A stretch of DNA of 64,000 nucleotides from the IMG/VR virus record IMGVR_UViG_3300040751_002066, positions 1 through 64,000 of that record; one strand, 5' to 3'. Shown here piece by piece: positions 1-64,000 of this stretch; the first letter of the stretch is position 1; the number at the start of each line of letters is the position of its first letter. The DNA is from a virus. The position numbers were made by a program, and so were the translations under genes. The notes beneath the pieces are model-generated. The model was not told the DNA's origin and made no database searches. It saw only the letters and a program-made list of their open reading frames with translations.

Positions 1-2
1 GC

Positions 3-380
3 AGAGTTTACTCGTCCATAATTGCGAGAATCCATGATCCAGTTGCGGCGACCCTAAGTGGTGAACTTAAATTCAATCTTTGGTCGGCAGGCTCGGAGTC
101 TACCGTGATGACGCTGCTGGATGATCGCGTCGGAATTGGCACCACCACTCCCGCCGAAAAGCTCGACGTAGTGGGCAACATAAAGTCCAGCGGCACGGTC
201 ACGACAGGAGGCTACACCGTTGCTACTCTGCCTACACCAGCAACTGGAATGCGCTGCTATGTCACCGACTCAAATCGTGCGGCGTCGACTCATTTCGGAA
301 GCACCGTAATAGCAGCCGGAGGTGGGACGGAATATGTAGTCCCAGTATTTTACGACGGGACAAATTGGATAATAGCCTAA
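3..380 (+). CDS. Tail fibre protein, C-terminal part (partial)
   Basis: The frame is open from the first bases of the window, so only the last 125 or so residues are visible and the true start lies outside. The stretch VGIGTTTPAEKLDVVGNI followed by Gly/Thr-rich short strands is typical of the distal beta-structured part of phage tail fibres, which binds the host surface. It ends VFYDGTNWIIA, a common fibre ending. No peptidase or chaperone tail (such as the S74 type) follows. The receptor cannot be guessed. Confidence 0.7.
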   Translation, partial: RVYSSIIARIHDPVAATLSGELKFNLWSAGSESTVMTLLDDRVGIGTTTPAEKLDVVGNIKSSGTVTTGGYTVATLPTPATGMRCYVTDSNRAASTHFGSTVIAAGGGTEYVVPVFYDGTNWIIA

Positions 381-391
381 CAAAAAAACTT

Positions 392-889
392 ATGGAACGA
401 ATCATCATCACATTTCAGCAGGACGGCACCCTTCGCGGGGCATCAGTCACCGATTTTGCAGGACAGCCCAAACCGCTGGACGAGGCGGCACTCAATGCGT
501 TATTCCCCGCCATCAATGCCTCTTCTCTCGCTCGTGTCACCACGCTTGAGGGGGATCTTGCCACGATCACGACAGCAAAAGAATCTGCCACAACGGACCT
601 TGAAACGGCAAACGCTCGAGTGAAAACTTTAGAGTCTCGCATCGCAGAACTTGAGGCCGTGCCGAAACCCCTTGGTGTTGATCAACTCACGATCATGGAG
701 AGGCTCGGTGATCAAAAGGCTGAGATTCTTGAGGGGTTGATTTCTCAACTCCCAATTCAGGCTCGGATGTCGTGGCAATTTTCCCCACAAATCCGGCTTG
801 AGCATCCGCTCATTGCTGAGACCAAGCCGATTTTAATGCAAGCGCTTTCGCTAACCGAGCAAGAGCTGATTGACATCTTAACGCCCTGA
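392..889 (+). CDS. Coiled-coil tail-associated protein, unknown function
   Basis: 165 residues. The N-terminus MERIIITFQQDGTLRGASV looks like a short beta hairpin. It is followed by a heptad-rich coiled coil (about residues 45-95, TLEGDLATITTAKE... LESRIAELE) and a helical C-terminus. Its place directly after the tail fibre suggests a fibre-assembly or fibre-associated protein, but this is inference. An in-frame ATG at 365 would overlap the fibre gene; the ATG at 392 leaves a 12-base gap and gives a cleaner N-terminus, so it was chosen. No Shine-Dalgarno sequence is visible. Confidence 0.65.
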   Translation: MERIIITFQQDGTLRGASVTDFAGQPKPLDEAALNALFPAINASSLARVTTLEGDLATITTAKESATTDLETANARVKTLESRIAELEAVPKPLGVDQLTIMERLGDQKAEILEGLISQLPIQARMSWQFSPQIRLEHPLIAETKPILMQALSLTEQELIDILTP

Positions 890-895
890 CGAAGT

Positions 896-1036
896 ATGAT
901 TATCCAAGCATTTTTTGGCTCGGCCCAGACGGGCGTGGGCTACCAGTTTTATGACAAGGACGGGGCTCTTCTGGGGTCGCGGGTCACGGCGGGGATTGAT
1001 GCGCTGCCGATCCAGAGAATAATGGAGCGGAGATGA
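896..1036 (+). CDS. Small tail-region protein (46 aa)
   Basis: A 46-residue frame starting MIIQAFFGSAQTGVGYQFYD. Small proteins of this pattern (a Gly-Val-Gly-Tyr strand followed by an acidic turn) are often found near phage tail fibre genes; their role is unknown. It starts 7 bases after the preceding stop and its TGA overlaps the next ATG as ATGA (1033-1036), which supports translation as part of the same cluster. It is below the length cut-off of most gene finders. Confidence 0.6.
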   Translation: MIIQAFFGSAQTGVGYQFYDKDGALLGSRVTAGIDALPIQRIMERR

Positions 1037-1233
1037 TCGCGTTGACAAAGGCGAAGATGTCCCTGATCGAACTTGAGAATTCCTCTGAATTTAATCGTAA
1101 GCACCCGCTTGTTGCCGCTACCGCCAAAGGCATGGGTTTGGATGTAGATACGGTTTTTAACCAAGCCATCAGATTTAAAGACGTGGGCTACGATCCTTTC
1201 GCGCCTGAGCCTGACCCCGAAGAGGAGATCTAA
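1033..1233 (+). CDS. Small acidic-tailed protein, unknown function
   Basis: 66 residues, MIALTKAKMSLIELENSSEF..., with a strongly acidic end (PEPDPEEEI). It overlaps the preceding gene by ATGA and abuts the next gene, whose ATG follows the stop directly (TAAATG). I do not recognise a family. The position inside a tail-gene cluster suggests a virion or assembly accessory role. Confidence 0.6.
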   Translation: MIALTKAKMSLIELENSSEFNRKHPLVAATAKGMGLDVDTVFNQAIRFKDVGYDPFAPEPDPEEEI

Positions 1234-1584
1234 ATGAGCCTGACCCCGTCCACCAGATTCATCCCCGCCCTCGGACGCCGCGTCGTGCTCGAGCAGTGGA
1301 AGTGTTACGGGTTCACCATTGAGGAGGGATTCGAAACGGACGGAGCAACCTCCATATTAAAGGACGACCGAGCCGAGGCAGCCGGCGTGCTGCACGACTG
1401 GCTCGTTACTAACCGGGACCGCCTCGGGCTTACTCTCTCTGAGTGCCGGAGTCTGTTCCTCCAAAAACTAAAAGACGACGGGACCTCCCCCCGTCGTCTT
1501 AAAGTGTATCAAATAGGGTTGTGGGTCTACGACCACCTCCCTCGGTTAATCCAAAGGAGGGTACGTAGGTCCCTGTCCTTGTGA
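1234..1584 (+). CDS. DUF1353-like phage protein
   Basis: 116 residues. The segment YGFTIEEGFETDGATS followed by AGVLHDWLV matches the DUF1353 family of small phage proteins, which carry a GF.TDGAS turn and an LHDWLY-like His-Asp motif and usually lie near tail or lysis genes. Their biochemical function is not established. The gene ends only 7 bases from the convergent primase-helicase gene, with no visible terminator between them, so the two transcripts may run into one another. Confidence 0.7.
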   Translation: MSLTPSTRFIPALGRRVVLEQWKCYGFTIEEGFETDGATSILKDDRAEAAGVLHDWLVTNRDRLGLTLSECRSLFLQKLKDDGTSPRRLKVYQIGLWVYDHLPRLIQRRVRRSLSL

Positions 1585-1591
1585 ACAAGGG

Positions 1592-3760
1592 TCATGGCTG
1601 CACGTACGAGAGGTCGTACTTCTCGTCTAGGTTGATGATCCACACCTTGCCTCCACCGGTATTCATGCACTGAACTGGCCGAACCGAATCGTTGTCTTGA
1701 CAATTCTCGGCTGCCTGTTGTAGGTCCCGAGCCATGCGCTGCATCTCGAAACTCCCACCCCGGGCCTTGAGTTGGGTGTAGTCTCCCATCGCACCAATCA
1801 ACTCCGCGGAGGTACCTGACCAGATAAGCCCGTGGTCTTCCCGGTGGAGCTTTGCAAACAGGTCGAGGTTCTCCATGACTATCTGAGTAGGGCTATTGTC
1901 CCGCGCCGCGTCCCGCAGCCGGGGGTGGAACCACGCCTCGACTCCATATCGGCTCTTCCCCTTGAGTTCGTCCGGGACCTTCCAGTCCTTCAACCAACTG
2001 GCGAAGTGGGGGAGCTCGGAGGAGATCAGGGACTCAAGGACGTCATTCTCCGGGAACTCTTGAGGAGCCTGATCCGTGATCCGTAGTCCGATCACCTTGT
2101 CCCGGTTGGAACTATCCTGCTGCGGGACAATAGACAACGAGCTTGCGTCCTCGTTGAGGCTGATCATGAGTCGGCCGTTCCATTCCACCTCTTGGGGATT
2201 ACGGTACATGGCTCGGGCTTCAACGAACGGGTTAGCTACCGACCTCTTGATTAAGTCAGTCATCTTGCGGTTCTCGCGCCAGTCACTTGCACTACTAGTA
2301 TCATCAACCCGCCACAGGGCCTTCTCAATTAGCTTGGAGTTGAAGTTCTCGCGCCCGGTCAGATAGCTGGACGCGTCTTCGCTTCCACCAACGAGGCCCC
2401 CAACGATCTGCTTGGAGAGTAGGGTCTTTCCCCGTCCGGTCGGCCCACTAATCAACATGCAGTGTCCCGACAGTTTCTTCTTATCATGGGCCGCGACGTA
2501 GAACCGTTGCAGCCACGCAAGGAAAAGATGGAGCTGGGTACATCCCGGGGCGACCTCGGTGTCATCAAACAGTCCGTTGAGGAACTTGAAGATCCATGGG
2601 AACCTTGTTGGGTCCGGTGGTCCACAGGGAGTAGTGGGTCTGTTGCGACTGGTGTTTAGGACTCGCTGCCCCTCCGAAATAACTACGGTCTCGTCGCGGA
2701 ACACGAACGGGCCCACCCCGTCTACCCGCTTCTCGGCGTTGATGTAGAGGATAACCTTCTCCAGTTCCGACAAGGCCTTGCCCTTGGCCTTATTGGGGTT
2801 GAACCCCATGTTCCGCAAGCGTAGCACGAAGTTCTCACGACTCTCGTCGTAGATACGGTCCCGCTCCACGATCCAGAACTTGTTCCCGTCGGTGTAGAAA
2901 GCATCCACCGATTGCGAAATGTGCCTCTCCTCGTACTGGGCGACCCACTCCCGTCCGAGGATCTTGGACCAGTCGTTCCATACGGACTCGGCACGGTCGG
3001 AGTACGCGATCATACCTTCCTCCTTGATCTCGGCACCGATGCGGTTGATCCCATCGTCGATCCAAAAGAGGGGTACGCGTTCCCCGATCTCGAACTCGGC
3101 GCCACCGAGGCGATCCCCGAAGCGTTTAGTCACCTCGTCCCGGACGGCGTCAAAGGGGATAGCCACCTCGGAGTTCGCGACAGGCGTAAAGGACTTGAAT
3201 AGCACTCCGGTGAGGAGGTTGTAGTTGAGGGCGCCGCCGATTCGTTCCCATCGTACCCCCACCTCGTAGTACCGTTCGGGTTCTACGGAACCACTGTCGA
3301 AGCCGGCCGCCAACTTGGGTGCCCGGACCCGGTCGGAGATCCCCTTGAGGAAGTCCTTGCCCGCACCTTCGGGAATGCGGATGGGCTTCTCAAACTCCCA
3401 GATCAAGCGAAGACCGCCGGAGAAGGTTTCAGTCATCCACGTGGGCTTCGCGCCCCCATCAAGGATCCGGTCCATCTTCGCGAGGAGTTTATCCTTGTCG
3501 AAGGGGCAGTCGTAGTCGGCAATGAAAGCGTGGACTTTGTCGGCCGGGTTCTCAACACAGGCGCGACCATTGGGGTCCACGGGTTCACACCCAGTGATGA
3601 AGACGTGTTCGGTGGTGGGGCGGCTGCACCACTTACGGTGTTCTGATTTAGTTCGGTGATCCGGGAGGACGTAGCCGTTGTCTCCCGCTTCACTGGGGTG
3701 GAACGATAGTTTGCCAGCGTCGTTCGTGGCGTGGTTTTGGATGTAGTAATAGTCACTCAT
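1592..3760 (-). CDS. Replicative primase-helicase (AEP-like primase plus SF3-type helicase)
   Basis: 722 residues. The N-terminal third resembles an archaeo-eukaryotic-type primase: HAFIADYDCPFD near residue 80 gives an Asp-x-Asp pair and TFSGGLRLIWEF near 110 fits the second motif. The C-terminal half is a D5/SF3-like ATPase with Walker A GPTGRGKT near 440, Walker B LWRVDDT near 485 and a sensor-like LMISLNED. It would prime and unwind phage DNA beside the polymerase. Its ATG shares one base with the stop of the upstream gene (TAATG), so it is probably translationally coupled. No zinc-binding or Toprim motif was seen, so a DnaG/gp4 type is unlikely. Confidence 0.8.
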   Translation of the reverse strand: MSDYYYIQNHATNDAGKLSFHPSEAGDNGYVLPDHRTKSEHRKWCSRPTTEHVFITGCEPVDPNGRACVENPADKVHAFIADYDCPFDKDKLLAKMDRILDGGAKPTWMTETFSGGLRLIWEFEKPIRIPEGAGKDFLKGISDRVRAPKLAAGFDSGSVEPERYYEVGVRWERIGGALNYNLLTGVLFKSFTPVANSEVAIPFDAVRDEVTKRFGDRLGGAEFEIGERVPLFWIDDGINRIGAEIKEEGMIAYSDRAESVWNDWSKILGREWVAQYEERHISQSVDAFYTDGNKFWIVERDRIYDESRENFVLRLRNMGFNPNKAKGKALSELEKVILYINAEKRVDGVGPFVFRDETVVISEGQRVLNTSRNRPTTPCGPPDPTRFPWIFKFLNGLFDDTEVAPGCTQLHLFLAWLQRFYVAAHDKKKLSGHCMLISGPTGRGKTLLSKQIVGGLVGGSEDASSYLTGRENFNSKLIEKALWRVDDTSSASDWRENRKMTDLIKRSVANPFVEARAMYRNPQEVEWNGRLMISLNEDASSLSIVPQQDSSNRDKVIGLRITDQAPQEFPENDVLESLISSELPHFASWLKDWKVPDELKGKSRYGVEAWFHPRLRDAARDNSPTQIVMENLDLFAKLHREDHGLIWSGTSAELIGAMGDYTQLKARGGSFEMQRMARDLQQAAENCQDNDSVRPVQCMNTGGGKVWIINLDEKYDLSYVQP

Positions 3761-4134
3761 TATCTTAGTTTGTCGAGGTCCCCCTTCTCAAGGATGTCTT
3801 TGATGGATGCGCTCTTCCCGGTGCGGTGGTCTTTTACTTGGTCGCGAGAGAAGTTGTAGGTCCTAACCGTAGCGGTGGGGGTAGTGACCTTCTCGTCCCT
3901 GCGGGCCTTTGTCAAGGCGGCCTGTTTTTTATTTGCCCTGTCTTGGACCTTGGTAACCAGATCGGCAAAGGCCGCGGCCTTACTTTGGTGACGGAGCCGC
4001 ATGTCCGAGAATGCGGACAGCCCCGTAGGTAGGTGGGTGATCCGACAAGCGGACTCGACTTTGTTCTTCCGTTGGCCCCCTTTGCCGGAGCCTTTCAAAT
4101 ACTCGATCTTGAGGTCTGAATTTGGTAGGCTCAT
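3760..4134 (-). CDS. Release-factor-like protein with GGQ motif (domain 3 only)
   Basis: 124 residues. GSGKGGQRKNKVESA at residues 15-29 is the class I release factor peptidyl-tRNA hydrolysis loop (GGQ at 19-21). CRITHLPTGLSAFSDMRLRH and later VRTYNFSRDQVKDHRTGKS match the RF1/RF2 catalytic domain, including the TYNF..RVTDHR segment that ArfB lacks. The codon-recognition domain (PxT/SPF region) and domain 1 are absent. It could release stalled ribosomes or act with host factors; this is inference. It lies between polymerase and primase with TAATG overlaps on both sides. Neighbouring genes use TAA, TGA and TAG stops, so simple stop-codon recoding does not explain it. Confidence 0.8.
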   Translation of the reverse strand: MSLPNSDLKIEYLKGSGKGGQRKNKVESACRITHLPTGLSAFSDMRLRHQSKAAAFADLVTKVQDRANKKQAALTKARRDEKVTTPTATVRTYNFSRDQVKDHRTGKSASIKDILEKGDLDKLR

Positions 4135-6365
4135 TATTTACAGTCTGCGTAGGTTTCTCCGAAGTTCCCCTCGGCTTCTACCGGTAGGCTTGGTATCCAG
4201 TCCGGAGCAACGGACATGATCTTCTCGGCCTCGGCGATACGTTCCTTGGCGCTGTCTTTTGGCAACAGCACCACCACTTCATCATGAACGTGGAACAGGA
4301 TCTCAAACCCGGCAGCTTCGAGCGCGAGGAGGATGTGCCCAAACACGTCTCGTGCCAGCGATTGTGCGAGGTTCTCAGTCAAGAGACCGTACCACGGTTT
4401 CATCTGCTTCTTCTGCCCGTTGCGGACGATGGTGCAGAAAATCTGGACCCCCTCCGATTCCCGCTTCTTGCGTTCCTCCTCGGTTTCCTTGGCTTTGGGC
4501 TTGGGGCGGAGCGCGGTCACATTTTTGTAGACCATTTTGTTCCCAGAAGGGAGGATGAATTCCATGTGGCGATCCAGAACAGATCCCTTTAGGATGCTAG
4601 TGAGCTTCTCCCAGAAGGCGGTCACCTTCTTCATGGTCCCACGATACAGCCCCACACAATAGGTGGCTTCCTTCATCACTAGAACGGATTGGATGTCCCA
4701 CTCCCAACGCTCAAGTTCAATCGGGACGTCGGCATGCCGGTTGAGCTTACCATCGAGGTCCTCAACATACTTCACGAATTCTTTCCACTGCTCCCGCTTA
4801 CCCACAAAGGGTTTCCCGCTGGCTGTCTCTAGCTCGACGTCGACAGTGGCGTACCGGTCCAGCATGCGGCCGGCCTTCTTCCACCACCATGTGCCAACCT
4901 CTGACTTCATAGTCTCCAGCCAAGCCATGGCGTCCTCCCTCTGCTTCTCGATGGGCTCTCCGGCATACTTCCGGTCCACGGCCTTACGAAGTTGGTCCGA
5001 CTCCTTCTCGGCGAAGGCCCACGCACTCGCCCCGAACCCTGATCCCAGAACCACGGGCTTGGTAAAGTTACGTAGGTCGGGATCCACCTCCTTCATGCTC
5101 CCCTTCTCGGGGTCCCAAAGCCCGAAGGCTTCGGCAAACGCTTGGTAGATGTCCGGGGATTCTGCGATACGCTTCAGCATCTCCTTGTCTCGGGACAACC
5201 AAGCCAAGGTCCGGACCTCAATTTGCGACAGATCAAGCGCCGCCATCACGGTTCCGGGCGCAGCGCAAAAGAAGTCACGGAAGCGGAACGTGGCCTCGGA
5301 CCCGTTACACTCGAAGTGCTGGGTCCCTTTGGGTGGGTTCTGCATGTTCAGGTTTCCGCCACTCCCGGACCACCTCTTGGTATGTGCGCCGCAGTATTTC
5401 ATGTGTCCGAAGTAGCGGTAGTGGTCTCCCACGTTTCGCGTGGCCCGGATAACGGCCTCAACTTTTTTGAGGAGGGCGTTGGCTTTACGCCAGTTGCGGT
5501 ACGCGTAGATCCATTGGTGCTCCTTCTCATTGGCCACCAGCCAGTCTTCAGACTCGGGATTATCTTGGGCAAGGCTCTTCGGTGGGGTGAGCCCACACAC
5601 CTTGCACTGCCTGTTGAACGCGGCGCGGGACAGGAGCTTGTGCTCCCCGGTCCACGGGATGCAGTTCTCGAATTCGAAGAGTACGTCCTTCAGACTTGCC
5701 GCGGCGGCGATGGCTTTGTCGATGTCGCAGGGCACCCCGCGTCTGGCGATTGTCCGGGTGTGGCGGGAGAGGTTTCTCTCGTGCTCCGGCCACCGGTCGG
5801 CCCGAGCCTCCCAGAGTTTCAGGCACCAGACGGCGTCGTCAAGCGCGTAGGCAAGCATGGCGTCCCAGTCCTTGTCGGTCATGGGTTCCCAGATACCTTC
5901 GGGGATATCCTTGTGGACGCACTCCCAGTGTTTCGGGGGCCGCTTACCGGCGGCGGCGTTACGGACCTCCTTACTCAGTTCAACATTGAACACACTGTGG
6001 ACGGCGTTCTTGAGTGAGTGGGGCTCGCCGCAGTAGGCTGCCAAATCCATTGTGCAGTCCCAAACAGGAGGTGTCGGGAGGTTTCCCCACCAACCCAACT
6101 CTTGCGCGATGAGGTAAAGGTTCTCGTCGAAGGCGGTGTTGTGCGCGATCCAGTGGTGGTCGGCGATCTCATTCCATGGGGCGTCCTTGGGGTGCCCTAC
6201 AAATTCAATGCCATCGGTAGTTTTGATGGCGACGAGGTAGCACTCGAAGTTTGGGTGGCGGAAGTACGCGTCCCATCCGAGGGGGTTGATCGAGCATTCT
6301 TTATCATAGGTGGTCTCGAAATCCACCGCGGCGATTGGTCTGTCTTGTGTCATAATATTATCCAT
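4134..6365 (-). CDS. DNA polymerase I-like, family A, with 3'-5' exonuclease
   Basis: 743 residues. Exonuclease motifs: AVDFETTYD near residue 15, HNTAFDENLY near 80 and YALDDAVWCLKL near 173. Polymerase motifs: A, ALDLSQIEVRTLAW near 375; B, KPVVLGSGFGASAW near 436; C, FHVHDEVVV near 693. There is no 5'-3' exonuclease domain. By eye alignment the residue equivalent to E. coli Phe762 is Leu (KPVVLG). The start ATG at 6365 has a second in-frame ATG four codons later (MTQDRPIAAVDFE), so the true start is uncertain by 12 bases. No Shine-Dalgarno. A strong minus-strand terminator lies just 16 bases upstream. Confidence 0.92.
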   Translation of the reverse strand: MDNIMTQDRPIAAVDFETTYDKECSINPLGWDAYFRHPNFECYLVAIKTTDGIEFVGHPKDAPWNEIADHHWIAHNTAFDENLYLIAQELGWWGNLPTPPVWDCTMDLAAYCGEPHSLKNAVHSVFNVELSKEVRNAAAGKRPPKHWECVHKDIPEGIWEPMTDKDWDAMLAYALDDAVWCLKLWEARADRWPEHERNLSRHTRTIARRGVPCDIDKAIAAAASLKDVLFEFENCIPWTGEHKLLSRAAFNRQCKVCGLTPPKSLAQDNPESEDWLVANEKEHQWIYAYRNWRKANALLKKVEAVIRATRNVGDHYRYFGHMKYCGAHTKRWSGSGGNLNMQNPPKGTQHFECNGSEATFRFRDFFCAAPGTVMAALDLSQIEVRTLAWLSRDKEMLKRIAESPDIYQAFAEAFGLWDPEKGSMKEVDPDLRNFTKPVVLGSGFGASAWAFAEKESDQLRKAVDRKYAGEPIEKQREDAMAWLETMKSEVGTWWWKKAGRMLDRYATVDVELETASGKPFVGKREQWKEFVKYVEDLDGKLNRHADVPIELERWEWDIQSVLVMKEATYCVGLYRGTMKKVTAFWEKLTSILKGSVLDRHMEFILPSGNKMVYKNVTALRPKPKAKETEEERKKRESEGVQIFCTIVRNGQKKQMKPWYGLLTENLAQSLARDVFGHILLALEAAGFEILFHVHDEVVVLLPKDSAKERIAEAEKIMSVAPDWIPSLPVEAEGNFGETYADCK

Positions 6366-6379
6366 AGTGAAAACTTTGA

Positions 6380-6420
6380 ATCAAAAAAGAACCGTGTCTG
6401 GCTAGGCCCCAGACACGGTG
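6380..6420 (-). terminator. Rho-independent terminator upstream of the polymerase gene
   Basis: On the minus strand a 10-base-pair perfect stem (CCGTGTCTGG with CCAGACACGG, 6392-6418) is followed by TTCTTTTTTG. It lies after the 6479-7213 gene and ends only about 16 bases before the polymerase ATG, so polymerase expression must come from read-through or from initiation inside this short gap. Confidence 0.7.
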
Positions 6421-6478
6421 GCAACTCCCCCTGAATTACGCTTCGTTCGGCTAGTCGAGAGGCGCAGGGGGAAGGGGG

Positions 6479-7213
6479 TTAGGCCCCGCGGAGGGACTGA
6501 GCGAACTCAAAGGCCTCTTCGGGTGCTTCCTTGTTGGTGCCTTTCAGGATGAACTGGTGCCAACTGAACTGGGTGCCTTTACCCTTCTCGATTGAGCTAA
6601 GGTTAAAGTAGTACCCGGTCGCGTCGACACCTTTGGTGGCCCGTGCCCGGATCTGGGTGTTAATCGTTCCGTAGTTCTCCCGAACAGCTTGCGACTTCTG
6701 AACGGTGTACTTTACGAGAGCGAACTCCTTGCCACCAAACTCATAGAGGAAGATGGAGCTAGCCTCCTCATCATCTGTAAAGGACTCGGGGCGTTCGACG
6801 AGAACAGTGATGTCACACACAGGAACAACTCCGAAAGAGCTGTCTGCTGCGAGGTCTGACTTCTCCTCGATGGTGTTGGCGAAGCGTGGAGTGGTTTGGT
6901 CCCCGTAAGGGATGTTCTCCTTCCAGTACTTCCGGGCGTGGACGACAACTGCTCGGAGAGGGTCGCCGACGTGAGCCAGTGGGGTCTCCTTGTTGATGCA
7001 GATGTCTCCCAGTTCTCCACCTTCTGGGTCAAAGTGGGAAGACTTCCCGTAGATCTGCAAGTGATCGATGTTGATGTCTTCTGCCGCAGGTCCTTCGCTA
7101 CGTTGGGTAGCGACTGCCCCGCCGGTCTGTGGTTCTTGGGGTTTGGACACCTCGTTTTCAGCGGGTGTCTCTTTGGCTTCTTTATCAATGTCTCCGAATG
7201 ATGTGGTACTCAT
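6479..7213 (-). CDS. Putative single-stranded-DNA-binding or replication protein
   Basis: 244 residues. A low-complexity acidic/polar N-terminus (to about residue 45) precedes a mixed strand-rich body with segments such as PLRAVVVHARKYWKEN and VPVCDITVLVERP, and IFLYEFGGKEFALVKYTVQ. I do not recognise a named family with certainty. Its place between the polymerase and a DUF2800 nuclease is where many phages encode an SSB/gp2.5-like (DUF2815) protein, so that role is inferred from context only. A hairpin (7274-7305) lies between it and the upstream gene. Confidence 0.5.
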   Translation of the reverse strand: MSTTSFGDIDKEAKETPAENEVSKPQEPQTGGAVATQRSEGPAAEDINIDHLQIYGKSSHFDPEGGELGDICINKETPLAHVGDPLRAVVVHARKYWKENIPYGDQTTPRFANTIEEKSDLAADSSFGVVPVCDITVLVERPESFTDDEEASSIFLYEFGGKEFALVKYTVQKSQAVRENYGTINTQIRARATKGVDATGYYFNLSSIEKGKGTQFSWHQFILKGTNKEAPEEAFEFAQSLRGA

Positions 7214-7273
7214 AATGGTTATCTGTGTTTCAGTGTTTCAGTGTTGGTGTGGCCGTCGTGGCCAGCACCACGA

Positions 7274-7305
7274 AAGCCCGCAGCTCCATTACGGCTTGCG
7301 GGCTT
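7274..7305 (-). other. Intercistronic hairpin
   Basis: A 9-base-pair perfect stem, AAGCCCGCA with TGCGGGCTT, in the 110-base gap between the DUF2800 nuclease stop and the next ATG at 7213. On the minus strand it is followed by TTTCG only, so it is a weak terminator at best. It could be an attenuator or a processing site. Confidence 0.5.
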
Positions 7306-7323
7306 AGTGTGTTGTTGGTGTGA

Positions 7324-8484
7324 TTACTCGTCAGAGGACTCGGGTTTGAGGGTCAGTCGCTCTTTACCTAGAACTATAACACCCATGTCAACCCCATCCT
7401 CGATAAATTCCTGAGCTACCTTGGCTTTTTCCCCACGGGGGGCTTTATCCTTAAGGACATCACGGAGTTTAGCGACCGGAATCCTAATGTTAGTGAGCAA
7501 TTCGTCAAGGGTAATCCCGTGTGAGGCGCAGTAATCCCAGAATTCCTTGTTATCCGAAGCGAGTTTGGTACACCCCATGGATCGGAGCTCCCATCCGGGC
7601 AGGACTTCACCCTCATGGGACAACTCAACCGCCTTTGATTTGATCCTCTCCAGCAGGGGCTCAACCATTTTGGCGATGCCATATAGAATGGCGACCTGTT
7701 CCGGATCCTCAAGGTTACCCACATCAATAGTGTCTGGTACCCCTACCCCGGCGGCCTCGGCGAAGTCCAACAACACCCCGTTAATCGCGGGGCAGTACTG
7801 GGCGTGGCGGCAATACGTGCAGTTCTCGTTGGGGTTCAGCTTCTCGTGGTTATCTGAGATAGTTCCGTTGGCCCACCGTTGGCGGTAGTCTTGAGCTGTC
7901 GCCACGATGACCGTAATGATCTGCCTATCGATGTCCACCGACTCCGGAGGGAAGTCGTACCAGTTGATCCAGTCAATCTGAGGGGCCAAGAAAATAAATC
8001 TCAGCTCTTCCAAGTCAGGGAACTTTTCGTAGGCCCCGTTCTTATAAGCCCGGGCCTGCAGGTTGTCGACCGCGTCGTCGACTTGCATGCGGCCGGACTT
8101 GTAATCAATCGCCAGACCTTTTTCTCCGGACTCCGAGATACACAAAACGTCTCCGGTGCCCCACAACTCGAGGCCGCCATTCAGTTCCATAGTTAGTGGG
8201 AGTTCGTTGTACCGCTCGAAGGGCTCGTCACCGAAGTACTCGGCAATCAACCGGTCCTCCGCTTCGACGCACTTATCAAACAGCTCGACTTCAAGCTCCG
8301 ATTGGAGGTTGCACGGATCTCGTACTTCGAGGGCCTCGTGTATCCGGGTCCCCATCTCAGCAGCCGCTGAGGTTCCGGGGCGGTTCTCAAAGCCGGGACA
8401 CTTCTGAAGGGCTTTCAACTGGGAGGGCCCTTGCGGGTGGTGGCCACGACTGGCGTGGTCCGGATGCTTGGTGTCATCACTCAT
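7324..8484 (-). CDS. DUF2800 / Cas4-like PD-(D/E)XK nuclease
   Basis: 386 residues. GTGDVLCI followed by GLAIDYKSGR and NLQARAYKNGAY gives the D...D/E-x-K...Q nuclease core. CTYCRHAQYC (about residue 217) with a distal N-terminal Cys (KCPGFE) resembles the Fe-S cysteine set of Cas4/AddB-like nucleases. This fits the phage DUF2800 family, a probable recombination or end-processing exonuclease usually next to an SSB and polymerase, as here. The C-terminus overlaps one copy of the GGGGTTGACA-type box (7373-7395). The start overlaps the next gene upstream by 4 bases (ATGA type). Confidence 0.75.
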   Translation of the reverse strand: MSDDTKHPDHASRGHHPQGPSQLKALQKCPGFENRPGTSAAAEMGTRIHEALEVRDPCNLQSELEVELFDKCVEAEDRLIAEYFGDEPFERYNELPLTMELNGGLELWGTGDVLCISESGEKGLAIDYKSGRMQVDDAVDNLQARAYKNGAYEKFPDLEELRFIFLAPQIDWINWYDFPPESVDIDRQIITVIVATAQDYRQRWANGTISDNHEKLNPNENCTYCRHAQYCPAINGVLLDFAEAAGVGVPDTIDVGNLEDPEQVAILYGIAKMVEPLLERIKSKAVELSHEGEVLPGWELRSMGCTKLASDNKEFWDYCASHGITLDELLTNIRIPVAKLRDVLKDKAPRGEKAKVAQEFIEDGVDMGVIVLGKERLTLKPESSDE

Positions 8485-8864
8485 GGTAGTGGGAAGTCTA
8501 GGGTTTCAATAATCACGTGGCGCTGGGCTTTAGGTACCGCCATAGGGAGCTTGGGGTACACCTCCTTGGCGGAGACCTTAATGTCCCGCAGCTCCGCGGG
8601 GGAACGCTTCAAAAGAAAGGGAGGGAACCAACGCAATTTGAAGTGGTCCCACCACGTCTTGGGAGTTTGGAAGACCACGATAGGTTCGTACTCGTCCCGT
8701 ATAAACACTGAGCCTTTTAGGTGGATGGTGAGTCGGTCGTAGGCCTGATGGATGTAGGTCCTCGCTGTGAGGGGCCCGAATTCCCTCAGGTCAATGTCTA
8801 CTTGGGCCTGAACCTCTTCTTCTATAAGCCGGATTGTATCCGGGGTTACTTCGTGTGTGCTCAT
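8481..8864 (-). CDS. Conserved phage protein, unknown function (127 aa)
   Basis: 127 residues with no motif I can name. The middle (TWWDHFKLRWFPPFLLKRSP) is rich in Trp, Phe and Pro. One of the few starts here with a plausible Shine-Dalgarno: GAGGAGGTG lies 6 bases before the ATG at 8864. Both ends overlap neighbours by 4 bases (ATGA type), so it is coupled to the DUF2800 nuclease and to the gene upstream. Confidence 0.65.
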   Translation of the reverse strand: MSTHEVTPDTIRLIEEEVQAQVDIDLREFGPLTARTYIHQAYDRLTIHLKGSVFIRDEYEPIVVFQTPKTWWDHFKLRWFPPFLLKRSPAELRDIKVSAKEVYPKLPMAVPKAQRHVIIETLDFPLP

Positions 8865-9763
8865 GCGGACACCTCCTCGTGTACCTCGATGTCCTCGATC
8901 TTGACGTCAGGGAACTGTCGCTGGTGTTTGAGGAACGCCCCGCCCTTGGCTTCATCTTCGTTGGTCGCACGTACGGCTACGGACTTGTCGGGGTGGTCTC
9001 CTTCGCAAATTACATTGAGCAAGAAAGTCTTGAGACCGCTACGTATGGCCCGTTCGATGCGGGCGAGTTTGGAGGAGGGCCCACCAAAGGCACCGGGAGT
9101 CCCGCGACGTTCCTCTTTCGGCGTCATGAATCGGTGCTCCGTAGGGTGGAGGCGGGGCAGTCCTTTGCTTTTACGGACCTTGCTGCGGACCTGCGGCGGG
9201 ACATCTTTCCACTTGTCGATGAACGGGCGGGTATCCGAGATGTGCTCCACGGGAAAGTCATGCCACCCATAGCCTAAGGCCCGGTCGTTAAGCACGAGAG
9301 TTTTGTCGTCGAACTGGCAGGACACCCCCCGAATATCCTTGGGATTTCTCTGTACGAGACAGGCTTGCCCTTGCAGCTCCTTGATGGGGCCCATGTATAT
9401 CTCGACGTTGCGGTGCCTGTCCGACTTTGCCTTAAGGTCACTCTTACCAATTTCGTACTCGGTAGACTTGAGCTTGGCCTCAACCTCATCCGCGTCGTCG
9501 TGCTTGGTGAAGGTGTACCCCTTCTCCTCGTCGGAGCGGGTCTCTTCTTCCGGCTCCGGGAAGAGGAGCTCCTCCCGGGTCTTTACCACCGGCACCTCCG
9601 GGGTGAGTGCCTCTTGGGATTCGAGGAAGGCGACCACCTCGGGAGACGCGACGACCCTGCCGGTGCCCTCCTCTTTCTCAAAAGGAATACCTGCCTGCTC
9701 AAGGGAGTGGATGAGGGTCTCGTTACTGTTTGTCGGTTTCTGTGTTTCTGTATCTTGTGTCAT
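8861..9763 (-). CDS. Hypothetical replication-block protein (300 aa)
   Basis: 300 residues, unrecognised. The N-terminal 120 residues are acidic and probably partly disordered (EEETRSDEEKG). The C-terminal half has charged basic patches (PPQVRSKVRKSKGLPRL) and ends in an acidic tail. It starts behind a 51-base gap carrying a GGGGTTGACA-type box (9792-9814) and an A/T-rich stretch (AATAAATTT) directly before the ATG. It lies between a helicase cluster and a nuclease cluster, so a DNA-metabolism role is plausible but not shown. Confidence 0.6.
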   Translation of the reverse strand: MTQDTETQKPTNSNETLIHSLEQAGIPFEKEEGTGRVVASPEVVAFLESQEALTPEVPVVKTREELLFPEPEEETRSDEEKGYTFTKHDDADEVEAKLKSTEYEIGKSDLKAKSDRHRNVEIYMGPIKELQGQACLVQRNPKDIRGVSCQFDDKTLVLNDRALGYGWHDFPVEHISDTRPFIDKWKDVPPQVRSKVRKSKGLPRLHPTEHRFMTPKEERRGTPGAFGGPSSKLARIERAIRSGLKTFLLNVICEGDHPDKSVAVRATNEDEAKGGAFLKHQRQFPDVKIEDIEVHEEVSA

Positions 9764-9791
9764 AAATTTATTTAGCTGAAGTTGTGGGCGT

Positions 9792-9814
9792 AGCCTACCA
9801 CGGGTGTCAACCCC
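9792..9814 (-). promoter_or_regulatory. GGGGTTGACA-type box (site E)
   Basis: Minus strand: GGGGTTGACA, then CCCGTGG, then TAGGCT. It fits the shared layout TTGACA-N7-TANNNT and fills the short gap between the genes at 9815 and 9763. The ATG lies 28 bases after the box. Confidence 0.5.
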
Positions 9815-10084
9815 CTACCACGTTTTCCCTACGCGTACCCCGGGCTCCGTCATTGCAAATACTCGCAGGCCCATAACGCGTGCGCCCTCCCCATCTTGGA
9901 AAGTCTTCGGGGTAACGGTCGGATAAGCTACGAGGGAGTTTTCCGCATACAACTTGAGTGCCTCACGCTCCGGCGGTCCCAGCCACACCTCGGAGGGTCG
10001 GTGCCCCTCCTGTATGGATCTTCTTTGCCCGTCCTGAATGAGCCTAAATATACGGTGGATGTTAGATTTTGGAAAAGGCTTCAT
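9815..10084 (-). CDS. Small conserved phage protein (89 aa), unknown function
   Basis: 89 residues. The segment VWLGPPEREALKLYAENS followed by a strand GLRVFAM is a pattern seen in short phage proteins of unknown role near replication genes. It shares its first base with the stop region of the helicase gene upstream and sits close behind a GGGGTTGACA-type box (10094-10116), whose TACAAT is 9 bases before the ATG. Confidence 0.6.
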   Translation of the reverse strand: MKPFPKSNIHRIFRLIQDGQRRSIQEGHRPSEVWLGPPEREALKLYAENSLVAYPTVTPKTFQDGEGARVMGLRVFAMTEPGVRVGKTW

Positions 10085-11418
10085 TACCCTAGCATTGTAT
10101 CCATGTTGTCAACCCCCTCGGAACATATACGGTAAACGTACTCCTCGATGGTGCCGGCCGCTACCATTACCTTCTGAAGCAGGTCGGTCTTCATACCTGC
10201 CCTGTACGCTCGGCCAAGAACCTGCTTGTACCCATGGGGGGAGAAGTCCGGGGAGATCAAAGTGACCCGTGGGAACTCACCCCGTACGTCATGGAGGTTG
10301 ACCCCTGTTCCCCCCGCCTGAGTCTGGACCGCTAGGACACGCATCTTATCCTCGGCCCAGTCGTCGAGAACCTGCTGCCTGTCCTTCTGCCCACCGATCA
10401 CGGCTCCGGAATCAGGGAACGCCTTGCGGAACAGCTCGATGGATTCGCGGAAGTTGAAGAACCCTATGACACTCTTGCCTTCTGCAAGGAGTTCGTTGGT
10501 CTGCTCCACGAAGTGAGGCACCTTAAGGGTTTCGACGTGCTGGCGGGCCCGTAGGATGTCCGTGATCACGGCTCCGGACTCTTCTTTCTTTTCAGAAATA
10601 TACCCCAGAACTTCTGAAATTATTTCCTCCGTCAAACCCGCTTGTTCGTACGCCGCGGCGGCGCCATCGTAGTCGCGGAGGTCTACCACAATGTTCTGGT
10701 TTTTGAACGCCCCGGGCATGTCACTAGTCTCAAGGCCGTGGGCCACTTGACGCGCCTCAAACAGCTCGAGGTTTAAAGTGGACAGGTCTCCGCCTTGGTT
10801 GAACTTGTACCGGTAGGGGTTGAACGGGTCCTTCACGCAACCCACGGACTCAGCCCAGTGGAAGAAGCTGTTGTTCCCCTTCATATTGTTGAGTTCGTGG
10901 AGACCCAGCGCGTACCCGAGGGCCCGCATTTCGGAGGGGTCCTTCGCGGCCGTCGCGCTGAGGTTGAGGGTGTGATACCCCTGCTGTTTCGCAGCAATGA
11001 GTAGATTCCCGTTCTGAGTGTGGGACCCGCGGCACCACTGGACCTCGTCAAAGATAAGTAGGGTATCCTTGGGGACCTGCCACTCGAAGTACTTGTCGGT
11101 ACGCCCCGTGCGTTTGCACTTCCTCTTCCTCTTGATGCGGACACAACCGTCTACGCCGTTACGTAGCTTCTCGTAGTTGTTCACGAAGAGGGGGGTTACC
11201 CCGTGGGCCGCAAGAGTGCGTTCCCAGTTGGTGACCACACTCTTGGGGCAGACTACGACCACTCCTTTCCCTTGCGACGCCCAATGAGCTGCGATGTGGG
11301 AGCTGATGATCGTCTTCCCGGTCCCTGTCTTGGAGGTGTCGAGGGCGCTACGGTGTGTGAGGAGGGCTCGGTAGATTGCCTTCGCGTGGTCGTCTTGTTT
11401 TGGGTAAAGGGTAGTCAT
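10084..11418 (-). CDS. SF2 DEAD/SNF2-like DNA helicase
   Basis: 444 residues. Motif I SKTGTGKT near residue 30, motif II LIFDEVQ near 125, motif III NLSATAA near 154, motif V GGTGVNLHD near 372 and motif VI QVLGRAYRAG near 402. This is a complete two-lobe SF2 ATPase of the small phage SNF2/DEAD type, likely unwinding or remodelling DNA in replication or recombination. A strong hairpin (11431-11470) sits directly upstream of its ATG. The adjacent 89-residue gene is overlapped at the 3' end. Confidence 0.85.
   Translation of the reverse strand: MTTLYPKQDDHAKAIYRALLTHRSALDTSKTGTGKTIISSHIAAHWASQGKGVVVVCPKSVVTNWERTLAAHGVTPLFVNNYEKLRNGVDGCVRIKRKRKCKRTGRTDKYFEWQVPKDTLLIFDEVQWCRGSHTQNGNLLIAAKQQGYHTLNLSATAAKDPSEMRALGYALGLHELNNMKGNNSFFHWAESVGCVKDPFNPYRYKFNQGGDLSTLNLELFEARQVAHGLETSDMPGAFKNQNIVVDLRDYDGAAAAYEQAGLTEEIISEVLGYISEKKEESGAVITDILRARQHVETLKVPHFVEQTNELLAEGKSVIGFFNFRESIELFRKAFPDSGAVIGGQKDRQQVLDDWAEDKMRVLAVQTQAGGTGVNLHDVRGEFPRVTLISPDFSPHGYKQVLGRAYRAGMKTDLLQKVMVAAGTIEEYVYRICSEGVDNMDTMLG
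10094..10116 (-). promoter_or_regulatory. GGGGTTGACA-type box (site D)
   Basis: Minus strand: GGGGTTGACA, ACATGGA, then TACAAT, which is followed after 9 bases by the ATG at 10084. It lies inside the last codons of the helicase gene. If TACAAT is the -10 element the mRNA would have a leader of only a few bases. Confidence 0.5.
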
Positions 11419-11430
11419 GGGTACAAGTAA

Positions 11431-11470
11431 CCCGGCCCCTGAGTGTCGTGTCCTGAAGGACGGGGCCGGG
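11431..11470 (-). other. Hairpin directly upstream of the helicase start
   Basis: A 9-base-pair perfect G+C stem, CCCGGCCCC with GGGGCCGGG, lies between the gene at 11492 and the helicase ATG at 11418. On the minus strand it is followed by TTACTTG, so it is not a classical terminator. It may control or process the polycistronic message. Confidence 0.5.
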
Positions 11471-11491
11471 TATTGGGGTTGGGGTTGGGGA

Positions 11492-11977
11492 TTACTTCTT
11501 GGCGGCGCGGGGCTTGGCCTTCGCCTTCGCCTTCACTTCCTCGTTGGCTTTGGTGATCGCTTCACCCACCTTCTCGGATTCGATTCCGTGCTCCTCGATG
11601 ACTTCGTCAATCGTTGGCTCCGCTCCCCCGTCGTCAGACAGGATTGTGTGGTCGATGTTCGCCGCCTCGGATACGGCACGACCGAAGTGGAGAAACAACT
11701 TGGGTAGGAATTGAAGAAGGGGCGGACGTCCCTTCCAAAGGACTTGGGTCGCGTCGTCGGGCTCCTTTCCGCAGGACAAACTCCACACGTCCCACACTTC
11801 TTTCCCGTCAAGGGCGGCTCGTGCGGCGTTGGTGAGGTAGAGCTTCTTGAGGTCAGGGACCTGACTCCACGAGGGGAGGTCCTGTGCTCCTTGAGCGTTG
11901 CGGGCGGCTCTCGCCACTTCGTATGCTCTTTCGGCTACGTTCAGGGCGAGGGTATCTGTGGTCTGTGGTGTCGACAT
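11492..11977 (-). CDS. Unknown protein with Lys/Ala-rich tail (161 aa)
   Basis: 161 residues. A helical N-terminal half (NVAERAYEVARAARNAQG... LTNAARAALDG) is followed by an acidic middle (DDGGAEPTIDEVIEEHG) and a basic tail EVKAKAKAKPRAAKK. The tail could contact nucleic acid. I do not recognise the family; the N-terminal half vaguely recalls phage proteins annotated as RyR-like, without enough support to name it. It lies 3 bases after the gene upstream. Confidence 0.6.
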   Translation of the reverse strand: MSTPQTTDTLALNVAERAYEVARAARNAQGAQDLPSWSQVPDLKKLYLTNAARAALDGKEVWDVWSLSCGKEPDDATQVLWKGRPPLLQFLPKLFLHFGRAVSEAANIDHTILSDDGGAEPTIDEVIEEHGIESEKVGEAITKANEEVKAKAKAKPRAAKK

Positions 11978-11980
11978 AGC

Positions 11981-12295
11981 TTAGTGTTTCAGGCCATCGG
12001 CGGTTGGCTCGATGTCCGGGGATTCGGGGTTCTTACTTTCGGGGTACGGGTTCTCCGTTCCGGGGGCACCCTCTTCGTTCTGTGCTTGGAGGTCTTTCCC
12101 GAGCCACATAAGGGCCTCCTCCACTTTCGTGATGGCAAGGGACCTTTCCCGGGAGGATCGGACTTTGGGTTCGTCCTCCGGACGTCCCTGACGCTGCCCG
12201 CTACGCCGTTTGAGGCGGTCGAGGACTCCGTCGAGGTCTTTCCGGAACTGCTTTGTATCTGCCACTACATGTGGCGTATTGTTTAGTGTACTCAT
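11981..12295 (-). CDS. Candidate Acb2/Tad1-family cyclic-nucleotide sponge
   Basis: 104 residues. The helix RSLAITKVEEALMWLGKDLQ and the tail NPYPESKNP...EPTADGLKH resemble small phage proteins grouped as the Acb2/Tad1 hairpin family. Known members bind the signalling nucleotides of CBASS or Thoeris and so blunt those host defences. The match is by memory of the pattern, not by search. An acidic low-complexity stretch separates helix and tail. The length fits the family. If right, this is an anti-defence gene embedded in the nucleotide-metabolism cluster. Confidence 0.5.
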   Translation of the reverse strand: MSTLNNTPHVVADTKQFRKDLDGVLDRLKRRSGQRQGRPEDEPKVRSSRERSLAITKVEEALMWLGKDLQAQNEEGAPGTENPYPESKNPESPDIEPTADGLKH

Positions 12296-12306
12296 AGATT
12301 CTAAAG

Positions 12307-12798
12307 TTAATCGTCTGGCTGGTCCGCAGCTTCAAGGGCAAAGATCTCCTCCCGACTGAGTGGGATTGCGGCCCTCTCCTTGATGCGGAGGTCGTTAATT
12401 GTCGCTTCGTGTTGCTTTTCGCTCACCCCGGAGGTGAGGCCGATGAATTTATCCAGCTCCTTCTGGGCGGCGGCGGTCCGGTTAGCGAACGGGTGCTCCT
12501 CCATTTCGGCATCCAGCTCCCGTTGGAGCAGAGCGAGTGCCCTCCATGCTACCTTCGCGGAGTGCCGGATCCCATCCGTGTCTACGGTCCCAGCGTCGAC
12601 GAGATGGCGGAGAAGGGCGTCCCCCTCGTCGGTGCTTTTTGACTTGTCCCAGTGTAGGGGTTTGTCCGGGTGGTGCTGGTCGTTGCCTTTCTGGCTACAC
12701 TCCGCGACGGCGCAGAGGGCGTCAGGAAAATATTTGAGGACCCCACTGTACAGGGGGATTCCTTTTCGTTCGTTTGGGTTAGTGGGTAGGTTACTCAT
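12307..12798 (-). CDS. DUF5664-like (dATP/dGTP diphosphohydrolase N-terminal family) protein
   Basis: 163 residues. ERKGIPLYSGVLKYFPDAL near the start, then NDQHHPDKPLHWDKSKS and GIRHSAKVAWRALALLQREL, match the phage DUF5664 family, which Pfam associates with dATP/dGTP diphosphohydrolase N-terminal regions. The helical His-rich core would act in nucleotide-pool control; enzyme activity is not shown. Its first base overlaps the stop of the HD-domain gene (TAATG), so the two are probably coupled and may work in the same pathway. Confidence 0.65.
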   Translation of the reverse strand: MSNLPTNPNERKGIPLYSGVLKYFPDALCAVAECSQKGNDQHHPDKPLHWDKSKSTDEGDALLRHLVDAGTVDTDGIRHSAKVAWRALALLQRELDAEMEEHPFANRTAAAQKELDKFIGLTSGVSEKQHEATINDLRIKERAAIPLSREEIFALEAADQPDD

Positions 12799-13343
12799 TA
12801 CTTAAGTTTGTTGAATGTTCGGAGGAAGGTGGCCATCGCGGCCTCCGGTGTCCACGGAATAATGCGCGGCACACCGATCAACCCGTCATAATCGCGGACG
12901 GGGATGGGCAACTCGAAGTCGCGTGCTTCGGCTGAAAGCATTAGCGCATCGGCGTCCTCCACTGCGGGATTAAGGGTGGCCCCGACACACCCCTTACGTG
13001 CCACCTTAAAGTGGCGGAAGATGGACTCCTGTACCTTGTCCTCAATCTTGCAATACTCCGGGAGGAGGCTCTTGAGAGGGGCGGGGATGTCAGAAAGGAA
13101 AGCCTCCGAGGCGTCGTGCAACAGAGCTTCCAACGCGTACTCTTTGGGGACAATTCGGGAGCACAGCACACTGTGCTGGGCGACCGAGTAGAAGGTCGAA
13201 AGATTCCCACTAAACCGGCAGAGCTGGGACAAGGCCCTAGCTATCTGGCGGATGGTGTATGGGTACTGCTCCGGGCTGAGAAAGTAAAATGCCTTCCCAT
13301 TGGGGAGCACAATGTGTCGATCTTCGGGTTTTGGGACGCTCAT
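12798..13343 (-). CDS. HD-domain phosphohydrolase (YfbR/YfdR-like)
   Basis: 181 residues. FYSVAQHSVLCS near residue 52, ALLHDASEAFLSDIPAPLK near 72 and VEDADALMLSAEARDF near 127 give the H...HD...D metal site of 5'-nucleotidase-type HD proteins. It probably removes phosphate from (deoxy)nucleotides. A GTG at 13361 would add six residues (MCYCSY), but the ATG at 13343 gives the conventional N-terminus and lies 6 bases after the TATTGT of a GGGGTTGACA-type box (13350-13372), so it was preferred. Confidence 0.8.
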   Translation of the reverse strand: MSVPKPEDRHIVLPNGKAFYFLSPEQYPYTIRQIARALSQLCRFSGNLSTFYSVAQHSVLCSRIVPKEYALEALLHDASEAFLSDIPAPLKSLLPEYCKIEDKVQESIFRHFKVARKGCVGATLNPAVEDADALMLSAEARDFELPIPVRDYDGLIGVPRIIPWTPEAAMATFLRTFNKLK

Positions 13344-13349
13344 GTATGA

Positions 13350-13372
13350 ACAATAACACACATGTCAACCCC
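13350..13372 (-). promoter_or_regulatory. GGGGTTGACA-type box (site C)
   Basis: Minus strand: GGGGTTGACA, TGTGTGT, TATTGT, then 6 bases to the ATG at 13343. TGTTATTGT reads as an extended -10. It lies in the 39-base gap between the RuvC-like and HD genes. Confidence 0.55.
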
Positions 13373-13382
13373 TGATCAGAAA

Positions 13383-13871
13383 CTAGTGGGTGAGGCTCTC
13401 GGACTCTGCCTTGGTCCGAAGCAGGGACGTGTCGGCCGCGGCATACCAAAGGGCACAGGCATCCGCGAGGTCGTTACTGGGGATAGTGCTAAAGTCCCCT
13501 CGCCTCACTGCCTCGTTCTGCATGTCTTCCTTAGACGCCTTACCTCCCCCGGTGAAGAACTTCTTGAGGGTGGTTGGGGGGACCTCGTGGATGATCCGCA
13601 CCCCGGCAGTGGCGCAGGCTAGGCGTACCACTCCTCCTATCTCTCCGAGACGGTGTTGCCGAGAACGGGCGGCGAAGGCATACCCCTCAATGACTGCCAC
13701 CTCGGGCTTGTGTTTGAGGAGGTGCGCAAGGATCTTGTCGTGCATGGTGCGGAGACGGGTGACCCCTCGCTCTGACCCGCCTTTGATTTCTTCGTACTGG
13801 CCCGGGCCGAAGTACATGGCGGTGTTGGTTAGGGACACATCAATGCCCACGGCGTTACTCGGAGTCTTCAT
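13383..13871 (-). CDS. RuvC-like Holliday-junction resolvase / RNase H-fold nuclease
   Basis: 162 residues. VGIDVSLTNTA (Asp near residue 11), VAVIEGYAFAA (Glu near 61) and SNDLADACALWYA (Asp near 133) give the acidic residues of the RuvC fold in the right order and length for the bacterial enzyme. It would resolve branched DNA before packaging. The start at 13871 (MKTPSNAVG) was chosen over an upstream ATG at 13916 because it overlaps the preceding gene by only 17 bases and gives a standard N-terminus. Confidence 0.8.
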   Translation of the reverse strand: MKTPSNAVGIDVSLTNTAMYFGPGQYEEIKGGSERGVTRLRTMHDKILAHLLKHKPEVAVIEGYAFAARSRQHRLGEIGGVVRLACATAGVRIIHEVPPTTLKKFFTGGGKASKEDMQNEAVRRGDFSTIPSNDLADACALWYAAADTSLLRTKAESESLTH

Positions 13872-14445
13872 CTTGTTTCGGAGGTAGGGTTTCTGCGTCC
13901 ACCACATCTGCGTCAATTACGGTGGGTTTCTCCTTGACCACATCGAACTGGATCTGGAGCTTGGAAGTTCCACCGCCGCCCTTTCCTTTGTTGGGGTTGA
14001 GGATGCTCTCCATGATACGGTGCGCCTTCTCGGCGTCGGACCACGTGCGGATCTGGGGAGGCGCCTGCATCACCTTGTGGAAAATTTGATAAAGCTGCTG
14101 CGCCATCAAGACCCGGTACTTCTCTTCTACCCCATCCTGCATTTCGAGGAACATCCCCAAGGCCGCTTCGGTGTTCTGGTTTCGTAGCTCCTTGGTGAAC
14201 GCGTCCATGACGTGGTCCGGCTGGGGCATCACCATGGGGTTGGCTTCTGGTTCCAAGGCCTGCCCCCTCTTGGCCCCGGATTCCTTGGCCCACCGGGAAA
14301 CAGTCGACGGGTGGACCGCGATGGAGTCGGCGATTGCGGCAAGACTCTCCCCCATCATGTATCGATGGAGTGCCTTTTCTTTGAGCTGGGGGGCGACGCT
14401 CTTAAACTTATTCCCCTCGACGTTGGAGTTCTTGGGCTTGGACAT
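13855..14445 (-). CDS. Helix-turn-helix protein, terminase small subunit-like
   Basis: 196 residues. ALHRYMMGESLAAIADSIAV followed by HPSTVSRWAKESG (about residues 22-54) is a clear helix-turn-helix. The rest is helical, ends in an acidic tail and has a Gly-rich patch. Small terminase subunits share this layout, and the large terminase gene starts 220 bases away on the other strand. A transcription regulator is the alternative. The start at 14445 is set by a TAATG overlap with the upstream stop; an earlier ATG at 14493 would add a Pro-rich extension inside that gene. Confidence 0.65.
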   Translation of the reverse strand: MSKPKNSNVEGNKFKSVAPQLKEKALHRYMMGESLAAIADSIAVHPSTVSRWAKESGAKRGQALEPEANPMVMPQPDHVMDAFTKELRNQNTEAALGMFLEMQDGVEEKYRVLMAQQLYQIFHKVMQAPPQIRTWSDAEKAHRIMESILNPNKGKGGGGTSKLQIQFDVVKEKPTVIDADVVDAETLPPKQDEDSE

Positions 14446-14630
14446 TAGAGGGGTGGGTTTTGTTCTCGGAGGGCGCGGCGTACCCGGAACCATTGCGAAG
14501 ACTCCTCTGGGATACGCATGTAAGCCAAAGCAGACTCGGGACTCAACTCCCCCGCGAGGACCTCGTCCCAGATGGACGCGTGTTCAAGGTACAACTCTTC
14601 GAGGTCTCTGTTTGGGTACGGATTACTCAT
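14445..14630 (-). CDS. Small protein of the terminase region (61 aa)
   Basis: 61 residues, MSNPYPNRDLEELYLEHASI..., ending EQNPPL. No family recognised. An ATG at 14678 extends over the terminase start region; the ATG at 14630 avoids overlap with the opposite-strand gene and was chosen. It is the first gene of the minus-strand replication block and its stop overlaps the HTH gene start as TAATG. Confidence 0.6.
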   Translation of the reverse strand: MSNPYPNRDLEELYLEHASIWDEVLAGELSPESALAYMRIPEESSQWFRVRRALREQNPPL

Positions 14631-14667
14631 TGACTTATGCGCGACAGTTTGACACACTCCGAATACC
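14631..14667. promoter_or_regulatory. Divergent promoter gap between replication block and terminase
   Basis: A 37-base gap between divergent starts. TTGACA occurs on both strands at its edge: plus strand at 14650-14655 (TTGACACACTCC), 13 bases before the terminase ATG, and minus strand at about 14671-14676, followed by TGGTATTCG. Spacings do not fit a clean 17-base sigma70 promoter in either direction, so exact start points are unknown. Confidence 0.45.
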
Positions 14668-16470
14668 ATGTCAAGCACTCCCGTTGCGACTCAATTACCG
14701 GACGGCCGGTGGCAATTCAAAAACCTCCTAACCGCTAGCCCATGTGGGAAGACCGCAGCTATGTTATTCATCGGCAAGCACTTTTACGAAGATGGCCCGG
14801 CCATGGAGTATGCGTTCTGGGAGTTCACCAAGTCTGTGTGGCAGATGGATCCCGACAATATCCTTTTGGAAAAGCACAAATGGTCAGAGGAGATCATCCA
14901 CGACCTCGCCCACGAACGGTACGTTGCGTTCGGGGGGTGCGGCTCCTCAGGTAAGTCCCACGTCTGCGCCGCGTGGGGAATCTTTCGGTGGCTTTGCGAC
15001 CCTGAGAATACCATCGTGTTGACCACCACGACCGCAATGAAGGACGCGGACCAACGGGTGTGGGGCAGTTTCATCCGCCTGACTGCGCCCCTCCAAGGGC
15101 CGGCCCCGTTCAGGGAGCGGCCCTCCCTCCACGACTTTGTGTTGCAAGAGCCGGGGAAGAAGATGAATATTTCACGGGGGATGTTCCTCGTCGCCGCGGA
15201 GAAGAAGAAGACCCGGGAAGCAGTGGGTAAGTTCGTGGGTCGAAAGGCCCACCACATCATCCTAATTGCGGACGAGTTGGGGGAACTTTCCCCCGCCATC
15301 ATGAACGCCGGTATCTCCAACCTCACGGCGGGTGGTGAGAAATCCTTTCAAGCCATCGGTATGTCTAACCCGGACTCACGGTTCGACGCGTTCGGGGACT
15401 GGGCCACTCCGGAAGAGGGATGGGAACACGTGGACACAACCACTGCGATGACGTGGCGCACGAAATGGAAGGGACTGTACCGGAGGTTCGACGCCTACGA
15501 GAGCCCCCACTTCCACCGTGCCAAGTCCTACCTCCCAACCGAGGGTAAGGTAGAGGAGGCCAAGGAGCAGCTAGGGTCAAAGTCCCGGGCGTTCATGCGT
15601 ATGTGGAGGGCCGTGTTCTTCGACGGCGGAGAAGAGAGCGGCGTGTACACCGAGCTCGAGCTGGCCAAGAGCGGCGCCCTGAACCCGGTATCCGGAACCC
15701 CGATCCCCAACATCATTGGCCGGGTCGCGGGCATGGACTTGGGGTACACGTGGGGCGGAGACGCCACCATGTTCCGGGCGGTGGACATCGGGTACGCGAG
15801 CGACGGACGCATGGTTGCGCGGCTCAGGGAACTGGAAACAATCAGGGACGACGTCCACTCGGGGGAACCGCGGTCGTATCAGATTGGTCACGGCACGGTG
15901 GACCTGATGCGCAAATACAAGATCCCGGCGAGGCACCTGAGCGTGGACGCCACGGCAGGGGGTAACCCCATTTGCGACGTGATTGACATGTGTATCGAAG
16001 AGTCGGACCTGCCGTCTGCGTTGAAGGGTCGGGTCACCCGGGTCCAGTTCGGGGGCAAGCCCACCAAGAACCGGCCCAACCCCCGGGTCAAGAAGACAGC
16101 GGATGAGTTGTACCGTAACCGGGTGACGGAGCTATGGTTCGCGTCCAAGGAGCTGTTCCGTTGCGGACAGATCGTGGGGCTGGATGGGTCCACCGCGAAG
16201 GAGATGACGTTGCGCGAGTTCGATCAGAAGAAAGCGGGCTCAGGGCTCAGGATTCAGCTTGAGTCCAAGGGGGAGTACAAGGCCCGGACCAACATGCCCT
16301 CACCGGATGCCGCAGATACCACCTTCTTGGCCTTGGATTCTGCGCGTACCAACTTCAGTCTGTTTCCGATTGAGCGTCGCAAGGATGACGCCCCCGCACA
16401 CATGCGCCGCCCACCACTTAGGTTGGAGCAGGTTGACGTGGCCGGGCAGAGTGACGACGCGTGGCTGTAA
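14668..16470 (+). CDS. terL: Terminase large subunit
   Basis: 600 residues. Walker A GGCGSSGKS near residue 89, Walker B HHIILIADELGEL near 195, and the RNase H-like nuclease residues GMDLGYTWGGD near 354, LSVDATAGG near 424 and PDAADTTFLALD near 545. This is the packaging motor that cuts and pumps phage DNA into proheads. The gene begins the plus-strand block and is followed by the palindromic element and tRNAs, not directly by the portal, which lies 36 kb away. Confidence 0.93.
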   Translation: MSSTPVATQLPDGRWQFKNLLTASPCGKTAAMLFIGKHFYEDGPAMEYAFWEFTKSVWQMDPDNILLEKHKWSEEIIHDLAHERYVAFGGCGSSGKSHVCAAWGIFRWLCDPENTIVLTTTTAMKDADQRVWGSFIRLTAPLQGPAPFRERPSLHDFVLQEPGKKMNISRGMFLVAAEKKKTREAVGKFVGRKAHHIILIADELGELSPAIMNAGISNLTAGGEKSFQAIGMSNPDSRFDAFGDWATPEEGWEHVDTTTAMTWRTKWKGLYRRFDAYESPHFHRAKSYLPTEGKVEEAKEQLGSKSRAFMRMWRAVFFDGGEESGVYTELELAKSGALNPVSGTPIPNIIGRVAGMDLGYTWGGDATMFRAVDIGYASDGRMVARLRELETIRDDVHSGEPRSYQIGHGTVDLMRKYKIPARHLSVDATAGGNPICDVIDMCIEESDLPSALKGRVTRVQFGGKPTKNRPNPRVKKTADELYRNRVTELWFASKELFRCGQIVGLDGSTAKEMTLREFDQKKAGSGLRIQLESKGEYKARTNMPSPDAADTTFLALDSARTNFSLFPIERRKDDAPAHMRRPPLRLEQVDVAGQSDDAWL

Positions 16471-16484
16471 GCACAATGTAAAAG

Positions 16485-16597
16485 TGGCGTTCCCCACTCC
16501 GCAAACCTCCCATAAAGGTATTATCAGAAGAGATTGTACTTTCTCAGTAATACAGAAAACTCTTCTATAAGGGGTTTGCGGAGTGGGGGACGCCCCA
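16485..16597 (+). repeat. Palindromic element, copy 1
   Basis: Arms of about 27 bases (16485-16511 and 16571-16597, core CCCACTCCGCAAACC with its inverse) enclose a 59-base loop beginning AAAGGTATTATCAGAAGAGA and ending AATACAGAAAACTCTTC. The same loop occurs on the minus strand at 49149-49207 between much longer arms. This copy reads plus, toward the tRNAs and the giant-protein block. It has no T-run, so it is not an ordinary terminator. Confidence 0.8.
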
Positions 16598-16622
16598 GCG
16601 GCAGCATGGAAACTTTGCGGGA

Positions 16623-16645
16623 GGGGTTGACACCTGTGGTATGGT
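16623..16645 (+). promoter_or_regulatory. GGGGTTGACA-type box (site A), likely tRNA promoter
   Basis: GGGGTTGACA, CCTGTGG, TATGGT, matching the shared layout. It lies 90 bases upstream of the first tRNA and 26 bases after the palindromic element. The -10-like part is inside a small palindrome (TGTGGTA with TACCACA). Confidence 0.5.
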
Positions 16646-16734
16646 GGTACCACAAGTCGCCCGAGGGAACTGCGGAACAACCCAAGACCATCTTACAGGC
16701 GAACCTCCTTCCCTCCGGTGACTTACCCATTTAC

Positions 16735-16811
16735 AGCAGGGTAGCCAAGTCTGGTAAGGCGGCGGGTTCATGTCCCGTTCATCGTGGGTTCGAATCCCAC
16801 CCCTGCAACCA
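16735..16811 (+). tRNA. tRNA-Met (CAU), initiator-like
   Basis: A full cloverleaf of 77 bases with encoded CCA: acceptor AGCAGGG/CCCTGCA with an A1-A72 mismatch, D stem GCC/GGC, anticodon stem GCGGG/CCCGT, loop TTCATGT (anticodon CAT), variable TCATC, T arm GTGGG-TTCGAAT-CCCAC. The unpaired 1-72 position and three consecutive G-C pairs in the anticodon stem are initiator (fMet) hallmarks. Against this, pair 11-24 is C-G as in elongators and base 37 is G. Elongator Met or lysidine-modified Ile are the alternatives. Confidence 0.85.
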
Positions 16812-16813
16812 AT

Positions 16814-16886
16814 GACGTGGTAGTGTTCAACGGCAGCACATCTGGCTTCCAACCAGATAGTCTCGGTTCAAATCCGAGTCGCGTCT
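16814..16886 (+). tRNA. tRNA-Gly (UCC)
   Basis: Cloverleaf: acceptor GACGTGG/TCGCGTC, D stem GTG/CAC, anticodon stem TCTGG/CCAGA with loop CTTCCAA (anticodon TCC), T arm CTCGG-TTCAAAT-CCGAG, discriminator T73 as usual for bacterial tRNA-Gly. CCA is not encoded. It starts 2 bases after the preceding tRNA, so both come from one transcript. It would read GGA and GGG codons. Confidence 0.88.
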
Positions 16887-16907
16887 CTCCCTCTCTTTTT
16901 TCTTTTC

Positions 16908-16936
16908 TTGCCAAGGCCCCCCTGTTTACCTATAAT
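16908..16936 (+). promoter_or_regulatory. Sigma70-type promoter, leaderless start
   Basis: TTGCCA (16908-16913), an exact 17-base spacer, TATAAT (16931-16936), then only 5 bases to the ATG at 16942. Transcription would begin at or just past the start codon, so the mRNA should be leaderless. Confidence 0.65.
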
Positions 16937-16941
16937 ACGCC

Positions 16942-17970
16942 ATGCCTCTCACAGTAGGAAGATTAGGAGACTCTCGCCCCTTGGGTGGGTCCCGCGGCGC
17001 GTTACGCCGGGAGATCCGCAGGGCCGAACGCAAAGGAAACACCGCCCTAGCCAACCAACTGGGGGCCCGCCTCGCCGATGAGAACTTGCGACGCGCCTCC
17101 GTAGGCGAGGGCCTTATCGGCAACTCAGACTCAGATGCCCAAGAGGTAAGCGGCATGCGGTCCCTACGCAGAGAACAACTCCAAGAGAAATCCCGCCTCG
17201 CCTCCGGCGGCCTCCAACCTTCCGGCGGCCTCCAACCTTCCGGCGGCCTCCAACCTTCCGGCGGCCTCCAACCTTCCGGCGGCCTCCAACCTTCCGGCGG
17301 CCTCCAACCTTCCGGCGGCCTCCAACCTTCCGGCGGCCTCCAACGCACCCCCGCCGCAGTCGCGGCCCAAGCCGCCACAAGTACCGTAGACTCCTTAGGT
17401 TCTCCGGACCTCGAACCAGCGGCCCCCATTGCCCCCGACGCTCCCCCCACAGAACCCTCCCCCCGATTGGGCAGGGCCGCCGGAAGTATAAACGGCCGTC
17501 CCGTCGGGGACGCTCTATCTCAGTCTGAGCAAAACGTCCTCGCGAGACAGGCAATCCAAGATGGCCGGCTACCCGACCGAGACAATTCTTCTTTAAGCGC
17601 CGAGGAGGTCCGCGCCCAACGCAAAGAGGACTTGCGACTATTCGAGGAAACTCATGGTCGGGAAGCCCTCATGGAACGCCTGCTTGATCTAACTGATTCC
17701 CGGAAAGAAGAGCGCCGCCTCCGGGGGGACCAAAAGAAGTGGGACAAGACTACTTTCCTTGACTGGGAGGAAGCTGTCGCGGACCAACGGAGAGATGCCC
17801 TCAGAAGGGGAAGCGGGGAATCGGAATACTCCAGCCGAGACAGGAAGACCTTCCTTGACTGGGAGGGTGCAGTTGAAGACCAACGGAGGGGGAGCCTCGG
17901 AATTCAGAAAAAGACCAAGACGTACCCCAACTGGGACTCGGTCATCGAAGCCCAAATGAAACGACTCTGA
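16942..17970 (+). CDS. Internal virion-type protein with SGGLQP repeats
   Basis: 342 residues, charged and largely helical. Residues about 88-134 hold eight near-identical 6-residue units SGGLQP (18 bases each). The flanks are rich in Arg/Glu and probably coiled coil; two similar segments (KTTFLDWEEAV and KTFLDWEGAV) form a second, looser repeat, with a third version (KTYPNWDSVI) at the C-terminus. It precedes another coiled-coil protein and the giant protein, a layout typical of ejected internal proteins. Function is inferred from position only. Confidence 0.65.
   Translation: MPLTVGRLGDSRPLGGSRGALRREIRRAERKGNTALANQLGARLADENLRRASVGEGLIGNSDSDAQEVSGMRSLRREQLQEKSRLASGGLQPSGGLQPSGGLQPSGGLQPSGGLQPSGGLQPSGGLQPSGGLQRTPAAVAAQAATSTVDSLGSPDLEPAAPIAPDAPPTEPSPRLGRAAGSINGRPVGDALSQSEQNVLARQAIQDGRLPDRDNSSLSAEEVRAQRKEDLRLFEETHGREALMERLLDLTDSRKEERRLRGDQKKWDKTTFLDWEEAVADQRRDALRRGSGESEYSSRDRKTFLDWEGAVEDQRRGSLGIQKKTKTYPNWDSVIEAQMKRL
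17204..17343 (+). repeat. 18-base tandem repeat, eight units
   Basis: TCCGGCGGCCTCCAACCT repeated about eight times with no sequence divergence between full units, encoding SGGLQP. Lack of divergence indicates recent expansion or active homogenisation. Confidence 0.9.
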
Positions 17971-17971
17971 T

Positions 17972-18862
17972 ATGGAACAGGACCCTCTCGACAACGTGCG
18001 CCCCGTCAGCCCCAAGTTCTTCGCGGCAGTGTCCCAGAACCAAGGGTTGTCCCTTTCGGCTAAAGAGAACCTCGTCAATGAGGCACTCTCCGGACGTCTC
18101 CAGCTAGATGAGGCACGCTCCAGATTGGTACGCACCCGACAGCAGGAGCAGCTCGCATCCTTACGGATCGAACGGGAAGACTTCATGTTGTCCCGCGCAC
18201 GAGAGGAGGCCCGTAGGGACCAGCAGACCGTGGAGACCAGTCGTGCTTTAGCCGGCTCCCTCACTGGGTTACTGGACGACCCCGACCTTACCCCGGAGGA
18301 GAAACGGAACACCATGGCTCGTATCCGTCTCCAGAACCCTGATACCTTCGCCCGGAACCCCGGACTTCGAGACCAGTTCTCGACCCTTGACTCCATTCTC
18401 CCCAAGCCCCCTCGACCCCTATCCGTGTCTGAGAAGATTGCGCTCACCAACCAAGAGAGGGCCTTCCAAAAGGACGCCATTGCGCTTGAGCGGGCCGCAG
18501 AGAAGGAACAGGAAGCCCGGATCAAGGAGGAGCGCGAGCTGTTTGAAGAATCATTCAAGCGGGTCGAGGATATGGGAACCGGGAAAAAAGAAGGTGCACT
18601 CGGGACCGTGCCGGACCCCGCATCATTCGAGAACCCGGAGGACCAAGACCTCATCCTCGCTTTCTTAACCGAGTACGGCCCTTCTGCCGGCGTACCCGTA
18701 CCCCCTATCGAACTCCTCCAGCGCCAACCCGCCGACACCCTGCGTAAGTTGGCTGGTGAAGTGTACCGCAAGGCCCGTCCCGTATTCTTGGGTGGTTCTG
18801 GTGGACGTGGCCCAGCCAACCGAGAGGTGAGTAAGCTAAACATTCCGTCGGTGATAGAATAA
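17972..18862 (+). CDS. Coiled-coil internal virion-type protein (296 aa)
   Basis: 296 residues starting one base after the previous stop. Long Glu/Arg/Gln-rich helices dominate (about 40-85 and 155-200: ERAAEKEQEARIKEEREL). No catalytic motif is visible. With the preceding and following genes it forms a three-gene set resembling podovirus internal (ejection) proteins; this is inferred from size, order and coiled-coil content. Confidence 0.6.
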   Translation: MEQDPLDNVRPVSPKFFAAVSQNQGLSLSAKENLVNEALSGRLQLDEARSRLVRTRQQEQLASLRIEREDFMLSRAREEARRDQQTVETSRALAGSLTGLLDDPDLTPEEKRNTMARIRLQNPDTFARNPGLRDQFSTLDSILPKPPRPLSVSEKIALTNQERAFQKDAIALERAAEKEQEARIKEERELFEESFKRVEDMGTGKKEGALGTVPDPASFENPEDQDLILAFLTEYGPSAGVPVPPIELLQRQPADTLRKLAGEVYRKARPVFLGGSGGRGPANREVSKLNIPSVIE

Positions 18863-18865
18863 AGG

Positions 18866-18894
18866 TTGACTTAGGGTATCTTTCTCGGTAGTAT
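18866..18894 (+). promoter_or_regulatory. Sigma70-type promoter of the giant-protein gene
   Basis: TTGACT, an exact 17-base spacer, TAGTAT (18889-18894), then 12 bases to the ATG at 18907, predicting a leader of roughly 5-6 bases. It lies in the 44-base gap after the coiled-coil gene. Confidence 0.55.
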
Positions 18895-18906
18895 TCGGGC
18901 CACATT

Positions 18907-21900
18907 ATGGCTCTGTCCACTACTACCCCCTTCGACCAATGGGTCGATTCCGAGGAGGCCCAAGGTCTCGAAGGTATCGACAAGATCAAAGCATACGGTG
19001 ATCACTACCGTACCACTCAATTCGCCGCGGGTAGTTACAACCCGCAGCAGGCCCAACTGGTAGACAGGCAACTGTTTGATCTGGCCCGCAACAGCGGGTT
19101 CGTTGAGGGCGAAGAGGAAGAAGCATACGCCCAGTTTGTGGCGCCCACACCCAAGGAACCCACCAATCAGGACCTTGCGCAAGTCGTGGAACACCAGTAC
19201 GGTGTGGAAGGTAAGGGCCTGACCCCCGTTCGCGACTACCTGTCGCTACGAAATATTAGCGGGGCCGACGAGGACCTCGTAGCCGAGAGGGCCGAGGCCG
19301 CCGCCGAGTATCTCACCCCGGAAAAGATTGACGAGGCCAAGCGATTCGCGGCCCAGCGTGGTGACATCCCCCTCCACGCGTCCCCCGTCGAAGGTGGGCT
19401 GGACATTGAAGTGAGTCCTTTCCTCGAAGAAGACGAGATCACCAATGAGATGCTTGTCGACATCGCCAAGTCCCAAGGTATTGACTCCCGGTACCTACCA
19501 CAAATTAAGGACCTCATCTCGAAACCGGCCGGACTAAATGTTTCCAAGGCCCGCGCCGTGCGCAACATGGAGATCCGTAGCGTCGTCGCATCCTCCGATG
19601 ACGAAGCCATCACCCAAGTAAGGGACCGTGTACTCAGTCTGGTTAAAGACGGGGACCTCGCCTACGCGAGAAACGTGGCCCAAGACGCGGCTCGTTCAGG
19701 TGCCCTGTCCCGACAGTACAGCTCCAACGACGTGGTAGACGCGGTGATGGACTACGCCAAAGTGGCTACTCAGAAAGACCAGCCATCGATCCTCTCCACT
19801 GGGGAGGTGATGATGCCCCACGCTTTGCTCACCCGTGGCGAAGACCACGACGCTTTGGTAGACAGTCTCGACATCTCCGACGAACAGAAGGCTCTAACTA
19901 AAGAGTCCCGCTCGATCCGCCTCGCCCAGATGGCGCCCCACATGCACAAGGTCGCGACCGCGGCAGCCGGTTCTGAGTACACTGAATTCTACGAGCAGGG
20001 TAAGGCCTCCGGTAAAAGCGACGCGGCTATTATCGAGGAGTGGTTCTCGGATGACGACAACTTTTCTGGCTCTCGCCAGATGCTCGAGGGTGCAGGTACC
20101 GGATTCCTACGTGGATTCGGCGGACTCGTGCTGTATCCCCTCGCCTTGGCCGGCAATGAAACGGCCCGCAAGGACCTCGCCCGTCTCCAAGAGGATGAGT
20201 CCCACCGCCAAGAGTACGCCTCCCTTTTTGGCGAGGAGTTTGGCATTGGTTACTCCATCGTGACGACCGCTCCCGAGGTGGCCGCAGACATTCTACTTTC
20301 CATCCCCACCGGTGGTGCCGCCGGAGTCGCTTCCGCAGGTACCCGGTGGACTATGAAGCAGGGTGCCAAGGTCGTCTTGCGTGACGCCCTCAGTACCTCG
20401 GCCCGAGCCACCACTGCGGCCGCCATTAAGAAAGGAGCACCCGGTTCTATCACCGCGGCACTCGAGCTGTCCGGACGTAGCTTCACCCAGAAGTTGGGGA
20501 CCCTCGCGCAGACAACTCTAGCCACTGCCCCCACCGCATATTCCCGCTCGGCTGGTGCCACCTATGCCTCAACATACAGTGCCCTCGAAGCCAAGCACCC
20601 CGAGTGGTCCGCCGAGAAGATCCGTACCGCCGCACTGGGCCACGCCAACATTACCGGAATGCTAACGGTGGGTATCATGTCTGCCTTCTCCGGTCTCGCC
20701 CTCGCCAGCCCCAAGTACTTCGGGGCAGGTGTGGAAGAGTGGGCAACCAGCTTGGGTGACGGCCTCACCGTACGCCAAGCCCGGGCCGCCTACCAGAAAC
20801 TTGCCCTCAAAACCAACAAGATCCCGGCCGCCGCGAAGCACTACCTCAACATGGAGAGCTTCGAAGGGTTCGTATCTTCTATCGCCAAAGAAGGGATGCG
20901 GAAATCGTTCGGGAAGAACCTTGTACGTCAGGGTTCCTCAGAGGCACTGGAGGAAGGCCTCGACGAATTCATCAACGGGTGGAGAACCTCTGCCTTCCTC
21001 GACGAAGACAAGAGTATCCTCGACCACCTCCGGTCAGCCGCACACGCCGCCATCGTTGGGGGTGTGTTTGGTACAACTGCCGCCGTGAAAGAAGGCGGGT
21101 TCACTTCCAAGGTCAGCGACACCGCGCAAGCACAGTTCGAACGGGATAGCTTTGTCACCATCGCCGACGGACTTGAGAGAAGCGGGGACGTCCAATCTGC
21201 CGCGGTCCTTCGCGGGCTGGTGGCCCGTTCCCGGCGCCAGAAAAACGAGGTCACCAAACAACTGGAGACCCTCGGACGCTTCGCACAGAGGCAGGAGGTT
21301 AAGGTCGGAGCCGAAGTCTCCCCCTACGAGAACCTCGTATCTGTCGACCCCACTCTCCCCCGTGTCCTCCAAGACGAGCTAACCTACGCGGAGCAGTACA
21401 TCGATTCATTTAAGGGTCGCAACCTTGCGGAGCTCAGTACCCAAGAGAGAGTCAACTTGGCCGCCGCCAAGATCTACCGATCCAAGATTTCAGACGTCCA
21501 CGCCAAAGCCGCGACTGAGGCTGAAGCCGGCGTCGAACCACTCACTGATCCGGACGAGACCCGCACGAACATCGCGGCCCTCGAGGAAGAGATCACGCGC
21601 CTGTCTGCTAGCCCGTCCCAAGCGTCCCGGGTAGCGGAGCTCACTACTCAGAAGGAAGCCCTCGAGGCCCGGCTCGCCCCTGAACCCAGTACCCCGACTC
21701 CTGTTCCCTTACCCGGGGACCGTGGTCCCGGACCCGTCAACTCCAAGATCCACAACCAGCTTGCCCAGACCGAGGAACTCCTCGCACGGCTCAGGGTTCA
21801 GGAGAAAGCCAACCCAGCCTTACGTAATTCTCCGGCCCACCGCGCCAAAAAGTTTGAGTTGCGGGACCAGCGCCGCCGCCAACGCGAAGCCCTCGCAAAC

Positions 21901-24900
21901 GGAGATCCCGTCGGCAAGGAGCTCAAGTGGAGACAGTTCCCTCTTGAACGTATCGCCGAGATCCTCCAGCAAGGTACCCGCGGCGAAGTGTATGACCCTT
22001 CCACCAATCGGATGGTCTCCCCTACTGAAGACCCAGCCCTTGCGGTCGACATTATCCAGCGGGCCGCAGCCGAGAAGGAGAAGTTTGACAATGCGTCTCG
22101 CGCCAAACAGCGCCGAGGAACACCCCTCACCGAGGCGGAAAAGATTTCCCTCGCCACACAGGACCCCCTCGAGGCCTATGAAAAGATCCTCACGAAGTTC
22201 GGCGGTCCCGTCGCCACCCCTCCCGGAAATAAAGGACCGGGCCCCGGCAACTCCAAGATCCACAACCAGCTTGCCCAGACTGAGGAACTCCTCGCACGGC
22301 TCGGTGCGCAGGAGAAAGCCAACCCATCCTTGCGTAATTCTCCGTCTCACCGAATTAAGAAGTTCGAGCTACGGGACCAGCGCCGCCGCCAACGCGAAGC
22401 CCTCGCAAACGGAGGTCCTGTCAGCAAGGATATCAAGTGGAGGCACCACCCTCTTGAACGCATCGCCGAGCTCATCCGCACCAACAGTGTCGACGAGGTG
22501 TTCGACCCCGCCAGCAACCAGACCTTCATCCCTGCTAAAGACCCGGCCCGTGCGGTCGACATTATCCAGCGGGCCGCAGCCGAGAAGGAGAAGTTTGACA
22601 ATGCGTCTCGCGCCAAACAGCGCCGAGGAACACCCCTCACCGAGGCGGAAAAGATTTCCCTCGCCACACAGGACCCCCTCGAAGCGTACCAAGACATCCT
22701 CACGAAGTTCGGCGGTCCCGTCGCCACCCCTCCCGGAAATAAAGGACCGGGCCCCGGCAACTCCAAGATCCACAACCAGCTTGCCCAGACCGAGGAGCTC
22801 CTCGCACGGCTCGGTGCGCAGGAGAAAGCCAACCCATCCTTGCGTAATTCTCCGGCCCACCGGATTCAGAAGTTTGAGCTACGGGACCAGCGACGCCGCC
22901 AACGCGAAGCCCTCGCAAACGGAGGTCCTGTCCGCAATGAGATCAAATGGAGGCACCACCCTCTTGAACGCATCGCCGAGCTCATCCGCACCGACAGTGT
23001 CGACGAGGTGTTCGACCCCGCCAGCAACCAGACCTTCATCCCTACCATCGACCCCGAGCTCGCGGTCGAGACCATCAAGCGTGCCTCCGCGGAGAAGGCG
23101 AAGTTTGACAATGCGTCCCGCGCCAAACAGCGCCGTGGCACCACACTCACCGAGGCGGAGAAGGTTTCCCTCGTGACTCAGGACCCCCTCGAAGCGTACC
23201 AAGACATCCTTGAGAAGGTGGAGGATGTGATTGAGGAACTCGCGTTCGATCCCTCCGACGAATCCGATTCACCCAATCCAGATGTAGCCTCAAGGGCACG
23301 CGCCCTCCGGGTAGCCAAGGCCGCCGCCCAGCGTGCCGAGGCTGAAGCCGAGATTGATGCTATCCCCGAGGACGCGCCCGGCGTAGCCGAGGCGGTGCAG
23401 AAATTTGCGGAAGCTGCGTCCGAAGTGCCGGAGGCCCAGCCTCGTTCGTCTCAGATCACTGCCGAAGGTAGTGACACTATCGTGGTGGTTACTGAGTCGG
23501 AGGCCACCGTGTACGAGGGTGACGAAGAAGTATCTACCGAACCCGTCTCTTCATTTGAAGAAGCGGTTGCCATCGCCAATGAGGTGTTCATAAAAGAGGG
23601 AGTCGAGCCTGAAGACATTTCCCAAACGGAACCTATTGAGGAGGCCCAACCGGTTGACCCCAACGAAGGTATTGAAGAGGCTCTTTCCGAGGCCGCCGAC
23701 GCCGAGACTGAAGAGGCCGCCGCCGAGTACATTGCTGCGGAGCTTGAAGCTATTCAAACGGGCAAGTCCACCACCGAGGTACTGGAGGAGAAAGAGGAGG
23801 AGGTACGTAAGGAGTTTAAGGTAATCGCAGACGTCGCACCTCTGCTGAGTTCCCATCCCGGAGCCGGGTGGACCGCGGTGTGGGTGAACAAACCAGTAGC
23901 CATCAAAGGCTACGACCCCGCGAAGCACGTCGCAAAGTCTGAGAATGGGGAAGTAGTGGTACGCCTACGCAAGGGCAACAAGCGTAAGCTTAAGAAAGAA
24001 GTGGTGCCTTTGTTCGGGCCCGAAACTACTCTGTACGACGACAATGGTTCGCCTCAATTCCTCACCACTGAGGACGAGACTTTGTTCTACGATCTCGTGG
24101 AGCGTGGAGTAAGTGAGATCTCAGACAAGAGCTTCAGAAAAGAGGGCCCCTATGACCTGTCCTCCAAGAGTTCATACTACATGAACCCCTTCCTTGCTAC
24201 CCTTAGGGCAGAGGTTGAGGCGCGGTACGAAGTGCCAGAGCTTCCGGAGAATACTATCCTTTCCGCTACCCCACCCAGCCCCGAGGAGACGAAGCGTTCA
24301 GTCACCGAGACCTACGTCATTCTTCTGGAGAATGGACAAGATGTTGGTGCCCTTACTGACACTCTTATCTCCAGACGGGAGTCCCTCCACGAGTCCCTGC
24401 TCGACCCCGAGACAGGCAAGCGCCGCACCAAGAAGAGCCGGGACATCGCCGCACTGGAGAGGGCAAATGACCAGCTCCATAAAGCCCAAGCCGAACTTGC
24501 GGAGACCGAGTCCATCGAACCAGACGAGGTATCTGAGTACTACTCCCTCTTACAAAAGGTGGCAAACGCAGAAGCCCGTTACAACTTTGAAGTGGAGCAG
24601 GCGCGGGAAGCCCAGCAGGCACGGGACGAGAAAGCGGAACCCCTACCCTACGGTGCGCGGGCGCGTGTCGAGGACCAAGCGACGGCCCCCGAGGTACGGC
24701 GTGGTTTCAAGGCGGCAGAGAAGCGGTTCAAGAAAGCGACACAAGAAGCGGACCGGGCCTATGCTTTGTGGCAAGGTTTGCGTACCGACCTCGCGAAGTT
24801 AAAGGATCCCCGAACTCTTCCGGAGCGTACCGCTCTCCAGTCTAAAGTGGATGATGCCCAACAGAAGCTGGCCGACGTGAAGCGGGGTATCCGAAGCGGA

Positions 24901-27900
24901 GATTTCCGTGAGGCCACCATCGTTCAGCGTATCAAGGACATTGACCAAGCTCTGAGCAAAGCTATCGCCACCAAGACACGGGGCGTGGAGTATGATAAAG
25001 ATGGGAAGCCGGTCAACACCCGGAACCAGAAGGTGGTAGAGATTGATCGTAGGTCCAAGCCCATTTCCAGTGGGCGTGCAAACCGCATAGACACAGCCAA
25101 AAAGGACCACCAGCGTGCCGTGAAGGCGGCCCTCAAACGAGGCAAGTCAACGTCCGGGGGAGTAACCCAGAACCTACAATTCCCCGTAGTAGTCGACACC
25201 ACTGTGGCGAAGGACGGTACCATCCGGCGTGTCCAGTACATCCCCTTTACCAATACCCCCCTCGTCATGGCGGAGGCGTTGAACCTCGGGTACGAGGTCA
25301 AGGTCCCCAAAGAGTTCCGGGGAAACTCCGCGAAGCTCAACCCATCCATTCGGGTAAGTCGAGACGGGTATGTCGCCGAAGTGTTCCACCCCAAAGAGAA
25401 TAGGTGGGTGAAGTCCCCCGGTGATCTCGTTGTGTACTCCCGTGACTCAGCCTTCACACCATCCTCCGTCAAGGATGGGGTACGGGCCAAGTATGTGAGT
25501 GCCCTCCCTCCCGTCCGGGCACAAGATGTCCCCCTACTGGGGGCCACACCCCTCGGTATTGAGGGGGACAGCGTCGCCACCATCCGGGACCGGGAGAATC
25601 CGGAACTCAGTGGTGCAGACGGAGAGTACATCCTCGGAGCTTTGGACTTCTTTGATGGGATCTCCGGAGGCAACCGTCGCCGGGTAGACACCGACGCGTT
25701 TACCAAAGCGTCCCGCAAGATCAATCGGTTCTTCCGCAAGGAGGTGGGACCGTTGTCCCGTCAGCGTTACCTCTTGGAAGAGGCACTATCCCTTCAGCCC
25801 AAGATCGGTACCGTCACCATCCCACCCGCGCTCCTTCCGGCCAACCTCGAGACCGGAGAGAAGCCCACAGTGGGTGCCGAAGTATCGGAAGAGAAGATCA
25901 ACTCCCTGATCGCGGAAGCGGAAGGGCGGGTTGAGAATGGTACCGCAGATGACCGGGTCAGGGGCGTACTCGAGAGCCTTCGCTTGGTTAGGCGCGAGTT
26001 CCTTGAGTCCAAGGAGTCTTTCGAAGAGGCCCAGAAAAGTGAGAAGCTCACAGAGGACCAACTCGCCGAGTTACTTGAAGATGTTCCTTCAGACTCGGAG
26101 GAGCACTCGCGTATCGCCCTACGTATTTCCCGGGGGGTAGACCCCAAGACCCTGCGGGACGCCATCGAACAGCGCAAGGCTGCTGTTGAAGAAGCCCGAG
26201 CCAAGGCACGGGAAGCGGTGGCGCGAGCTAAAGAAAAGTTTGGAGAACCCTCCGAGGATGCGGGCCGCACCTACATCCGACAGGGTGGGTCGGTCACTGA
26301 CCTCCTACAAGTGGTGGACAAAGCAAACGGGGAACACTCGGATGCCCGGGCTGCCGCCCAGCTTATCTACACTCAGGAGATCCGAGAGTTCGGAGTGGCC
26401 CTCCGCCTTCTTGAGGCCAACGAGAGGGGGAAGGTCCCATCCGTGTGGTTCAAGAAATTTCTCAAGTCCCTCGCACCCGAAGCCCGCAAGGATTATCTCA
26501 AGTACATCCGGTCACGCCACAAGTCCAAGGTGTCCCGGAAGATGACCGCCGACGAGGCCGTGAGCTTCCTTGCGGAGGCCGGCGTAGGGGAGGACCTTGA
26601 CACCCTCTCATCCGCCCTACTGAAGTGGGACCAAGGTAAGAAGCGTCCCGACCGAATCACTACCAAGCAGCTCAAGGGCTTCCTTACTCGCCTCAAGAGT
26701 CCGGAGCTAGTAGCCAAGCTCGATGCCCACTTGGACGCGGAGGCTAAGGCCAACGTGAACGATGACTTCTTCATCAGCAACTACGTGACTGAGCTCCTCG
26801 ACCGGATCGCACCGGACGGGGGGACCTCCCCGTGGGTGACTACGCCCGGAGGAGTGGCCCGACCACAGTCATTTAACAAAGTCCTCCGGTCTGTTCGCAA
26901 GAACTACCTCGACTCTTTGGCCAACACCAAGTCTCTGGAGTTCACGTCCATTGACGCGTCTCCGGAAGGCGGCGGAGAATCGGGCGGTTCCTCCGGCGTA
27001 CTCGCCGCGGAACTCAGCGCCGCTTGGGGACTCAACCCCGAGGCAGGTAACCTGAACCTAAGTGAGGACCCCGAAGCCGAAGCCGAGGTAGCCAGTATGC
27101 GTCGCGCCGAGTCGGAGCTCACCACCACTGAGTTCTATGTTCAGCTCGCCCGCCGGGTCCGCAACTCTTCGGCGGCACAAGCTGCCGTTCGCGACCTCGC
27201 CGAGGAACTGGGTGCGATAGAGCGTCCCGACATCCAGCCGATTGAGTCGGTGTTGATGGCGACCCACGAGATGCTCTTCCGGGACCCGAACATCGTAACG
27301 TCCCTCGACCCCGAACTCCGCACCATCGTGCAACGTCTGTATCGTTCCGGCCTCGGGTCCGGCATGGACTTTGGAACCGCCGAGGACATTCAGGAGACCA
27401 TTGATTCCAACAAGGCATGGTACTCGTTCCGCATCCGCAAGGCAGGTTTCCAAACGGAGGGTGTGACGCACGTCCCATCTCTGGATCGCAATGATGTCCG
27501 TTGGCTCACCGAATCATACATCAGCGGCAAGGGCGTACTCACCCCCGCTCAGAAGCAGGTGTTTGACAAGGTCGCGGGCACCCTCAACGCGTTCAACGAC
27601 TGGCCAACCCTGTCCTTCTTTGACCATCCCAACTCTGCGTACGCCCGATACACCGGAGCATACTCCCCGGATTCAAAGGGGTTGTACATCAACCTGTCCC
27701 GGGACGACGCCGCCTCCCCAGACACGTTGCTCCGTGGCCTGATCCAGCATGCCCTCTCCATTGTGGAGCCCGGCGGGCCTGCCGATGCTGCTATCCGTGA
27801 CGTGGCTGGCGACATCATCAAGAGTTACCCCAACAAGAAACATCTCGCCACCAAGGACCTGACTCCCGACGCACCACACAACCCTTCAGTGTTGCGCTTC

Positions 27901-30900
27901 GCAATGAATGACCCGGTCGTGTTCAACCACCTCAACCGACGCAACCCTTCGTTCATCCGTAAGGTTGTGGACGCCGTGGCTAAGGCCATTGGCTTGACCA
28001 GCAACGTCGGGCGCGGGCGACTCAGCTCCATCGTGAGCCCTGCACCCGGAACCGTGTGGGGAGGAGAACCTAAGGAGACTCGAGCCGCGTACCGTCCGGA
28101 GGATGTTACTTCCGAGAGCGCACTCAGTATCCTGAACCGTGTGTCTCCTGCCGGAGTCCGGATCCATTCATCCGAGGACCACAACCAACCCGCTTGGGTG
28201 TCGACTACGTCCCCCGACACGGTGTTCGTGAACGCCAAAGTTGTGGAGGAGTACACGTCTCACCTCAGCCCCGAGGGTAAGGAGCAAGTAGTGTCGGCCC
28301 TGCTCAACCACGAGCTCGCCCACCTTGCGTCCCTCCAGACCCTGACCGACGCCGACCGTGCCGAGATCTTGGCGGGCATGACCCGACGGGACTTCGAGGA
28401 AACACTCAGCCGCGTGCCCGAGGGCACCGGACACTTGGAGCTCGCCGAGGAATTCATCCGCATGAAGGTGGAGCAGATCACCGGGGGAGTCGACTCAGAC
28501 GTCACGGTGCAATCGATCCTGAACTATGGCACAGGGTTCCGGGCTCAGGTGGTACGCGCCATTCAAAAGTTCTTTGCGCAACTGTCACGTATGTTCAAGG
28601 CTCGTCCGAATACCCGGACGGCGGTACACTTGAACAAGGTGCGGGACGCACTCGCCAGTATCCAACGCGGCGGCATGCCTCTTCGCCCCGTCCCTACCGA
28701 GGACGTGGATGGGCACTGGACCGCACTCAATGAACTGGCCGAAGGAACCGAACGCACCTTCTTCTCTGTTCCCCTTCACTCCACCGACCCGGCCCACGAA
28801 AGTAAGTGGGCGAGGTGGCGCAAGCAACGGGCGATCAAGCGGGAAGTCCGGGAAGTGGAGAACCACATCAACTACAACCGTAACGTATATGACGCCATCA
28901 TTAAGGACTTCCACCGCAAGGTTCGGAACGCCGGTAAGGATCGGGGGGTAGACGTCCGCGGGCTTGTACCCACTCTCAACGCGGCAATGGGTTCCACCGA
29001 CGCATACTTCACTGAGCAGCAGGAGGAAGTGCTACGCGTAGCCAAGGAGCGGGACGCCGCCAATGGTATGTCCCCGGAGGAAGTCCTCGCCGCGGACACG
29101 GAGCGCCGCCGCGTTGCGCAGCGGACCCACGTTCAGAACAAGACCCAGCAACAGGAGGCCGCGATGGCCCGGATCAAGCAGATTGATCCCGAGCTGGCGA
29201 ACCACGTCAAACACTTCCGGGACCTCCTCGCGAAAGACTCACGTGCCGTGGGGTCCATTCATGGAGACGGCGCATTCAAGGCTATCTTCGACGACCGGGC
29301 ACACATCCACTTGATTCGCTCCTATGAGTTCTTCCACTCCAAGGCCTACCGGGACGCCGTCCTAGCAGGCAGCACCGGCGGGGTCAAGGGCTACGAGGAT
29401 GTCAACTTCAATGACCTCCGTACCCTTGCGATCAAGAGCATCAAGGAGACGCACCACGCTAGGTACGGAACTACTATTGATGGCAAGAAGGCCTACAAAA
29501 TCCTTGACGGTCTTCTCTCCGAGTGGGCCCAGCTCCGTCCGGACCAGATCAAACTAAACGCGTTGACTAAGTCACACGCCTTGTTTGAATCCAAGGAGGC
29601 CCTACCTGAAGGGGTCCGTAACCTACTCGGGCAACACTCCGAACTGGACAGTGCGGCCACCACAGCGGTGCGTCTCAGCAACTACCTCGCGAAGCACGAG
29701 GGGGCCAAGACGGTACGCAAGTTGTTGCTCTCCAATAAGTGGGCCTTTGAAGACCCACGTGCCGGGGGTGCTACCCAGCTTGTACCTCTCTGGAATTCCC
29801 TCCAAAACGACGCGGACTATGCGGCGTTACACGGACTATGGGCGCCGGCCGAGGACAAGGCCCTCATTGAAGAGACCCTCACCTCCGTTCTCCCACCAAC
29901 AGCGGGACCGGAGGTAGATGCCGTAGCCAAGAAAACCGCGAACCTCGTTCGTCGAGGGTTCGGTGCCTCCCTTACTTTGAAGACCCTGTTCTCTCCCGGC
30001 TTCTTCACACGTAACGAAGGCGCGATGAGTCTGGTTATGCTACCCATGCAGGGGTACTTCAGCGGGGCCTTGGGTTTATTTGGCGCGTCGAATAAAGGAC
30101 GCCGGGCCGCCGGTCTGGCATGGAGCGGGCTGGGTGCTCGTGAGTTCGACCCCGGTGACGAAGCCTACATTCGGGAACTACTTAAGCACGGCATCATTCA
30201 TGACGACGTGAACGCCGGCCTCTTGCGGGACATCCACGGGAGCACCGTCTCCCTTGGGCAGGACATTGACAAGGACCTGAACGACTTTGCCGAGACTGGC
30301 AAACCCAAAGGCTGGATCAAGAAGTCCATCGAGAGGTGGGGCAAAGCCAATGGGCTGAAGGCCGCAGCAATCGACGCCCTCCTCACTGGTAAGGGAGGCG
30401 CCGATAACTTGACGGCGTTCCTGTCCAAGATTAACGAGGCCATCGATGCCAAGGGAAAGATTCAACTTTATGAGTACGAGTTGTCGGTGCTTAAGAAAGC
30501 CCGGGACGAAGCAGACGGAGCGTTCAGCGCACTCACTGATGAGGAACTGAAAGCCAAGGCCGCGGCCAAGATCCACCGAACGCTACCCGGGCACTCGCAG
30601 GTGTATAACTCCGTGCGATCCTTGACCCGGTCCAACCTTGGCCTGCTTATCGCACCCTTCGCACGATTCAAGGGAGAGACGGTGAGGATCTTCGCCAACA
30701 CCATACCACTCGGGTTGGAGGAAATCCGGGAGGGACGTGAGATAGGGAGCGCCGCGCTGAAAAGACGGGGCCTCAAACGTGTCGCATCCTTTGGTCTGGT
30801 CAACCTTGCGTTCGGCACCGCCTTCACCTCCCTTATCTCCATGTTGTTTGATGGTATCGACGATGCCGAGGATAGGGAAGAAAGCTTCGTACCTCTTCGG

Positions 30901-31842
30901 GGGGAGATCGGGCGGGCCATCCGCTCGTCGCTTCCCAAGTGGTCACGTAGCCACAACATTATGGCGAGAGCCAATGAGGATGGCACGATCACCACGTATG
31001 ACCTGACCTACTACAACCCTCTGTCCTTTGTGCAAGATCCGCTCCTCGTTATGTGGGACCGGACCGCCACGGATGGGGCCGACGCCGGCGCCACCGCGTT
31101 CTTAGACGCCCTTGTGAATGATGTTATCGGCGAGGGTATCGGACCCGGAGCCCTGCGCCAAGTGCTGACGAACTCGGATGACTACGGGCGGGACATCTTC
31201 CTCGAGACAGATGACCTCGGAACCAAGGTTACCAAGGCGTTGACCCACTACTACGAGGGGGCCCTCGAGCCCGGAGCTTTCCGGTTGGCTGAGAAGTTGA
31301 CCGACGCCAGCAGCAGGGAGGATGCCGTGGATGGGGACCGGGTGTACAACGTGACACCTATCCTAGTGGGCGAGGTGGTTGGTGTGAAACCATACGAGTA
31401 TAAGAACTCGAAACTAATCGAGCGTTCTGCGAAATCCACCAAGCGCCAGCTTGACGAGATCAAGACACTCCTGAGCCCGGTCACCTCTCCGGGGTACAAG
31501 ACCAAGGAGGAGATTCAGGAAGCAGTGCGCGGGTATCAGGAAGCCTACGAGCAGCTTTGGAAACAACACCGCCGCAACGCCGCCGCATGGGTGGGACTCA
31601 CGGGAGACGAAAAAGCCCGGGAACTCTACGCACGCAGCATGGTTGATGCCGGACACAGCAAGGCTCGGACCAGACAGGTCCTCTATGAGGGGGTGCTGGA
31701 CCGCTTTGTTAGGAATCGTTCAGGACTCGAGACCATCTTCGAGGCCGCCGAGAATGAGGGTGCGGAGCATGGCGCGGTCCGGGTCGAGAGATTTGTAGAC
31801 ACGGTCCTTGAGAAGCCACGATTCATTCCGCTGACCGAGTGA
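18907..31842 (+). CDS. Giant polyvalent virion protein (4311 aa) with zincin domain
   Basis: 4311 residues, a fifth of the window. In order: N-terminal helical region; hydrophobic segments near 400-480 and 710-725, with SSEALEEGLDEF; three tandem copies of a 169-residue unit near 940-1435; long coiled coils; a degenerate metallopeptidase-like region near 2945 (LLRGLIQHALSIV in place of HExxH); an intact zinc motif LLNHELAHLASL near 3135 with a downstream EEFIRM; and a C-terminal region with hydrophobic segments near 3700-3730 and 3960-3985. This fits phage polyvalent proteins that travel in the virion and act on entry; the proposed roles (peptidase, membrane passage) are inferred. A single uninterrupted frame. 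Confidence 0.85.
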   Translation: MALSTTTPFDQWVDSEEAQGLEGIDKIKAYGDHYRTTQFAAGSYNPQQAQLVDRQLFDLARNSGFVEGEEEEAYAQFVAPTPKEPTNQDLAQVVEHQYGVEGKGLTPVRDYLSLRNISGADEDLVAERAEAAAEYLTPEKIDEAKRFAAQRGDIPLHASPVEGGLDIEVSPFLEEDEITNEMLVDIAKSQGIDSRYLPQIKDLISKPAGLNVSKARAVRNMEIRSVVASSDDEAITQVRDRVLSLVKDGDLAYARNVAQDAARSGALSRQYSSNDVVDAVMDYAKVATQKDQPSILSTGEVMMPHALLTRGEDHDALVDSLDISDEQKALTKESRSIRLAQMAPHMHKVATAAAGSEYTEFYEQGKASGKSDAAIIEEWFSDDDNFSGSRQMLEGAGTGFLRGFGGLVLYPLALAGNETARKDLARLQEDESHRQEYASLFGEEFGIGYSIVTTAPEVAADILLSIPTGGAAGVASAGTRWTMKQGAKVVLRDALSTSARATTAAAIKKGAPGSITAALELSGRSFTQKLGTLAQTTLATAPTAYSRSAGATYASTYSALEAKHPEWSAEKIRTAALGHANITGMLTVGIMSAFSGLALASPKYFGAGVEEWATSLGDGLTVRQARAAYQKLALKTNKIPAAAKHYLNMESFEGFVSSIAKEGMRKSFGKNLVRQGSSEALEEGLDEFINGWRTSAFLDEDKSILDHLRSAAHAAIVGGVFGTTAAVKEGGFTSKVSDTAQAQFERDSFVTIADGLERSGDVQSAAVLRGLVARSRRQKNEVTKQLETLGRFAQRQEVKVGAEVSPYENLVSVDPTLPRVLQDELTYAEQYIDSFKGRNLAELSTQERVNLAAAKIYRSKISDVHAKAATEAEAGVEPLTDPDETRTNIAALEEEITRLSASPSQASRVAELTTQKEALEARLAPEPSTPTPVPLPGDRGPGPVNSKIHNQLAQTEELLARLRVQEKANPALRNSPAHRAKKFELRDQRRRQREALANGDPVGKELKWRQFPLERIAEILQQGTRGEVYDPSTNRMVSPTEDPALAVDIIQRAAAEKEKFDNASRAKQRRGTPLTEAEKISLATQDPLEAYEKILTKFGGPVATPPGNKGPGPGNSKIHNQLAQTEELLARLGAQEKANPSLRNSPSHRIKKFELRDQRRRQREALANGGPVSKDIKWRHHPLERIAELIRTNSVDEVFDPASNQTFIPAKDPARAVDIIQRAAAEKEKFDNASRAKQRRGTPLTEAEKISLATQDPLEAYQDILTKFGGPVATPPGNKGPGPGNSKIHNQLAQTEELLARLGAQEKANPSLRNSPAHRIQKFELRDQRRRQREALANGGPVRNEIKWRHHPLERIAELIRTDSVDEVFDPASNQTFIPTIDPELAVETIKRASAEKAKFDNASRAKQRRGTTLTEAEKVSLVTQDPLEAYQDILEKVEDVIEELAFDPSDESDSPNPDVASRARALRVAKAAAQRAEAEAEIDAIPEDAPGVAEAVQKFAEAASEVPEAQPRSSQITAEGSDTIVVVTESEATVYEGDEEVSTEPVSSFEEAVAIANEVFIKEGVEPEDISQTEPIEEAQPVDPNEGIEEALSEAADAETEEAAAEYIAAELEAIQTGKSTTEVLEEKEEEVRKEFKVIADVAPLLSSHPGAGWTAVWVNKPVAIKGYDPAKHVAKSENGEVVVRLRKGNKRKLKKEVVPLFGPETTLYDDNGSPQFLTTEDETLFYDLVERGVSEISDKSFRKEGPYDLSSKSSYYMNPFLATLRAEVEARYEVPELPENTILSATPPSPEETKRSVTETYVILLENGQDVGALTDTLISRRESLHESLLDPETGKRRTKKSRDIAALERANDQLHKAQAELAETESIEPDEVSEYYSLLQKVANAEARYNFEVEQAREAQQARDEKAEPLPYGARARVEDQATAPEVRRGFKAAEKRFKKATQEADRAYALWQGLRTDLAKLKDPRTLPERTALQSKVDDAQQKLADVKRGIRSGDFREATIVQRIKDIDQALSKAIATKTRGVEYDKDGKPVNTRNQKVVEIDRRSKPISSGRANRIDTAKKDHQRAVKAALKRGKSTSGGVTQNLQFPVVVDTTVAKDGTIRRVQYIPFTNTPLVMAEALNLGYEVKVPKEFRGNSAKLNPSIRVSRDGYVAEVFHPKENRWVKSPGDLVVYSRDSAFTPSSVKDGVRAKYVSALPPVRAQDVPLLGATPLGIEGDSVATIRDRENPELSGADGEYILGALDFFDGISGGNRRRVDTDAFTKASRKINRFFRKEVGPLSRQRYLLEEALSLQPKIGTVTIPPALLPANLETGEKPTVGAEVSEEKINSLIAEAEGRVENGTADDRVRGVLESLRLVRREFLESKESFEEAQKSEKLTEDQLAELLEDVPSDSEEHSRIALRISRGVDPKTLRDAIEQRKAAVEEARAKAREAVARAKEKFGEPSEDAGRTYIRQGGSVTDLLQVVDKANGEHSDARAAAQLIYTQEIREFGVALRLLEANERGKVPSVWFKKFLKSLAPEARKDYLKYIRSRHKSKVSRKMTADEAVSFLAEAGVGEDLDTLSSALLKWDQGKKRPDRITTKQLKGFLTRLKSPELVAKLDAHLDAEAKANVNDDFFISNYVTELLDRIAPDGGTSPWVTTPGGVARPQSFNKVLRSVRKNYLDSLANTKSLEFTSIDASPEGGGESGGSSGVLAAELSAAWGLNPEAGNLNLSEDPEAEAEVASMRRAESELTTTEFYVQLARRVRNSSAAQAAVRDLAEELGAIERPDIQPIESVLMATHEMLFRDPNIVTSLDPELRTIVQRLYRSGLGSGMDFGTAEDIQETIDSNKAWYSFRIRKAGFQTEGVTHVPSLDRNDVRWLTESYISGKGVLTPAQKQVFDKVAGTLNAFNDWPTLSFFDHPNSAYARYTGAYSPDSKGLYINLSRDDAASPDTLLRGLIQHALSIVEPGGPADAAIRDVAGDIIKSYPNKKHLATKDLTPDAPHNPSVLRFAMNDPVVFNHLNRRNPSFIRKVVDAVAKAIGLTSNVGRGRLSSIVSPAPGTVWGGEPKETRAAYRPEDVTSESALSILNRVSPAGVRIHSSEDHNQPAWVSTTSPDTVFVNAKVVEEYTSHLSPEGKEQVVSALLNHELAHLASLQTLTDADRAEILAGMTRRDFEETLSRVPEGTGHLELAEEFIRMKVEQITGGVDSDVTVQSILNYGTGFRAQVVRAIQKFFAQLSRMFKARPNTRTAVHLNKVRDALASIQRGGMPLRPVPTEDVDGHWTALNELAEGTERTFFSVPLHSTDPAHESKWARWRKQRAIKREVREVENHINYNRNVYDAIIKDFHRKVRNAGKDRGVDVRGLVPTLNAAMGSTDAYFTEQQEEVLRVAKERDAANGMSPEEVLAADTERRRVAQRTHVQNKTQQQEAAMARIKQIDPELANHVKHFRDLLAKDSRAVGSIHGDGAFKAIFDDRAHIHLIRSYEFFHSKAYRDAVLAGSTGGVKGYEDVNFNDLRTLAIKSIKETHHARYGTTIDGKKAYKILDGLLSEWAQLRPDQIKLNALTKSHALFESKEALPEGVRNLLGQHSELDSAATTAVRLSNYLAKHEGAKTVRKLLLSNKWAFEDPRAGGATQLVPLWNSLQNDADYAALHGLWAPAEDKALIEETLTSVLPPTAGPEVDAVAKKTANLVRRGFGASLTLKTLFSPGFFTRNEGAMSLVMLPMQGYFSGALGLFGASNKGRRAAGLAWSGLGAREFDPGDEAYIRELLKHGIIHDDVNAGLLRDIHGSTVSLGQDIDKDLNDFAETGKPKGWIKKSIERWGKANGLKAAAIDALLTGKGGADNLTAFLSKINEAIDAKGKIQLYEYELSVLKKARDEADGAFSALTDEELKAKAAAKIHRTLPGHSQVYNSVRSLTRSNLGLLIAPFARFKGETVRIFANTIPLGLEEIREGREIGSAALKRRGLKRVASFGLVNLAFGTAFTSLISMLFDGIDDAEDREESFVPLRGEIGRAIRSSLPKWSRSHNIMARANEDGTITTYDLTYYNPLSFVQDPLLVMWDRTATDGADAGATAFLDALVNDVIGEGIGPGALRQVLTNSDDYGRDIFLETDDLGTKVTKALTHYYEGALEPGAFRLAEKLTDASSREDAVDGDRVYNVTPILVGEVVGVKPYEYKNSKLIERSAKSTKRQLDEIKTLLSPVTSPGYKTKEEIQEAVRGYQEAYEQLWKQHRRNAAAWVGLTGDEKARELYARSMVDAGHSKARTRQVLYEGVLDRFVRNRSGLETIFEAAENEGAEHGAVRVERFVDTVLEKPRFIPLTE
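21723..23217 (+). repeat. Three tandem ~507-base repeats inside the giant gene
   Basis: Units begin near 21723, 22236 and 22743, each opening with CCCGGNAACTCCAAGATCCACAACC-like sequence (GP..SKIHNQLAQTEELL in protein). Long blocks between units 1-2 and 2-3 are base-for-base identical while others diverge, indicating recent duplication or gene conversion. Each unit has a basic RDQRRRQREAL motif and KFDNASRAKQRRGT. Confidence 0.9.
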
Positions 31843-31856
31843 TCAGGGCACAAAAA

Positions 31857-31890
31857 AAGGCCCGACCTGCAATGAAGCAGGCCGGGCCTT
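31857..31890. terminator. Bidirectional terminator between convergent blocks
   Basis: Stem AAGGCCCGACCTGC with GCAGGCCGGGCCTT and a 6-base loop between the giant-protein stop (31842) and the minus-strand gene ending at 31899. On the minus strand it is followed by a seven-T run; on the plus strand by CCTTGTGG only, so it is strongest for the minus transcript. Confidence 0.85.
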
Positions 31891-31898
31891 GTGGTTTG

Positions 31899-32120
31899 TT
31901 AGCTGAGTGGGGTCACCGCCCACTTTTTGTCCTCGGCAAGTAGCTCGCCGAGATTCTCTTCAATGAACTCTCGCTCATCATCCGAGTTGTGGGTGACGCG
32001 CACTCCTCCACCGATGCGTTCGTGCTTCGGTCGGCACCAGCACTTACCGGAACGGGTGATTGTGTGCCGCCGGGTGTCGTTCTCCGGGTGGACATGCACC
32101 ACTTGATGGCGACTATCCAT
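31899..32120 (-). CDS. Small protein with His/Cys-rich N-terminus (73 aa)
   Basis: 73 residues. MDSRHQVVHVHPENDTRRHT then GKCWCRPKHER gives several His and a CxC that could bind zinc; the C-terminal half is acidic (DDEREFIEENLGELLAED). Unknown family. It is the last gene of the long minus block, ending just before the bidirectional terminator, and overlaps the preceding gene by 8 bases. Confidence 0.6.
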   Translation of the reverse strand: MDSRHQVVHVHPENDTRRHTITRSGKCWCRPKHERIGGGVRVTHNSDDEREFIEENLGELLAEDKKWAVTPLS

Positions 32121-32433
32121 TGTGGTGCCAGTCGAACTCGTTCAACTTTTCGGAGAGGGTGGCGTAGTGGTCGATCCCCGTCGCGTCCTCGAGGAAGTCG
32201 GAGACCATTACGCGGGTCGCCTCGTCATGTAGGATCGAGGAAGATCGGATAGTAACACCGATCCACTTGATCCATACTTCGTAGAACTCGTGCTTCGGGT
32301 TTCCGTCGCGGTGCGGGGACACGGTCACCGACACCCGGACCCCGTCACGGGTCAGGACTTTTTTGGATTCGAGTTTGAACTCCGTCAGGGTTGTTCGCTT
32401 CATGGGGGTCTTTATGTTTTGATCACTGCTCAT
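32113..32433 (-). CDS. Unknown small protein (106 aa)
   Basis: 106 residues, MSSDQNIKTPMKRTTL..., with a central strand pair (RVSVTVSPHRDGNPKHEFYEVWIKW) and a helical end. An ATG far upstream (32562) would overlap the preceding gene almost entirely; the ATG at 32433 lies behind a CA-rich leader (CTAACCAAACCAAA), the pattern common in this block, and was chosen. Confidence 0.55.
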   Translation of the reverse strand: MSSDQNIKTPMKRTTLTEFKLESKKVLTRDGVRVSVTVSPHRDGNPKHEFYEVWIKWIGVTIRSSSILHDEATRVMVSDFLEDATGIDHYATLSEKLNEFDWHHNG

Positions 32434-32443
32434 TTTGGTTTGG

Positions 32444-32743
32444 TTAGTAAGAGGGTTGGATGTGGGTCTTGGCCCACTCAATGTCCGAACGGCGCACGCA
32501 TTTTTTTGCGAGGCCACGTAGCGTTCGGCGGTGTGCAGGGGTGAGTCTCTTGTGTTTATCAAGATACGTCAAGGCCTGCGTACTTGGGGTTACAAAGGGG
32601 CTGCACCGCCCGCCTTGGTCGGCGGGTCGGTCGGTCCAGTTTAGGAAAAGGATACCGGCCCGGATAAGGGGTATGTCTGTTTCTTTTATTTCATCTCGGT
32701 TTGGGTAGTCTAGTAGTTCTTGAATTCTCTGTTGCTCAGTCAT
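32444..32743 (-). CDS. Unknown small protein (99 aa)
   Basis: 99 residues, MTEQQRIQELLDYPNRDEIK..., mostly helical with a basic C-terminal half (HKRLTPAHRRTLRGLAKKCVRR) that could contact nucleic acid. No family recognised. Its start overlaps the end of the 38-residue membrane peptide by 8 bases. Confidence 0.55.
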   Translation of the reverse strand: MTEQQRIQELLDYPNRDEIKETDIPLIRAGILFLNWTDRPADQGGRCSPFVTPSTQALTYLDKHKRLTPAHRRTLRGLAKKCVRRSDIEWAKTHIQPSY

Positions 32744-32852
32744 CGTCTAGGGTGTATGGCTGGGCCTCCCCCTCCCCCTTCCTACGTGGGATGAGTTGAA
32801 GGGGCAGGCGTACCAGATACGCGAGGATGAGGAGTGCCACGAACGAAGACAT
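32736..32852 (-). CDS. Small single-pass membrane peptide (38 aa)
   Basis: 38 residues: MSSFVALLILAYLVRLPLQL is one hydrophobic segment followed by a basic RRKGEGE and an acidic end. It shares one base with the RNA-ligase stop (TAATG) and overlaps the next gene by 8 bases, leaving no slack, which supports a real coding region. Function unknown; too short for usual ORF cut-offs. Confidence 0.55.
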   Translation of the reverse strand: MSSFVALLILAYLVRLPLQLIPRRKGEGEAQPYTLDDD

Positions 32853-33769
32853 TACTCGCTCTTAAATGCGTGGGTCAGGACCTGATCCTTGTACCATTCG
32901 GGGAGACCGGAAATCACCCCCCGCTTTATGGCGGGCCAGAAGTGCGTGAAGAGAACTTGCTTGATGGCATCCTCTTCTTCCTCCTTGATGTCGGTCTGCG
33001 CCGCAACGATTAGCTTCCCGATGTCTTGGGGTGTCTCAGTCAGGACACCTTCCTCGCGAAGGTGTTGCACCGCTTTCTGCCAGCGGGCCTCCGTTCGAAG
33101 CTGTTCAATGAGGTGAGTCACGACATCTTTAGTAGATGGGTTGGACTTCTTCCATTCTCCTTGGTGCTTCTCTTTGAACGCTTCACTCACGAACTTGCCG
33201 ACACAGAACCGTTGGTCCACCGAGTTGAACTGGTGGTAATTCTTTGCGACGACCCCCTCAACGTGTACCCCGCCAAGGAAGGAAGTCGTTTCCAGCAGGG
33301 CCTTGAGTTGCTCGCTTGTCTTGATGATGCCGTCGAACAAGACAGGCACCGAGTCGAGCCCGATCCGTGCGGCCTCTGCTTCCAGCGCCGCCGGAGTCGT
33401 GAACCCTTGGGCCGCCGAGTCTGGGTGTGCGTCGAACAGTACGAGATTCCCTTTGGGCTCTCGCTCATAGGCCAGCGTATTGTGCTTGGGACCTTGGAGG
33501 TACTCGGCCCGGTACACCCACCCCTCGTGGAGGAGGGCGGCGCGTTCCTGCACCGAGGCCACCGCCTTGGTGAACATCTTCTCCGGTGCGTCGAGCACCA
33601 GTTGTTTCCCCTTGGAGCGGCAGAAGATCTCGCCGTTTACTTTTCCGAAGGTGAACTGGCTACCGTCCACCTTCTCTTGGACCACGACTGGTCCGGTGAA
33701 GATGTTTGCGATGGCTCGGTGGCCGATGGGATATACTTTTCCGTAGGATGGTAATTGATAATTGCTCAT
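32852..33769 (-). CDS. RNA ligase (Rnl2/DRB-type nucleotidyltransferase)
   Basis: 305 residues. Motif I QEKVDGSQF (Lys33 is the expected adenylated lysine), motif IIIa-like LVLFDAH, motif IV HVEGVVAKNY near 170 and motif V CVGKFVSEAFKE near 190. The C-terminal third is helical as in Rnl2-like enzymes that reseal nicked RNA. A DNA ligase is less likely because no OB-fold motif is obvious. With a phage tRNA pair in the genome, repair of tRNAs cut by host anticodon nucleases is a reasonable but unproven role. The leader is CA-rich (AACCCAACCCAACCC). Confidence 0.85.
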   Translation of the reverse strand: MSNYQLPSYGKVYPIGHRAIANIFTGPVVVQEKVDGSQFTFGKVNGEIFCRSKGKQLVLDAPEKMFTKAVASVQERAALLHEGWVYRAEYLQGPKHNTLAYEREPKGNLVLFDAHPDSAAQGFTTPAALEAEAARIGLDSVPVLFDGIIKTSEQLKALLETTSFLGGVHVEGVVAKNYHQFNSVDQRFCVGKFVSEAFKEKHQGEWKKSNPSTKDVVTHLIEQLRTEARWQKAVQHLREEGVLTETPQDIGKLIVAAQTDIKEEEEDAIKQVLFTHFWPAIKRGVISGLPEWYKDQVLTHAFKSE

Positions 33770-33775
33770 AGTAAT

Positions 33776-34096
33776 TTAGGGTTGGGTTGGGTTGGCGACC
33801 ATAGTAAGGGCAGGGGACTCGTGGTACCCCACCTCTACTTGGTCAAAGTCGTGGGCAAGGGCGGCACACAAGGACTCGATGCGTTGGTCGAGATCTTCGG
33901 CGCACACGTAGATCGTGAGGGAGGGTTCATACTCCCCCCGCCAAAAGCCACTTGCGCCAATGACGGTGGCCCCCTCCACGTCGTACCCGGTGAGGAGGTC
34001 AGTGAGTTGGGTCAGTAACTTCTCGGGAGTGAACAATCTACGAACGTATTCACCGCCACGTGTGATGAGGCCGAGGTATATGGTATATGCTTTCAT
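33776..34096 (-). CDS. Unknown protein (106 aa)
   Basis: 106 residues, MKAYTIYLGLITRGGEYVRR..., alpha/beta pattern with strands YTIYLGL, ATVIGASGFW and LTIYVCAEDL. It resembles small ferredoxin-like folds but no family can be named. Its last codons (ANPTQP) lie in the CA-rich leader of the RNA-ligase gene. Confidence 0.55.
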   Translation of the reverse strand: MKAYTIYLGLITRGGEYVRRLFTPEKLLTQLTDLLTGYDVEGATVIGASGFWRGEYEPSLTIYVCAEDLDQRIESLCAALAHDFDQVEVGYHESPALTMVANPTQP

Positions 34097-34117
34097 GGTA
34101 TTTAGTCTAGGTCTATT

Positions 34118-34303
34118 TTAGATTGGGTTCTTCATTTCTTGGTTGTTCGCGCTGCACTTACAAGATCGGATCTTTGCGCCACACTGGCGACACCAACCAA
34201 TCCCGATTCCATTCTCCTTCCATTCGCCAGTCGTCTCGTCCCTGTAATAGCCCATGCGAGCCTCTACTGTTGGAACTTCGGCTTCGTTTTTTGGTGTATC
34301 CAT
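34118..34303 (-). CDS. Small zinc-ribbon-like protein (61 aa)
   Basis: 61 residues. WCRQCGAKIRSCKC gives a CxxC...CxC set suitable for one zinc ion. The N-terminal half is acidic. It starts 4 bases after the VWA-protein stop. Role unknown; it could be an adaptor or nucleic-acid binder. Confidence 0.55.
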   Translation of the reverse strand: MDTPKNEAEVPTVEARMGYYRDETTGEWKENGIGIGWCRQCGAKIRSCKCSANNQEMKNPI

Positions 34304-34307
34304 ATTT

Positions 34308-35765
34308 TTATGTTAGGGTGATTGCCGCGAACTCCCCCCATGGGAAGTGCGACTTTGGTTTCTTGTATGAGAGCCACAGTACCGGGTACTCGGGCTCAGT
34401 CATTTGTTTGTGGTCTGTACACACCCCGTCGGTGAAGTAGATCAGCAACAGGGGGTCGATGCAAAGATGGTGGGGGTCTTCGGTGACCCAGTCGAACGCC
34501 GCCTTGAAGGAGGTGCCCCCTCCCCCTCGGAAAGAGGAGGGGACAGTCTCGCCAACTTCAAGTATGACGTGGTCCTTTACCTTATCGGAACAGGAGAGGA
34601 GGAGCAACCGGTTGGGTTCCACCTCGTCGAGGATGTACTGGTTCAGCTCAATGAACTTGTCCCACGCCTCCCGATTGATGGACCCGGAAGAGTCGGCGAC
34701 GACAATGATGTCACCCACCTTCTTACCCTCCCGGCCGGGGGCACACAGACCGGACGCAACGTACACCCCGTGGTTGTAGGGTGCGAGCCACCCGTCTTCG
34801 CAACGGGTCTCAATGAACTGCTGGGCGTAGGATACCCAGTCTTGTGGAGAGGAGCTCTTGCGTTCACTGGCAATTCGGTTGGCAGTGTCGCCGCCCGACC
34901 CACACGCCGATTGCTCGACCGAGTCCTGAAACATGAGCCGTTCATTCTGTTCCTCGAGGCTGGTCTCCAGTTCTACTTGGTCCTCCCCTTCGCCAGCGAC
35001 AGGGGCGAAGGTGTCGACACCTCCTGCACCGGGTCGTGGGTCAGGGGCAGGGGAATCGGATCCGGGATCAGGAGGCCCAGCGTCAAGGTCGCCCCCGCCC
35101 CCGTCGCCAGCAGTGCCACCATCAGGTTGTCCTTGCGGATCTTCTTCTCGGTCGTCACCACTATCTCCTCCGGCCGGTTGATCACCGTCGGGGTGTTCGG
35201 GGGGATCGTCCGGGGAAGCTTGATTCGGGGGTTCTGGTCTATCAGGTGCATGGTCTTTGAGTAGGCGTTGGTATAGTTGCTCGGTGTTGTACCCATCCGA
35301 GAGGGTGGTGTCAAGTAACGCCCACTCCGGAACAGGGAACAGGGTTCGACGTCCGGGGTTGCGGGGGTCGTGGAGGCTCTCGAAGTTGTGTTCCCATATG
35401 ATCTGGTTGATCACATAGTCAGCGGCTTGGTTCGCCACCTCGGGGCGGGTGAACTTGGAGAGCCGAACCCCGTGATTGAGCAGCGCATGGAGCGCCTCAT
35501 GCAGCAGCAAGAACGCGACATATCCGACGCCATCTTGGAGCGTATCCTGCCCTTCGTTGAACATGTCATCCACCCCGTCCACGTTGAGCCACATGTAGAT
35601 GCCATCCGTGGCCCCATACGGTACCTCTTCGGACCACACCCAGTTGAGACACATGAGCTTGGAGTAGGCGAGGGGCCAGTGGGTGGCGACCCTCCGGGTG
35701 GCCCGCTTCAACGGGTGGTCACGGTCCAGCCCCCGAAGATCTACTTGTTGGTCACAGTTCATCAT
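34308..35765 (-). CDS. Metallopeptidase-like VWA protein (CobT/DUF2201-like)
   Basis: 485 residues. The N-terminal domain has LLLHEALHALLNHG near residue 88 (HExxH metal site) as in the DUF2201 putative metallopeptidase family. A Pro/Asp/Gly-rich acidic linker spans about 180-260. The C-terminal VWA domain starts VVADSSGSI near 352 (MIDAS DxSxS) and contains GGGGTSF and LIYFTDG near 440. Such proteins pair with MoxR/CobS-type AAA+ ATPases, one of which is encoded at 40093-41220. ATGATG gives two possible starts; GAGGAGATA lies 6-9 bases upstream, a plausible Shine-Dalgarno. It overlaps the upstream stop. Confidence 0.8.
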   Translation of the reverse strand: MMNCDQQVDLRGLDRDHPLKRATRRVATHWPLAYSKLMCLNWVWSEEVPYGATDGIYMWLNVDGVDDMFNEGQDTLQDGVGYVAFLLLHEALHALLNHGVRLSKFTRPEVANQAADYVINQIIWEHNFESLHDPRNPGRRTLFPVPEWALLDTTLSDGYNTEQLYQRLLKDHAPDRPEPPNQASPDDPPEHPDGDQPAGGDSGDDREEDPQGQPDGGTAGDGGGGDLDAGPPDPGSDSPAPDPRPGAGGVDTFAPVAGEGEDQVELETSLEEQNERLMFQDSVEQSACGSGGDTANRIASERKSSSPQDWVSYAQQFIETRCEDGWLAPYNHGVYVASGLCAPGREGKKVGDIIVVADSSGSINREAWDKFIELNQYILDEVEPNRLLLLSCSDKVKDHVILEVGETVPSSFRGGGGTSFKAAFDWVTEDPHHLCIDPLLLIYFTDGVCTDHKQMTEPEYPVLWLSYKKPKSHFPWGEFAAITLT

Positions 35766-36328
35766 GACTGTATCTCCTCGAGCACGGGTTCAAGGGTGAT
35801 CGACGAGTAATAGTACCCGGCCCGGGCACGTTGCGCCGTCCAGACAGCGGCCTGCACCTGCGCCGGGGACCACCCAAGGGTGCGTGCCACCCATCCGATG
35901 CGCTTCTCCGCCTCGGTCTGGACACTCTTGTTACGGAGCTTGGCCGCAGGTACATTGAGGGCGTGCCCCATGTGGGTATCCAGTACCACCGCGTCTTCGT
36001 CTCCGAGCAGGGCGTGGGCGAAGCGACGGGTCTTCGGTCCCCGGATAGAGGACAGTGCGAACTGGGAATCCTTGGCCCGGTCGAAGGAGGCAGCCACTGA
36101 GGGCAGGACCCTCGGGTATATCCCATATAGGAACCACAAGAGGGTCAGCTTGATATTCTGCCGCACGCTTACTTGTGGCGAGAGTACGGCGAGAGCGACC
36201 ACGAACTTGATTGTGTCCCAGCCATGGTTGCAGCAGGTTAGGTCAATGTCCGCGAGGGCCTCTGGGTACCATAGCTTTCCGTAGGACCCTTCAATCGCTA
36301 GTTGTAATATTTTTTGTTTTGAGGTCAT
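35762..36328 (-). CDS. DUF7178-like protein with HhH-GPD-like features
   Basis: 188 residues. A helical region with LAVLSPQVSVRQNIKL is followed by IRGPKTRRFAHALLGDEDAV then VLDTHMGHALNVP. The order helix - GPKT - LDTH recalls the HhH-GPD (endonuclease III) hairpin and catalytic Asp (VDTHV), and the whole matches the pattern of DUF7178 phage proteins. Base-excision activity is a guess. The ATG at 36328 was chosen over 36433, which would extend into the preceding coding region; its leader is CCTAACCCCTATTCAAAATAAC. Confidence 0.55.
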   Translation of the reverse strand: MTSKQKILQLAIEGSYGKLWYPEALADIDLTCCNHGWDTIKFVVALAVLSPQVSVRQNIKLTLLWFLYGIYPRVLPSVAASFDRAKDSQFALSSIRGPKTRRFAHALLGDEDAVVLDTHMGHALNVPAAKLRNKSVQTEAEKRIGWVARTLGWSPAQVQAAVWTAQRARAGYYYSSITLEPVLEEIQS

Positions 36329-36345
36329 GTTATTTTGAATAGGGG

Positions 36346-36621
36346 TTAGGCTGGGTTGCTGATTTCCACGGTGACTACCTCTCCCGGCGGGAGGGGCACC
36401 ACGCGAAATGTAGTGTCGTCGGCGCGAGACCATCCCCCTCCGGGGTAGGTGCGGGTAAGGTTCATAACCTCGTGATGAAACTTGGACTGGGTCCGCATCA
36501 CTAGGTCACCATGGTATGAACCCCCCGGGGCGTGGATCCGGGCAATCTGGAGCGGTGCCAGACTAGACATAGGGATGACTTTTGGCTTGGCGTTTTCTTT
36601 GGTTGTAATAACTTTAATCAT
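36346..36621 (-). CDS. Unknown small protein (91 aa)
   Basis: 91 residues, MIKVITTKENAKPKVIPMSS..., beta-rich with GGSYHGDLVMRT and FRVVPLPPGEVVTVEI. No family recognised. It lies between the hairpin at 36653-36686 and the DUF7178-like gene. Confidence 0.5.
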   Translation of the reverse strand: MIKVITTKENAKPKVIPMSSLAPLQIARIHAPGGSYHGDLVMRTQSKFHHEVMNLTRTYPGGGWSRADDTTFRVVPLPPGEVVTVEISNPA

Positions 36622-36652
36622 AATGGTTGTACTGTTTGGTTGTTGGTGGGGC

Positions 36653-36686
36653 GCCCCGCATACTAGTGTCGACCAGTATGCGGGGC
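36653..36686. repeat. Intercistronic hairpin, CATACT family (site 1)
   Basis: Outer stem GCCCCGC with GCGGGGC, inner CATACT with AGTATG, apex AGTGTCGACC. It is in the gap between the 36706 stop and the ATG at 36621. Confidence 0.85.
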
Positions 36687-36705
36687 GGGTTGGATTAGGT
36701 GGGGG

Positions 36706-37623
36706 CTACGCAGAGATGCCGAGGTCTCCGAGGATACTTTGGGAAACGGTTCCCACCGCTGCCTTGGCAGTGGCCTCAAGATCACGACGGTGGTCAGTGT
36801 CTCCGCGCACCACGTCAAGGTCCGCGTTGGCGATAGGCTCGAGGGCAGCAATAGCTTCGTCGAATCGCTCCGACTCGATCCAGTTATACTCCTTGGCCAC
36901 CTCGAGTCGGGACCGGAGCTTCTCGAACCGGCTACGACGCACCCGGCAGTCGGAGCCGAGCACTCCGAGGATCCCTTGGTCCGTGTCACCCGCACCGGTG
37001 ACGATGGCCAACAGCTCACGAAGCAGGTTCTCTTGTGCGTCTTGAAGGATGTGATTACGGGACTCTTCGACTTGGGCCCGGACCTTGGCCGCGACTTCCT
37101 CACTCACCCCTGCGAGTAGGATGTCCCCGGAGGTGGGGTCTGGGGTGTAGTCCAGCTTGTGGGTGAACTTGGCCGCCGCCACTTCCGCGGAAGGGAACTC
37201 GATGTCTTCACAGGCACTCGCCAGTTTCTTCTGGGACGCTGCGACAAGCGCCGGGTATTGCCGGCGAAGCTCGCCACGCAAGCGTTCGAGCTGGTCGTCG
37301 GCGTCGTCAAAGATCTCGTTCACTTCAGTCAAGCGGTCGGCTCGGACGAGGATGCCCCCGGTACTGAGCTTGAGTCCCAGCTTGTTGAGGTTGGCGAGAG
37401 TCTGTGCAAACAGCGAGAGCATCTGCCCGATGGGAGTGCCCTTGGATTCGAACAGGCGGGCCACGGTGCGGAGCGCCTTCGGGTCGGCTCCGGTACGTTG
37501 GCAGTTCTCATTGGTGATACGCTTGTGGGTCACGGTGAGTCCGGTTCGAGTGGTCGAGTAGTGGACCAGAAGGTTACCGGTGACAGAGACAGGAGTAGAG
37601 GTAGTAGTAGTAGGAGTATTCAT
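36706..37623 (-). CDS. DUF3150-like partner of the AAA+/VWA pair
   Basis: 305 residues. After a Thr-rich N-terminus come a strand GNLLVHYSTTRTG, KRITNENCQRTGADPKALR, GGILVRADRL and a long helical region with LRGELRRQYPALV, then a C-terminal helical part. The pattern (a basic strand, K-R-I, a helical coiled region ending in an R..YP motif) recalls DUF3150, found beside CobS-like AAA+ and CobT-like VWA genes in phages and integrative elements. The start at 37623 follows a long CA-rich leader; the frame upstream simply translates that leader as QQPTTNNQQPTTN, so it is excluded. Confidence 0.5.
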   Translation of the reverse strand: MNTPTTTTSTPVSVTGNLLVHYSTTRTGLTVTHKRITNENCQRTGADPKALRTVARLFESKGTPIGQMLSLFAQTLANLNKLGLKLSTGGILVRADRLTEVNEIFDDADDQLERLRGELRRQYPALVAASQKKLASACEDIEFPSAEVAAAKFTHKLDYTPDPTSGDILLAGVSEEVAAKVRAQVEESRNHILQDAQENLLRELLAIVTGAGDTDQGILGVLGSDCRVRRSRFEKLRSRLEVAKEYNWIESERFDEAIAALEPIANADLDVVRGDTDHRRDLEATAKAAVGTVSQSILGDLGISA

Positions 37624-37682
37624 AGTAATAATATTTTTGTTGGTTGTTGGTTGTTGGTTGTTGGTTGTTGGTTGTTGGGTTG
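37624..37682 (-). promoter_or_regulatory. CA-rich untranslated leader
   Basis: In mRNA sense, four to five CCAACAA units followed by AAAATATTATTACT and the ATG at 37623. There are few G residues and no Shine-Dalgarno. It is the clearest example of the leader type used in this block. Confidence 0.7.
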
Positions 37683-37683
37683 G

Positions 37684-37717
37684 GCCCCGCATACTAGTGG
37701 CGACCAGTATGCGGGGC
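37684..37717. repeat. Intercistronic hairpin, CATACT family (site 2)
   Basis: Stem GCCCCGC with GCGGGGC around CATACT...AGTATG, apex AGTGGCGACC. It lies directly before the CA-rich leader of the DUF3150-like gene. Confidence 0.85.
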
Positions 37718-37724
37718 AGTTGGA

Positions 37725-38417
37725 CTAGTGGTCAGTGTCTTCAGGGTAGTCGAACAGGTAGTTGCTTGGGTACTCCGTTTCGGGGCAGCACTCGGTTCCG
37801 TAGTTGGGGAACTTGACCCCCACCTCGGAACCCCACTCTTCCCACACGTCTCCTACCCACACCCACTCTCCGGTCGGGGATTTCTCATGACCGTCGAATA
37901 CCGCCGTGAAGTGGGCCTCGCCCCTGAAGGACAGACACCCGGGGTACCGAGGCGGGGGGTCTCCCCGGTACACTGTGTCGAGGGCCTCCATTAGTTGAGG
38001 GAGCGTAACCCCAAGGACCCTTGCCTTCCCCGCAAGGAACTCATTGACTGGAGGGTCGGGCCGGGTGGGCTGCGAAGCGGAGGCGTCCACCCCCTCAAGG
38101 TCCCACTCATGCCTGACTTCCTTCACCTTGTTGGGACTTACCAGTACCCACACGAGGGAACCAGTAGGGTAGGGTCCCCGGAAGGGGTCGCACACCCCAA
38201 TGGGGGTGGCCTTGTGCCCCGCGTTGCGCTCTCGGTATGGTTGTTTAGACACCCGGTTGAAGTTTCCTTGGGGGTTGATGTACACCTCGTCCCCGGCACT
38301 CAAGGGGGCCGCCGCGTAACCGGAGAGGATGGCTACGTGGATGGCGTCCTTAACACCCGGGGCTACGGGCGTGGTTCCGAGGGTGTTCTTCTTGTTAATC
38401 TGTGATGTGGTACTCAT
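37725..38417 (-). CDS. Conserved phage protein of unknown function (230 aa)
   Basis: 230 residues. PLSAGDEVYINPQGN, then IGVCDPFRGPYPTGSLVWVLVSP and VRHEW form a small beta barrel-like region seen in many phage proteins of unknown role. The C-terminal part is acidic with Trp-rich VWVGDVWEEWGSE. Its leader (CCAACCAAACCAACTG) is CA-rich and contains the stop of the upstream gene. Confidence 0.6.
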   Translation of the reverse strand: MSTTSQINKKNTLGTTPVAPGVKDAIHVAILSGYAAAPLSAGDEVYINPQGNFNRVSKQPYRERNAGHKATPIGVCDPFRGPYPTGSLVWVLVSPNKVKEVRHEWDLEGVDASASQPTRPDPPVNEFLAGKARVLGVTLPQLMEALDTVYRGDPPPRYPGCLSFRGEAHFTAVFDGHEKSPTGEWVWVGDVWEEWGSEVGVKFPNYGTECCPETEYPSNYLFDYPEDTDH

Positions 38418-38420
38418 AAT

Positions 38421-38618
38421 TTATACAGTTGGTTTGGTTGGTCCGTCCATTGAGGCTGGACGGTTCGCCTTTCGGGTGGGGATTAGTAACTCGTCGCGTA
38501 ACTCTTGGACGTTCTGTTCCAAAAGTACCAGTCGAGTGATCGCTTTGTTGAGCATCTGCTGAGTCTCGATGAGTCTCCTCTTCAGTGTTTCTTTTGAGAC
38601 CATGGCTTGGGCTAACAT
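38421..38618 (-). CDS. Small coiled-coil protein (65 aa)
   Basis: 65 residues: TLKRRLIETQQMLNKAITRL and VLLEQNVQELRDEL form one amphipathic coiled coil. Two starts are possible, ATG at 38618 (overlapping the upstream gene by 7 bases) or the sixth codon, MVSKET. It may oligomerise; function unknown. Confidence 0.55.
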   Translation of the reverse strand: MLAQAMVSKETLKRRLIETQQMLNKAITRLVLLEQNVQELRDELLIPTRKANRPASMDGPTKPTV

Positions 38619-39151
38619 GGTATGGGTTCGAGTTCGAGGATGTATTCCGCATCCTTGTCCCCCGGGGTGATGCGGGAGACGGCAGCAACGGTGGCGAGTT
38701 GGGGGTCTGTCACTATCTGAATGCCGTAGCCAATGTATGGGCCCCCATCCGGGTCAATGAAGGACAGGTCTCCGTCCTCCTCCTCCCCCCACCGGCAACT
38801 TAGGGCCCCGACAAGAGACAGCTTGGCGTAGTGGGACCCGTCCTTCCGACGGTACACCTCGATGGGCCACCGCTTGTTGTACCGGGAGCGCAAGGCCCCC
38901 CTCCGTGTGCAGGTCGTCGGCCCGTTGTCTGGCTCAAGGTGCTCCTCGAGCCAGTCAAGTAGCTCGTCGCTGTCTGCGGTCTCGGTGTCAACCTTGGCGT
39001 CCCATCCGTGTGCCGTGTCGGTGTATCGGATGAGGGTCATGTCGTTGTTTTGCGTGCCCCTCTCGACGGCGAGGAGCAGCCCCTCCCGTTGGAAGGTTAC
39101 GCTGTCGGCGGGAGTTATTTCGTGGATTTCTCGTAGTTCTTTTAGGTTCAT
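38612..39151 (-). CDS. Unknown protein (179 aa)
   Basis: 179 residues, alpha/beta, with an acidic first half (DTETADSDELLDWLEEHLEPD) and a central basic strand region (RWPIEVYRRKDGSHYAKL). Ends in TAG. No family recognised. The ATG at 39151 lies behind AACAACCAACAACCAAC, one of the purest CA-rich leaders. Confidence 0.55.
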   Translation of the reverse strand: MNLKELREIHEITPADSVTFQREGLLLAVERGTQNNDMTLIRYTDTAHGWDAKVDTETADSDELLDWLEEHLEPDNGPTTCTRRGALRSRYNKRWPIEVYRRKDGSHYAKLSLVGALSCRWGEEEDGDLSFIDPDGGPYIGYGIQIVTDPQLATVAAVSRITPGDKDAEYILELEPIPC

Positions 39152-39154
39152 TTC

Positions 39155-39589
39155 TTAGTTGGTTGTTGGTTGTTGGTTGTTACTAGTCTTGACCAGTATG
39201 TAGGGGACGTCGTATCGGACCCACATGAATGCCCACTTGGCGTCGTGTATCGGTGAGGGGTCTGACTCCCCCACGACGGGTGCGGTGCGGAAGTACCCCG
39301 ATACGTGTGGGTTGTACCATACCTGATGGGACCACCCGTGCCGGTATAGTTCGTGGTGTTCCGGAGGGAAGGCGAGCGGGAAGGAGGCCACGTCCCCCAT
39401 GTCCGGGGCGGTCACGAAGGCGTGGACATTCTTGCGTCCCTCCCTGATAACCCGCTGCCTTCCCCCCTCCTGAACCACGAACCGTGGACCATGGATCAGG
39501 ATACAGGGAGTGTGGAACAGGACCCGGCCGCCTTGGCGCACGGAGAATAGTTTCTTGTGCAGGTTGAAGTAAACTTCTACTCGGCTCAT
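39155..39589 (-). CDS. Conserved phage protein, leader-encoded C-terminus (144 aa)
   Basis: 144 residues. The start MSRVEVYFNLHKKLFSVRQG and the later RKNVHAFVTAP match a widespread phage protein family of unknown function. The last residues TSNNQQPTTN are a direct translation of the CA-rich leader of the next gene, and the inner hairpin motif (ACTAGTC...GACCAGTATG, 39182-39202) lies in its final codons. Thus the ORF has run into the intercistronic module. Confidence 0.65.
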   Translation of the reverse strand: MSRVEVYFNLHKKLFSVRQGGRVLFHTPCILIHGPRFVVQEGGRQRVIREGRKNVHAFVTAPDMGDVASFPLAFPPEHHELYRHGWSHQVWYNPHVSGYFRTAPVVGESDPSPIHDAKWAFMWVRYDVPYILVKTSNNQQPTTN

Positions 39590-39783
39590 GGCTCCCCTAA
39601 CCTTTCCACTAGGATCTTCAGTGCCTCGTCCCGGTTGGGCGCCTCGAAAGGCGGGACCACTCGCAGCACAAAGGGGTTGTCTTGCACGTCGTAGGTGTAG
39701 TCCTTCGGATCATTAAAGTACCGCTTGAGGATGGCCTTGCCACTGCTGTGCCAGTAGCCCCACCATTTAATTGGTTCACTCAT
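39586..39783 (-). CDS. Conserved small phage protein (65 aa)
   Basis: 65 residues. IKWWGYWHSSGKAILKRYFN followed by DYTYDVQDNPFVLRVV and a helical end resemble short phage proteins usually next to the family at 39155-39589. Function unknown. It overlaps both neighbours by 4-8 bases. Confidence 0.6.
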   Translation of the reverse strand: MSEPIKWWGYWHSSGKAILKRYFNDPKDYTYDVQDNPFVLRVVPPFEAPNRDEALKILVERLGEP

Positions 39784-40039
39784 GGCTACTCACCCTTTCC
39801 CGCACTTCCTTTAGGATGGACCGGGCCTGCGAGGGGCCCACTGACTGTAACGCCCGGGGGCTTTCGTAGCTCACCCCAAGGAACCGTCCCTCGCTCCGCT
39901 CGAACGCGTCCCCAACCTTGGGAGTGTTGAGGTGGTTAGTGAGTATCTCATGCCCCTCCCCTTGGGGGGAGAGGAGAAGGACCCCCCGAAGCCCGAAGCT
40001 GTTCGTGTTCTCAGATATACTTATAACGTGGAATTTCAT
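39776..40039 (-). CDS. Unknown small protein (87 aa)
   Basis: 87 residues, MKFHVISISENTNSFGLRGV..., with a short beta start and KVGDAFERSEGRFLGVSY. The ATG at 40039 follows a CA-rich leader of about 50 bases (AACCAACAACTAACAACC). The frame extending further upstream translates only the leader and was excluded. Confidence 0.55.
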   Translation of the reverse strand: MKFHVISISENTNSFGLRGVLLLSPQGEGHEILTNHLNTPKVGDAFERSEGRFLGVSYESPRALQSVGPSQARSILKEVRERVSSHE

Positions 40040-40092
40040 AATAGTTGTTTGGTTGTTAGTTGTTGGTTGTCGGTTGTTGGTTGGGTTGGTTG

Positions 40093-41220
40093 TTACGCAC
40101 CTACTAGTTCTGCCCACATCTCAGGTCGGCGTTCAGGCACGTTGATGCCCCGTCTCTGGGCAGTGGACAACCCGTAAGCTGCGACCTCGGGGTTGAGTCT
40201 CGCCATGCCATCCATCGCCCAGTCCAGCTTACCGGAGTGAAGTGCGGCACCGACGTCGCTTATGCCGCGGGTGGCATATAGCAAGGCGCCACTCGCCAGC
40301 ATGAACTGCTGGTCGCTACGCTTGGGGACCGTGAACCCTTCCGGGTCTTTCTTCATGGCCTCGAAAGCGGGCCGGTCCTCGAGGACTGCCAAGAAGGCGA
40401 ACAAGGCGTTGCTCGCCGCGTCCCCGACCCACCCTTGGACGTTCACCCGCGCCGCCTCTCTGGTGCAGCGTCCCTCTCGTTGGTGGATGAGAGTCTTCAT
40501 GACCTCCTCCCATGCACGTGGGGAGGGCTGGGCGTTGGGGACGAGAGGGTCAAAATCGGACGGGTCTCCGAGGAAGTGATCCTTGTGGGCCTCCGAAGCG
40601 GATACGCTGTTGCCATACGCAATGAACGCAGGGACGAAGGTCTCCGCATACTCGGGGACTGAGTCGGCCCACCGCCACCAGTTGGCCGCGTCGGGAATCA
40701 AGGTAACAAGGCTCGCCCGTCGGCACTCCGGGATGGAGTACCGACCAACCGCCGCCCCGTCGCTGCGTCTGTTGGTTGTGAGTCCACAAACCACGTTGGG
40801 TCCGATGATGTGAGACCCGAGGTATCGGTGCTTACCGGCGGGCGGGGACAGTACCCCGTGGAACGCGGCCCGGACTTGTGGGTCCCAGTTTCCCCACTCG
40901 TCGAGCACCCAATACACGTGGCTGTCTCCGACCCTGTCCATGGTGGGGATTCCCTCGGGCTGGGAGAACACCATGTTGAGTATCTTGTCTTCCCACTTGG
41001 GGAGTCCGAGTCCAGTTACTTCGACCGGACCTTTGCCTGCAAAGTTGGACAGGGTAACCGTGTCAAACAAGGGACGTGCGGCATTGGCCATGATGGTTGT
41101 CTTACCTACCCCGCTGGGTCCGAAGACCATGAGGGTAGATTGGGTGGCCCGTTGCAGGGCTACTTGTTCCTCCAACTGGGGAGGGCTGATCGGATTTTCG
41201 TTTTTCATTTCTTTTTTCAT
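40093..41220 (-). CDS. MoxR/CobS-like AAA+ ATPase
   Basis: 375 residues. Walker A GPSGVGKTT at 34-42, Walker B VYWVLDEWGNWD near 103, then GVLSPPAGKHRYLG and a sensor-like VCGLTTNRRSDG near 145. The short N-terminus, NFAGKGPVEVTGL pore-loop region and helical C-terminal lid fit MoxR/CbbQ/CobS-type AAA+ chaperones, which act as rings with VWA proteins to remodel a substrate. The VWA gene (34308-35765) and a DUF3150-like gene lie in the same operon. An alternative start is four codons downstream. Confidence 0.8.
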   Translation of the reverse strand: MKKEMKNENPISPPQLEEQVALQRATQSTLMVFGPSGVGKTTIMANAARPLFDTVTLSNFAGKGPVEVTGLGLPKWEDKILNMVFSQPEGIPTMDRVGDSHVYWVLDEWGNWDPQVRAAFHGVLSPPAGKHRYLGSHIIGPNVVCGLTTNRRSDGAAVGRYSIPECRRASLVTLIPDAANWWRWADSVPEYAETFVPAFIAYGNSVSASEAHKDHFLGDPSDFDPLVPNAQPSPRAWEEVMKTLIHQREGRCTREAARVNVQGWVGDAASNALFAFLAVLEDRPAFEAMKKDPEGFTVPKRSDQQFMLASGALLYATRGISDVGAALHSGKLDWAMDGMARLNPEVAAYGLSTAQRRGINVPERRPEMWAELVGA

Positions 41221-41236
41221 TTCTTTGTTGGGTTAC

Positions 41237-41752
41237 TTAGTCACGGATACGGAGGGACTTCACGTCTACTCCCGCAAGGTCGGCCACCTCTTGCAAGGTG
41301 AGGGTGGTTTCCTTGGCGGGTTCGGGGATGTGAGTACCGTGGTGATACCACTTCTTGGAGCCGTCGGACCACTCAATGGCGGGACCGTCTTCACGGTGGA
41401 ACCGGCCGTTGAGGTACCACGACTTGGAGCCGTCGGACCACTCAATGGCGGGACCGTCTTCACGGTGGCGCTGGCCGTGGTGATACCACTCCTTGATGCC
41501 GTTGGGTTCCTCAATGGCGGGACCGTCCTCACGGTGGAGCTTGCCGTGGTGATACCATGACTGGGCGCCGTCGGCATACTCAACGGCGGGACCGTTCTCA
41601 CGGTGGAGCTGGCCGTTGATGTACCACTCCTTGGTGCCGTTGGAATACTCAATGGCGGGACCGTCTTCACGGTGGTAGGTGGTAAGCTTACGGTTGGAAT
41701 AGTAACGGCGGGTGCCGTTGGGGTCTACGTAGATGTATTGTTCTTTGATCAT
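41237..41752 (-). CDS. HREDGPA-repeat (MORN-like) protein, copy 1
   Basis: 171 residues. Five 23-residue units of the form HREDGPAIE-x(2-3)-G-x-K-x-WY-x2-G follow an N-terminal MIKEQYIYVDPNGTRRYYSN, ending LTLQEVADLAGVDVKSLRIRD, a short helical (HTH-like) tail. The units recall MORN/YwqK-type beta-hairpin repeats common in large phages; binding partner unknown. The start at 41752 follows a CA-rich leader. A paralogue lies directly upstream. Confidence 0.75.
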   Translation of the reverse strand: MIKEQYIYVDPNGTRRYYSNRKLTTYHREDGPAIEYSNGTKEWYINGQLHRENGPAVEYADGAQSWYHHGKLHREDGPAIEEPNGIKEWYHHGQRHREDGPAIEWSDGSKSWYLNGRFHREDGPAIEWSDGSKKWYHHGTHIPEPAKETTLTLQEVADLAGVDVKSLRIRD

Positions 41753-41780
41753 ATTCTTTGTTGGTTGTTGGTTGGATGGG

Positions 41781-42296
41781 TTAGTCACGGATACGGAGGG
41801 ACTTCACGTCTACTCCCGCAAGGTCGGCCACCTCTTGCAAGGTGAGGGTGGTCTCCTTGGTGGGTTCGGGGATGTGAGTACCTTGGTGATACCACTCCTT
41901 GATGCCGTCGGGTTCCTCAATGGCGGGACCGTCCTCACGGTGGCGCTGGCCGTTGAGCCACCACTCCTTGATGCCGTTGGCATACTCAATGGCGGGACCG
42001 TTCTCACGGTGGCGCTGGCCGTGGTGATACCACTTCTTGGTGCCGTTGGCATACTCACTGGCGGGACCGTCCTCACGGTGGCGCTGGCCGTGGTGATACC
42101 ACTTCTTGGTGCCGTTGGGATACTCAACGGCGGGACCGTCCTCACGGTGGAGCTTGCCGTGGTGATACCACTTCTTGGTGCCGTTGGGATACTCAACGGC
42201 GGGACCGTCCTCACGGTGGAAGGTGGTAAGCTCACGGTTGGAATAGTAATGGCGGGTGCCGTTGGAGTAGACGTGGATGTATTGTTCTTTGATCAT
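41781..42296 (-). CDS. HREDGPA-repeat (MORN-like) protein, copy 2
   Basis: 171 residues, the same length and layout as the gene at 41237-41752, with five repeats (two tandem YPNGTKKWYHHG units among them). The C-terminal 21 residues and the first residues are identical. The two genes and their leaders form a tandem duplication with a period of 544 bases; the repeats differ between copies, suggesting unit shuffling. Confidence 0.75.
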   Translation of the reverse strand: MIKEQYIHVYSNGTRHYYSNRELTTFHREDGPAVEYPNGTKKWYHHGKLHREDGPAVEYPNGTKKWYHHGQRHREDGPASEYANGTKKWYHHGQRHRENGPAIEYANGIKEWWLNGQRHREDGPAIEEPDGIKEWYHQGTHIPEPTKETTLTLQEVADLAGVDVKSLRIRD

Positions 42297-42325
42297 ATTC
42301 TTTGTTGGTTGTTGGTTGGATGGGT

Positions 42326-42359
42326 GCCCCACATACTGGTTGCTACTAGTATGCAGGAC
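42326..42359. repeat. Intercistronic hairpin, CATACT family (site 3, degenerate)
   Basis: CATACTGGTTGCTACTAGTATG core is intact, but the outer stem (GCCCCA against GCAGGAC) is partly broken. It lies between the 42368 stop and the MORN-like gene leader. Confidence 0.7.
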
Positions 42360-42367
42360 AAGTCGGT

Positions 42368-42799
42368 CTACTCAAATGTAACAGTAAAGTTAGGCGCCTT
42401 GCTAGCGAGGTACCCCTCGATAGCCCCTTCCAAAGCGTCGTCGCTGATGTGTTCAGCGAGGTCGCCGAGGTCGATGTAGTCGGCAACCTTAATCGGGGAT
42501 ACGTGGGTGGCAACTCCAGACAGGCTCAGTTCCTCGGACAATTCCTCGAGGTCCACCCCCGCCGCCACCTTGTGGGGAGGGACGAAGGTCGCGACAACGG
42601 CGGGGTCCAGTTCGTCGGCCACCTGATCGGCAGTCGGAAGGTGGCGTGCAACCATGTCGGCAAGGTTCGCCGCTGCCTTGGTTGCCTCGTCTCTCCGGAT
42701 GTCCTCTAAGTAGTCGAGGAGTAGCCAGTCAAGGACCATGTACCAGATGATGCGGGCTTGAAGGAGGGGGTAGCTGAGTAGTAGGGTAATGTATTTCAT
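42368..42799 (-). CDS. Membrane-anchored helical protein (143 aa)
   Basis: 143 residues. The N-terminal MKYITLLLSYPLLQARIIWY is hydrophobic and probably anchors the protein in the membrane or acts as an uncleaved signal. The rest is acidic and helical, with two similar segments (HKVAAGVDLEELSEEL and IKVADYIDLGDLAEHI). Unknown family. The start at 42799 follows a CA-rich leader; the upstream frame translates that leader. Confidence 0.6.
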   Translation of the reverse strand: MKYITLLLSYPLLQARIIWYMVLDWLLLDYLEDIRRDEATKAAANLADMVARHLPTADQVADELDPAVVATFVPPHKVAAGVDLEELSEELSLSGVATHVSPIKVADYIDLGDLAEHISDDALEGAIEGYLASKAPNFTVTFE

Positions 42800-42888
42800 A
42801 ATAGTTTTGTTGGTCGTTGGTTGTTGGTTGGTTGGGGAGCACCCTGAACCATGGGGTCGGACCATGGTTCAGGGTTCTGGGTTCAGGG

Positions 42889-43155
42889 TTAGATACCAAG
42901 ATCGTCGTCTTCCTTCTTCTTCGCCTCCGCTGCCTCTTCCTCTTCCTCAATCAAAGCGTCGAAGCGTTCGTTGAGGGTGTCCCGAAGGGAACGAAGAGCT
43001 GCCAACGTCTCGCTGCGTGTAGCCTTAAGGGTAGGCTTACTCCCGGGGACTTGGGTGGTCACCTTCTCATTGAGGAGGGTGGAGGTTTGGTAAGTATCAA
43101 CCTTGTGCGTGATGGCGAGGTCGAGGGTAATGGTAGTTTCGGATGGTGTTTTCAT
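42889..43155 (-). CDS. Small coiled-coil protein with acidic tail (88 aa)
   Basis: 88 residues. A strand-like, Thr-rich N-terminus is followed by a helix (TLAALRSLRDTLNERFDAL-like) and an EEEEEAAEAKKKEDDD tail. Function unknown. Its leader is an ACAACT/CCACTA repeat rather than CCAACAA, another low-G, CA-rich type. Confidence 0.6.
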   Translation of the reverse strand: MKTPSETTITLDLAITHKVDTYQTSTLLNEKVTTQVPGSKPTLKATRSETLAALRSLRDTLNERFDALIEEEEEAAEAKKKEDDDLGI

Positions 43156-43187
43156 AGTAACAGTGGTAGTGGTAGTTGTAGTTGTAG

Positions 43188-43526
43188 TTAGAGAACCAGC
43201 TCATGGGTGTACGAACTGGTGCGATTGAAGGTACGTGCGAGTGTCCACGAGTAGGGCAGGCCCTTACAAGTTAGGATAACGAGCACACGGTCGTGGAAGT
43301 AGGATGTTGTAACCTCTTGCACTTCATAAAAAGTGGAATCGTATCGGAAGCGAACCCACTTGAGGTTGGTCTGAAGCCATTGCAACTGGGCAGTCGGACC
43401 GGCGAGGCGGGCCTCCTGTTTGCGGATGGCTGCGAGGTGGCGGGAGGCCCCGACCTCACGGACATCTTTCGATGCGCCGTGGGGCAGGACCTCGGGGTGC
43501 CTCCACTCAGGAAGAGGCAGTGACAT
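43188..43526 (-). CDS. Unknown protein (112 aa)
   Basis: 112 residues; a helical half (SRHLAAIRKQEARL) and a strand-rich end (VRFRYDSTFYEVQEVTTSYF, VLVILTC). No family recognised. It overlaps the upstream gene by 20 bases. Confidence 0.5.
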   Translation of the reverse strand: MSLPLPEWRHPEVLPHGASKDVREVGASRHLAAIRKQEARLAGPTAQLQWLQTNLKWVRFRYDSTFYEVQEVTTSYFHDRVLVILTCKGLPYSWTLARTFNRTSSYTHELVL

Positions 43527-43773
43527 AAGAGGGGAGCACTACGGATGACCGCACACCCACCTCCGATGGGTGAACCTTCTGATGCTCGACCAAGGGAAGC
43601 ACCCTCGACACTGGGACCCGATTGGGTGGGACGAATGGACGAACAATCAGGAGGTTACCCTCCCGACCCAACACCACGACACGGCGTCCCCTCAGCATAA
43701 GGGTCTCGCCGACGTAAATGGCCCAGCCTCTCGTACTAATGCCGACTAGTTTGGTATTGGTTCTACGCTTCAT
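43507..43773 (-). CDS. Small basic beta-rich protein (88 aa)
   Basis: 88 residues, basic and strand-rich: GRRVVVLGREGNLLIVRPF suggests a small beta barrel (SH3- or Kow-like), which might bind nucleic acid. No named family. It overlaps both neighbours. Confidence 0.5.
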   Translation of the reverse strand: MKRRTNTKLVGISTRGWAIYVGETLMLRGRRVVVLGREGNLLIVRPFVPPNRVPVSRVLPLVEHQKVHPSEVGVRSSVVLPSYVTASS

Positions 43774-44098
43774 AATATCCGGGGGTGGAGGGTTGGTCTG
43801 GCTGGGGGTAGTGTCCCCAGTAACTCTCGACTACCTTGTCGAGGGCGTCGGAGTCAATGGTGTTCCACCTCTCGGAGGTGAGGGTATCGAACTCGGCACC
43901 ATACTTCTCACAGGTCCTTCTCAGGAACTCCCGCTTGAACTTGTGGGCGAGGTCGATGTACTTGGTGCAACGGCTACGTGCCGAGTGGAGGATGACGTGG
44001 TCCTTACCTACACTGACCGAACACCGGCGCTTGAAGGGTTTAGGGGCCGGACCTTTCGGCTTCTCGTTGTCTGCTTTAATTTGAGGTAGTGCTTTCAT
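43763..44098 (-). CDS. Unknown protein with basic N-terminus (111 aa)
   Basis: 111 residues. KPKGPAPKPFKRRCSVSVGK is basic and probably flexible; HKFKREFLRRTCEKYGAEFD and DSDALDKVVESYWGHYP form helices. No family recognised. Overlaps the next gene by 11 bases. Confidence 0.55.
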   Translation of the reverse strand: MKALPQIKADNEKPKGPAPKPFKRRCSVSVGKDHVILHSARSRCTKYIDLAHKFKREFLRRTCEKYGAEFDTLTSERWNTIDSDALDKVVESYWGHYPQPDQPSTPGYYEA

Positions 44099-44167
44099 AG
44101 CTATTTGTTTTGGTTAAATGCACCGCTCTTGAAGAGGTGGCGGTGTGCCTCACCTGCTTGGTTGGGG

Positions 44168-44605
44168 TTACTTCAGGGATTTCTTTACCCCAACGGCGGC
44201 GCGATTGATCTCTGCAAGGGAGCTGAAGGATATGGTCTGGCACCCCACGTGGATGCCTTCCTTATCTACCGTTGCGGTGTAATCCCCGACACCGGGGACC
44301 TCAATACTAAGCTCCTCTTCCACAGGGGCGAGGAGGCTTATGATTTGTGCGAGGTCTTCCTGCCAGTCCCACAGATTAGTGAGGCCCGCCCCGTGAGCAT
44401 ATCCCCCAACTACTTGGAGGGCGTCCGGTCTTACCTTCACCACGGTGTACCTCGGGTATGACTTGTCCACCCATTCTTCCGGGGTGGCATCATACACTGT
44501 GATCGAGCCGGGTGTGTAGATCGCATACCCCATAGTTGAGAGTAGGGTCAGGCATTGGATGGCGTCTTGATGGCTGGAGAATTGGATGTTAATTACTTTA
44601 GACAT
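44168..44605 (-). CDS. Unknown protein (145 aa)
   Basis: 145 residues, MSKVINIQFSSHQDAIQCLT..., alpha/beta with YAIYTPGSITVYDA and GVGDYTATVDKEGIHVGC. The ATG at 44605 follows a CA-rich leader and hairpin (44639-44672). No named family. Confidence 0.55.
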   Translation of the reverse strand: MSKVINIQFSSHQDAIQCLTLLSTMGYAIYTPGSITVYDATPEEWVDKSYPRYTVVKVRPDALQVVGGYAHGAGLTNLWDWQEDLAQIISLLAPVEEELSIEVPGVGDYTATVDKEGIHVGCQTISFSSLAEINRAAVGVKKSLK

Positions 44606-44638
44606 ACTATTTTGTTGGTTGTTGGTTGTTGGTTGGGT

Positions 44639-44672
44639 GCCCCACATACTGGTCTTCACTAGTATGTGGGGC
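44639..44672. repeat. Intercistronic hairpin, CATACT family (site 4)
   Basis: Outer stem GCCCCAC with GTGGGGC, inner CATACT with AGTATG, apex GGTCTTCACT. Compared with sites 1-2, a G-C pair is replaced by A-T on both arms, a compensatory change. Confidence 0.85.
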
Positions 44673-44680
44673 AGGTTAGC

Positions 44681-45196
44681 CTAGAGGGCAGCTTGCAGCT
44701 CCTTTTGGATCGTTGACGCCAGCGCCTCCACACATTCCAGACCGGCCGCGCCCACCATGATGAGGTCCTTGGCACGTTCCACCTCCTTGGAGATGCGGTC
44801 TTCAGTCGCTTGGAGGCGGGCCTCCAACTTAGCCTGCACTTTCCTGAGTGCCTTCTTCTCCTTGGAGAGACGAGTGATCTCCTCTTGGTGGTCGTTGGTG
44901 ATGAGGTTAAGCACCGGAATATTAGCTACGTAACCACCCAAGTTGGAACGATTCTCTTCGATGGTCGCAGCAATAACCTTCCGGACCGCCGCCGCCGGTG
45001 CGGGACGGGGGTTGGCATAGGGATCCTCAAGGAGCGAGTTGATTCGATCCCGGATCCAATCGATCCGCACCCGGCCATCAGTGCGGGCAGCGTCGCAGAG
45101 GTCATGGTGCGCGTCGCGGGCAAGAGAGTCGAGGCGTTTCACGATGTGCTTCTTCTCCGAGGCTGTCATTTTTGGGGTGTTATTTGTAGTCTTCAT
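44681..45196 (-). CDS. Coiled-coil protein (171 aa)
   Basis: 171 residues, almost entirely helical: EEITRLSKEKKALRKVQAKL and EARLQATEDRISKEVERAKD (about 105-145) form a strong coiled coil. The N-terminus is basic. Function unknown; possibly a structural or oligomerising partner within the accessory block. Confidence 0.6.
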   Translation of the reverse strand: MKTTNNTPKMTASEKKHIVKRLDSLARDAHHDLCDAARTDGRVRIDWIRDRINSLLEDPYANPRPAPAAAVRKVIAATIEENRSNLGGYVANIPVLNLITNDHQEEITRLSKEKKALRKVQAKLEARLQATEDRISKEVERAKDLIMVGAAGLECVEALASTIQKELQAAL

Positions 45197-45236
45197 ACTA
45201 TTTTGTTGGTTGTTGGTTGTTGGTTGTTGGTTGGGT

Positions 45237-45270
45237 GCCCCACATACTGGTCTTCACTAGTATGTGGGGC
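45237..45270. repeat. Intercistronic hairpin, CATACT family (site 5)
   Basis: Identical to site 4 over 34 bases (GCCCCAC/GTGGGGC stem, GGTCTTCACT apex), 598 bases away, so one copy probably arose from the other together with the CA-rich leader. Confidence 0.85.
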
Positions 45271-45282
45271 GATTGGTTGTGG

Positions 45283-45567
45283 TTAGCCACGCATCATGGC
45301 GGCGGCGAGACCGGAAACGTCACCCGTCTTGAGCATGCGTTCACTGTCCTCCATGGATGCGGCTTGCTTAAGGCCACGGGCCCGACGGTCTACCGATTTC
45401 TTCGCGACCGTCGGGTTCGCTACGACTTCAATCACCCCGTCTTCACGGGAGGTCAAGTCTTTGTTGATAATAAGAATCACTGGAGCCTTCGCGCCACGCG
45501 CAAGAGTCAGAGTGAATCCTTTGTATTGGGCGGTTGCCCCCATCTTGTTTTCTGTTTTGGTTTTCAT
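45283..45567 (-). CDS. Unknown small protein (94 aa)
   Basis: 94 residues: YKGFTLTLARGAKAPVILII is strand-rich; the C-terminal part is helical (KQAASMEDSERMLK). No family recognised. The gene is followed by hairpin site 5 in mRNA order. Confidence 0.55.
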   Translation of the reverse strand: MKTKTENKMGATAQYKGFTLTLARGAKAPVILIINKDLTSREDGVIEVVANPTVAKKSVDRRARGLKQAASMEDSERMLKTGDVSGLAAAMMRG

Positions 45568-45645
45568 GTTACAGGCCGGAAGTCTATCCGGTGGGGTATG
45601 TCCCGCGCAGCCGAAGCCACACGGGGCACACAGTCACCGTGCATA

Positions 45646-45674
45646 CTTAGTCACGGATACAGAGGGACTTGTTG
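45646..45674 (-). pseudogene. Fossil of the HREDGPA-repeat gene 3' end
   Basis: ACTTAGTCACGGATACAGAG then GGACTT matches, with one change, the 3' end and stop of both MORN-like genes (SLRIRD-stop). It lies between two unrelated genes and has no coding body, so it is a relic of a third copy or a recombination scar. Confidence 0.6.
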
Positions 45675-45682
45675 GGGATTAA

Positions 45683-45970
45683 CTAGCGAGCCGTTCCGAA
45701 GAACCGGATCAAGCGGCGAGCCGCCTCCCGATCTGATGTCTCGAACACCTCCCGCTCGGAGTGGCGACCCACCTTGGTGACAAGGCGGACCCCCTCTGGA
45801 TCCACGTCAACAGTGGCGCACCGTTCATGGGTGCGCAACTCGACGTGTCCGTTGTCATCATTCTGGAAGGCCAGCACCCCGGATGGCACCACCATCATGA
45901 GGGTGGCGACACGAGTGGCTGCGGCACGTGACGGAACTCCCGTCACACTTTGGTTGTTTTTTGTATTCAT
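45683..45970 (-). CDS. Unknown small protein (95 aa)
   Basis: 95 residues: strand-rich (VATLMMVVPSGVLAFQND, HERCATVDVDPEGVRLVTKV) with a basic helical end (SDREAARRLIRFFG). No family recognised. Its leader has GTAACAACTAACAACCCAGC, CA-rich, behind hairpin site 6. Confidence 0.55.
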   Translation of the reverse strand: MNTKNNQSVTGVPSRAAATRVATLMMVVPSGVLAFQNDDNGHVELRTHERCATVDVDPEGVRLVTKVGRHSEREVFETSDREAARRLIRFFGTAR

Positions 45971-46010
45971 TGTTTTGTTGGCTGGGTTGTTAGTTGTTAC
46001 CCAGTGCTAT

Positions 46011-46056
46011 GTCACTTGTGATACATACTAGTTGATACTAGTAGGTCACAAGTGAC
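46011..46056. repeat. Intercistronic hairpin, CATACT family (site 6)
   Basis: Outer stem GTCACTTGTGA with TCACAAGTGAC (11 perfect pairs, unrelated to other sites), inner CATACTAGTTGATACTAGTAG. The conserved core in a wholly different perfect stem is strong evidence that both pairing and core are selected. Confidence 0.85.
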
Positions 46057-46102
46057 ACGCCACTGAGAGTATAAGAACTCAATCTTATACCTGTGGTTGG
46101 GG

Positions 46103-46177
46103 TTAAATGATAGATGCGGTTAGCACCACGAGTATGGCGAGGATGGCCCACGACGCTAGCTCGAATGCGGTTCTCAT
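46103..46177 (-). CDS. Tiny membrane peptide (24 aa)
   Basis: 24 residues, MRTAFELASWAILAILVVLT then ASII: one hydrophobic segment. Its ATG overlaps the stop of the preceding tiny ORF as ATGA (46174-46177). A longer frame beginning at 46288 is possible but would overlap two other coding regions. Function unknown. Confidence 0.4.
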   Translation of the reverse strand: MRTAFELASWAILAILVVLTASII

Positions 46178-46266
46178 GGAGCGGGCCAAGTGTGGTTCAC
46201 CCACTGGGCGAGTTTGCCTAGCCCAATCACAAGGGCCACGAAGGCCACGAGATAAGCCAATCTCAC
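46174..46266 (-). CDS. Tiny membrane peptide, GTG start (30 aa)
   Basis: 30 residues, MRLAYLVAFVALVIGLGKLA followed by QWVNHTWPAP: one hydrophobic segment with a basic/aromatic end. GTG start overlaps the stop of the gene at 46263-46457 as GTGA, and its own stop overlaps the next ATG. The two tiny ORFs together fill the gap without slack. Confidence 0.42.
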   Translation of the reverse strand: MRLAYLVAFVALVIGLGKLAQWVNHTWPAP

Positions 46267-46457
46267 TGGTCCCTCCCTTCTTGCTCACGTCGGATCCGAA
46301 AGGTGGTGACGTAGTTGCGGAGGATCTCCCGCACCAAGGGCATGCGCCTGTCCCGCCACCAATGCCGGAACGCCCACTTCAAGTCGGCGTCTATCGCGCC
46401 ACGATGGTTAGTAAACCCCGGAGGCCGGGGCTTTATCTTTTGCTTATTTGTTTTCAT
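46263..46457 (-). CDS. Small basic protein (64 aa)
   Basis: 64 residues with a basic N-terminus (MKTNKQKIKPRPPGF) and helices rich in Arg and Trp (WAFRHWWRDRRMPLVREILR). Possible nucleic-acid binding; no named family. Overlaps neighbours by 4 bases on both sides. Confidence 0.55.
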   Translation of the reverse strand: MKTNKQKIKPRPPGFTNHRGAIDADLKWAFRHWWRDRRMPLVREILRNYVTTFRIRREQEGRDQ

Positions 46458-46834
46458 ATCAATTTGGATACTTGTTCCACTTGTTCAAGAGGCCAAGACT
46501 TGTCTCCGTAGTAGAGGTTTTCGAGGTCGTGGGTTTCGAGATACGCCTCGAGCAAGGCGCGGAACATGGGGCCCACATTGTCCATGAACGGAGCGGGTCG
46601 GATCGCCAAGAAGTCATACGTGACTCCTCGGAACTTGAAGCAGTCGTTGGCGACGCGGAGGATGGGCTCGACTATAGTGTGGCCCTCATTGGTCACGCCG
46701 GTCACTACTTCAATGGAACTCCCCGAGTAAAGCGTGGACCAGAACGTCTCACACCAATGGGCGCGGAGCTTGGTTCCGTTGCCGGGTGAGGTGCCGCATG
46801 AGCGTAGCTCTATCTCTATGATCTTTGGATACAT
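46454..46834 (-). CDS. Unknown protein (126 aa)
   Basis: 126 residues, alpha/beta: MYPKIIEIELRSCGTSPGNG, a central strand VTYDFLAIRPAPF and a helical acidic end (LLEAYLETHDLENLYYGD). No family recognised. A degenerate hairpin core (ATACTGG...ACTAGTAAG, 46839-46859) precedes it. Confidence 0.55.
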   Translation of the reverse strand: MYPKIIEIELRSCGTSPGNGTKLRAHWCETFWSTLYSGSSIEVVTGVTNEGHTIVEPILRVANDCFKFRGVTYDFLAIRPAPFMDNVGPMFRALLEAYLETHDLENLYYGDKSWPLEQVEQVSKLI

Positions 46835-46864
46835 GATGATACTGGTTGGGACTAGTAAGTGGGC

Positions 46865-47341
46865 CTAGTAAGTGTCACGGCGGGAGGCCCCGCGAACATT
46901 GACACGAGGGTAGGATTTAGGTTCCTTGGCGAGGCGCAAATCCGCGAGGACGTAGCACAAGGAGGTCAGGCCGTTGCGGGTGGTCCGGACGGACCGGTGC
47001 GGATACTTGTCGCTAAAGTGCGACGCTAGGCAACAGTGGAGCACCCATTCAAGGGACCGGAGCAGGTAGGTCCGGATCACCCCCTCGACATCCGTCCCTC
47101 TTTGATCCTCCTCGTCTACAAGGATGCGACTCATGCGGGCCCCCAACTCGCGGGTGCACACCCCCTCGGGAAGGCCGTTGGGGAAATGAAGGGTCACCTC
47201 TAGGGGAACCTCGACATCCACGGGGTCTCTCTTCACAGGGGCGGGGGGAACCCCGCGATTGATGAAGCGCCCTTGGGCGTTGCTGGCTTTGCCCTTATTC
47301 ATTCGGATAAGGGCCTTTCGTTTTTGTTTGTGCTCTTTCAT
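46865..47341 (-). CDS. Unknown basic-N-terminal protein (158 aa)
   Basis: 158 residues from the ATG at 47341 (MKEHKQKRKALIRMNKGKAS). The first 35 residues are basic, the rest is mixed alpha/beta with a Cys-containing helix WVLHCCLASHFSDKY. Longer starts up to 47491 translate the simple-sequence repeats and a hairpin and were excluded. Confidence 0.5.
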   Translation of the reverse strand: MKEHKQKRKALIRMNKGKASNAQGRFINRGVPPAPVKRDPVDVEVPLEVTLHFPNGLPEGVCTRELGARMSRILVDEEDQRGTDVEGVIRTYLLRSLEWVLHCCLASHFSDKYPHRSVRTTRNGLTSLCYVLADLRLAKEPKSYPRVNVRGASRRDTY

Positions 47342-47420
47342 AGCGGACACCCTCCCCCGTCCGGAGACGTGAGAGGGTGGGTCGCTATGCCCTGATCCAT
47401 GATCCCCGATCCCCGATCCG

Positions 47421-47440
47421 ATACTAGTAGCCCCTAGTAT
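47421..47440. repeat. Intercistronic hairpin core, CATACT family (site 7)
   Basis: ATACTAGTAGCCCCTAGTAT: inner arms intact (ATACTAG with CTAGTAT), no outer G+C stem. It is flanked by GATCCCC repeats on one side and the 10-base array on the other. Confidence 0.6.
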
Positions 47441-47450
47441 GGAGTCAGGG

Positions 47451-47541
47451 TGCAGTGCCATACAGTGCCATACAGTGCCATACAGTGCCATACAGTGCCA
47501 TACAGTGCCATACAGGATACAGGATACAGGATACAGGATAC
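47451..47541. repeat. Tandem simple-sequence arrays
   Basis: About six 10-base units CAGTGCCATA (47452-47514) are followed without a break by four 7-base units CAGGATA (to 47541). They occupy the gap between two minus-strand genes. There is no spacer diversity, so this is not a CRISPR array. Confidence 0.9.
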
Positions 47542-47542
47542 G

Positions 47543-47911
47543 CTATACACTGGCAATCTCAATGGCGGGACCGTCCTCACGGTGGGGCCGTCCGATTGAG
47601 AACCATTTCGAATGCCGCTCGCATACTGTTTCGAATGCGACGGTCCTCTCAAGAGTGTTCGCCCCTATGGTCCTCGCGTATCTTTTAACGCAAACGGTGG
47701 CATCTTGGAGGTCGCCGAAGTGATCCGTATAATAGTCCATTTGCCTGATGAGGTCGTCGATACGACCGAGGGATGCGCAAAGCACAGGGGGGAGGAAAGC
47801 TGCGCAAACTCGCAGGAATTCCTCCCTTGTGGGAGTAATACTGCGCAACTGGATTGCGAGGGCCGCCTTAAACGTGGAGCTTTCGCCCTCAAGGTATTGA
47901 TGTAGTGTCAT
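47543..47911 (-). CDS. Helical protein with one fused HREDGPA unit (122 aa)
   Basis: 122 residues. The body is helical with several Cys (LRVCAAFLPPVLCASLGRID). The last 20 residues, ending RPHREDGPAIEIASV, are one HREDGPA repeat, and the DNA (47560-47590, GGCGGGACCGTCCTCACGGT) is nearly identical to repeats in the MORN-like genes. This is a clear recombination joint. The leader is CCAAAAC-repeat rich, low in G. Confidence 0.6.
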   Translation of the reverse strand: MTLHQYLEGESSTFKAALAIQLRSITPTREEFLRVCAAFLPPVLCASLGRIDDLIRQMDYYTDHFGDLQDATVCVKRYARTIGANTLERTVAFETVCERHSKWFSIGRPHREDGPAIEIASV

Positions 47912-47957
47912 AGTTTTTGTTTTGGTTTTGGTTCTTGTTTTGGTTTTGGGTAAAGTA

Positions 47958-47993
47958 AAGGGACCATACTAGAGCTTACTAGTATGGTCCCTT
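47958..47993. repeat. Intercistronic hairpin, CATACT family (site 8)
   Basis: Outer stem AAGGGACC with GGTCCCTT, inner CATACTAG with CTAGTATG, 6-base apex AGCTTA: a perfect 16-pair stem. The outer arms share nothing with sites 1-6. Confidence 0.88.
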
Positions 47994-48008
47994 GTCGGTG
48001 CGGTCTTC

Positions 48009-48563
48009 TTAGGCGAAGACCTTGGCGAGGAGGAGTGCGGCCGCCTTGGCCTCGGCCCATTCTTTTGAATGGGTGTTCTGCCCGTCCAACTTGGCGGTCA
48101 GGGATTCAATCTGCTTGGCGATTGAATCGGGATTTAATGCCCTAGCCTTCCCGCCTTTCGCCTTGCCCTTTCCGGAAGTCTGAATGTTCCAAAGATCCTC
48201 CGACTTTTTGAGGCCCATCCATTTTCCAGAGAAACTAGACAAAGACTTGGCGTCTTTGGTTTCCTTGGGGAACAAGAGCTTGGCAGCCCCCCGCATCCCT
48301 TGGTGAAACAAGTCCCATTCGAAGTTGGCACGGTAGGCCCAAAGGCCAATTTGCTTCCATTGAGGCTTGCCCCATACTTTACTAGTCCCGACTAGTAACT
48401 CCGCAAGGAAGGACGTGGCCGCATCCTGCTCGGCCATGCCCGTTTCAGCCAGTTGGTTCCAGCGGGCACAGAGGGCAACGACTAGTTTATCTTCGGACTT
48501 GTCGAATGCTTCGAGGGCGTTAAGGATGATCGCGGATACTTCGATTTTGTTTTTAGTTGTCAT
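48009..48563 (-). CDS. First gene of the accessory block, unknown function (184 aa)
   Basis: 184 residues, helical, with a Lys/Gly/Ala-rich linker (SGKGKAKGGKARAL) near 130-145 and a C-terminal coiled coil. The N-terminal half has ALCARWNQLAETGMAEQDAA and a Trp-rich WGKPQWKQIGLWAYRANFEW. No family recognised. Being first after the 800-base regulatory region, it may be made earliest and most; this is inference. Confidence 0.6.
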   Translation of the reverse strand: MTTKNKIEVSAIILNALEAFDKSEDKLVVALCARWNQLAETGMAEQDAATSFLAELLVGTSKVWGKPQWKQIGLWAYRANFEWDLFHQGMRGAAKLLFPKETKDAKSLSSFSGKWMGLKKSEDLWNIQTSGKGKAKGGKARALNPDSIAKQIESLTAKLDGQNTHSKEWAEAKAAALLLAKVFA

Positions 48564-49016
48564 TTTCTTTTCTTGGTTATGGGAAAGCGGTGTGCTCTCC
48601 CTTCACTAGGATAGGTGAACAGACCCCCATACTAGTCGGGACCAGTTTGCGCGGCGGACCCTGATCCCCGACCCCTGATCCCTGAGCCTTGGTTCCGGAT
48701 GCAGGGCCCTGAGCCTCCGACCCGGCTGCTGGGGGGTGGGTTCGTTTTTCTCGGTACCGGAATCATAGTATATTATGGTGCACACAATTTGTTGAAAATA
48801 CTTTTGTTGCACCGGAGGGGGTTGTGGAACGGACTGAGAATCAGTGACTTACAAAAGTGTGACATTTTGTCGCACCTGTTTCGCAATATATTGCACAAGT
48901 TGCACCGGGCCGGCGCAAGATTCAGAGCACGGGGCTCGCAAGCCTTGTACCTACAACGATCCTCGGTGCAATATTTGTTGCACGCGGGTGCAAAATCAGG
49001 GATCAGGGCGCAGGGT
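48564..49016. promoter_or_regulatory. Non-coding control region: iteron-like TTGCAC sites, palindrome, A+T-rich patch
   Basis: No gene is visible. It holds a degenerate hairpin core near 48628-48648, GATCCC/CCCTGA-type simple repeats (48655-48700), an A+T-rich patch (CATAGTATATTATGG, 48764-48778), six TTGCAC/GTGCAA sites (48807, 48891, 48900, 48966, 48978, 48988), the palindrome GCAATATATTGC (48883-48894) and the operator-like GTGTGACATTTTGTCGCAC (48857-48875). On the minus strand TTCAAC-N18-TATACT is a possible promoter for the 48563 block. An origin or a divergent control region fits best. Confidence 0.6.
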
Positions 49017-49344
49017 AAAAATGGGCTTACTGAGTATCAATGAGTTAGCGGTTCGTTTTGCCGCAAATAGGGGCGCTAGCCCGCATAGGTACAAGGAAAC
49101 GCAACGTGAGGGATCCCCCACTCCACGGACCCCCACTCCACAAACCCCTTAAGGAAGAGTTTTCTGTATTACTGAGAGAGTAGGATCTCTTCTGATAATA
49201 CCTTTATGGAGGGTTTGTGGAGTGGGGGTCCGTGGAGTGGGGGTTCCCGCGGACCACGTTTCCTTGTACCTATGCGGGCTGGAGCCTCTATTTGCGGCAA
49301 AACGAACCGCTAACTCACTGATACTCAGTAAACCCCTTTTTGCG
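49017..49344. repeat. Palindromic element, copy 2 (330 bases)
   Basis: Two arms of about 130 bases (49017-49148 and 49208-49344), roughly 85-90 percent inverse-complementary by eye, around a 59-base loop. The loop and the inner arm (CCCACTCCACAAACCC) match copy 1 at 16485-16597 on the opposite strand. No long gene is plausible here. It separates the divergent minus and plus blocks. Confidence 0.88.
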
Positions 49345-49372
49345 ACCCATCAAAAGACCAGATTACCCGAAT

Positions 49373-49395
49373 GGGGTTGACACGTGTGGTACCTT
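49373..49395 (+). promoter_or_regulatory. GGGGTTGACA-type box (site B)
   Basis: GGGGTTGACA, CGTGTGG, TACCTT, then 5 bases to the ATG at 49401. TGGTACCTT reads as an extended -10 and would give a leaderless mRNA for the first gene of the plus block. Confidence 0.55.
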
Positions 49396-49400
49396 TAGGT

Positions 49401-50207
49401 ATGGCAAAAACAACCACACCCTACATAGAATCACTACACTCCGCCGTCATCCTACTCAGCGACCCTGATACCATTGCGGAGACCGTACCAAACATAGAGT
49501 ACCACGGACTCGCAGTGGTCGGGGCCTCACCCCTGCCCGGGGCGTCCCCCGAGGACGTAGAGGAAGCTCTTCTCGAAGAGGTCCACGAAGTCCTCAAATA
49601 CCTCCCCAACCTCCACAGCATCCACTCTGTCTACCTCCGCTCCAAGGGGGAGCCTACCCGAGTCGATATTGAGAAGCTGCAGGAGCTCATCCACGCCGAG
49701 GGGTTCGGGGGTGGGTGTGTCCATCTCCATACCGAGGCCGGCCTACGCTCCTTCATCGAGGATGGCCTCGAGCTGGAACGGGACGACTCCAGCCCCTGCT
49801 CCGAAGAGTTTGTCGAGGAGCTGAAGAAAGAAGTTTCCGATTTCCTACGTCAACTCTTCGCCGAGGGGAACCCTGAACCCGGTACCCAGAACCCTGAACC
49901 CGACAACGTGGTCCCCTTCCATGAGGCCGGTACCCAGAACCCTGAACCCAAGACCTTCTATCCCGGACCCAATACTCCCGCTCCTGACTCCGGGTCCGGG
50001 TCCGGGTCCGGGTCCGGGGATCAGGGAGCTCTCTCCCCCGAGCGGCGCATCGCTGCCCTCAGCGGGGAGCTCGCCGCCTTGTCTGAGGACTATCAGCAAC
50101 TCCAAGCCGCTCACGACCGCGTAGTGGGGGTCCTCGCGTCTATCGCAGTGGGTCTCAAGGAGGTGGCCGCCGCCACCGAAGGCGTCATCTCTGAGTGCGC
50201 GGACTAA
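49401..50207 (+). CDS. First gene of the late block, unknown function (268 aa)
   Basis: 268 residues. An alpha/beta N-terminal domain (to about 155) is followed by a Pro/Gly/Asn linker with two copies of GTQNPEP and a (GS)n run encoded by repeated GGGTCC, then a C-terminal coiled coil (RIAALSGELAALSEDYQQLQ). No family recognised. The ATG at 49401 was chosen over 49371 because the latter would start inside the promoter-like box. Confidence 0.6.
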   Translation: MAKTTTPYIESLHSAVILLSDPDTIAETVPNIEYHGLAVVGASPLPGASPEDVEEALLEEVHEVLKYLPNLHSIHSVYLRSKGEPTRVDIEKLQELIHAEGFGGGCVHLHTEAGLRSFIEDGLELERDDSSPCSEEFVEELKKEVSDFLRQLFAEGNPEPGTQNPEPDNVVPFHEAGTQNPEPKTFYPGPNTPAPDSGSGSGSGSGDQGALSPERRIAALSGELAALSEDYQQLQAAHDRVVGVLASIAVGLKEVAAATEGVISECAD

Positions 50208-50227
50208 CCGGCCGTATCCGCCAACAA

Positions 50228-50265
50228 TGTGGGGGAGGGTATTCCCAACCCTGCCCTCCCCCACA
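50228..50265. other. Hairpin between two late genes
   Basis: Stem TGTGGGGGAGGG with CCCTCCCCCACA, 14-base loop, in the 81-base gap after 50207. No T-run follows. It is followed by a CA-rich leader (ACAACCCTAACGACTACTA). Confidence 0.6.
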
Positions 50266-50288
50266 CAACCCTAACGACTACTACTCCA

Positions 50289-51005
50289 ATGGGAAACCCC
50301 GTATCCAATTTCATCTCCTTCGACCGGAGTAAGTACCCCCGGTACAAGTTCCGCAAAAGCAACACCTCGGTATTTGACACCAAGTTTCGCAGGAACCTCA
50401 ACCCCAAATCCAAGCGGGGCGCCCCGCCCTACTTCCGTCTGGTCAACGCCGACGGCGAAGCTGACCACGTGTTGGCGACCGACATCTTCGACAAACACGT
50501 GGACCTCATGGACGTCGAGAGCACCTTCGATCCCCAAGACTTTGCGGACCGCTACGACTTTGATCTCTCGACTTCCCCGCCTACGGTAATCTGCCGCGGA
50601 TCCAAGGGGGCCAAGGCCGGCGCACCCATGACGCTCCATAGCCCCAACGGGTGGGACCACTGGTTCCTCCGACGCAACGACGGTCAACGTGTCCGGGTCA
50701 CGCCCGCCGAGGTGGTTCAGTCCTTCGACCGCAAGGTATGGGAGGTCCGGCCGCCGGAGGGGTCCAAGGTGGTGACTCCCCTGTTTGCCAACTACGCCTT
50801 TACCCCCGACGGTAGGGTGTGGCGCACCAAGTCCGACAAGGTCCTGATCCGCCCCGAGCAGGTTCCCTTGGCCGAGGTCCCGTGTCCGGGATCCAAGCAC
50901 CCGGACTATGAGGCCGTCTACCTGCTGTACTCTGAGAAATCCGGGAAGAACTATCGATTCTCCCGGGCGTCCATCAAATCCGTATTTGATTCCCAAACTA
51001 AGTAA
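50289..51005 (+). CDS. DNA-binding-like protein with NUMOD-style repeats (238 aa)
   Basis: 238 residues. Two or three short beta modules each containing a Trp/Tyr and a PDG or PNG turn (FTPDGRVWRTK, HSPNGWDHWFLRRNDG) resemble NUMOD4/AP2-like DNA-binding modules. TFDPQDFADRYDFD recurs as DFDPAEYSDRYNFE in the next gene, so the two are paralogous. They precede an HNH endonuclease, consistent with a homing or nicking role; this is inference. Confidence 0.5.
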   Translation: MGNPVSNFISFDRSKYPRYKFRKSNTSVFDTKFRRNLNPKSKRGAPPYFRLVNADGEADHVLATDIFDKHVDLMDVESTFDPQDFADRYDFDLSTSPPTVICRGSKGAKAGAPMTLHSPNGWDHWFLRRNDGQRVRVTPAEVVQSFDRKVWEVRPPEGSKVVTPLFANYAFTPDGRVWRTKSDKVLIRPEQVPLAEVPCPGSKHPDYEAVYLLYSEKSGKNYRFSRASIKSVFDSQTK

Positions 51006-51023
51006 CCCGGACCCAACTACCAT

Positions 51024-51473
51024 ATGTCTAAAAAACTCCTTAAAGTCCTCTCAGACTTCGACCCCGCGGAGTACTCGGACCGGTACAACTTTGAGAAGGG
51101 GCTGGTGGTGTCTAAGGCCACTGGCCAACCCCTCACCCCGCAGATCCAAATTAACCCACAGGGCCGGCAGTACTCCCACTACTGTTTGATCGACAACTCC
51201 GGTACCCGCCGCAAGGTGTCGACGTTACTCATGTCCGGGCGGGTGTCCCTCGAAGGGGACCTCTATCAGATCACCCACTGGCCCAAGGGGTGGGAGGCCC
51301 GCGCCGGCTTCCCCGCCTACCTGTTTCATCCCGGCAAGAAGGAGGTGCGGCGGGTAGGGTTCCGAGTGCCCCGGGCAGACCCGGTTACCCTCAAGCCAAA
51401 CAAGATCGGCCAGTACAAACTACTTACCCCGGACGGGTACAAGTGGTACGACCGCGACGTCCTGTTTCGCTAA
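51024..51473 (+). CDS. Paralogue of the 50289 protein (149 aa)
   Basis: 149 residues: DFDPAEYSDRYNFEKGLVVS, then LINPQGRQYSHYCLI-like and LLTPDGYKWYDRDVLFR turns. Same module types as the preceding protein but shorter. Function inferred only from similarity to NUMOD-like DNA-binding modules and from the adjacent HNH gene. Confidence 0.5.
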   Translation: MSKKLLKVLSDFDPAEYSDRYNFEKGLVVSKATGQPLTPQIQINPQGRQYSHYCLIDNSGTRRKVSTLLMSGRVSLEGDLYQITHWPKGWEARAGFPAYLFHPGKKEVRRVGFRVPRADPVTLKPNKIGQYKLLTPDGYKWYDRDVLFR

Positions 51474-51480
51474 AATAAAG

Positions 51481-51509
51481 TAGACACAACTCCTAGAAAC
51501 GCCCATACT
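51481..51509 (+). promoter_or_regulatory. Sigma70-type promoter of the HNH gene
   Basis: TAGACA, an exact 17-base spacer, CATACT (51504-51509), then 6 bases to the ATG at 51516. Another predicted leaderless start. Confidence 0.5.
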
Positions 51510-51515
51510 CCCACC

Positions 51516-52124
51516 ATGCCCCAGATTCCCACCGGACGCGAATGTACCTCATGCGGCGAGTTCAAAGCATGGGGGGAGTTCCCTAGGAAAGCGGGAGGGC
51601 ACCAGAATAGAGGGTCCCGCTGCCTCGTGTGTGAGAGGGAGAAACAGGCGGAGTACCGGGACCGAAACCGGGAACGGGAGAGGGCACGCTGCCGAAAGTA
51701 CCGACTGGAAAATTTAGAGAAGGTGCGGGAGTCCAAGAGGAGGTCCGCCGCGAAGCATCGGGAAGCGCGGCGGAAAGCTTTCCGGGAGTACTACCAGAAA
51801 AACAAAGAGATCTGCCACCGCAGCAGCCGGAGGTACCGGGCTCGGAAAGTGGGGGCGGAAGACCCGAGTGCATGTCCCGAGACCATTGACAAGATTTACG
51901 CCCTATGCGAGGCGCTCAACAAGCGGTCCAAACGCAAGGGAGGCTGGTCCGTAGACCACACGACCCCTCTTGCGAAAGGTGGGACCCACCACGAGGAAAA
52001 CTTACAAGTCGTCCCTTCGGCTTGGAACTGCCGGAAAGGAGACAGGCATCGGGAGCGGTGGCCCGGGAAGTACCCCAAGTGGGTCCATGACTTTTGCGTT
52101 GACATCGGTTTAAGCCTCGACTAA
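51516..52124 (+). CDS. HNH endonuclease
   Basis: 202 residues. N-terminal zinc finger ECTSCGEFKAWGEF ... RCLVCERE (CxxC pairs), a long basic helix, and a C-terminal HNH motif GWSVDHTTPLAKGGTHHEEN followed by LQVVPSAWNCRKGDR. It could be a homing endonuclease or help the terminase cut DNA, as HNH proteins near portal or terminase genes do in other phages. It stands 11 bases before the portal. Confidence 0.85.
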   Translation: MPQIPTGRECTSCGEFKAWGEFPRKAGGHQNRGSRCLVCEREKQAEYRDRNRERERARCRKYRLENLEKVRESKRRSAAKHREARRKAFREYYQKNKEICHRSSRRYRARKVGAEDPSACPETIDKIYALCEALNKRSKRKGGWSVDHTTPLAKGGTHHEENLQVVPSAWNCRKGDRHRERWPGKYPKWVHDFCVDIGLSLD

Positions 52125-52135
52125 GCTTCCTAACC

Positions 52136-54427
52136 GTGGCCCACCAGATCGACCTACTTGACGCTCCTGAGAATGACCTCCAGACTTTTGAAGGGGATGG
52201 TAAGTCCCCGGCCACCCCGCGGCTAAAGACCCTCTCCGCGGCATTGGGGATATACCACACTTGCCTCATGGATGACCGCGAGAACTCGCGCAAGAGGGCA
52301 AAGGTAGACGGCATGTTCGATGGGCAGCCACCCTACGACCAAGCCAAGTTACGGGCGGCCGGACAAGGAGGACGCTGTAACCTAAATTTTGGGGAAGGTC
52401 AACGACACCTCGACGCCGCCCTCGCAGGGTACGTCGACCTCGCGACCTCTACCGAGTTCCTCGTCGACACACATTCCAATAAGGGGGCCTCCGAGGAGAC
52501 CGAGATTGGAGAGAGGGAGGCCAACGCTATCCGCAACGAGGAACTCACCACCATGATCCGGGACTGGCCGGAGTGGAACTCCCGGTACCTCTCCCTCGTT
52601 ACTGAATACCTTAAGCACGGAGTCGGCCCCACGTACTTCGACAACCACCACGATTGGCGCCCCCAAGTATCTTCTCTGCGTGACTTCAAGGTACCCCGTA
52701 ACACACGCGCCAGCGAAGAGGCCATCGACATTTGTTTTGCGAGGAGGGATTATAGCGTAGCTGAACTGTACAAGTTCATCTCCAATGAGGATGCGGCCCG
52801 TACCCAAGGATGGGACATCGAGGCCACCCGGAAAGCGATTATGTCGGCCTGTCGCTCCAGTAAGGAGGACAAGGGTAACGACTGGGAGCATTGGCAGCGT
52901 CTGGTCAAGAATGGAGACACCCATGAAGCGATGGAGACCAAGTCGGTACGGCTGGTGCATACATGGGTCAAAGAACTCAACGGCAAGGTTTCCCACTATA
53001 TCTGGGAAGAGAAACATTCGAAGCTCGCAGACAAGCAGGGGGGTAAGCAATCAAAGTTCGCCGGGCAGAACGAATCATTCCTGTACTCCAAGGAGTTCAT
53101 CCACGAGCGGTCGGAACAGGCGTTCACCATCTTCACGCATGGGGTGGGAAATAACGGCACGTACCACTCAGTACGTGGGTACGGTCACCGCATCTTCCCC
53201 TTGGTCCAATACCTCAATCGCCTCCAGTGCCAAGCGGCCGACGCCGCGGCTATCTCCGGCGGCATCCTTGTGCAGCCCAACTCCATGGAGGACCTGCGCG
53301 ACATGGCTATCCAATTCTACGGACCTTGGAACGTGCTCCGCCCCAACGTGGAAGTCGTGGACCGTAAGGTCAACGCCGACCTAACCAAGAACATGTTGCC
53401 TGTCGTCAGTGACATCCGCAACCAGCTCGCGGATACCAGCGACTTCTACTCGACCACCCAAGCAACGAAGGGTTCCCCATATCGTAACACTCTCCAAGTA
53501 CGAGCCGAGCTCGAAAGTGCGACCAGACTCTCCGCCTCCAACCTCGCATTGTTCTATGCGAGCTACGACCGCCTCCTTCGTGAGGTGGTGCGCCGAATTG
53601 TCGAGGGGCCTTCGACCGACCCAGCCATTAAGGTTTTCTTCGAGCGTTGCCGCGAGCGCGGCCTCACCGACGAACAGATTAAGAACGTCGACCACACCCG
53701 CACCAAGGCGGCCCGGGCAATCGGAGCCGGGAACCCTGCAGCCAGAATCGCGGTCCTTGACCAACTGAATCAGGAGCGCCCGTTCATGGACGAGGTCGGC
53801 AACCGCAACCTCACCTTTGACCGTGTGGCCGCCCGTATCGGCCACGAGTCCGCGGCGCGTTACGTCCAGAAGGATGAGCAGCCTCGCGGCACCACCGCCC
53901 AGACTGACGCGGTACTTGAGAACGCGCTCATGAAACTGGGAGAGTCGGTACCTGTTTTACCTGCCCAGCTCCATGGAAGCCACCTCGAGCTCCACCTCCC
54001 CATCGCGCAACAGTACATTGATGCCGTGGTGTCCGGCCAACTAGACCCTCGCGAATCCCTCAACGTCTTGCAGGCCATCGGCGTCCACGTCCAAGGTCAC
54101 GCCCAGCCTCTCGCCAGCGACCCCAACCAACAGAACCTTGTGTCGGCTGCACTGGATGTTGCCAACAAACTCACCCAGATTATCGAGAACACCGAGAGGT
54201 CCATCGAGTCAGATGGAGGAGAAGAAGGAGGGGGCGTCTCGGACAAAGCAGCCGAGATGCGACAGCTCTCTTTGGTCAAGCAGGAGATCCTCCGGGCCGA
54301 GTCCGAGACACGGCAAGCCATCAAGCGAGATGAGGCCCGACAGAAACAAAACCTTGCGGACTTCGCCGCGGCTCAGGAAGCCTTACGCAACTCTGCTCCG
54401 GAACAAGTACCGGATCTCTTTGCCTAA
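52136..54427 (+). CDS. Portal protein
   Basis: 763 residues with a GTG start 11 bases after the HNH gene. A large alpha/beta clip and wing region (YLKHGVGPTYFDNHHDWRPQ, DFKVPRNTRASEEA) and a helical C-terminus with coiled coil (IKRDEARQKQNLADFAAAQE) fit large portal proteins of podovirus-like or long portal families. Position before scaffold and capsid genes supports it. It forms the dodecameric ring through which DNA is packaged. No single catalytic motif exists to check. Confidence 0.75.
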   Translation: MAHQIDLLDAPENDLQTFEGDGKSPATPRLKTLSAALGIYHTCLMDDRENSRKRAKVDGMFDGQPPYDQAKLRAAGQGGRCNLNFGEGQRHLDAALAGYVDLATSTEFLVDTHSNKGASEETEIGEREANAIRNEELTTMIRDWPEWNSRYLSLVTEYLKHGVGPTYFDNHHDWRPQVSSLRDFKVPRNTRASEEAIDICFARRDYSVAELYKFISNEDAARTQGWDIEATRKAIMSACRSSKEDKGNDWEHWQRLVKNGDTHEAMETKSVRLVHTWVKELNGKVSHYIWEEKHSKLADKQGGKQSKFAGQNESFLYSKEFIHERSEQAFTIFTHGVGNNGTYHSVRGYGHRIFPLVQYLNRLQCQAADAAAISGGILVQPNSMEDLRDMAIQFYGPWNVLRPNVEVVDRKVNADLTKNMLPVVSDIRNQLADTSDFYSTTQATKGSPYRNTLQVRAELESATRLSASNLALFYASYDRLLREVVRRIVEGPSTDPAIKVFFERCRERGLTDEQIKNVDHTRTKAARAIGAGNPAARIAVLDQLNQERPFMDEVGNRNLTFDRVAARIGHESAARYVQKDEQPRGTTAQTDAVLENALMKLGESVPVLPAQLHGSHLELHLPIAQQYIDAVVSGQLDPRESLNVLQAIGVHVQGHAQPLASDPNQQNLVSAALDVANKLTQIIENTERSIESDGGEEGGGVSDKAAEMRQLSLVKQEILRAESETRQAIKRDEARQKQNLADFAAAQEALRNSAPEQVPDLFA

Positions 54428-54429
54428 CC

Positions 54430-55269
54430 ATGAAAGTCGCCTTCGCCTTATGGAACGCGCCGAAGTCTTTCCACGCAAACGCCGTACGGCCGGTTTTTGA
54501 GTGGCACCAAAAACAGGGGCATGACGTGCGTTACGTGAGTTATGGGGATGGTTTGGAACATCGCCTCAGGGACACGGACCTCGTGTACCTCTGGAACGGA
54601 GAGTATGAATGGTTGTGGGGGGTCAAGGAAAGTATCCGCAGGAGGGGGGGAAAGACCATCAACATCGAGGTAGCTTGGTTCCCTCAAGATGAGAACACGT
54701 ATTACGACTGGAGAGGCACAAATGGCAACTGCTCCCTACGGTTCGATAGTCTGGATTGGTTAGAGCCGGCGGACTACGATAACCTCGACGCCCTTTCGGA
54801 GAAGTACCGCGAAGGACTTACTCCGACTGAAGAAGGTTATGTACTAGTTCCTCTCCAGCTCGCGAAGGACACCGCGGTCCAGAAGTGGAGCCCACTCAAG
54901 AGAATGGGAGGCGTAATCCGGATGGCGCGGAAGATGTTCCCCCACAAGGAGATCCTCTTCCGCAGGCACCCACTTGACGGGCATGACTATGCGGACTTGA
55001 TTGACGACATCACTCTCGGAGAGAAGCGACCCCTCAAGGAGCTCATCATGGGGGCCGATCTGGTTTGGGGCATGAACTCCACCGTCTTGACGGAGGCCGC
55101 CCTCATGGGAAAGAAGGTACAGGCTTGCGGGACGTCTCTTCTCCATATCGGGAGTAACCAACGGGACGCCCTCGCCGCCCTAGTTGCGCGTCAGATTCCC
55201 ATGGACGTCTCTGACGTCACCCCATGGATTCGAAGAGGACGGGGCCTCGAACATCTCGCGCTACTGTAA
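54430..55269 (+). CDS. Glycosyltransferase-like protein (GT-B / capsule-synthesis type)
   Basis: 279 residues. YVLVPLQLAKDTAVQ, ILFRRHPLDGHDY and GADLVWGMNSTVLTEAALMG near 206-226 match the nucleotide-sugar half of GT-B/KpsC-KpsS-like transferases (RHP and SxxxEA motifs). The N-terminal 120 residues form a Rossmann-like half. It follows the portal by 2 bases and overlaps the next gene by one base (TAATG). Substrate unknown: virion protein, host surface or phage DNA are all possible. Confidence 0.65.
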   Translation: MKVAFALWNAPKSFHANAVRPVFEWHQKQGHDVRYVSYGDGLEHRLRDTDLVYLWNGEYEWLWGVKESIRRRGGKTINIEVAWFPQDENTYYDWRGTNGNCSLRFDSLDWLEPADYDNLDALSEKYREGLTPTEEGYVLVPLQLAKDTAVQKWSPLKRMGGVIRMARKMFPHKEILFRRHPLDGHDYADLIDDITLGEKRPLKELIMGADLVWGMNSTVLTEAALMGKKVQACGTSLLHIGSNQRDALAALVARQIPMDVSDVTPWIRRGRGLEHLALL

Positions 55270-55889
55270 TGCAGATCTATTTAGACCCACATAAGGACTT
55301 TGCCGTCTACGCCCCTGCTAAGGTTGGGTCGAGTACCATACGTGGTTTCCTATGGGAGATCCTCCACGGTACCCCCATTAAAGGGCACACGGATGTCCTG
55401 AGTCCCCATAAGAAAGACTCCGTATGGGGGGTATTCGAAGGTACGGGCCTACACACCGATGAAAAAAACATACCCCCGGACGCGGTGCGGGTCGCATTAC
55501 ACCGGTCCCCAGAGGACCGTCTGTTGTCTTGGTACCGGGGGCACGTAGCACCACGGGGGGTGGGCCTCGATACTTTCCTGAGCCGGTTGTATTCGAACCT
55601 CCTCGGCAACCACCGAAAGGCCGACCGTTTCCGTGTACATGTGCTACCACAGGTGAGTTACCTTGGCACCGACCTGAGTAAGTATGACATCATCCTTCCA
55701 CTCCCACGAATTGGGGACCTACCAGATGTACTGGGCAAAAAGTTAGGGCGGGATTTTCCGGTAGTACCTCACCTGAACATCAGCAACGCTGAATGCCCCC
55801 CGATCAGCGACTTCGCACGTGGGTTCATCGACTCTTTTACCGCGGCTGACCGCTTCGTCGGGTGGAATGGCGCGACGACAAAACTGTAA
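55269..55889 (+). CDS. Sulfotransferase-like protein
   Basis: 206 residues. VYAPAKVGSSTIRGFL near 14-28 is a 5'-phosphosulfate-binding-like loop (K-x-G-S-S/T), and VALHRSPEDRLLSWYRGH near 75-91 is a 3'-phosphate-binding motif (R-x-P-x2-R-x3-S). Both are hallmarks of PAPS-dependent carbohydrate sulfotransferases. It is coupled to the glycosyltransferase-like gene by TAATG, so the two may build and sulfate a glycan. The start at 55269 was chosen by that overlap; the ORF opens at 55224. Confidence 0.6.
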   Translation: MQIYLDPHKDFAVYAPAKVGSSTIRGFLWEILHGTPIKGHTDVLSPHKKDSVWGVFEGTGLHTDEKNIPPDAVRVALHRSPEDRLLSWYRGHVAPRGVGLDTFLSRLYSNLLGNHRKADRFRVHVLPQVSYLGTDLSKYDIILPLPRIGDLPDVLGKKLGRDFPVVPHLNISNAECPPISDFARGFIDSFTAADRFVGWNGATTKL

Positions 55890-55926
55890 AAGGACATAAG
55901 GCGCCTCCTTCCCGTCAATAATATTG

Positions 55927-55955
55927 TTGACACTACCCCCTAAAGAAAATATAAC
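55927..55955 (+). promoter_or_regulatory. Sigma70-type promoter of the capsid-assembly genes
   Basis: TTGACA, an exact 17-base spacer, TATAAC (55950-55955), then 7 bases to a GTG start at 55963. The best match to the consensus in the window. Predicted transcription start lies at the GTG, so the mRNA would be leaderless. Confidence 0.7.
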
Positions 55956-55962
55956 TCCCTCA

Positions 55963-56271
55963 GTGACCCCTCTACCTTTTAGCAGCGTCGAGAAGTTTGA
56001 AGACGCCGACAGACTCACCCTCGCGAATCTCCTCAAGGATGAGACCCTCCGCCGAGCGTTCAGCGCCGTGATCTGGGAGGCCCAACCCCGGACCTACGAG
56101 CTCCAAAAAGCTAGCCCCACCGAGCAGGCCTCAGCCGCCAATCAAGTAGCGGGCATGGGCGAATTTGTACGCCAGCTCCATTTACTCGCCACCCCCTCCA
56201 AGGAGCTCCAACCCAAGGAGGACGTCTCAGCATGGGGGGAGTGGACACACATTGAACAACTTACTGAATAA
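55963..56271 (+). CDS. Small capsid-region protein, GTG start (102 aa)
   Basis: 102 residues, MTPLPFSSVEKFEDADRLTL..., helical. No family recognised. Its position between the sulfotransferase-like gene and the scaffold suggests a head-assembly accessory. The GTG at 55963 is chosen because the upstream in-frame TTG codons lie inside the promoter. Confidence 0.6.
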   Translation: MTPLPFSSVEKFEDADRLTLANLLKDETLRRAFSAVIWEAQPRTYELQKASPTEQASAANQVAGMGEFVRQLHLLATPSKELQPKEDVSAWGEWTHIEQLTE

Positions 56272-56283
56272 CCAGACCCCCTC

Positions 56284-57597
56284 ATGGCAAACCAAACAGA
56301 TACCCCAGAAGCAACCCCCGGCGCAGGAGACTTCCTCGACCGGATCGAAGCCCAACTAAACGCCACCTCCGGAGCGGACTCTCTCGCGCAACAGAGGGAC
56401 GAAGGTACCCCAGACACAAATCCTGAGAGCACCCCGGATCCCAAACCGGAGGACCTCGAGGGCCTACGCAAGTCTGATGAAGGCGGGGGGCCGGACCCTC
56501 TTGACTCCCTCTCAGAAGGGGCGAACAAGGGAAGCGACCCCAAACCAGATGAGACACCCAAGCCGGATGAGACACCCAAGCCAGAAGCCGGAGACCCCTC
56601 TGACCTCCTCGCCTCCTTCGACCCGGAAGACCAAGCGAAGATCCAGCAGTACCTCGACGACAAGTTGGCGGAAGAGCTCAAGCTCACTGAGACGGCCGGC
56701 GGAGCGTTCAAGCGCCTCAAAGGAGAGAATCGAGAACTCGAGACAAAAGTACGCGAACTCGAAACTCGTACCGCGGAACCGGAGGCCCTGAAGGCCGCGA
56801 CCGAAAAGATCACCACCCTCGAGGCCCAGCTCAAAGCCAACGAAGAGGCGAAGAGTGTTCTCCGTCTCGAGGACACCGAAGCGTACAAGGAGGCTGTGTC
56901 CAAGCCCCAACAGGAGATCCTCGCCGCCAGCGACAGCATCGCGGATCGATACGGAGTGGACAAGAACCAACTCGCGAATATCCTCGGCAGTCCCAACCGC
57001 CGGGAGTTGTCGGACAACATCAACAAACTCCTCGGAGATGACGTTGCAGACGCCGACAAGTTCGAGCTGTATAACCTTAGTCAGAAGGCGGAAGCCACGT
57101 TCGCCAAACGGGACGAACTCGTCAACAACGCTGAGGCCGCCCTCAAGGAGGCGGAGGAGCTCGCTACGAAAGCGCAGGAGCGTCAGGCACTTGAGGCCCG
57201 GCAGACCCGGGAGGGCGCAGCCAAGGCCACCGTGGACCGCCTGAAGGAAAAGGCCAAATTCCTCCTCGACATCGTCGGCGACGACGTTGTATCCGGATTC
57301 GTGAACGCGAACGCTGAAACCCCGGTCGAGGCCCTCGATCCAACGGACCAAGCTTTCGCTCGCTTCTCCTACGACGCCATCATCCCACTTGCGAAGCACG
57401 TCCGGAAGCTGGAGGGAGAACTTCAGACGGCCCTCGACGACAACCTCAAGCTGCGGGGATCGACTCCCGGGGGCGAGGGTTCAGGATCCGGCGGAGGGAA
57501 ACCAACGGACAGCGACAACTCCTCCGAGCCCTTCAAGACTGAAGGAATCGGATCTGCGGTGGAGCGCATCGAGAAGGCTCTTGGCGCCGCTGTATAA
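56284..57597 (+). CDS. Capsid scaffolding protein
   Basis: 437 residues, very acidic and hydrophilic. The first 120 residues are low-complexity with Pro/Asp/Glu (two tandem KPDETP units). Long coiled coils span about 135-210 and 270-330 (EAALKEAEELATKAQERQAL). The C-terminus is basic/hydrophobic after a GSGSGGGK linker. This composition and its place directly before the capsid gene mark it as the scaffold, removed during maturation. Confidence 0.75.
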   Translation: MANQTDTPEATPGAGDFLDRIEAQLNATSGADSLAQQRDEGTPDTNPESTPDPKPEDLEGLRKSDEGGGPDPLDSLSEGANKGSDPKPDETPKPDETPKPEAGDPSDLLASFDPEDQAKIQQYLDDKLAEELKLTETAGGAFKRLKGENRELETKVRELETRTAEPEALKAATEKITTLEAQLKANEEAKSVLRLEDTEAYKEAVSKPQQEILAASDSIADRYGVDKNQLANILGSPNRRELSDNINKLLGDDVADADKFELYNLSQKAEATFAKRDELVNNAEAALKEAEELATKAQERQALEARQTREGAAKATVDRLKEKAKFLLDIVGDDVVSGFVNANAETPVEALDPTDQAFARFSYDAIIPLAKHVRKLEGELQTALDDNLKLRGSTPGGEGSGSGGGKPTDSDNSSEPFKTEGIGSAVERIEKALGAAV

Positions 57598-57639
57598 ATT
57601 TTTGCCATAAGGACCGCTACCACTACGGACCCGACGCAT

Positions 57640-57675
57640 CCCATTGGGGGTTAATTCCCTCAATGGGATTTTTTT
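57640..57675 (+). terminator. Rho-independent terminator after scaffold gene
   Basis: Stem CCCATTGGGGG with CCCTCAATGGG, TTAATT in the loop, followed by A and seven T. A strong plus-strand terminator 40 bases after the scaffold stop. Confidence 0.85.
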
Positions 57676-57689
57676 ATTTCATTTTTTAC

Positions 57690-57718
57690 TTGTGACAAAA
57701 TGTCGCACTTGGTATTCT
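57690..57718 (+). promoter_or_regulatory. Promoter with palindromic operator for the capsid gene
   Basis: TTGTGA, an exact 17-base spacer, TATTCT (57713-57718). The -35 and spacer contain TTGTGACAAAATGTCGCAC, a palindrome around GACA-AAA-TGTC that matches the site at 48857-48875. It lies between the terminator and the capsid gene, so the capsid has its own promoter, possibly regulated through that operator. Confidence 0.6.
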
Positions 57719-57845
57719 TCCCGACATCAACCGAATGCTCTGCTCTGGTAGCTAACCAGTTCTACGGTTCCAACCGGTCTCTGCACCACCCCACAAGCAC
57801 GCCCGCGTAGGGCTCGACTACGCAGCAAACTCACTTTTATTTACT
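57719..57845 (+). promoter_or_regulatory. Structured leader of the capsid gene
   Basis: About 120 bases between the promoter and the ATG at 57846 with three small hairpins: CTGGT/ACCAG (57744-57758), ACGGTT/AACCGT-like (57763-57777) and GCGTAG/CTACGC (57804-57822). The leader ends CAAACTCACTTTTATTTACT with no Shine-Dalgarno. This contrasts with the leaderless promoters elsewhere. Confidence 0.5.
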
Positions 57846-59183
57846 ATGTCTACATTCTCCGGAACACGTACAGACGGGTTGGACCAAATCAACGCCGTCC
57901 TCGAACAGCAGGCTAACCATATCGGTTCTGATGTTCACGCCGAAAACGTCCACATCTCCCCGTGGCTTGACCTCATCCCCAAGGGTACCTTCCCCGAAGG
58001 AGTTGGGTATCGTCTCCAGTCTCTGATTTATGAACGCTCCCTCCCAACCAACGCGGCTCAAGACGCGATTGGTCTTACTTGGGGAGACTTTGCGGGTCCC
58101 TCCGGCTACACCTCTGGCCAAGACCACTCTGGTCAGGTCAGCGGAAACGGCGGACTCCTCAACGACACCGTCTCTGACTTCCATGGCCAACTCGCCAACG
58201 ACGCCTTGGGTAGTGCCGCCTCGACTAACCCTTCTCGAATTGATTGGCAGAAGCGCCTCGAGCCATACAGCCTCAAGCGGGCCACAGTCTGGTCCCCTGA
58301 GATCAGCGTCGACGACCTCCGATTCGCCACGCACCGTGCCGAGCAGCTCTCCGCATCCTTTGACGCTCTCGCCGAGGGTGTCCGCTACGGATGGGAAGAG
58401 CGTTACCGGGACGAGTACCAGCGCGTCGTCTATTACGTCGTCGAGTGTAAAGACTCTGGAACCAGCACCACTCAAACTTCGGTCACCGGCGGAGACGCAG
58501 TCGACCGATTTGACAATGGCGCCCCCGGTGGAACCATCGCAAACATCTCCAACGCCGTACTTGACAAGGTTTACAACACTCTCGTACGAAGTGGCGCAGG
58601 CCGCAAAGCGTGGGGAATGGAAAACGGCCGACCTCAGTTCGCTCTCGTTTGCTCTTCGGAAGCAAGCTACACCCTCCAAACGGAAAGCGAGATCCGCTCA
58701 GACGTCCGGGAGTCCTCTCGGGTTGACGAGCTCCTTGCGCCTCTCGGGGTGTCCAAAGGTTTCCGCGGGTTCTACCACATCATCGACGATCTCGCGCCGC
58801 GCTACCGCGCAGCCGATTCGGATGCGGGTTACGCCAACGGGGACTACCTCCGCGTCGAGCCGTATACGATCTCCTCGGGGGTCATTACCCCGAACTCGGC
58901 CTACGAAGCGGATACCGCTAAGTACGAAGTCGCCCACATCCTCCACAAGGAGGTGATGCAGTCGCTCATCCCGGCTCCCGCACCAAGTGCCGCCGGCCTT
59001 AGCTTCGATCCAGTCGATTACTCCGGTAAGTTCCACTGGGTGAACATCAAGAGCGTGGACCTCAACCCACTCGGAACCATCGGTAACTTCCTCGGAGTGC
59101 TCGCATCGGCGACGAAGGTGCTGAAGAACCGCTTCGGATACGCACTCATCTACGACCGCACGTCTGCCACCTCGGCGGCGTAA
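57846..59183 (+). CDS. Major capsid protein
   Basis: 445 residues. It lies downstream of scaffold with its own promoter and terminator. The long helix RAEQLSASFDALAEGVRYGWEER-like (about 160-185), a beta-rich P-domain-like middle, and the C-terminal SVDLNPLGTIGNFLGVLASA fit an HK97-fold capsid protein of the T4/P22-like larger type. A similar N-terminal arm (residues 20-60) is mobile-looking. No enzymatic motif exists; identity rests on context, length and composition. Confidence 0.8.
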   Translation: MSTFSGTRTDGLDQINAVLEQQANHIGSDVHAENVHISPWLDLIPKGTFPEGVGYRLQSLIYERSLPTNAAQDAIGLTWGDFAGPSGYTSGQDHSGQVSGNGGLLNDTVSDFHGQLANDALGSAASTNPSRIDWQKRLEPYSLKRATVWSPEISVDDLRFATHRAEQLSASFDALAEGVRYGWEERYRDEYQRVVYYVVECKDSGTSTTQTSVTGGDAVDRFDNGAPGGTIANISNAVLDKVYNTLVRSGAGRKAWGMENGRPQFALVCSSEASYTLQTESEIRSDVRESSRVDELLAPLGVSKGFRGFYHIIDDLAPRYRAADSDAGYANGDYLRVEPYTISSGVITPNSAYEADTAKYEVAHILHKEVMQSLIPAPAPSAAGLSFDPVDYSGKFHWVNIKSVDLNPLGTIGNFLGVLASATKVLKNRFGYALIYDRTSATSAA

Positions 59184-59201
59184 GGTACGCAACCAATATC
59201 A

Positions 59202-59237
59202 AAGCCCTCCTCGCCCCTAAGGTGGGGAGGGCTTTTT
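59202..59237 (+). terminator. Rho-independent terminator after capsid gene
   Basis: AAGCCCTCC ... GGAGGGCTT with an inner CCCC/GGGG pair around TAAGGT, followed by TTTTT. It follows the capsid stop by 20 bases. Confidence 0.85.
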
Positions 59238-59252
59238 ACTTACGCGACAACC

Positions 59253-59411
59253 ATGCCAAAAAGCACCATACCTGCTGACTCCGTAATTGAGGGCTTCCTC
59301 GAAAGTGATGAGTTATCCGACGACGACTTGATCCAAGTTTGGGATCGGGACGCCGGTGACTTCAAGTGGACCACACTTGCCCAACTCGAAGCCTTCCTCG
59401 CCGCTAACTAA
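59253..59411 (+). CDS. Small capsid-region protein (52 aa), paralogue of next gene's N-terminus
   Basis: 52 residues, MPKSTIPADSVIEGFLESDE... ending LAQLEAFLAAN. It shares MPKST, a LxGYL/EGFL element, D/ND-H/LI and LxxLxxFL with the first 50 residues of the next protein, so both come from one small domain. It may be a decoration or head-tail joining element; unknown. Confidence 0.6.
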   Translation: MPKSTIPADSVIEGFLESDELSDDDLIQVWDRDAGDFKWTTLAQLEAFLAAN

Positions 59412-59417
59412 TTTCCA

Positions 59418-59855
59418 ATGCCTAAGTCGACCAGACCCGTCCCACCAAGCCTTCAAGGATACCTTCCGTCCGGGGACTTGAATGCGAATGACCACATCCT
59501 ACTTCGGGACCGTAGCACGGGCGCTCCGAAGCGAACATCTCTCGGGGAGCTTGGCAGCTTCTTAACAATCTCTTCGCCGGGAGTGACCTCTTATTGCGTG
59601 TCAGGTGCCGGAACCGCGGCGGCCAACGGCACCTACGTCGAGAGCGTTGAGGTAAGCGGGCGCCCCTCCTACGTCCATTCCGAGAACCCTAGCTTCAGCA
59701 TCCTCTACTTGTGGGGTACGTGGGTAATCCGGGAGGCCGAGGTAGCCGACCGCTACCTAATCTCTACTGAACTCGATCCGGATTCAGAGCCTTGGCTGGT
59801 CGCCACGGGAACCGCTCCTGCGCCCACCGTTACTGCCGGCGCCTGCGGGGCTTAA
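59418..59855 (+). CDS. Putative head decoration or fibre-like protein (145 aa)
   Basis: 145 residues. The first 50 residues parallel the preceding 52-residue protein. The rest has CVSGAGTAAANGTYVESVEV followed by GRPSYVHSENPSFSILYLWGTWVI and an APTVTAGA-like end, the NGTY...GRPSY pattern common in phage decoration and tail-fibre domains. Starts 6 bases after the previous stop. Role inferred from that pattern and position. Confidence 0.6.
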   Translation: MPKSTRPVPPSLQGYLPSGDLNANDHILLRDRSTGAPKRTSLGELGSFLTISSPGVTSYCVSGAGTAAANGTYVESVEVSGRPSYVHSENPSFSILYLWGTWVIREAEVADRYLISTELDPDSEPWLVATGTAPAPTVTAGACGA

Positions 59856-59901
59856 CCAACCTCCACCATCTAATTCTGCGCACCAATCTCGGGGTATCCT
59901 G

Positions 59902-59930
59902 TTGACCTAAGCGTACTCCCCTGATACAAT
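59902..59930 (+). promoter_or_regulatory. Sigma70-type promoter of the lysis cassette
   Basis: TTGACC, an exact 17-base spacer, TGATACAAT (extended -10, TACAAT at 59925-59930), then 9 bases to the ATG at 59940, giving a leader of about 2-3 bases. Confidence 0.65.
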
Positions 59931-59939
59931 CGAGCTGTT

Positions 59940-60116
59940 ATGAAAGAATTCTTCAAAGGTATCTGGACATCTAAGGCGACCACTTTTGCAGGTGCCGTCG
60001 TCGCTCTCGGGATCTGGCTCGCGTCCGACGCGGTCGACGTCCCGGACTACATTTCCCTCCCCGCGGCGGGAATCGCCGTAGTAGCGGGCGCCCTGTACCC
60101 GGGGAAGTCCGAATAA
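59940..60116 (+). CDS. Holin-like membrane protein (58 aa)
   Basis: 58 residues, MKEFFKGIWTSKATTFAGAV..., with two hydrophobic segments (about 15-30 and 40-54), a basic start and a C-terminal GKSE. Small two-pass proteins directly before an amidase are usually class II-type holins that open the inner membrane. It is behind its own promoter. Too short for the usual length limit. Confidence 0.65.
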   Translation: MKEFFKGIWTSKATTFAGAVVALGIWLASDAVDVPDYISLPAAGIAVVAGALYPGKSE

Positions 60117-60135
60117 CCCAACCCCACCCTTGACT

Positions 60136-60291
60136 ATGAAAACACTACTCCCCCTCGCCTTGGCTCTGATTACCCTCGCCCTCGTCTCATGTGGAGACAT
60201 CTCCCCCACTGCGACCTTCAACCCCGCTACTGGTGCTTTTGAATTCTCAGCGGAATTCAATCCAGTACCAATCGTCGAACCGGCAAAGTAA
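60136..60291 (+). CDS. Small lipoprotein, spanin-like (51 aa)
   Basis: 51 residues: signal peptide MKTLLPLALALITLALVSCG with lipobox LVSC (cleavage before Cys19), then a short hydrophilic, Pro-rich mature part. Outer-membrane lipoproteins of this kind in lysis cassettes are Rz1-like o-spanins. The leader AACCCAACCCCACCC is CA-rich. No inner-membrane spanin partner with a coiled coil is obvious; the next gene has a membrane segment. Confidence 0.65.
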   Translation: MKTLLPLALALITLALVSCGDISPTATFNPATGAFEFSAEFNPVPIVEPAK

Positions 60292-60293
60292 CC

Positions 60294-60881
60294 ATGGCAG
60301 ACCCGGCAGCATGGGCGGCAGCGGTCACCGCCGTTCTGTCCGGAATATTTGCATTTGCAAAGTGGTTGCTCCCTTTCTTAAGGGAGTGGGACAAGTCCCG
60401 CACGGACACGAAGACTATTCGGGGGTTCGCTAAGTACCAGAAGTTATACCTAGCTCTGCAAGCTATCCAAGACGCGGGAGTGCAGAGGGCCATCATATTT
60501 GCGGGACACAACGGGGGTGGGATCCCCAAGCCGGGGTCCCCCTTTTATGTCTCAGCCCTGCACTGGACCACTGAGGATCCAGACAGGGGGGGCCCCTCTA
60601 AATACCAGCAGCTACCCGTCGACGCGGGGTACATTTCAATGCTGGTCAATGCTATGTCTTCTGGGGAAATAAGGTACAAGACCAAGGAGATGACTCCCTG
60701 CCAACTACGTGACATCTATCTAGCGGAGGGCGTTGAAGACAGCTTGGTTGTGTACCTCGGAACCCACGAACGCCAGCTCTTCTACATGAGCGCCGCGACG
60801 TTCTATGGGGGCCTGACTGATACCCAGCTCACCGAAATTCGCTTGCAAGCCAACGTCATTCGTAATATCCTGACCACCTAA
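60294..60881 (+). CDS. Membrane-anchored protein of the lysis cassette (195 aa)
   Basis: 195 residues. An N-terminal membrane segment WAAAVTAVLSGIFAFAKWLL (about 7-28) is followed by a charged stretch and a globular domain with RAIIFAGHNGGGIPKPGSPF, VSALHW and a C-terminal YLGTHERQLFYMSAATF. The domain shape (strands, conserved Gly, regulatory-like) recalls GAF-like modules in phage proteins of unknown function. It starts 2 bases after the lipoprotein stop. Possibly an inner-membrane lysis or sensing protein. Confidence 0.55.
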   Translation: MADPAAWAAAVTAVLSGIFAFAKWLLPFLREWDKSRTDTKTIRGFAKYQKLYLALQAIQDAGVQRAIIFAGHNGGGIPKPGSPFYVSALHWTTEDPDRGGPSKYQQLPVDAGYISMLVNAMSSGEIRYKTKEMTPCQLRDIYLAEGVEDSLVVYLGTHERQLFYMSAATFYGGLTDTQLTEIRLQANVIRNILTT

Positions 60882-60882
60882 T

Positions 60883-61602
60883 ATGAGTTATTCAGCAGTA
60901 GGTAAAGTATGGGACGCCGAGTCCTTCAGAGCGCACGTCAAGAAGCACGCCGCCAGCATTAAGGGGTGGGCCAAGGGTGTGACTATCCACCACACCGCGG
61001 CCCCCAACCTCGCCCAGCGCCCCAACGGTTGGACTATCCAGCACATGAGGAATCTCGCCCACTTCTACGGCAAGAAATTGCGTTGGAGTGCGGGCCCCCA
61101 CCTCTTTACGGATGAGGACCAGATCTTTGGTCTCTCCCCAATGACTGCCCGCGGGGTCCACGCACGGTCCTTTAACCCGGGGTACCTTGGGATAGAAGCC
61201 CTTGGGAACTACGACGTCGAGGACCCTCGTTCCGGACGGGGCCGCCAAGTATGGAGGAACACCGCCAAGGCTGTGAGTATTCTACAAGAGGAGCTGGGTT
61301 GGACCGACGCCCAAGTAACTTTCCACCGGGACGACCCCCGCACGTCTAAGACCTGCCCGGGGAGCAAAGTGTCCCGAGAGTGGTTCCTGAACCTTGTACA
61401 CTCGGCCAAGTTCTCGAAGCCAGAACCCGGAGACCCGGGCGTGGACGGCCAAGCCCGGTCCGAGAACCAAGACCCCCCTAGTCCCCCGGAGGAATTCCTT
61501 GCGCTGGACCAAGAAGTAGTCTCGAGGATTAGGGCCATCCGAGCCAGCATTGATTGGCAGGTGCAGAAGCTCTACAAACTCCTCGACGCCATAACCAAGT
61601 AA
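60883..61602 (+). CDS. Endolysin: N-acetylmuramoyl-L-alanine amidase
   Basis: 239 residues. VTIHHTAAPNLAQRPNGWTI near 33, WSAGPHLFTDEDQIFGL near 69, GYLGIEALGNYD and TFHRDDPRTSKTCPGSKV near 146 give the amidase_2/PGRP zinc site (HH.. H.. C). It would cut the sugar-peptide bond in peptidoglycan. The C-terminal 70 residues are a Pro/Gln linker and a helix, perhaps a dimerisation or wall-contact part. No signal peptide, so the holin must let it through. Confidence 0.88.
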   Translation: MSYSAVGKVWDAESFRAHVKKHAASIKGWAKGVTIHHTAAPNLAQRPNGWTIQHMRNLAHFYGKKLRWSAGPHLFTDEDQIFGLSPMTARGVHARSFNPGYLGIEALGNYDVEDPRSGRGRQVWRNTAKAVSILQEELGWTDAQVTFHRDDPRTSKTCPGSKVSREWFLNLVHSAKFSKPEPGDPGVDGQARSENQDPPSPPEEFLALDQEVVSRIRAIRASIDWQVQKLYKLLDAITK

Positions 61603-61605
61603 GTC

Positions 61606-62853
61606 ATGCCCGCAGCCACCCGACAGAGAGTACTCGCATTCACCTCCCCCGACCTTCGGGATCTTTTCTTTTGGGAGCGGGACACTCTTTCTCGTGCCGA
61701 CTACACGGACCTCACCAATGACGGGGTCCGGGCCTACGGAACTCCCCACCCTGACTCGGACAAGTTCCCGAATCACGTACTGTGTTACTGGGAACAGGAT
61801 CAGGATTTTGAGTTCGGCCGGGACGGACAAGATTCTCTGCGGGTCCGGAAGTACTACGTCGCCGACCGGGCCGACCAAGACGAGTACAACTTTGAATTTT
61901 CGGCGGCTGACATTGGTGGACAAAAGTTTGACGCGGTGACCCGGACGTACATTATCCCACGCACCGAGTTTGACGAGGCGGCCCCCGCAATGGGCACCAG
62001 TATGCCCACTGCCCCATCAGGAAAGTTTTCTGCGGACACCTACGTTCTTTCCGGCCGGGTGCAGAAGCGCATCGGTCAGAAGGAACTCGACTCTCTCTAC
62101 GTTGTGGAGGTACGCACCTATGTCAAGAAGGTCACTATTTCGCGGCAGCAGCTAGATGAGGCCACCGGAGGGGTGGTCGGGTCTTCCACTACCCTGTACT
62201 ACCGGGGCGAGGACTACGGGGGAACCCCCATTGAAACCGCGGCGGCCGACGCCTCTGCATGGGGTCTCACCGCCGGCGGGGTGAATGTGGAAGTGAACCA
62301 GATCTCCGAAAACTGGTGGGCCGTGACGAACACAGAGGTAATCCCTCAGGGTTTACCGGACGGCCCGTATGGGAAGACCGTACGCGTCTACACCACTTGG
62401 CAGAATTTTACGTGGCCGGAGGTACTCGGTCCCGGTTCCCTCGAGTTCCGGGCCATTGCCCGCAAGAGTGGAAGTGACAACGTCTCCGTTGAGATCCGTC
62501 CCGAGAAGGACCGGTACAGTGGGGCGACCCGATTCCAAGTGGAACAGTACTGGTCCAAAGACGCGGTATCTCTACCCTCCCCCGTAATCTTCGACACCAA
62601 GAGCGGACGCTACTCCGGCGCCCAGTACTCCTTCAGCTTCAGCAACGTCCTACTCAACGGGAACATGACGCTAACGGACAATATTGGAACCAGCGACCCA
62701 GTCTTCGAGCCGGGCACGTATGGGGGAGACCCTTGGGAAACTGCGACGGCCCTCCCTACTTGGCCCACGGGGCCCGCCGTCATCGGTTCTTCTCAGAAGC
62801 CCTTCCGGGGTGGTTACCTAGTGACCATCCAAAAAGCGTACCCTCCGTATTAA
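61606..62853 (+). CDS. Virion structural (tail) protein (415 aa)
   Basis: 415 residues, beta-rich, with repeated Asp/Arg/Tyr and no catalytic motif: RDGQDSLRVRKYYVADRADQ, VRTYVKKVTISRQQL, VRVYTTWQNFTWPEV. It starts 4 bases after the endolysin and precedes a Ser/Gly-rich tail protein. A tail or adaptor role is inferred from composition and order. Confidence 0.6.
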   Translation: MPAATRQRVLAFTSPDLRDLFFWERDTLSRADYTDLTNDGVRAYGTPHPDSDKFPNHVLCYWEQDQDFEFGRDGQDSLRVRKYYVADRADQDEYNFEFSAADIGGQKFDAVTRTYIIPRTEFDEAAPAMGTSMPTAPSGKFSADTYVLSGRVQKRIGQKELDSLYVVEVRTYVKKVTISRQQLDEATGGVVGSSTTLYYRGEDYGGTPIETAAADASAWGLTAGGVNVEVNQISENWWAVTNTEVIPQGLPDGPYGKTVRVYTTWQNFTWPEVLGPGSLEFRAIARKSGSDNVSVEIRPEKDRYSGATRFQVEQYWSKDAVSLPSPVIFDTKSGRYSGAQYSFSFSNVLLNGNMTLTDNIGTSDPVFEPGTYGGDPWETATALPTWPTGPAVIGSSQKPFRGGYLVTIQKAYPPY

Positions 62854-62854
62854 C

Positions 62855-64000
62855 ATGAGCGAAGAGCTGGACTCCATTGATTTTGATGCCCCATTTCCCC
62901 CTTCCCCCGAGCCGGTTATTCCCGGCGCGTCAGTAGAGGGGGCGCGGGGAGGGGGGTCTAAGGCGGACCGGGAGCACTTTCTTTTCAAGCCTCACGCCTT
63001 CGCCCTTACTCATGGGGATGGCGGGGCCAAGATTATGTACGGGGAGCTCCACTACGGGGTAACTATTCAGGAGGTTACCCGGGTCACCCTCGAGGAGGGA
63101 GTGACTGTAGTCGAATCAATCACTCAGAACCCAATCCAAGAAACGAAAGTATGTGTCCCGAAGTATAATGGGACCGAACTGGACCCCGAGGTCCCAAACA
63201 TCTACACCCAACTCGACGGGTATGGCGAAGTGTTCCTTTACTGGGAGTATGCCATCGGCGCGGGTGGCGAGATCACCGTCTGCGAGATCCGGGTCGGCCG
63301 GCCGGTGGAGCAAGATATTAGTTTTCTAAACGAGGAGCTTGAACGGTCTGGGTCCGAAGGGTCGGGTGGTGGCTCGGGTAGCGGGTCTGGTACCGGCTGT
63401 ACTGGTAAGTTTGCTATCCGCATCGGTACCGTAAATGAGGGCAGTCCTGTCCTCCAAGATGTCTCCAGTGATGTCCCTTGGTTCGCCCACGTGGTGCAAG
63501 ACACCAGCCCGTGTGGCGTGGGGTCTGACAGTAGTAGTTCCTCGGGTCCCTCGGCTTCTTCCGCAGGACCCCCTTCCTCCTCATCCACCGGGGGTGGGAG
63601 TAGTTCCAAGAGTACCTGCATCGTCCCCGTCCCTCAGTGGTTCCACACCACCGGGTACGCCGCCCTGTTTATTATGGAGAGTCCCGAGGTGCGCTTCGAG
63701 GACTTTACCCAAGTCGAGATCACCGGTCGAATCACTCGAGTCCCGGTCGATCCTAAGTACGTAGTCGTCTGTGAACCCGGAACCCTGAATGTCCGTTCGG
63801 TTCAGGGGAAACGACCCGTGTCCTATGGATCATGGATCGGCCACGACGGGTACCTGTATATTGATTCCGGCCTTCTCTGGCCCCTCAAGAAGGGACTGGT
63901 GAACGTATCCATTACCGGCATCCGGCGTGGGTTTGCGCACTCCCGCCACCCCAACGACCCATTCTACGACCCCCGCTTCCCCGCGAGAACTGCAAAACAA
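62855..64000 (+). CDS. Ser/Gly-rich tail protein (partial, open at window end)
   Basis: ATG at 62855, two bases after the previous stop; the frame stays open to base 64000, so about 382 residues are visible. It has an acidic/Pro-rich start, beta-rich stretches, and two low-complexity linkers, SGGGSGSGSGT and a Ser-rich run (SDSSSSSGPSASSAGPPSSS). Such Ser/Gly linkers with short Cys-containing inserts (SKSTCIVPVPQWF) recall tail proteins of environmental phages of PVC-type hosts. Function unknown; probably tail or fibre. Confidence 0.65.
   Translation, partial: MSEELDSIDFDAPFPPSPEPVIPGASVEGARGGGSKADREHFLFKPHAFALTHGDGGAKIMYGELHYGVTIQEVTRVTLEEGVTVVESITQNPIQETKVCVPKYNGTELDPEVPNIYTQLDGYGEVFLYWEYAIGAGGEITVCEIRVGRPVEQDISFLNEELERSGSEGSGGGSGSGSGTGCTGKFAIRIGTVNEGSPVLQDVSSDVPWFAHVVQDTSPCGVGSDSSSSSGPSASSAGPPSSSSTGGGSSSKSTCIVPVPQWFHTTGYAALFIMESPEVRFEDFTQVEITGRITRVPVDPKYVVVCEPGTLNVRSVQGKRPVSYGSWIGHDGYLYIDSGLLWPLKKGLVNVSITGIRRGFAHSRHPNDPFYDPRFPARTAKQ

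Follow-up and report, generated by a model that had tools for sequence, protein, structure and literature searches.

Three minus-strand genes of an IMG/VR virus record raise two questions: whether they encode the parts of a single machine, and on what such a machine would act. The window analyzed here comprises 64,000 bases of this record, whose total length is 68,929 bases (68.9 kb). A preliminary description of the DNA had proposed that the open reading frames of an AAA+ ATPase, a DUF3150-like protein and a VWA protein form one set, and the three were indeed present where it had placed them, all on the minus strand.

Layout of the locus

The gene of the MoxR/midasin-like AAA+ ATPase (40093..41220, minus strand) encodes 375 residues, that of the DUF3150-family protein (36706..37623, minus strand) 305 residues, and that of the DUF2201 protein (34308..35765, minus strand) 485 residues arranged as an N-terminal putative metallopeptidase domain and a C-terminal VWA domain. 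The trio is dispersed across 6.9 kb. An intervening ORF of family DUF7178 (35762..36433, minus strand; PF23802, E 4e-16) overlaps the start of the VWA gene (ATGA), and another small ORF, without a family, lies between the DUF3150 and VWA genes (36346..36621, minus strand). The small genes between DUF3150 and AAA+ (37725..39783, minus strand), located at 37725-38417, 38612-39151, 39155-39589 (Phage_L5_gp82) and 39586-39783, are lineage-specific insertions, the matching gap being short in relatives. Directly upstream of the AAA+ gene are two tandem paralogous genes (41237-41788 and 41781-42332) made of 69-bp (23-aa) repeats; one of the two matches DUF6745.

The stretch of the minus-strand gene block also carries short repeats. 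The dyad CATACTRGTNNNNACYAGTATG is present in 12 copies in 36659-48649 (up to 3 mismatches; 0.04 expected). These dyads resemble an operator, a promoter or an RNA hairpin particular to this phage, and an Rfam search with the dyad returned no match. Runs of the repeat CCAACAACCAACAAC (36646-45234, minus strand) immediately precede the start codon of the DUF3150 gene and those of several small genes. They frequently follow directly on a CATACTRGTNNNNACYAGTATG dyad, with no evident Shine-Dalgarno site. Such runs were not found in the 180 loci collected. A perfect 10-bp tandem repeat, CAGTGCCATA, is located at 47453-47512.

The AAA+ ATPase and the VWA protein

The AAA+ protein matched phrog_1297 ("ATPase", E 4e-24) and gave, when taken alone, weak AAA matches. 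Among 39 homologues, AAA_5 of Pfam was matched by 26, AAA_3 by 7 and bpMoxR by 4, and the best PDB match of the homologue profile was midasin (E 2e-43). Walker A (GPSGVGKT, residues 34-41; 41098..41121, minus strand), Walker B (YWVLDE, residues 103-108; 40897..40914, minus strand), the sensor-1 Asn and the arginine finger were kept across the homologues. The Walker A lysine (K40) and the sensor-1 Asn were present in every homologue covering those positions, D107 was invariant where covered, and position 108 was E or D. The MoxR clade of AAA+ proteins is defined by a helix-2 insert; for the window protein, the AAA_5/AAA_3-type profile and the motifs expected of this clade were both found, the profile by way of the homologues.

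The DUF2201 protein was recognized directly, with matches to Pfam DUF2201 (VWA-like; E 8.5e-15, 55.4 bits vs. a gathering score of 26.4), to DUF2201_N (putative metallopeptidase; E 9.7e-10, 38.9 bits vs. 23.2) and to phrog_1314 (E 1.2e-50). Its zinc-binding-type motif HEALH covers residues 89-93 (35487..35501, minus strand) and its MIDAS sequence DSSGS residues 358-362 (34680..34694, minus strand). The alignment of 88 VWA sequences showed H89, E90, H93, H98, N112, D116 and N120 to be invariant (88/88), and the MIDAS residues D358, S360, S362, T418 and D446 were likewise identical in all of them, so that each of the 88 combines HExxH in the N-terminal domain with a DxSxS MIDAS in the C-terminal domain. 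The preliminary description had regarded a zinc site in a VWA partner as unusual. This view has to be corrected: because HExxHxxxxH is invariant in the 88 homologues, the site is a family signature, and judging from the alignment this motif is the defining feature of DUF2201_N.

In a profile search, the HExxH region weakly matched MJ1213 (entries 4qhf to 4qhj) as well as M48 peptidases, at E about 1e-3, which is compatible with a zincin. The model of the whole protein (mean pLDDT 78) confirmed the VWA fold, including a match to the NorD VWA of the NorQD complex; the fold searches returned VWA chains alone, i.e., they addressed the VWA half and barely probed the peptidase half. The N-terminal HExxH domain is probably a protease domain. 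Members of phrog_1314 (e.g., L003:5464-6660 and L009:5392-6573) are called "HNH endonuclease" in RefSeq, a label that stems from the PHROG description. It does not fit the DUF2201-type domains of these proteins, and this naming is thus shown to be unsuited to them in both resources.

An AAA+ ATPase next to a VWA protein could also be read as a viral CobST cobaltochelatase that works with host CobN and raises the cobalamin supply. Clusters of cobST are reported to be widespread in tailed viruses, where cobT is often annotated as a peptidase (PMC8651126), and CobS/CobT form an AAA+ and VWA two-gene cluster as here, but they belong to different families. No CobS or CobT family match was obtained in Pfam or NCBIfam, the window protein has a complete HExxH domain, and DUF3150 is not part of CobST. 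Neither CobN (PF02514) nor a large-subunit ribonucleotide reductase was found in the virus record, although the host may have a CobN. We consider a cobaltochelatase very improbable.

The DUF3150 protein

The assignment of the middle protein to DUF3150 did not emerge when the window protein itself was searched with profiles. Neither Pfam nor PHROG gave a match for it, and a PF11348 search of the whole virus record returned nothing at E<=10. Through its homologues, the assignment stood. After an 85% identity cut, 38 DUF3150-like sequences were left, the window's included, and 17 of the 38 matched PF11348 (best E 7.9e-8). The protein of L011, a close relative of the window's, reached 22.0 bits vs. 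a PF11348 cut-off of 24.9. A profile built from homologues outside the window's clade recovered the window protein (E 5.5e-17, in a space of 25,000 sequences), and hhalign of this protein against a profile built without its clade gave 97.7%. We therefore accept its membership in the DUF3150 family through the homologues and not through its own score. Thus the three families named in the preliminary description were right, AAA+ and DUF2201 directly and DUF3150 by this indirect route.

The AlphaFold model of the DUF3150 protein (mean pLDDT 89) presented short strands at the N-terminus, a helix of 46 residues and, at the C-terminus, a bundle of helices. Foldseek returned 8 viral proteins at E<=0.001, one of them named DUF3150 (E 4.5e-10). 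Fold matches in the PDB were discarded as not meaningful, since they were generic helical bundles, none at E<=0.001, the best having a Z of 10.6 over 108 residues.

Recurrence of the three genes

Single-sequence scans of IMG/VR with each trio protein and with the terminase yielded no confirmed relative. When six VWA homologues from phages were aligned and used as the query, 80 IMG/VR loci were retrieved, and iterated profile searches over the ORFs of the collected loci detected 87 VWA, 81 AAA+ and 63 DUF3150-like ORFs. Reached from VWA, the trio was near-contiguous in 59 of 87 other loci, ordered AAA-DUF3150-VWA in 43 and DUF3150-AAA-VWA in 16, these counts containing near-duplicates. AAA+ and VWA occurred without DUF3150 in 19 loci, and the remaining loci were partial or cut by contig ends. 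Eight of the 80 loci (L011-L018) had a VWA gene 32-39% identical to the window's and shared its terminase at 42-46% identity.

A second scan, started from DUF3150, found both partners in 76 of 81 loci, the other 5 being cut at contig ends, and the complete trio in all 35 loci that had over 3 kb of sequence on either side; this set is redundant and represents one branch (phage loci at least 54% identical to the query). A scan of a genome collection with DUF3150 gave one locus, within a metagenome-assembled genome. The genes adjoin in dozens of relatives, and their recurrent linkage is more than chance would give. The proposal that they constitute one module is thus borne out by the 59 near-contiguous loci and by the 76 of 81 reached from DUF3150, and co-occurrence of AAA+ and VWA in relatives, once checked, turned out to be the rule.

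There are exceptions. No diverged DUF3150 was found by hhalign or profile in the loci with AAA+ and VWA only, and DUF3150 was undetectable in N4-like, vequinta-like and other phages with AAA+ and DUF2201 genes, whole records included. Therefore, DUF3150 is not needed by every pair. Also, in the phage Tunturi_3 the protein gp96 (L095:5872-6831), annotated as an HNH endonuclease, is DUF3150-like and has no AAA+ or VWA partner of the trio type. Tunturi_3 gp103 was considered as a diverged MoxR partner and rejected, as hhalign gave no support; the AAA+ gene close by belongs to a different type.

Genomic context

The module of the window shares its strand with the genes of a DNA polymerase, an exonuclease and a helicase, and is opposite to the terminase and to a giant ORF. 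Relatives present the same arrangement, with DNA polymerase A on the strand of the module in 33 of 33 cases, the helicase in 27 of 27, and the terminase on the opposite strand in 11 of 11. The commonest families among 97 neighbouring ORFs were DNA polymerase, terminase, primase, exonuclease and DnaB-like helicase, and the 25 commonest neighbour families included no capsid or tail family, terminase excepted. The trio also occurs on proteobacterial plasmids, namely Burkholderiales plasmids and one of Rhodovastum, and on pBVIE02 it lies just upstream of a VirB4-like gene. Conjugative plasmids need no virion proteins. Strand, neighbours and plasmid carriage thus favour a role other than virion assembly.

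The giant ORF (4311 aa) lies downstream of the terminase, at 18907-31842. ORFs homologous to it, likewise giant with 3.7-4.4 thousand residues, were found in 7 of the 8 records L011-L018, in a search that covered ten records, some of them fragments. This protein was tried as a dedicated partner of the module and rejected: by context, it is absent from most carriers, which are other phages and some plasmids. The suggestion that the phage's own giant protein would be the target was consequently not retained, as most carriers are other phages or plasmids and the module runs with replication genes, not with late genes.

These data bear on the possibility that the pair is a chaperone-protease of virion assembly, folding and trimming structural proteins, as has been proposed for group 2.2 jumbo phages and demonstrated for the ATV tail (p618/p892). 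A published proposal covers exactly this domain pair (Iyer et al., 2021; PMC7824862), ATV provides a precedent (PMC4124505), and a giant late protein is conserved in the window's lineage. This reading is nevertheless unlikely in view of the replication strand of the module, opposite to the terminase, of the lack of capsid and tail families among the 25 commonest neighbour families, terminase excepted, and of the plasmids that carry the trio. Because the module is on the replication strand, opposite to the terminase, and also on plasmids, neither virion assembly nor the giant protein makes a good general target, and this context moves the search for the target off virion assembly.

Comparison with known systems

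The pair formed by MoxR and a metallopeptidase-VWA protein is already known, from jumbo phages and as gp24/gp25 of N4. In group 2.2 jumbo phages, a MoxR-like AAA+ stands beside a VWA protein whose N-terminal domain is a metallopeptidase, as here, and virion assembly was proposed (Iyer et al., 2021); unlike here, no DUF3150 partner is mentioned, the assignment is to virion assembly and the genomes are large (PMC7824862). N4 gp24 and gp25 belong to the core genome of Schitoviridae and are listed as an AAA ATPase and a vWFA protein of unknown function (PMC7650795, PMC2784036). They constitute a homologous pair (phrog_1297, phrog_1314), adjacent or near-adjacent and beside replication genes as here, but the N4-like records searched had no DUF3150 homologue. 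The Synechococcus phage MinM2 (OQ594354) has a MoxR ATPase, a DUF3150 and a VWA-like gene, annotated as such and in the order of the window, with distant sequences and different small genes in between. DUF3150 as a third partner of the AAA+/VWA pair seems new to the literature; no mention of DUF3150 was found in the literature searched, although one may exist elsewhere.

NorQ/NorD also associates a MoxR AAA+ with a VWA partner, whose fold matches that of the window protein, but NorD is without the HExxH peptidase domain and the role of the system is metal insertion into NO reductase. In NorQD, the MoxR ring twists a linker of the VWA partner (PMC13036017). The experimental viral precedent is ATV p618/p892, interacting virus-encoded MoxR and VWA partners of the tail (PMC4124505); they differ from the trio by the absence of a peptidase domain and of DUF3150, and serve tail development of an archaeal virus.

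Proposed function

The MoxR/VWA-type remodelling machine put forward in the preliminary description is the best-precedented reading of the locus. We propose, with a probability of about 0.6, that the trio is one module, an AAA+ remodelling machine that probably includes a protease domain, has the helical DUF3150 protein as its third part and is active in early or mid infection. Its components would be a MoxR-type AAA+ ring, a co-chaperone in which VWA is joined to a zincin-like metallopeptidase domain, and DUF3150, and we infer that the three associate physically. The MIDAS site of the VWA domain would grip a peptide of the target complex, the AAA+ ring would use ATP hydrolysis to pull or twist the linker that connects the VWA domain with the peptidase domain, and the HExxH domain might then cut or sense an exposed segment, while DUF3150, as an adaptor, may bridge ring, VWA and substrate. 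Such a machine would be produced with the replication genes, would act during the early or middle part of infection on a protein complex of either the host or the phage, and would not be dedicated to virion assembly. We counted for this proposal the recurrent linkage of the trio, the conservation of the catalytic residues of both enzymes, the VWA-NorD fold match, the replication strand and neighbours, the carriage by plasmids and the mechanism of MoxR-VWA systems (PMC13036017, PMC7159879), and against it the 19 AAA+/VWA loci and the whole records of N4-like and other phages without DUF3150, Tunturi_3 and the 6.9-kb spread in the window.

Alternatively, mobile elements could use the machine in defence or counter-defence, to disable or remove host or rival proteins. 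The trio is common to phages and plasmids, and MoxR-VWA ternary systems serve in biological conflicts (PMC7159879). However, PADLOC models gave no match beyond a weak one in the Walker region, and the pair is among the core genes of N4-like phages, which points to a housekeeping use. A conflict function seems to us quite unlikely.

Within the remodelling-machine reading, a more specific and rather speculative idea, to which we give little weight, is that of a mobile-element AAA+ zincin protease with DUF3150 as its third subunit, which would extract protein complexes bound to DNA or associated with replication and cleave them. Cdc48-Wss1, a eukaryotic system, would be its working analogue. The trio might then be common to phages and conjugative plasmids since both would have to clear proteins from DNA at entry or replication.

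The core pair of N4-like and other phages has been without a function since it was named. Our data indicate that a tightly co-inherited DUF3150 protein joins this known phage pair in many phages and plasmids, which provides a defined three-protein set for expression, purification and assay.

Follow-up and report, generated by a model that had tools for sequence, protein, structure and literature searches.

Genes in a minus-strand block of this virus genome are preceded by repeated inverted repeats, most of which form hairpins: a virus-specific core occupies the apex, and the longer outer arms differ in sequence between copies while remaining paired. These repeats look like portable gene-control cassettes. 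In the reading that we favor, at slightly below even odds (roughly 0.45), they are start-associated inverted-repeat cassettes in which the hairpin would act at the mRNA level, with its apex read by a lineage-specific factor for the downstream gene. Such a factor might provide the following gene with its own 5' end or ribosome-entry region, through processing, protection or control of initiation, and the repeated cassettes would, as a by-product, serve as homologous joints for gene exchange.

The window, that is, the whole stretch of 64,000 nt analyzed, covers positions 1-64000 of a 68,929-bp IMG/VR virus record (57.8% G+C). The virus encodes a family A DNA polymerase (polA), a large terminase, a helicase and a giant 4311-aa ORF that was not assigned to any family in comparisons with PDB sequences, PHROGs and Pfam. 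Among bacterial genomes, most of the polA relatives come from Verrucomicrobiota, with isolates such as Pelagicoccus among them, and therefore the host is probably a member of that phylum. Phage records yielded neither a DNA match nor a terminase match, and single-protein scans found no close relatives. Two tRNAs are the sole sequences in the window that reach Rfam gathering scores; the hairpins match no curated RNA family in that database. As judged by eye, Shine-Dalgarno sequences are generally absent before starts in this virus.

The core, ACTRGT-N4-ACYAGT, is present in 10 exact copies in the 68,929 bp, against 0.013 expected (mean of 300 dinucleotide shuffles). The spacer is always 4 nt; the remaining lengths between 0 and 20 gave no copy. 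One-off versions add two copies (47423 and 47968) and a weaker one at 43735; the pattern CATACT-N0-14-AGTATG has 6 exact matches, against 0.01 expected. All 12 cores (10 exact and two one-off) are confined to 36.6-48.7 kb, in agreement with the preliminary description, which had restricted the sites to the minus block, and a core lies within a few bases of each of the eight positions listed there. The claim that the sites occur only in gaps holds for 10 of the 12 cores, which fall entirely between genes in a block with 11.5% intergenic sequence (binomial tail 2e-8, with a gene model made partly by hand), but not for the two cores beyond that list, 48381 in the middle of a gene and 39182 overlapping an ORF end. 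The two sites described as weaker, near 46840 and 48630, both contain exact cores, the former without an outer stem and the latter with poor outer pairing (Table 1).

Table 1. Cores and gap hairpins of the block, with the leaders and ORFs that they precede.
Element	Extent	Strand	Core	Context
Hairpin	36652..36687	-	36662-36677, exact	Leader 36622-36651 to start of ORF 36346-36621
Hairpin	37684..37717	-	37693-37708, exact	(CCAACAA)n leader 37624-37683 to ORF 36706-37623
Hairpin	42326..42359	-	42335-42350, exact	Leader 42297-42325 to ORF 41781-42296; arm with three G.U pairs on the mRNA strand
Hairpin	44638..44673	-	44648-44663, exact	Leader 44606-44637 to ORF 44168-44605
Hairpin	45237..45270	-	45246-45261, exact	Leader 45197-45236 to ORF 44681-45196; near-identical to hairpin 44638..44673
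Hairpin	46002..46065	-	46027-46042, exact	Leader 45971-46001 to ORF 45683-45970; outer stem of GTCACTTGTGA type, unrelated to the others
Weaker hairpin	47391..47451	-	47423-47438, one-off	Upstream of ORF 46865-47341; fold z -2.3
Hairpin	47958..47993	-	47968-47983, one-off	Leader 47912-47957 to ORF 47543-47911; outer stem AAGGGACC, unrelated to the others
Core, poor outer pairing	48621..48656	-	48631-48646, exact	Divergent region, upstream of the block's first gene (ORF 48009-48563); fold z +0.3
Core only	39182..39197	-	39182-39197, exact	Overlaps 3' end of ORF 39155-39589; (CCAACAA)n leader directly after on mRNA
Core only	46841..46856	-	46841-46856, exact	30-nt gap, 6 nt upstream of start of ORF 46454-46834
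Core only, 8-bp perfect stem	48381..48396	-	48381-48396, exact	Inside ORF 48009-48563
Gap hairpin without core	42838..42878	-		CCCTGAACCATGG arms
Gap hairpin without core	44120..44148	-		GCACCGC/GCGGTGTGC; read by eye from the sequence

On the minus strand, a unit typically runs from stop codon through hairpin and leader to start codon. The hairpin mostly lies 7-18 nt past the preceding stop codon. The leader behind it spans about 30-60 nt, is mostly C/A-rich, often (CCAACAA)n, and lacks a Shine-Dalgarno sequence; the genes downstream are small and probably early. By a hand count, nine of the 12 block gaps of at least 60 nt contain the core and two more contain a different hairpin. The preliminary description did not bring out that the repeats precede genes, the first gene of the block included; a repeat likewise stands before the first gene in a relative, G024. 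Because a repeat stands even before the first gene, these elements are tied to the following gene rather than to the preceding stop. The suggestion that the hairpins are translation insulators carries little weight, since their C/A-rich composition alone leaves the leaders unstructured.

Position before each unit would also suit promoters, or terminator-plus-promoter units like the T4 PeSLs or ESAS, that give each small gene its own transcript. The gene-content junctions described below recall PeSLs as well (PMC4503421), and in Adephagia there is overlap between ESAS and predicted SigA promoters (PMC11373665). However, sigma-70-like sites are not enriched in the window's virus (7 versus 6.6) or in G024 (5 versus 8.1), although any promoter of an unusual kind in this host group would escape such a count. 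Terminator-like sites are not enriched either: just one G024 hairpin qualifies, and on the mRNA strand no U-tract (T-run) follows the core hairpins of the window's virus, which thus do not classify as intrinsic terminators. We consider this explanation distinctly unlikely. The 4311-aa ORF had suggested N4-type hairpin promoters served by a giant virion RNA polymerase, an idea that was rejected given that its product has no polymerase match among PDB sequences, PHROGs and Pfam. A T7-type RNA polymerase was not detected in nine records, in a weak search that also failed to detect its control.

Nine of the cores sit within longer hairpins with covarying outer arms; 39182, 46841 and 48381 have no outer stem. 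In RNA folding against dinucleotide shuffles, eight of these nine fuller sites fold better (z from -2.3 to -7.8), and the ninth, 48631, no better. On the mRNA strand, 24 cells are changed on both sides, compared with 11.3 in shuffled data, and the covariation score is 0.285 versus 0.138, a value reached in 0 of 500 shuffles. All register slides score worse, and the opposite strand scores slightly lower (0.244). The preliminary description had the outer stems of its eight sites differing yet staying paired. The covariation bears out the pairing, but a GCCCC-type arm is common to the related copies at 36652, 37684, 42326, 44638 and 45237, the last two of which are near-identical, so that the number of independent outer stems is about four rather than eight.

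Several relatives share the terminase, the helicase and the giant protein with this virus; relatives are 42-45% identical in the polA alignment, and terminase identity is 41% in G024 and 42% in G003. The core of the window's virus is absent from all 28 relative records, and DNA-pattern scans of IMG/VR for this core in other viruses returned only single chance-level matches without the layout. The same order, namely, stop or divergent region, hairpin, C/A-rich leader and start, recurs with other cores in two lineages. G024 and G030 contain 12 hairpins each with the core GGTATA-ACCRAC-TATACC, and the orientation of the ACCRAC loop relative to the genes is fixed at all sites of both genomes; G016 contains eight TTRGAAC-N5-GTTCYAA sites and a ninth with N4 spacing. 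Scanning the collection with the G024 family brought up G030, with its 12 sites, and G029, with 4, as close kin. Covariance models of the window's own sites and of the G024/G030 sites, searched against 879 kb, each matched only within their own lineage, which for the latter includes G029. The preliminary description would have been refuted by related phages that lack the sites in orthologous gaps or keep the core without the pairing: the relatives lack this core, and G024 and G030 keep both their own core and its pairing in the gaps that they share.

In a scan for repeated palindromes, these families came out on top in the window's virus, G024, G030 and G016, against 2-5 in shuffles; in the window's virus, a tandem-repeat gene scored nearly as high. 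Nothing rose clearly above shuffles in G003, G005, G010 and G015. Two other families, TTCCAA-N3-TTGGAA (L225, L087 and L097) and CTTGAC-N8-GTCAAG (G025), were set aside after a brief look in which the stop-hairpin-leader layout was not seen. As a separate observation, G018 carries a GCGCTC-N3 palindrome family at 0.3-2.9 kb, and G013 carries GC-rich families.

The arms of the G024/G030 hairpins covary as well, with a score of 0.190 versus 0.111 and no shuffle as high. In three column pairs the bases vary and pairing is nearly always preserved; double-change pairs are not more numerous than in shuffles. The earlier proposal that pairing is selected thus gains support from covariation in the window's virus and, independently, in this pair of genomes. 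One-sided arm changes, counted under a symmetric rule across all sites, yield 12 G.U and 10 A.C pairs on the mRNA strand, compared with 12 and 0 at the regularly paired sites. Two sites in each genome, both close to the first gene, contribute all 10 A.C pairs. The one at 6709/8272 pairs better in another register and accounts for the larger part of the 10, whereas the one at 6124/7686 is a true exception. With orthologues merged, the G.U bias amounts to about 8 events to 1 (one-sided p 0.02). The small size of this bias counts against the RNA cassette reading, and the bias could alternatively stem from a coding-strand C-to-T bias.

The arms argue for RNA action, through their covariation, the G.U bias and the oriented loop of G024, whereas the core in the window's virus and G016 argues for a strand-symmetric DNA site. 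In the window's virus, the one variable core pair, read on the mRNA strand, occurs as A-U in four copies, as G.U in four and as A.C in four, and never as G-C. Across this virus and G016, G.U and A.C are equally frequent at the R/Y pair and G-C is again absent (P 0.036 under independence, 21 pairs, 9 of them from G016). The centers of the palindromic half-sites, separated by the fixed N4 spacer, are 10 bp apart, and core-only copies exist. The core could, accordingly, be a double-stranded DNA operator through which a dimeric regulator controls many small units, as in dispersed-operator phages, the hairpin being secondary, and the core differences between lineages resemble those of operators with changing regulators. 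We regard this alternative as possible but doubtful: a plain operator does not need outer arms that covary without sequence conservation, nor does it account for the fixed loop orientation in G024 and G030, and a family search of the block found no DNA-binding regulator. The block's first gene was rejected as a shared regulator because it shows no sequence similarity between lineages and no family match; its protein in the window's virus gave no significant fold match, and the model of the G030 protein was poor.

Against RNA-level cassettes stand the three core-only sites of the window's virus, one of them in a gene, and the chance-level fold at 48631. A protein that reads the apex could reconcile RNA-like arms with a DNA-like core. 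Strict conservation of core and spacer next to variable arms makes it fair to infer that the core is recognized, as proposed earlier; no RNA-binding, processing or other binding factor was identified. A bolder version, which we rate as unlikely, is that most early cistrons of each lineage are licensed through an RNA hairpin "address" peculiar to that lineage, for which it has its own reading factor, and that genes, being bounded by the hairpin-leader joints, are exchanged as cassettes. Such exchange would parallel integron gene cassettes, in a tailed phage and without a dedicated recombinase.

Away from the small genes, G024 and G030 share 95-98% identity; several of the small genes differ between them. 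The ends of homology lie, in six cases out of six, within 5-79 nt of a core, with cassettes making up 27% of the region. This placement of gene-content junctions at cassettes is suggestive only, because whole-gene exchange places junctions in gaps anyway. Cassette gene shuffling was assessed in G024 and G030; the window's virus, which is without close kin, has a near-identical hairpin and leader before two unrelated genes (hairpins 44638 and 45237). Such copies, together with the gene turnover beside the repeats in G024/G030, would also be produced by selfish or mobile REP- or MITE-like repeats spreading from gap to gap and doing nothing for the virus. This possibility appears very improbable in view of the placement before starts, the conserved core with compensated arms and the occurrence, in three lineages, of independent families that share the layout, and junctions in gaps are partly expected with any whole-gene exchange. 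The preliminary description had missed the junctions at repeats in a relative.

Repeated inverted repeats before phage genes are already known, including ESAS (PMC3203893), the repeats of Cluster O (PMC4351075) and Clusters EF/EG (PMC7302621) and the PeSLs and the HGTV-1 motif (both as described in PMC4503421 and PMC3950731). The ESAS/SAS of Cluster K mycobacteriophages, the role of which is still unverified, are inverted repeats that lie immediately before some of the non-structural genes, with a linked start-proximal element and a consensus that differs between subclusters (PMC3203893, PMC11373665, PMC12699233). The cores described here are likewise mostly intergenic and precede gene starts, within a block made up of small genes. 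However, SAS is a Shine-Dalgarno-like 13-mer, whereas the start-proximal part here is a C/A-rich leader without such an element; the SigA promoters predicted at ESAS have no counterpart here by the sigma-70 consensus, although the host promoter type may differ; and the core here lies at the apex of a hairpin, inside covarying arms. The 18-bp repeats of Microbacterium Cluster EG (PMC7302621) and the 17-bp dyad repeats of Cluster O (PMC4351075) are, like those here, short-spacer palindromes, in 8 to more than 30 copies. The former are mostly 14-22 bp upstream of starts and are kept though the surrounding genes differ, and the latter have no strand orientation and are also frequent inside genes; the descriptions consulted mention no variable outer arms, and the sequences are unlike those here. 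The PeSLs of T4-like phages and the motif of the haloarchaeal virus HGTV-1 are stem-loop cassettes between early genes for which gene shuffling was proposed (PMC4503421, PMC3950731), comparable to the homology ends near cores in G024/G030. An early promoter forms part of the PeSLs, and the HGTV-1 motif has a TATA-like box, in contrast to the repeats here, in which no promoter part was detected by the sigma-70 consensus.

A literature search found no such repeats described for Verrucomicrobiota viruses, which does not show that no such description exists. In T7, the RNase III processing sites of the early genes are irregular intercistronic hairpins in the early mRNA. The hairpins here may be compared to these as intercistronic elements, differing from them in regularity, and any cleavage here is conjectural. 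The present system differs from those known in the turnover of cores between lineages within one layout, the covarying outer arms and the leaders free of Shine-Dalgarno sequences.

Actinobacteriophages, T4-like phages and a haloarchaeal virus had already provided examples of start-associated inverted repeats, several of them still unclear in function; the present analysis adds viruses linked, through their relatives, to Verrucomicrobiota, the genes of which lack Shine-Dalgarno leaders. This group of viruses offers different cores in one layout, compensatory arm changes and two near-identical genomes that differ in gene content at the elements, and therefore both RNA versus DNA action and cassette exchange are directly testable.

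Arrays of the heptamer TTGTTGG (CCAACAA on the mRNA) make up several of the leaders, the C/A-rich stretches between hairpin and start codon, and in the window these leaders vary in length and precede different genes. The duplication that gave rise to the tandem paralogues copied the leader along and left the hairpin out. In the gap at 47453-47541, a tandem repeat of CAGTGCCATA (6.3 copies) adjoins one of ATACAGG (4.6 copies).

Coordinates of genes, heptamer arrays and long inverted repeats
Feature	Location	Remarks
Paralogous gene pair, in tandem	window 41237-41752 and 41781-42296	69-nt internal repeats; weak DUF6745 matches
ORF, 4311 aa	window 18907-31842	HELAH motif, metallopeptidase-like
TTGTTGG array	window 37637-37678	
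TTGTTGG array	window 39158-39181	
TTGTTGG array	window 40044-40094	
TTGTTGG array	window 44612-44635	
TTGTTGG array	window 45203-45233	
Very long inverted repeat	window 49017-49341	divergent region; arms 131 nt, 89% complementary, spacing 63 nt
Long palindrome	G024, L148:7311-7385	within the divergent region of G024
Long palindrome	G003, L139:16418-16513	

Other palindromes occur in further sequences. The virus record G025 (L153-L156) contains seven promoter- or operator-like sites resembling CTTGAC-N8-GTCAAG, some close to gene boundaries, and TTCCAA-N3-TTGGAA palindromes, part of them in gaps, recur in the Pontiellaceae contig L225 and in sequence L087. The very long inverted repeat in the divergent region of the window is a candidate replication origin.

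No family assignment was obtained for the 4311-aa ORF; distant homologues of similar size were found in the related viruses G024, G003 and G018, and its product is possibly an ejected virion protein.

Relatives of the family A DNA polymerase gene are carried by Verrucomicrobiota genomes (L210, L212-L216, L218-L226), isolates among them, and these sequence matches suggest that proviruses of this virus group reside in Verrucomicrobiota.
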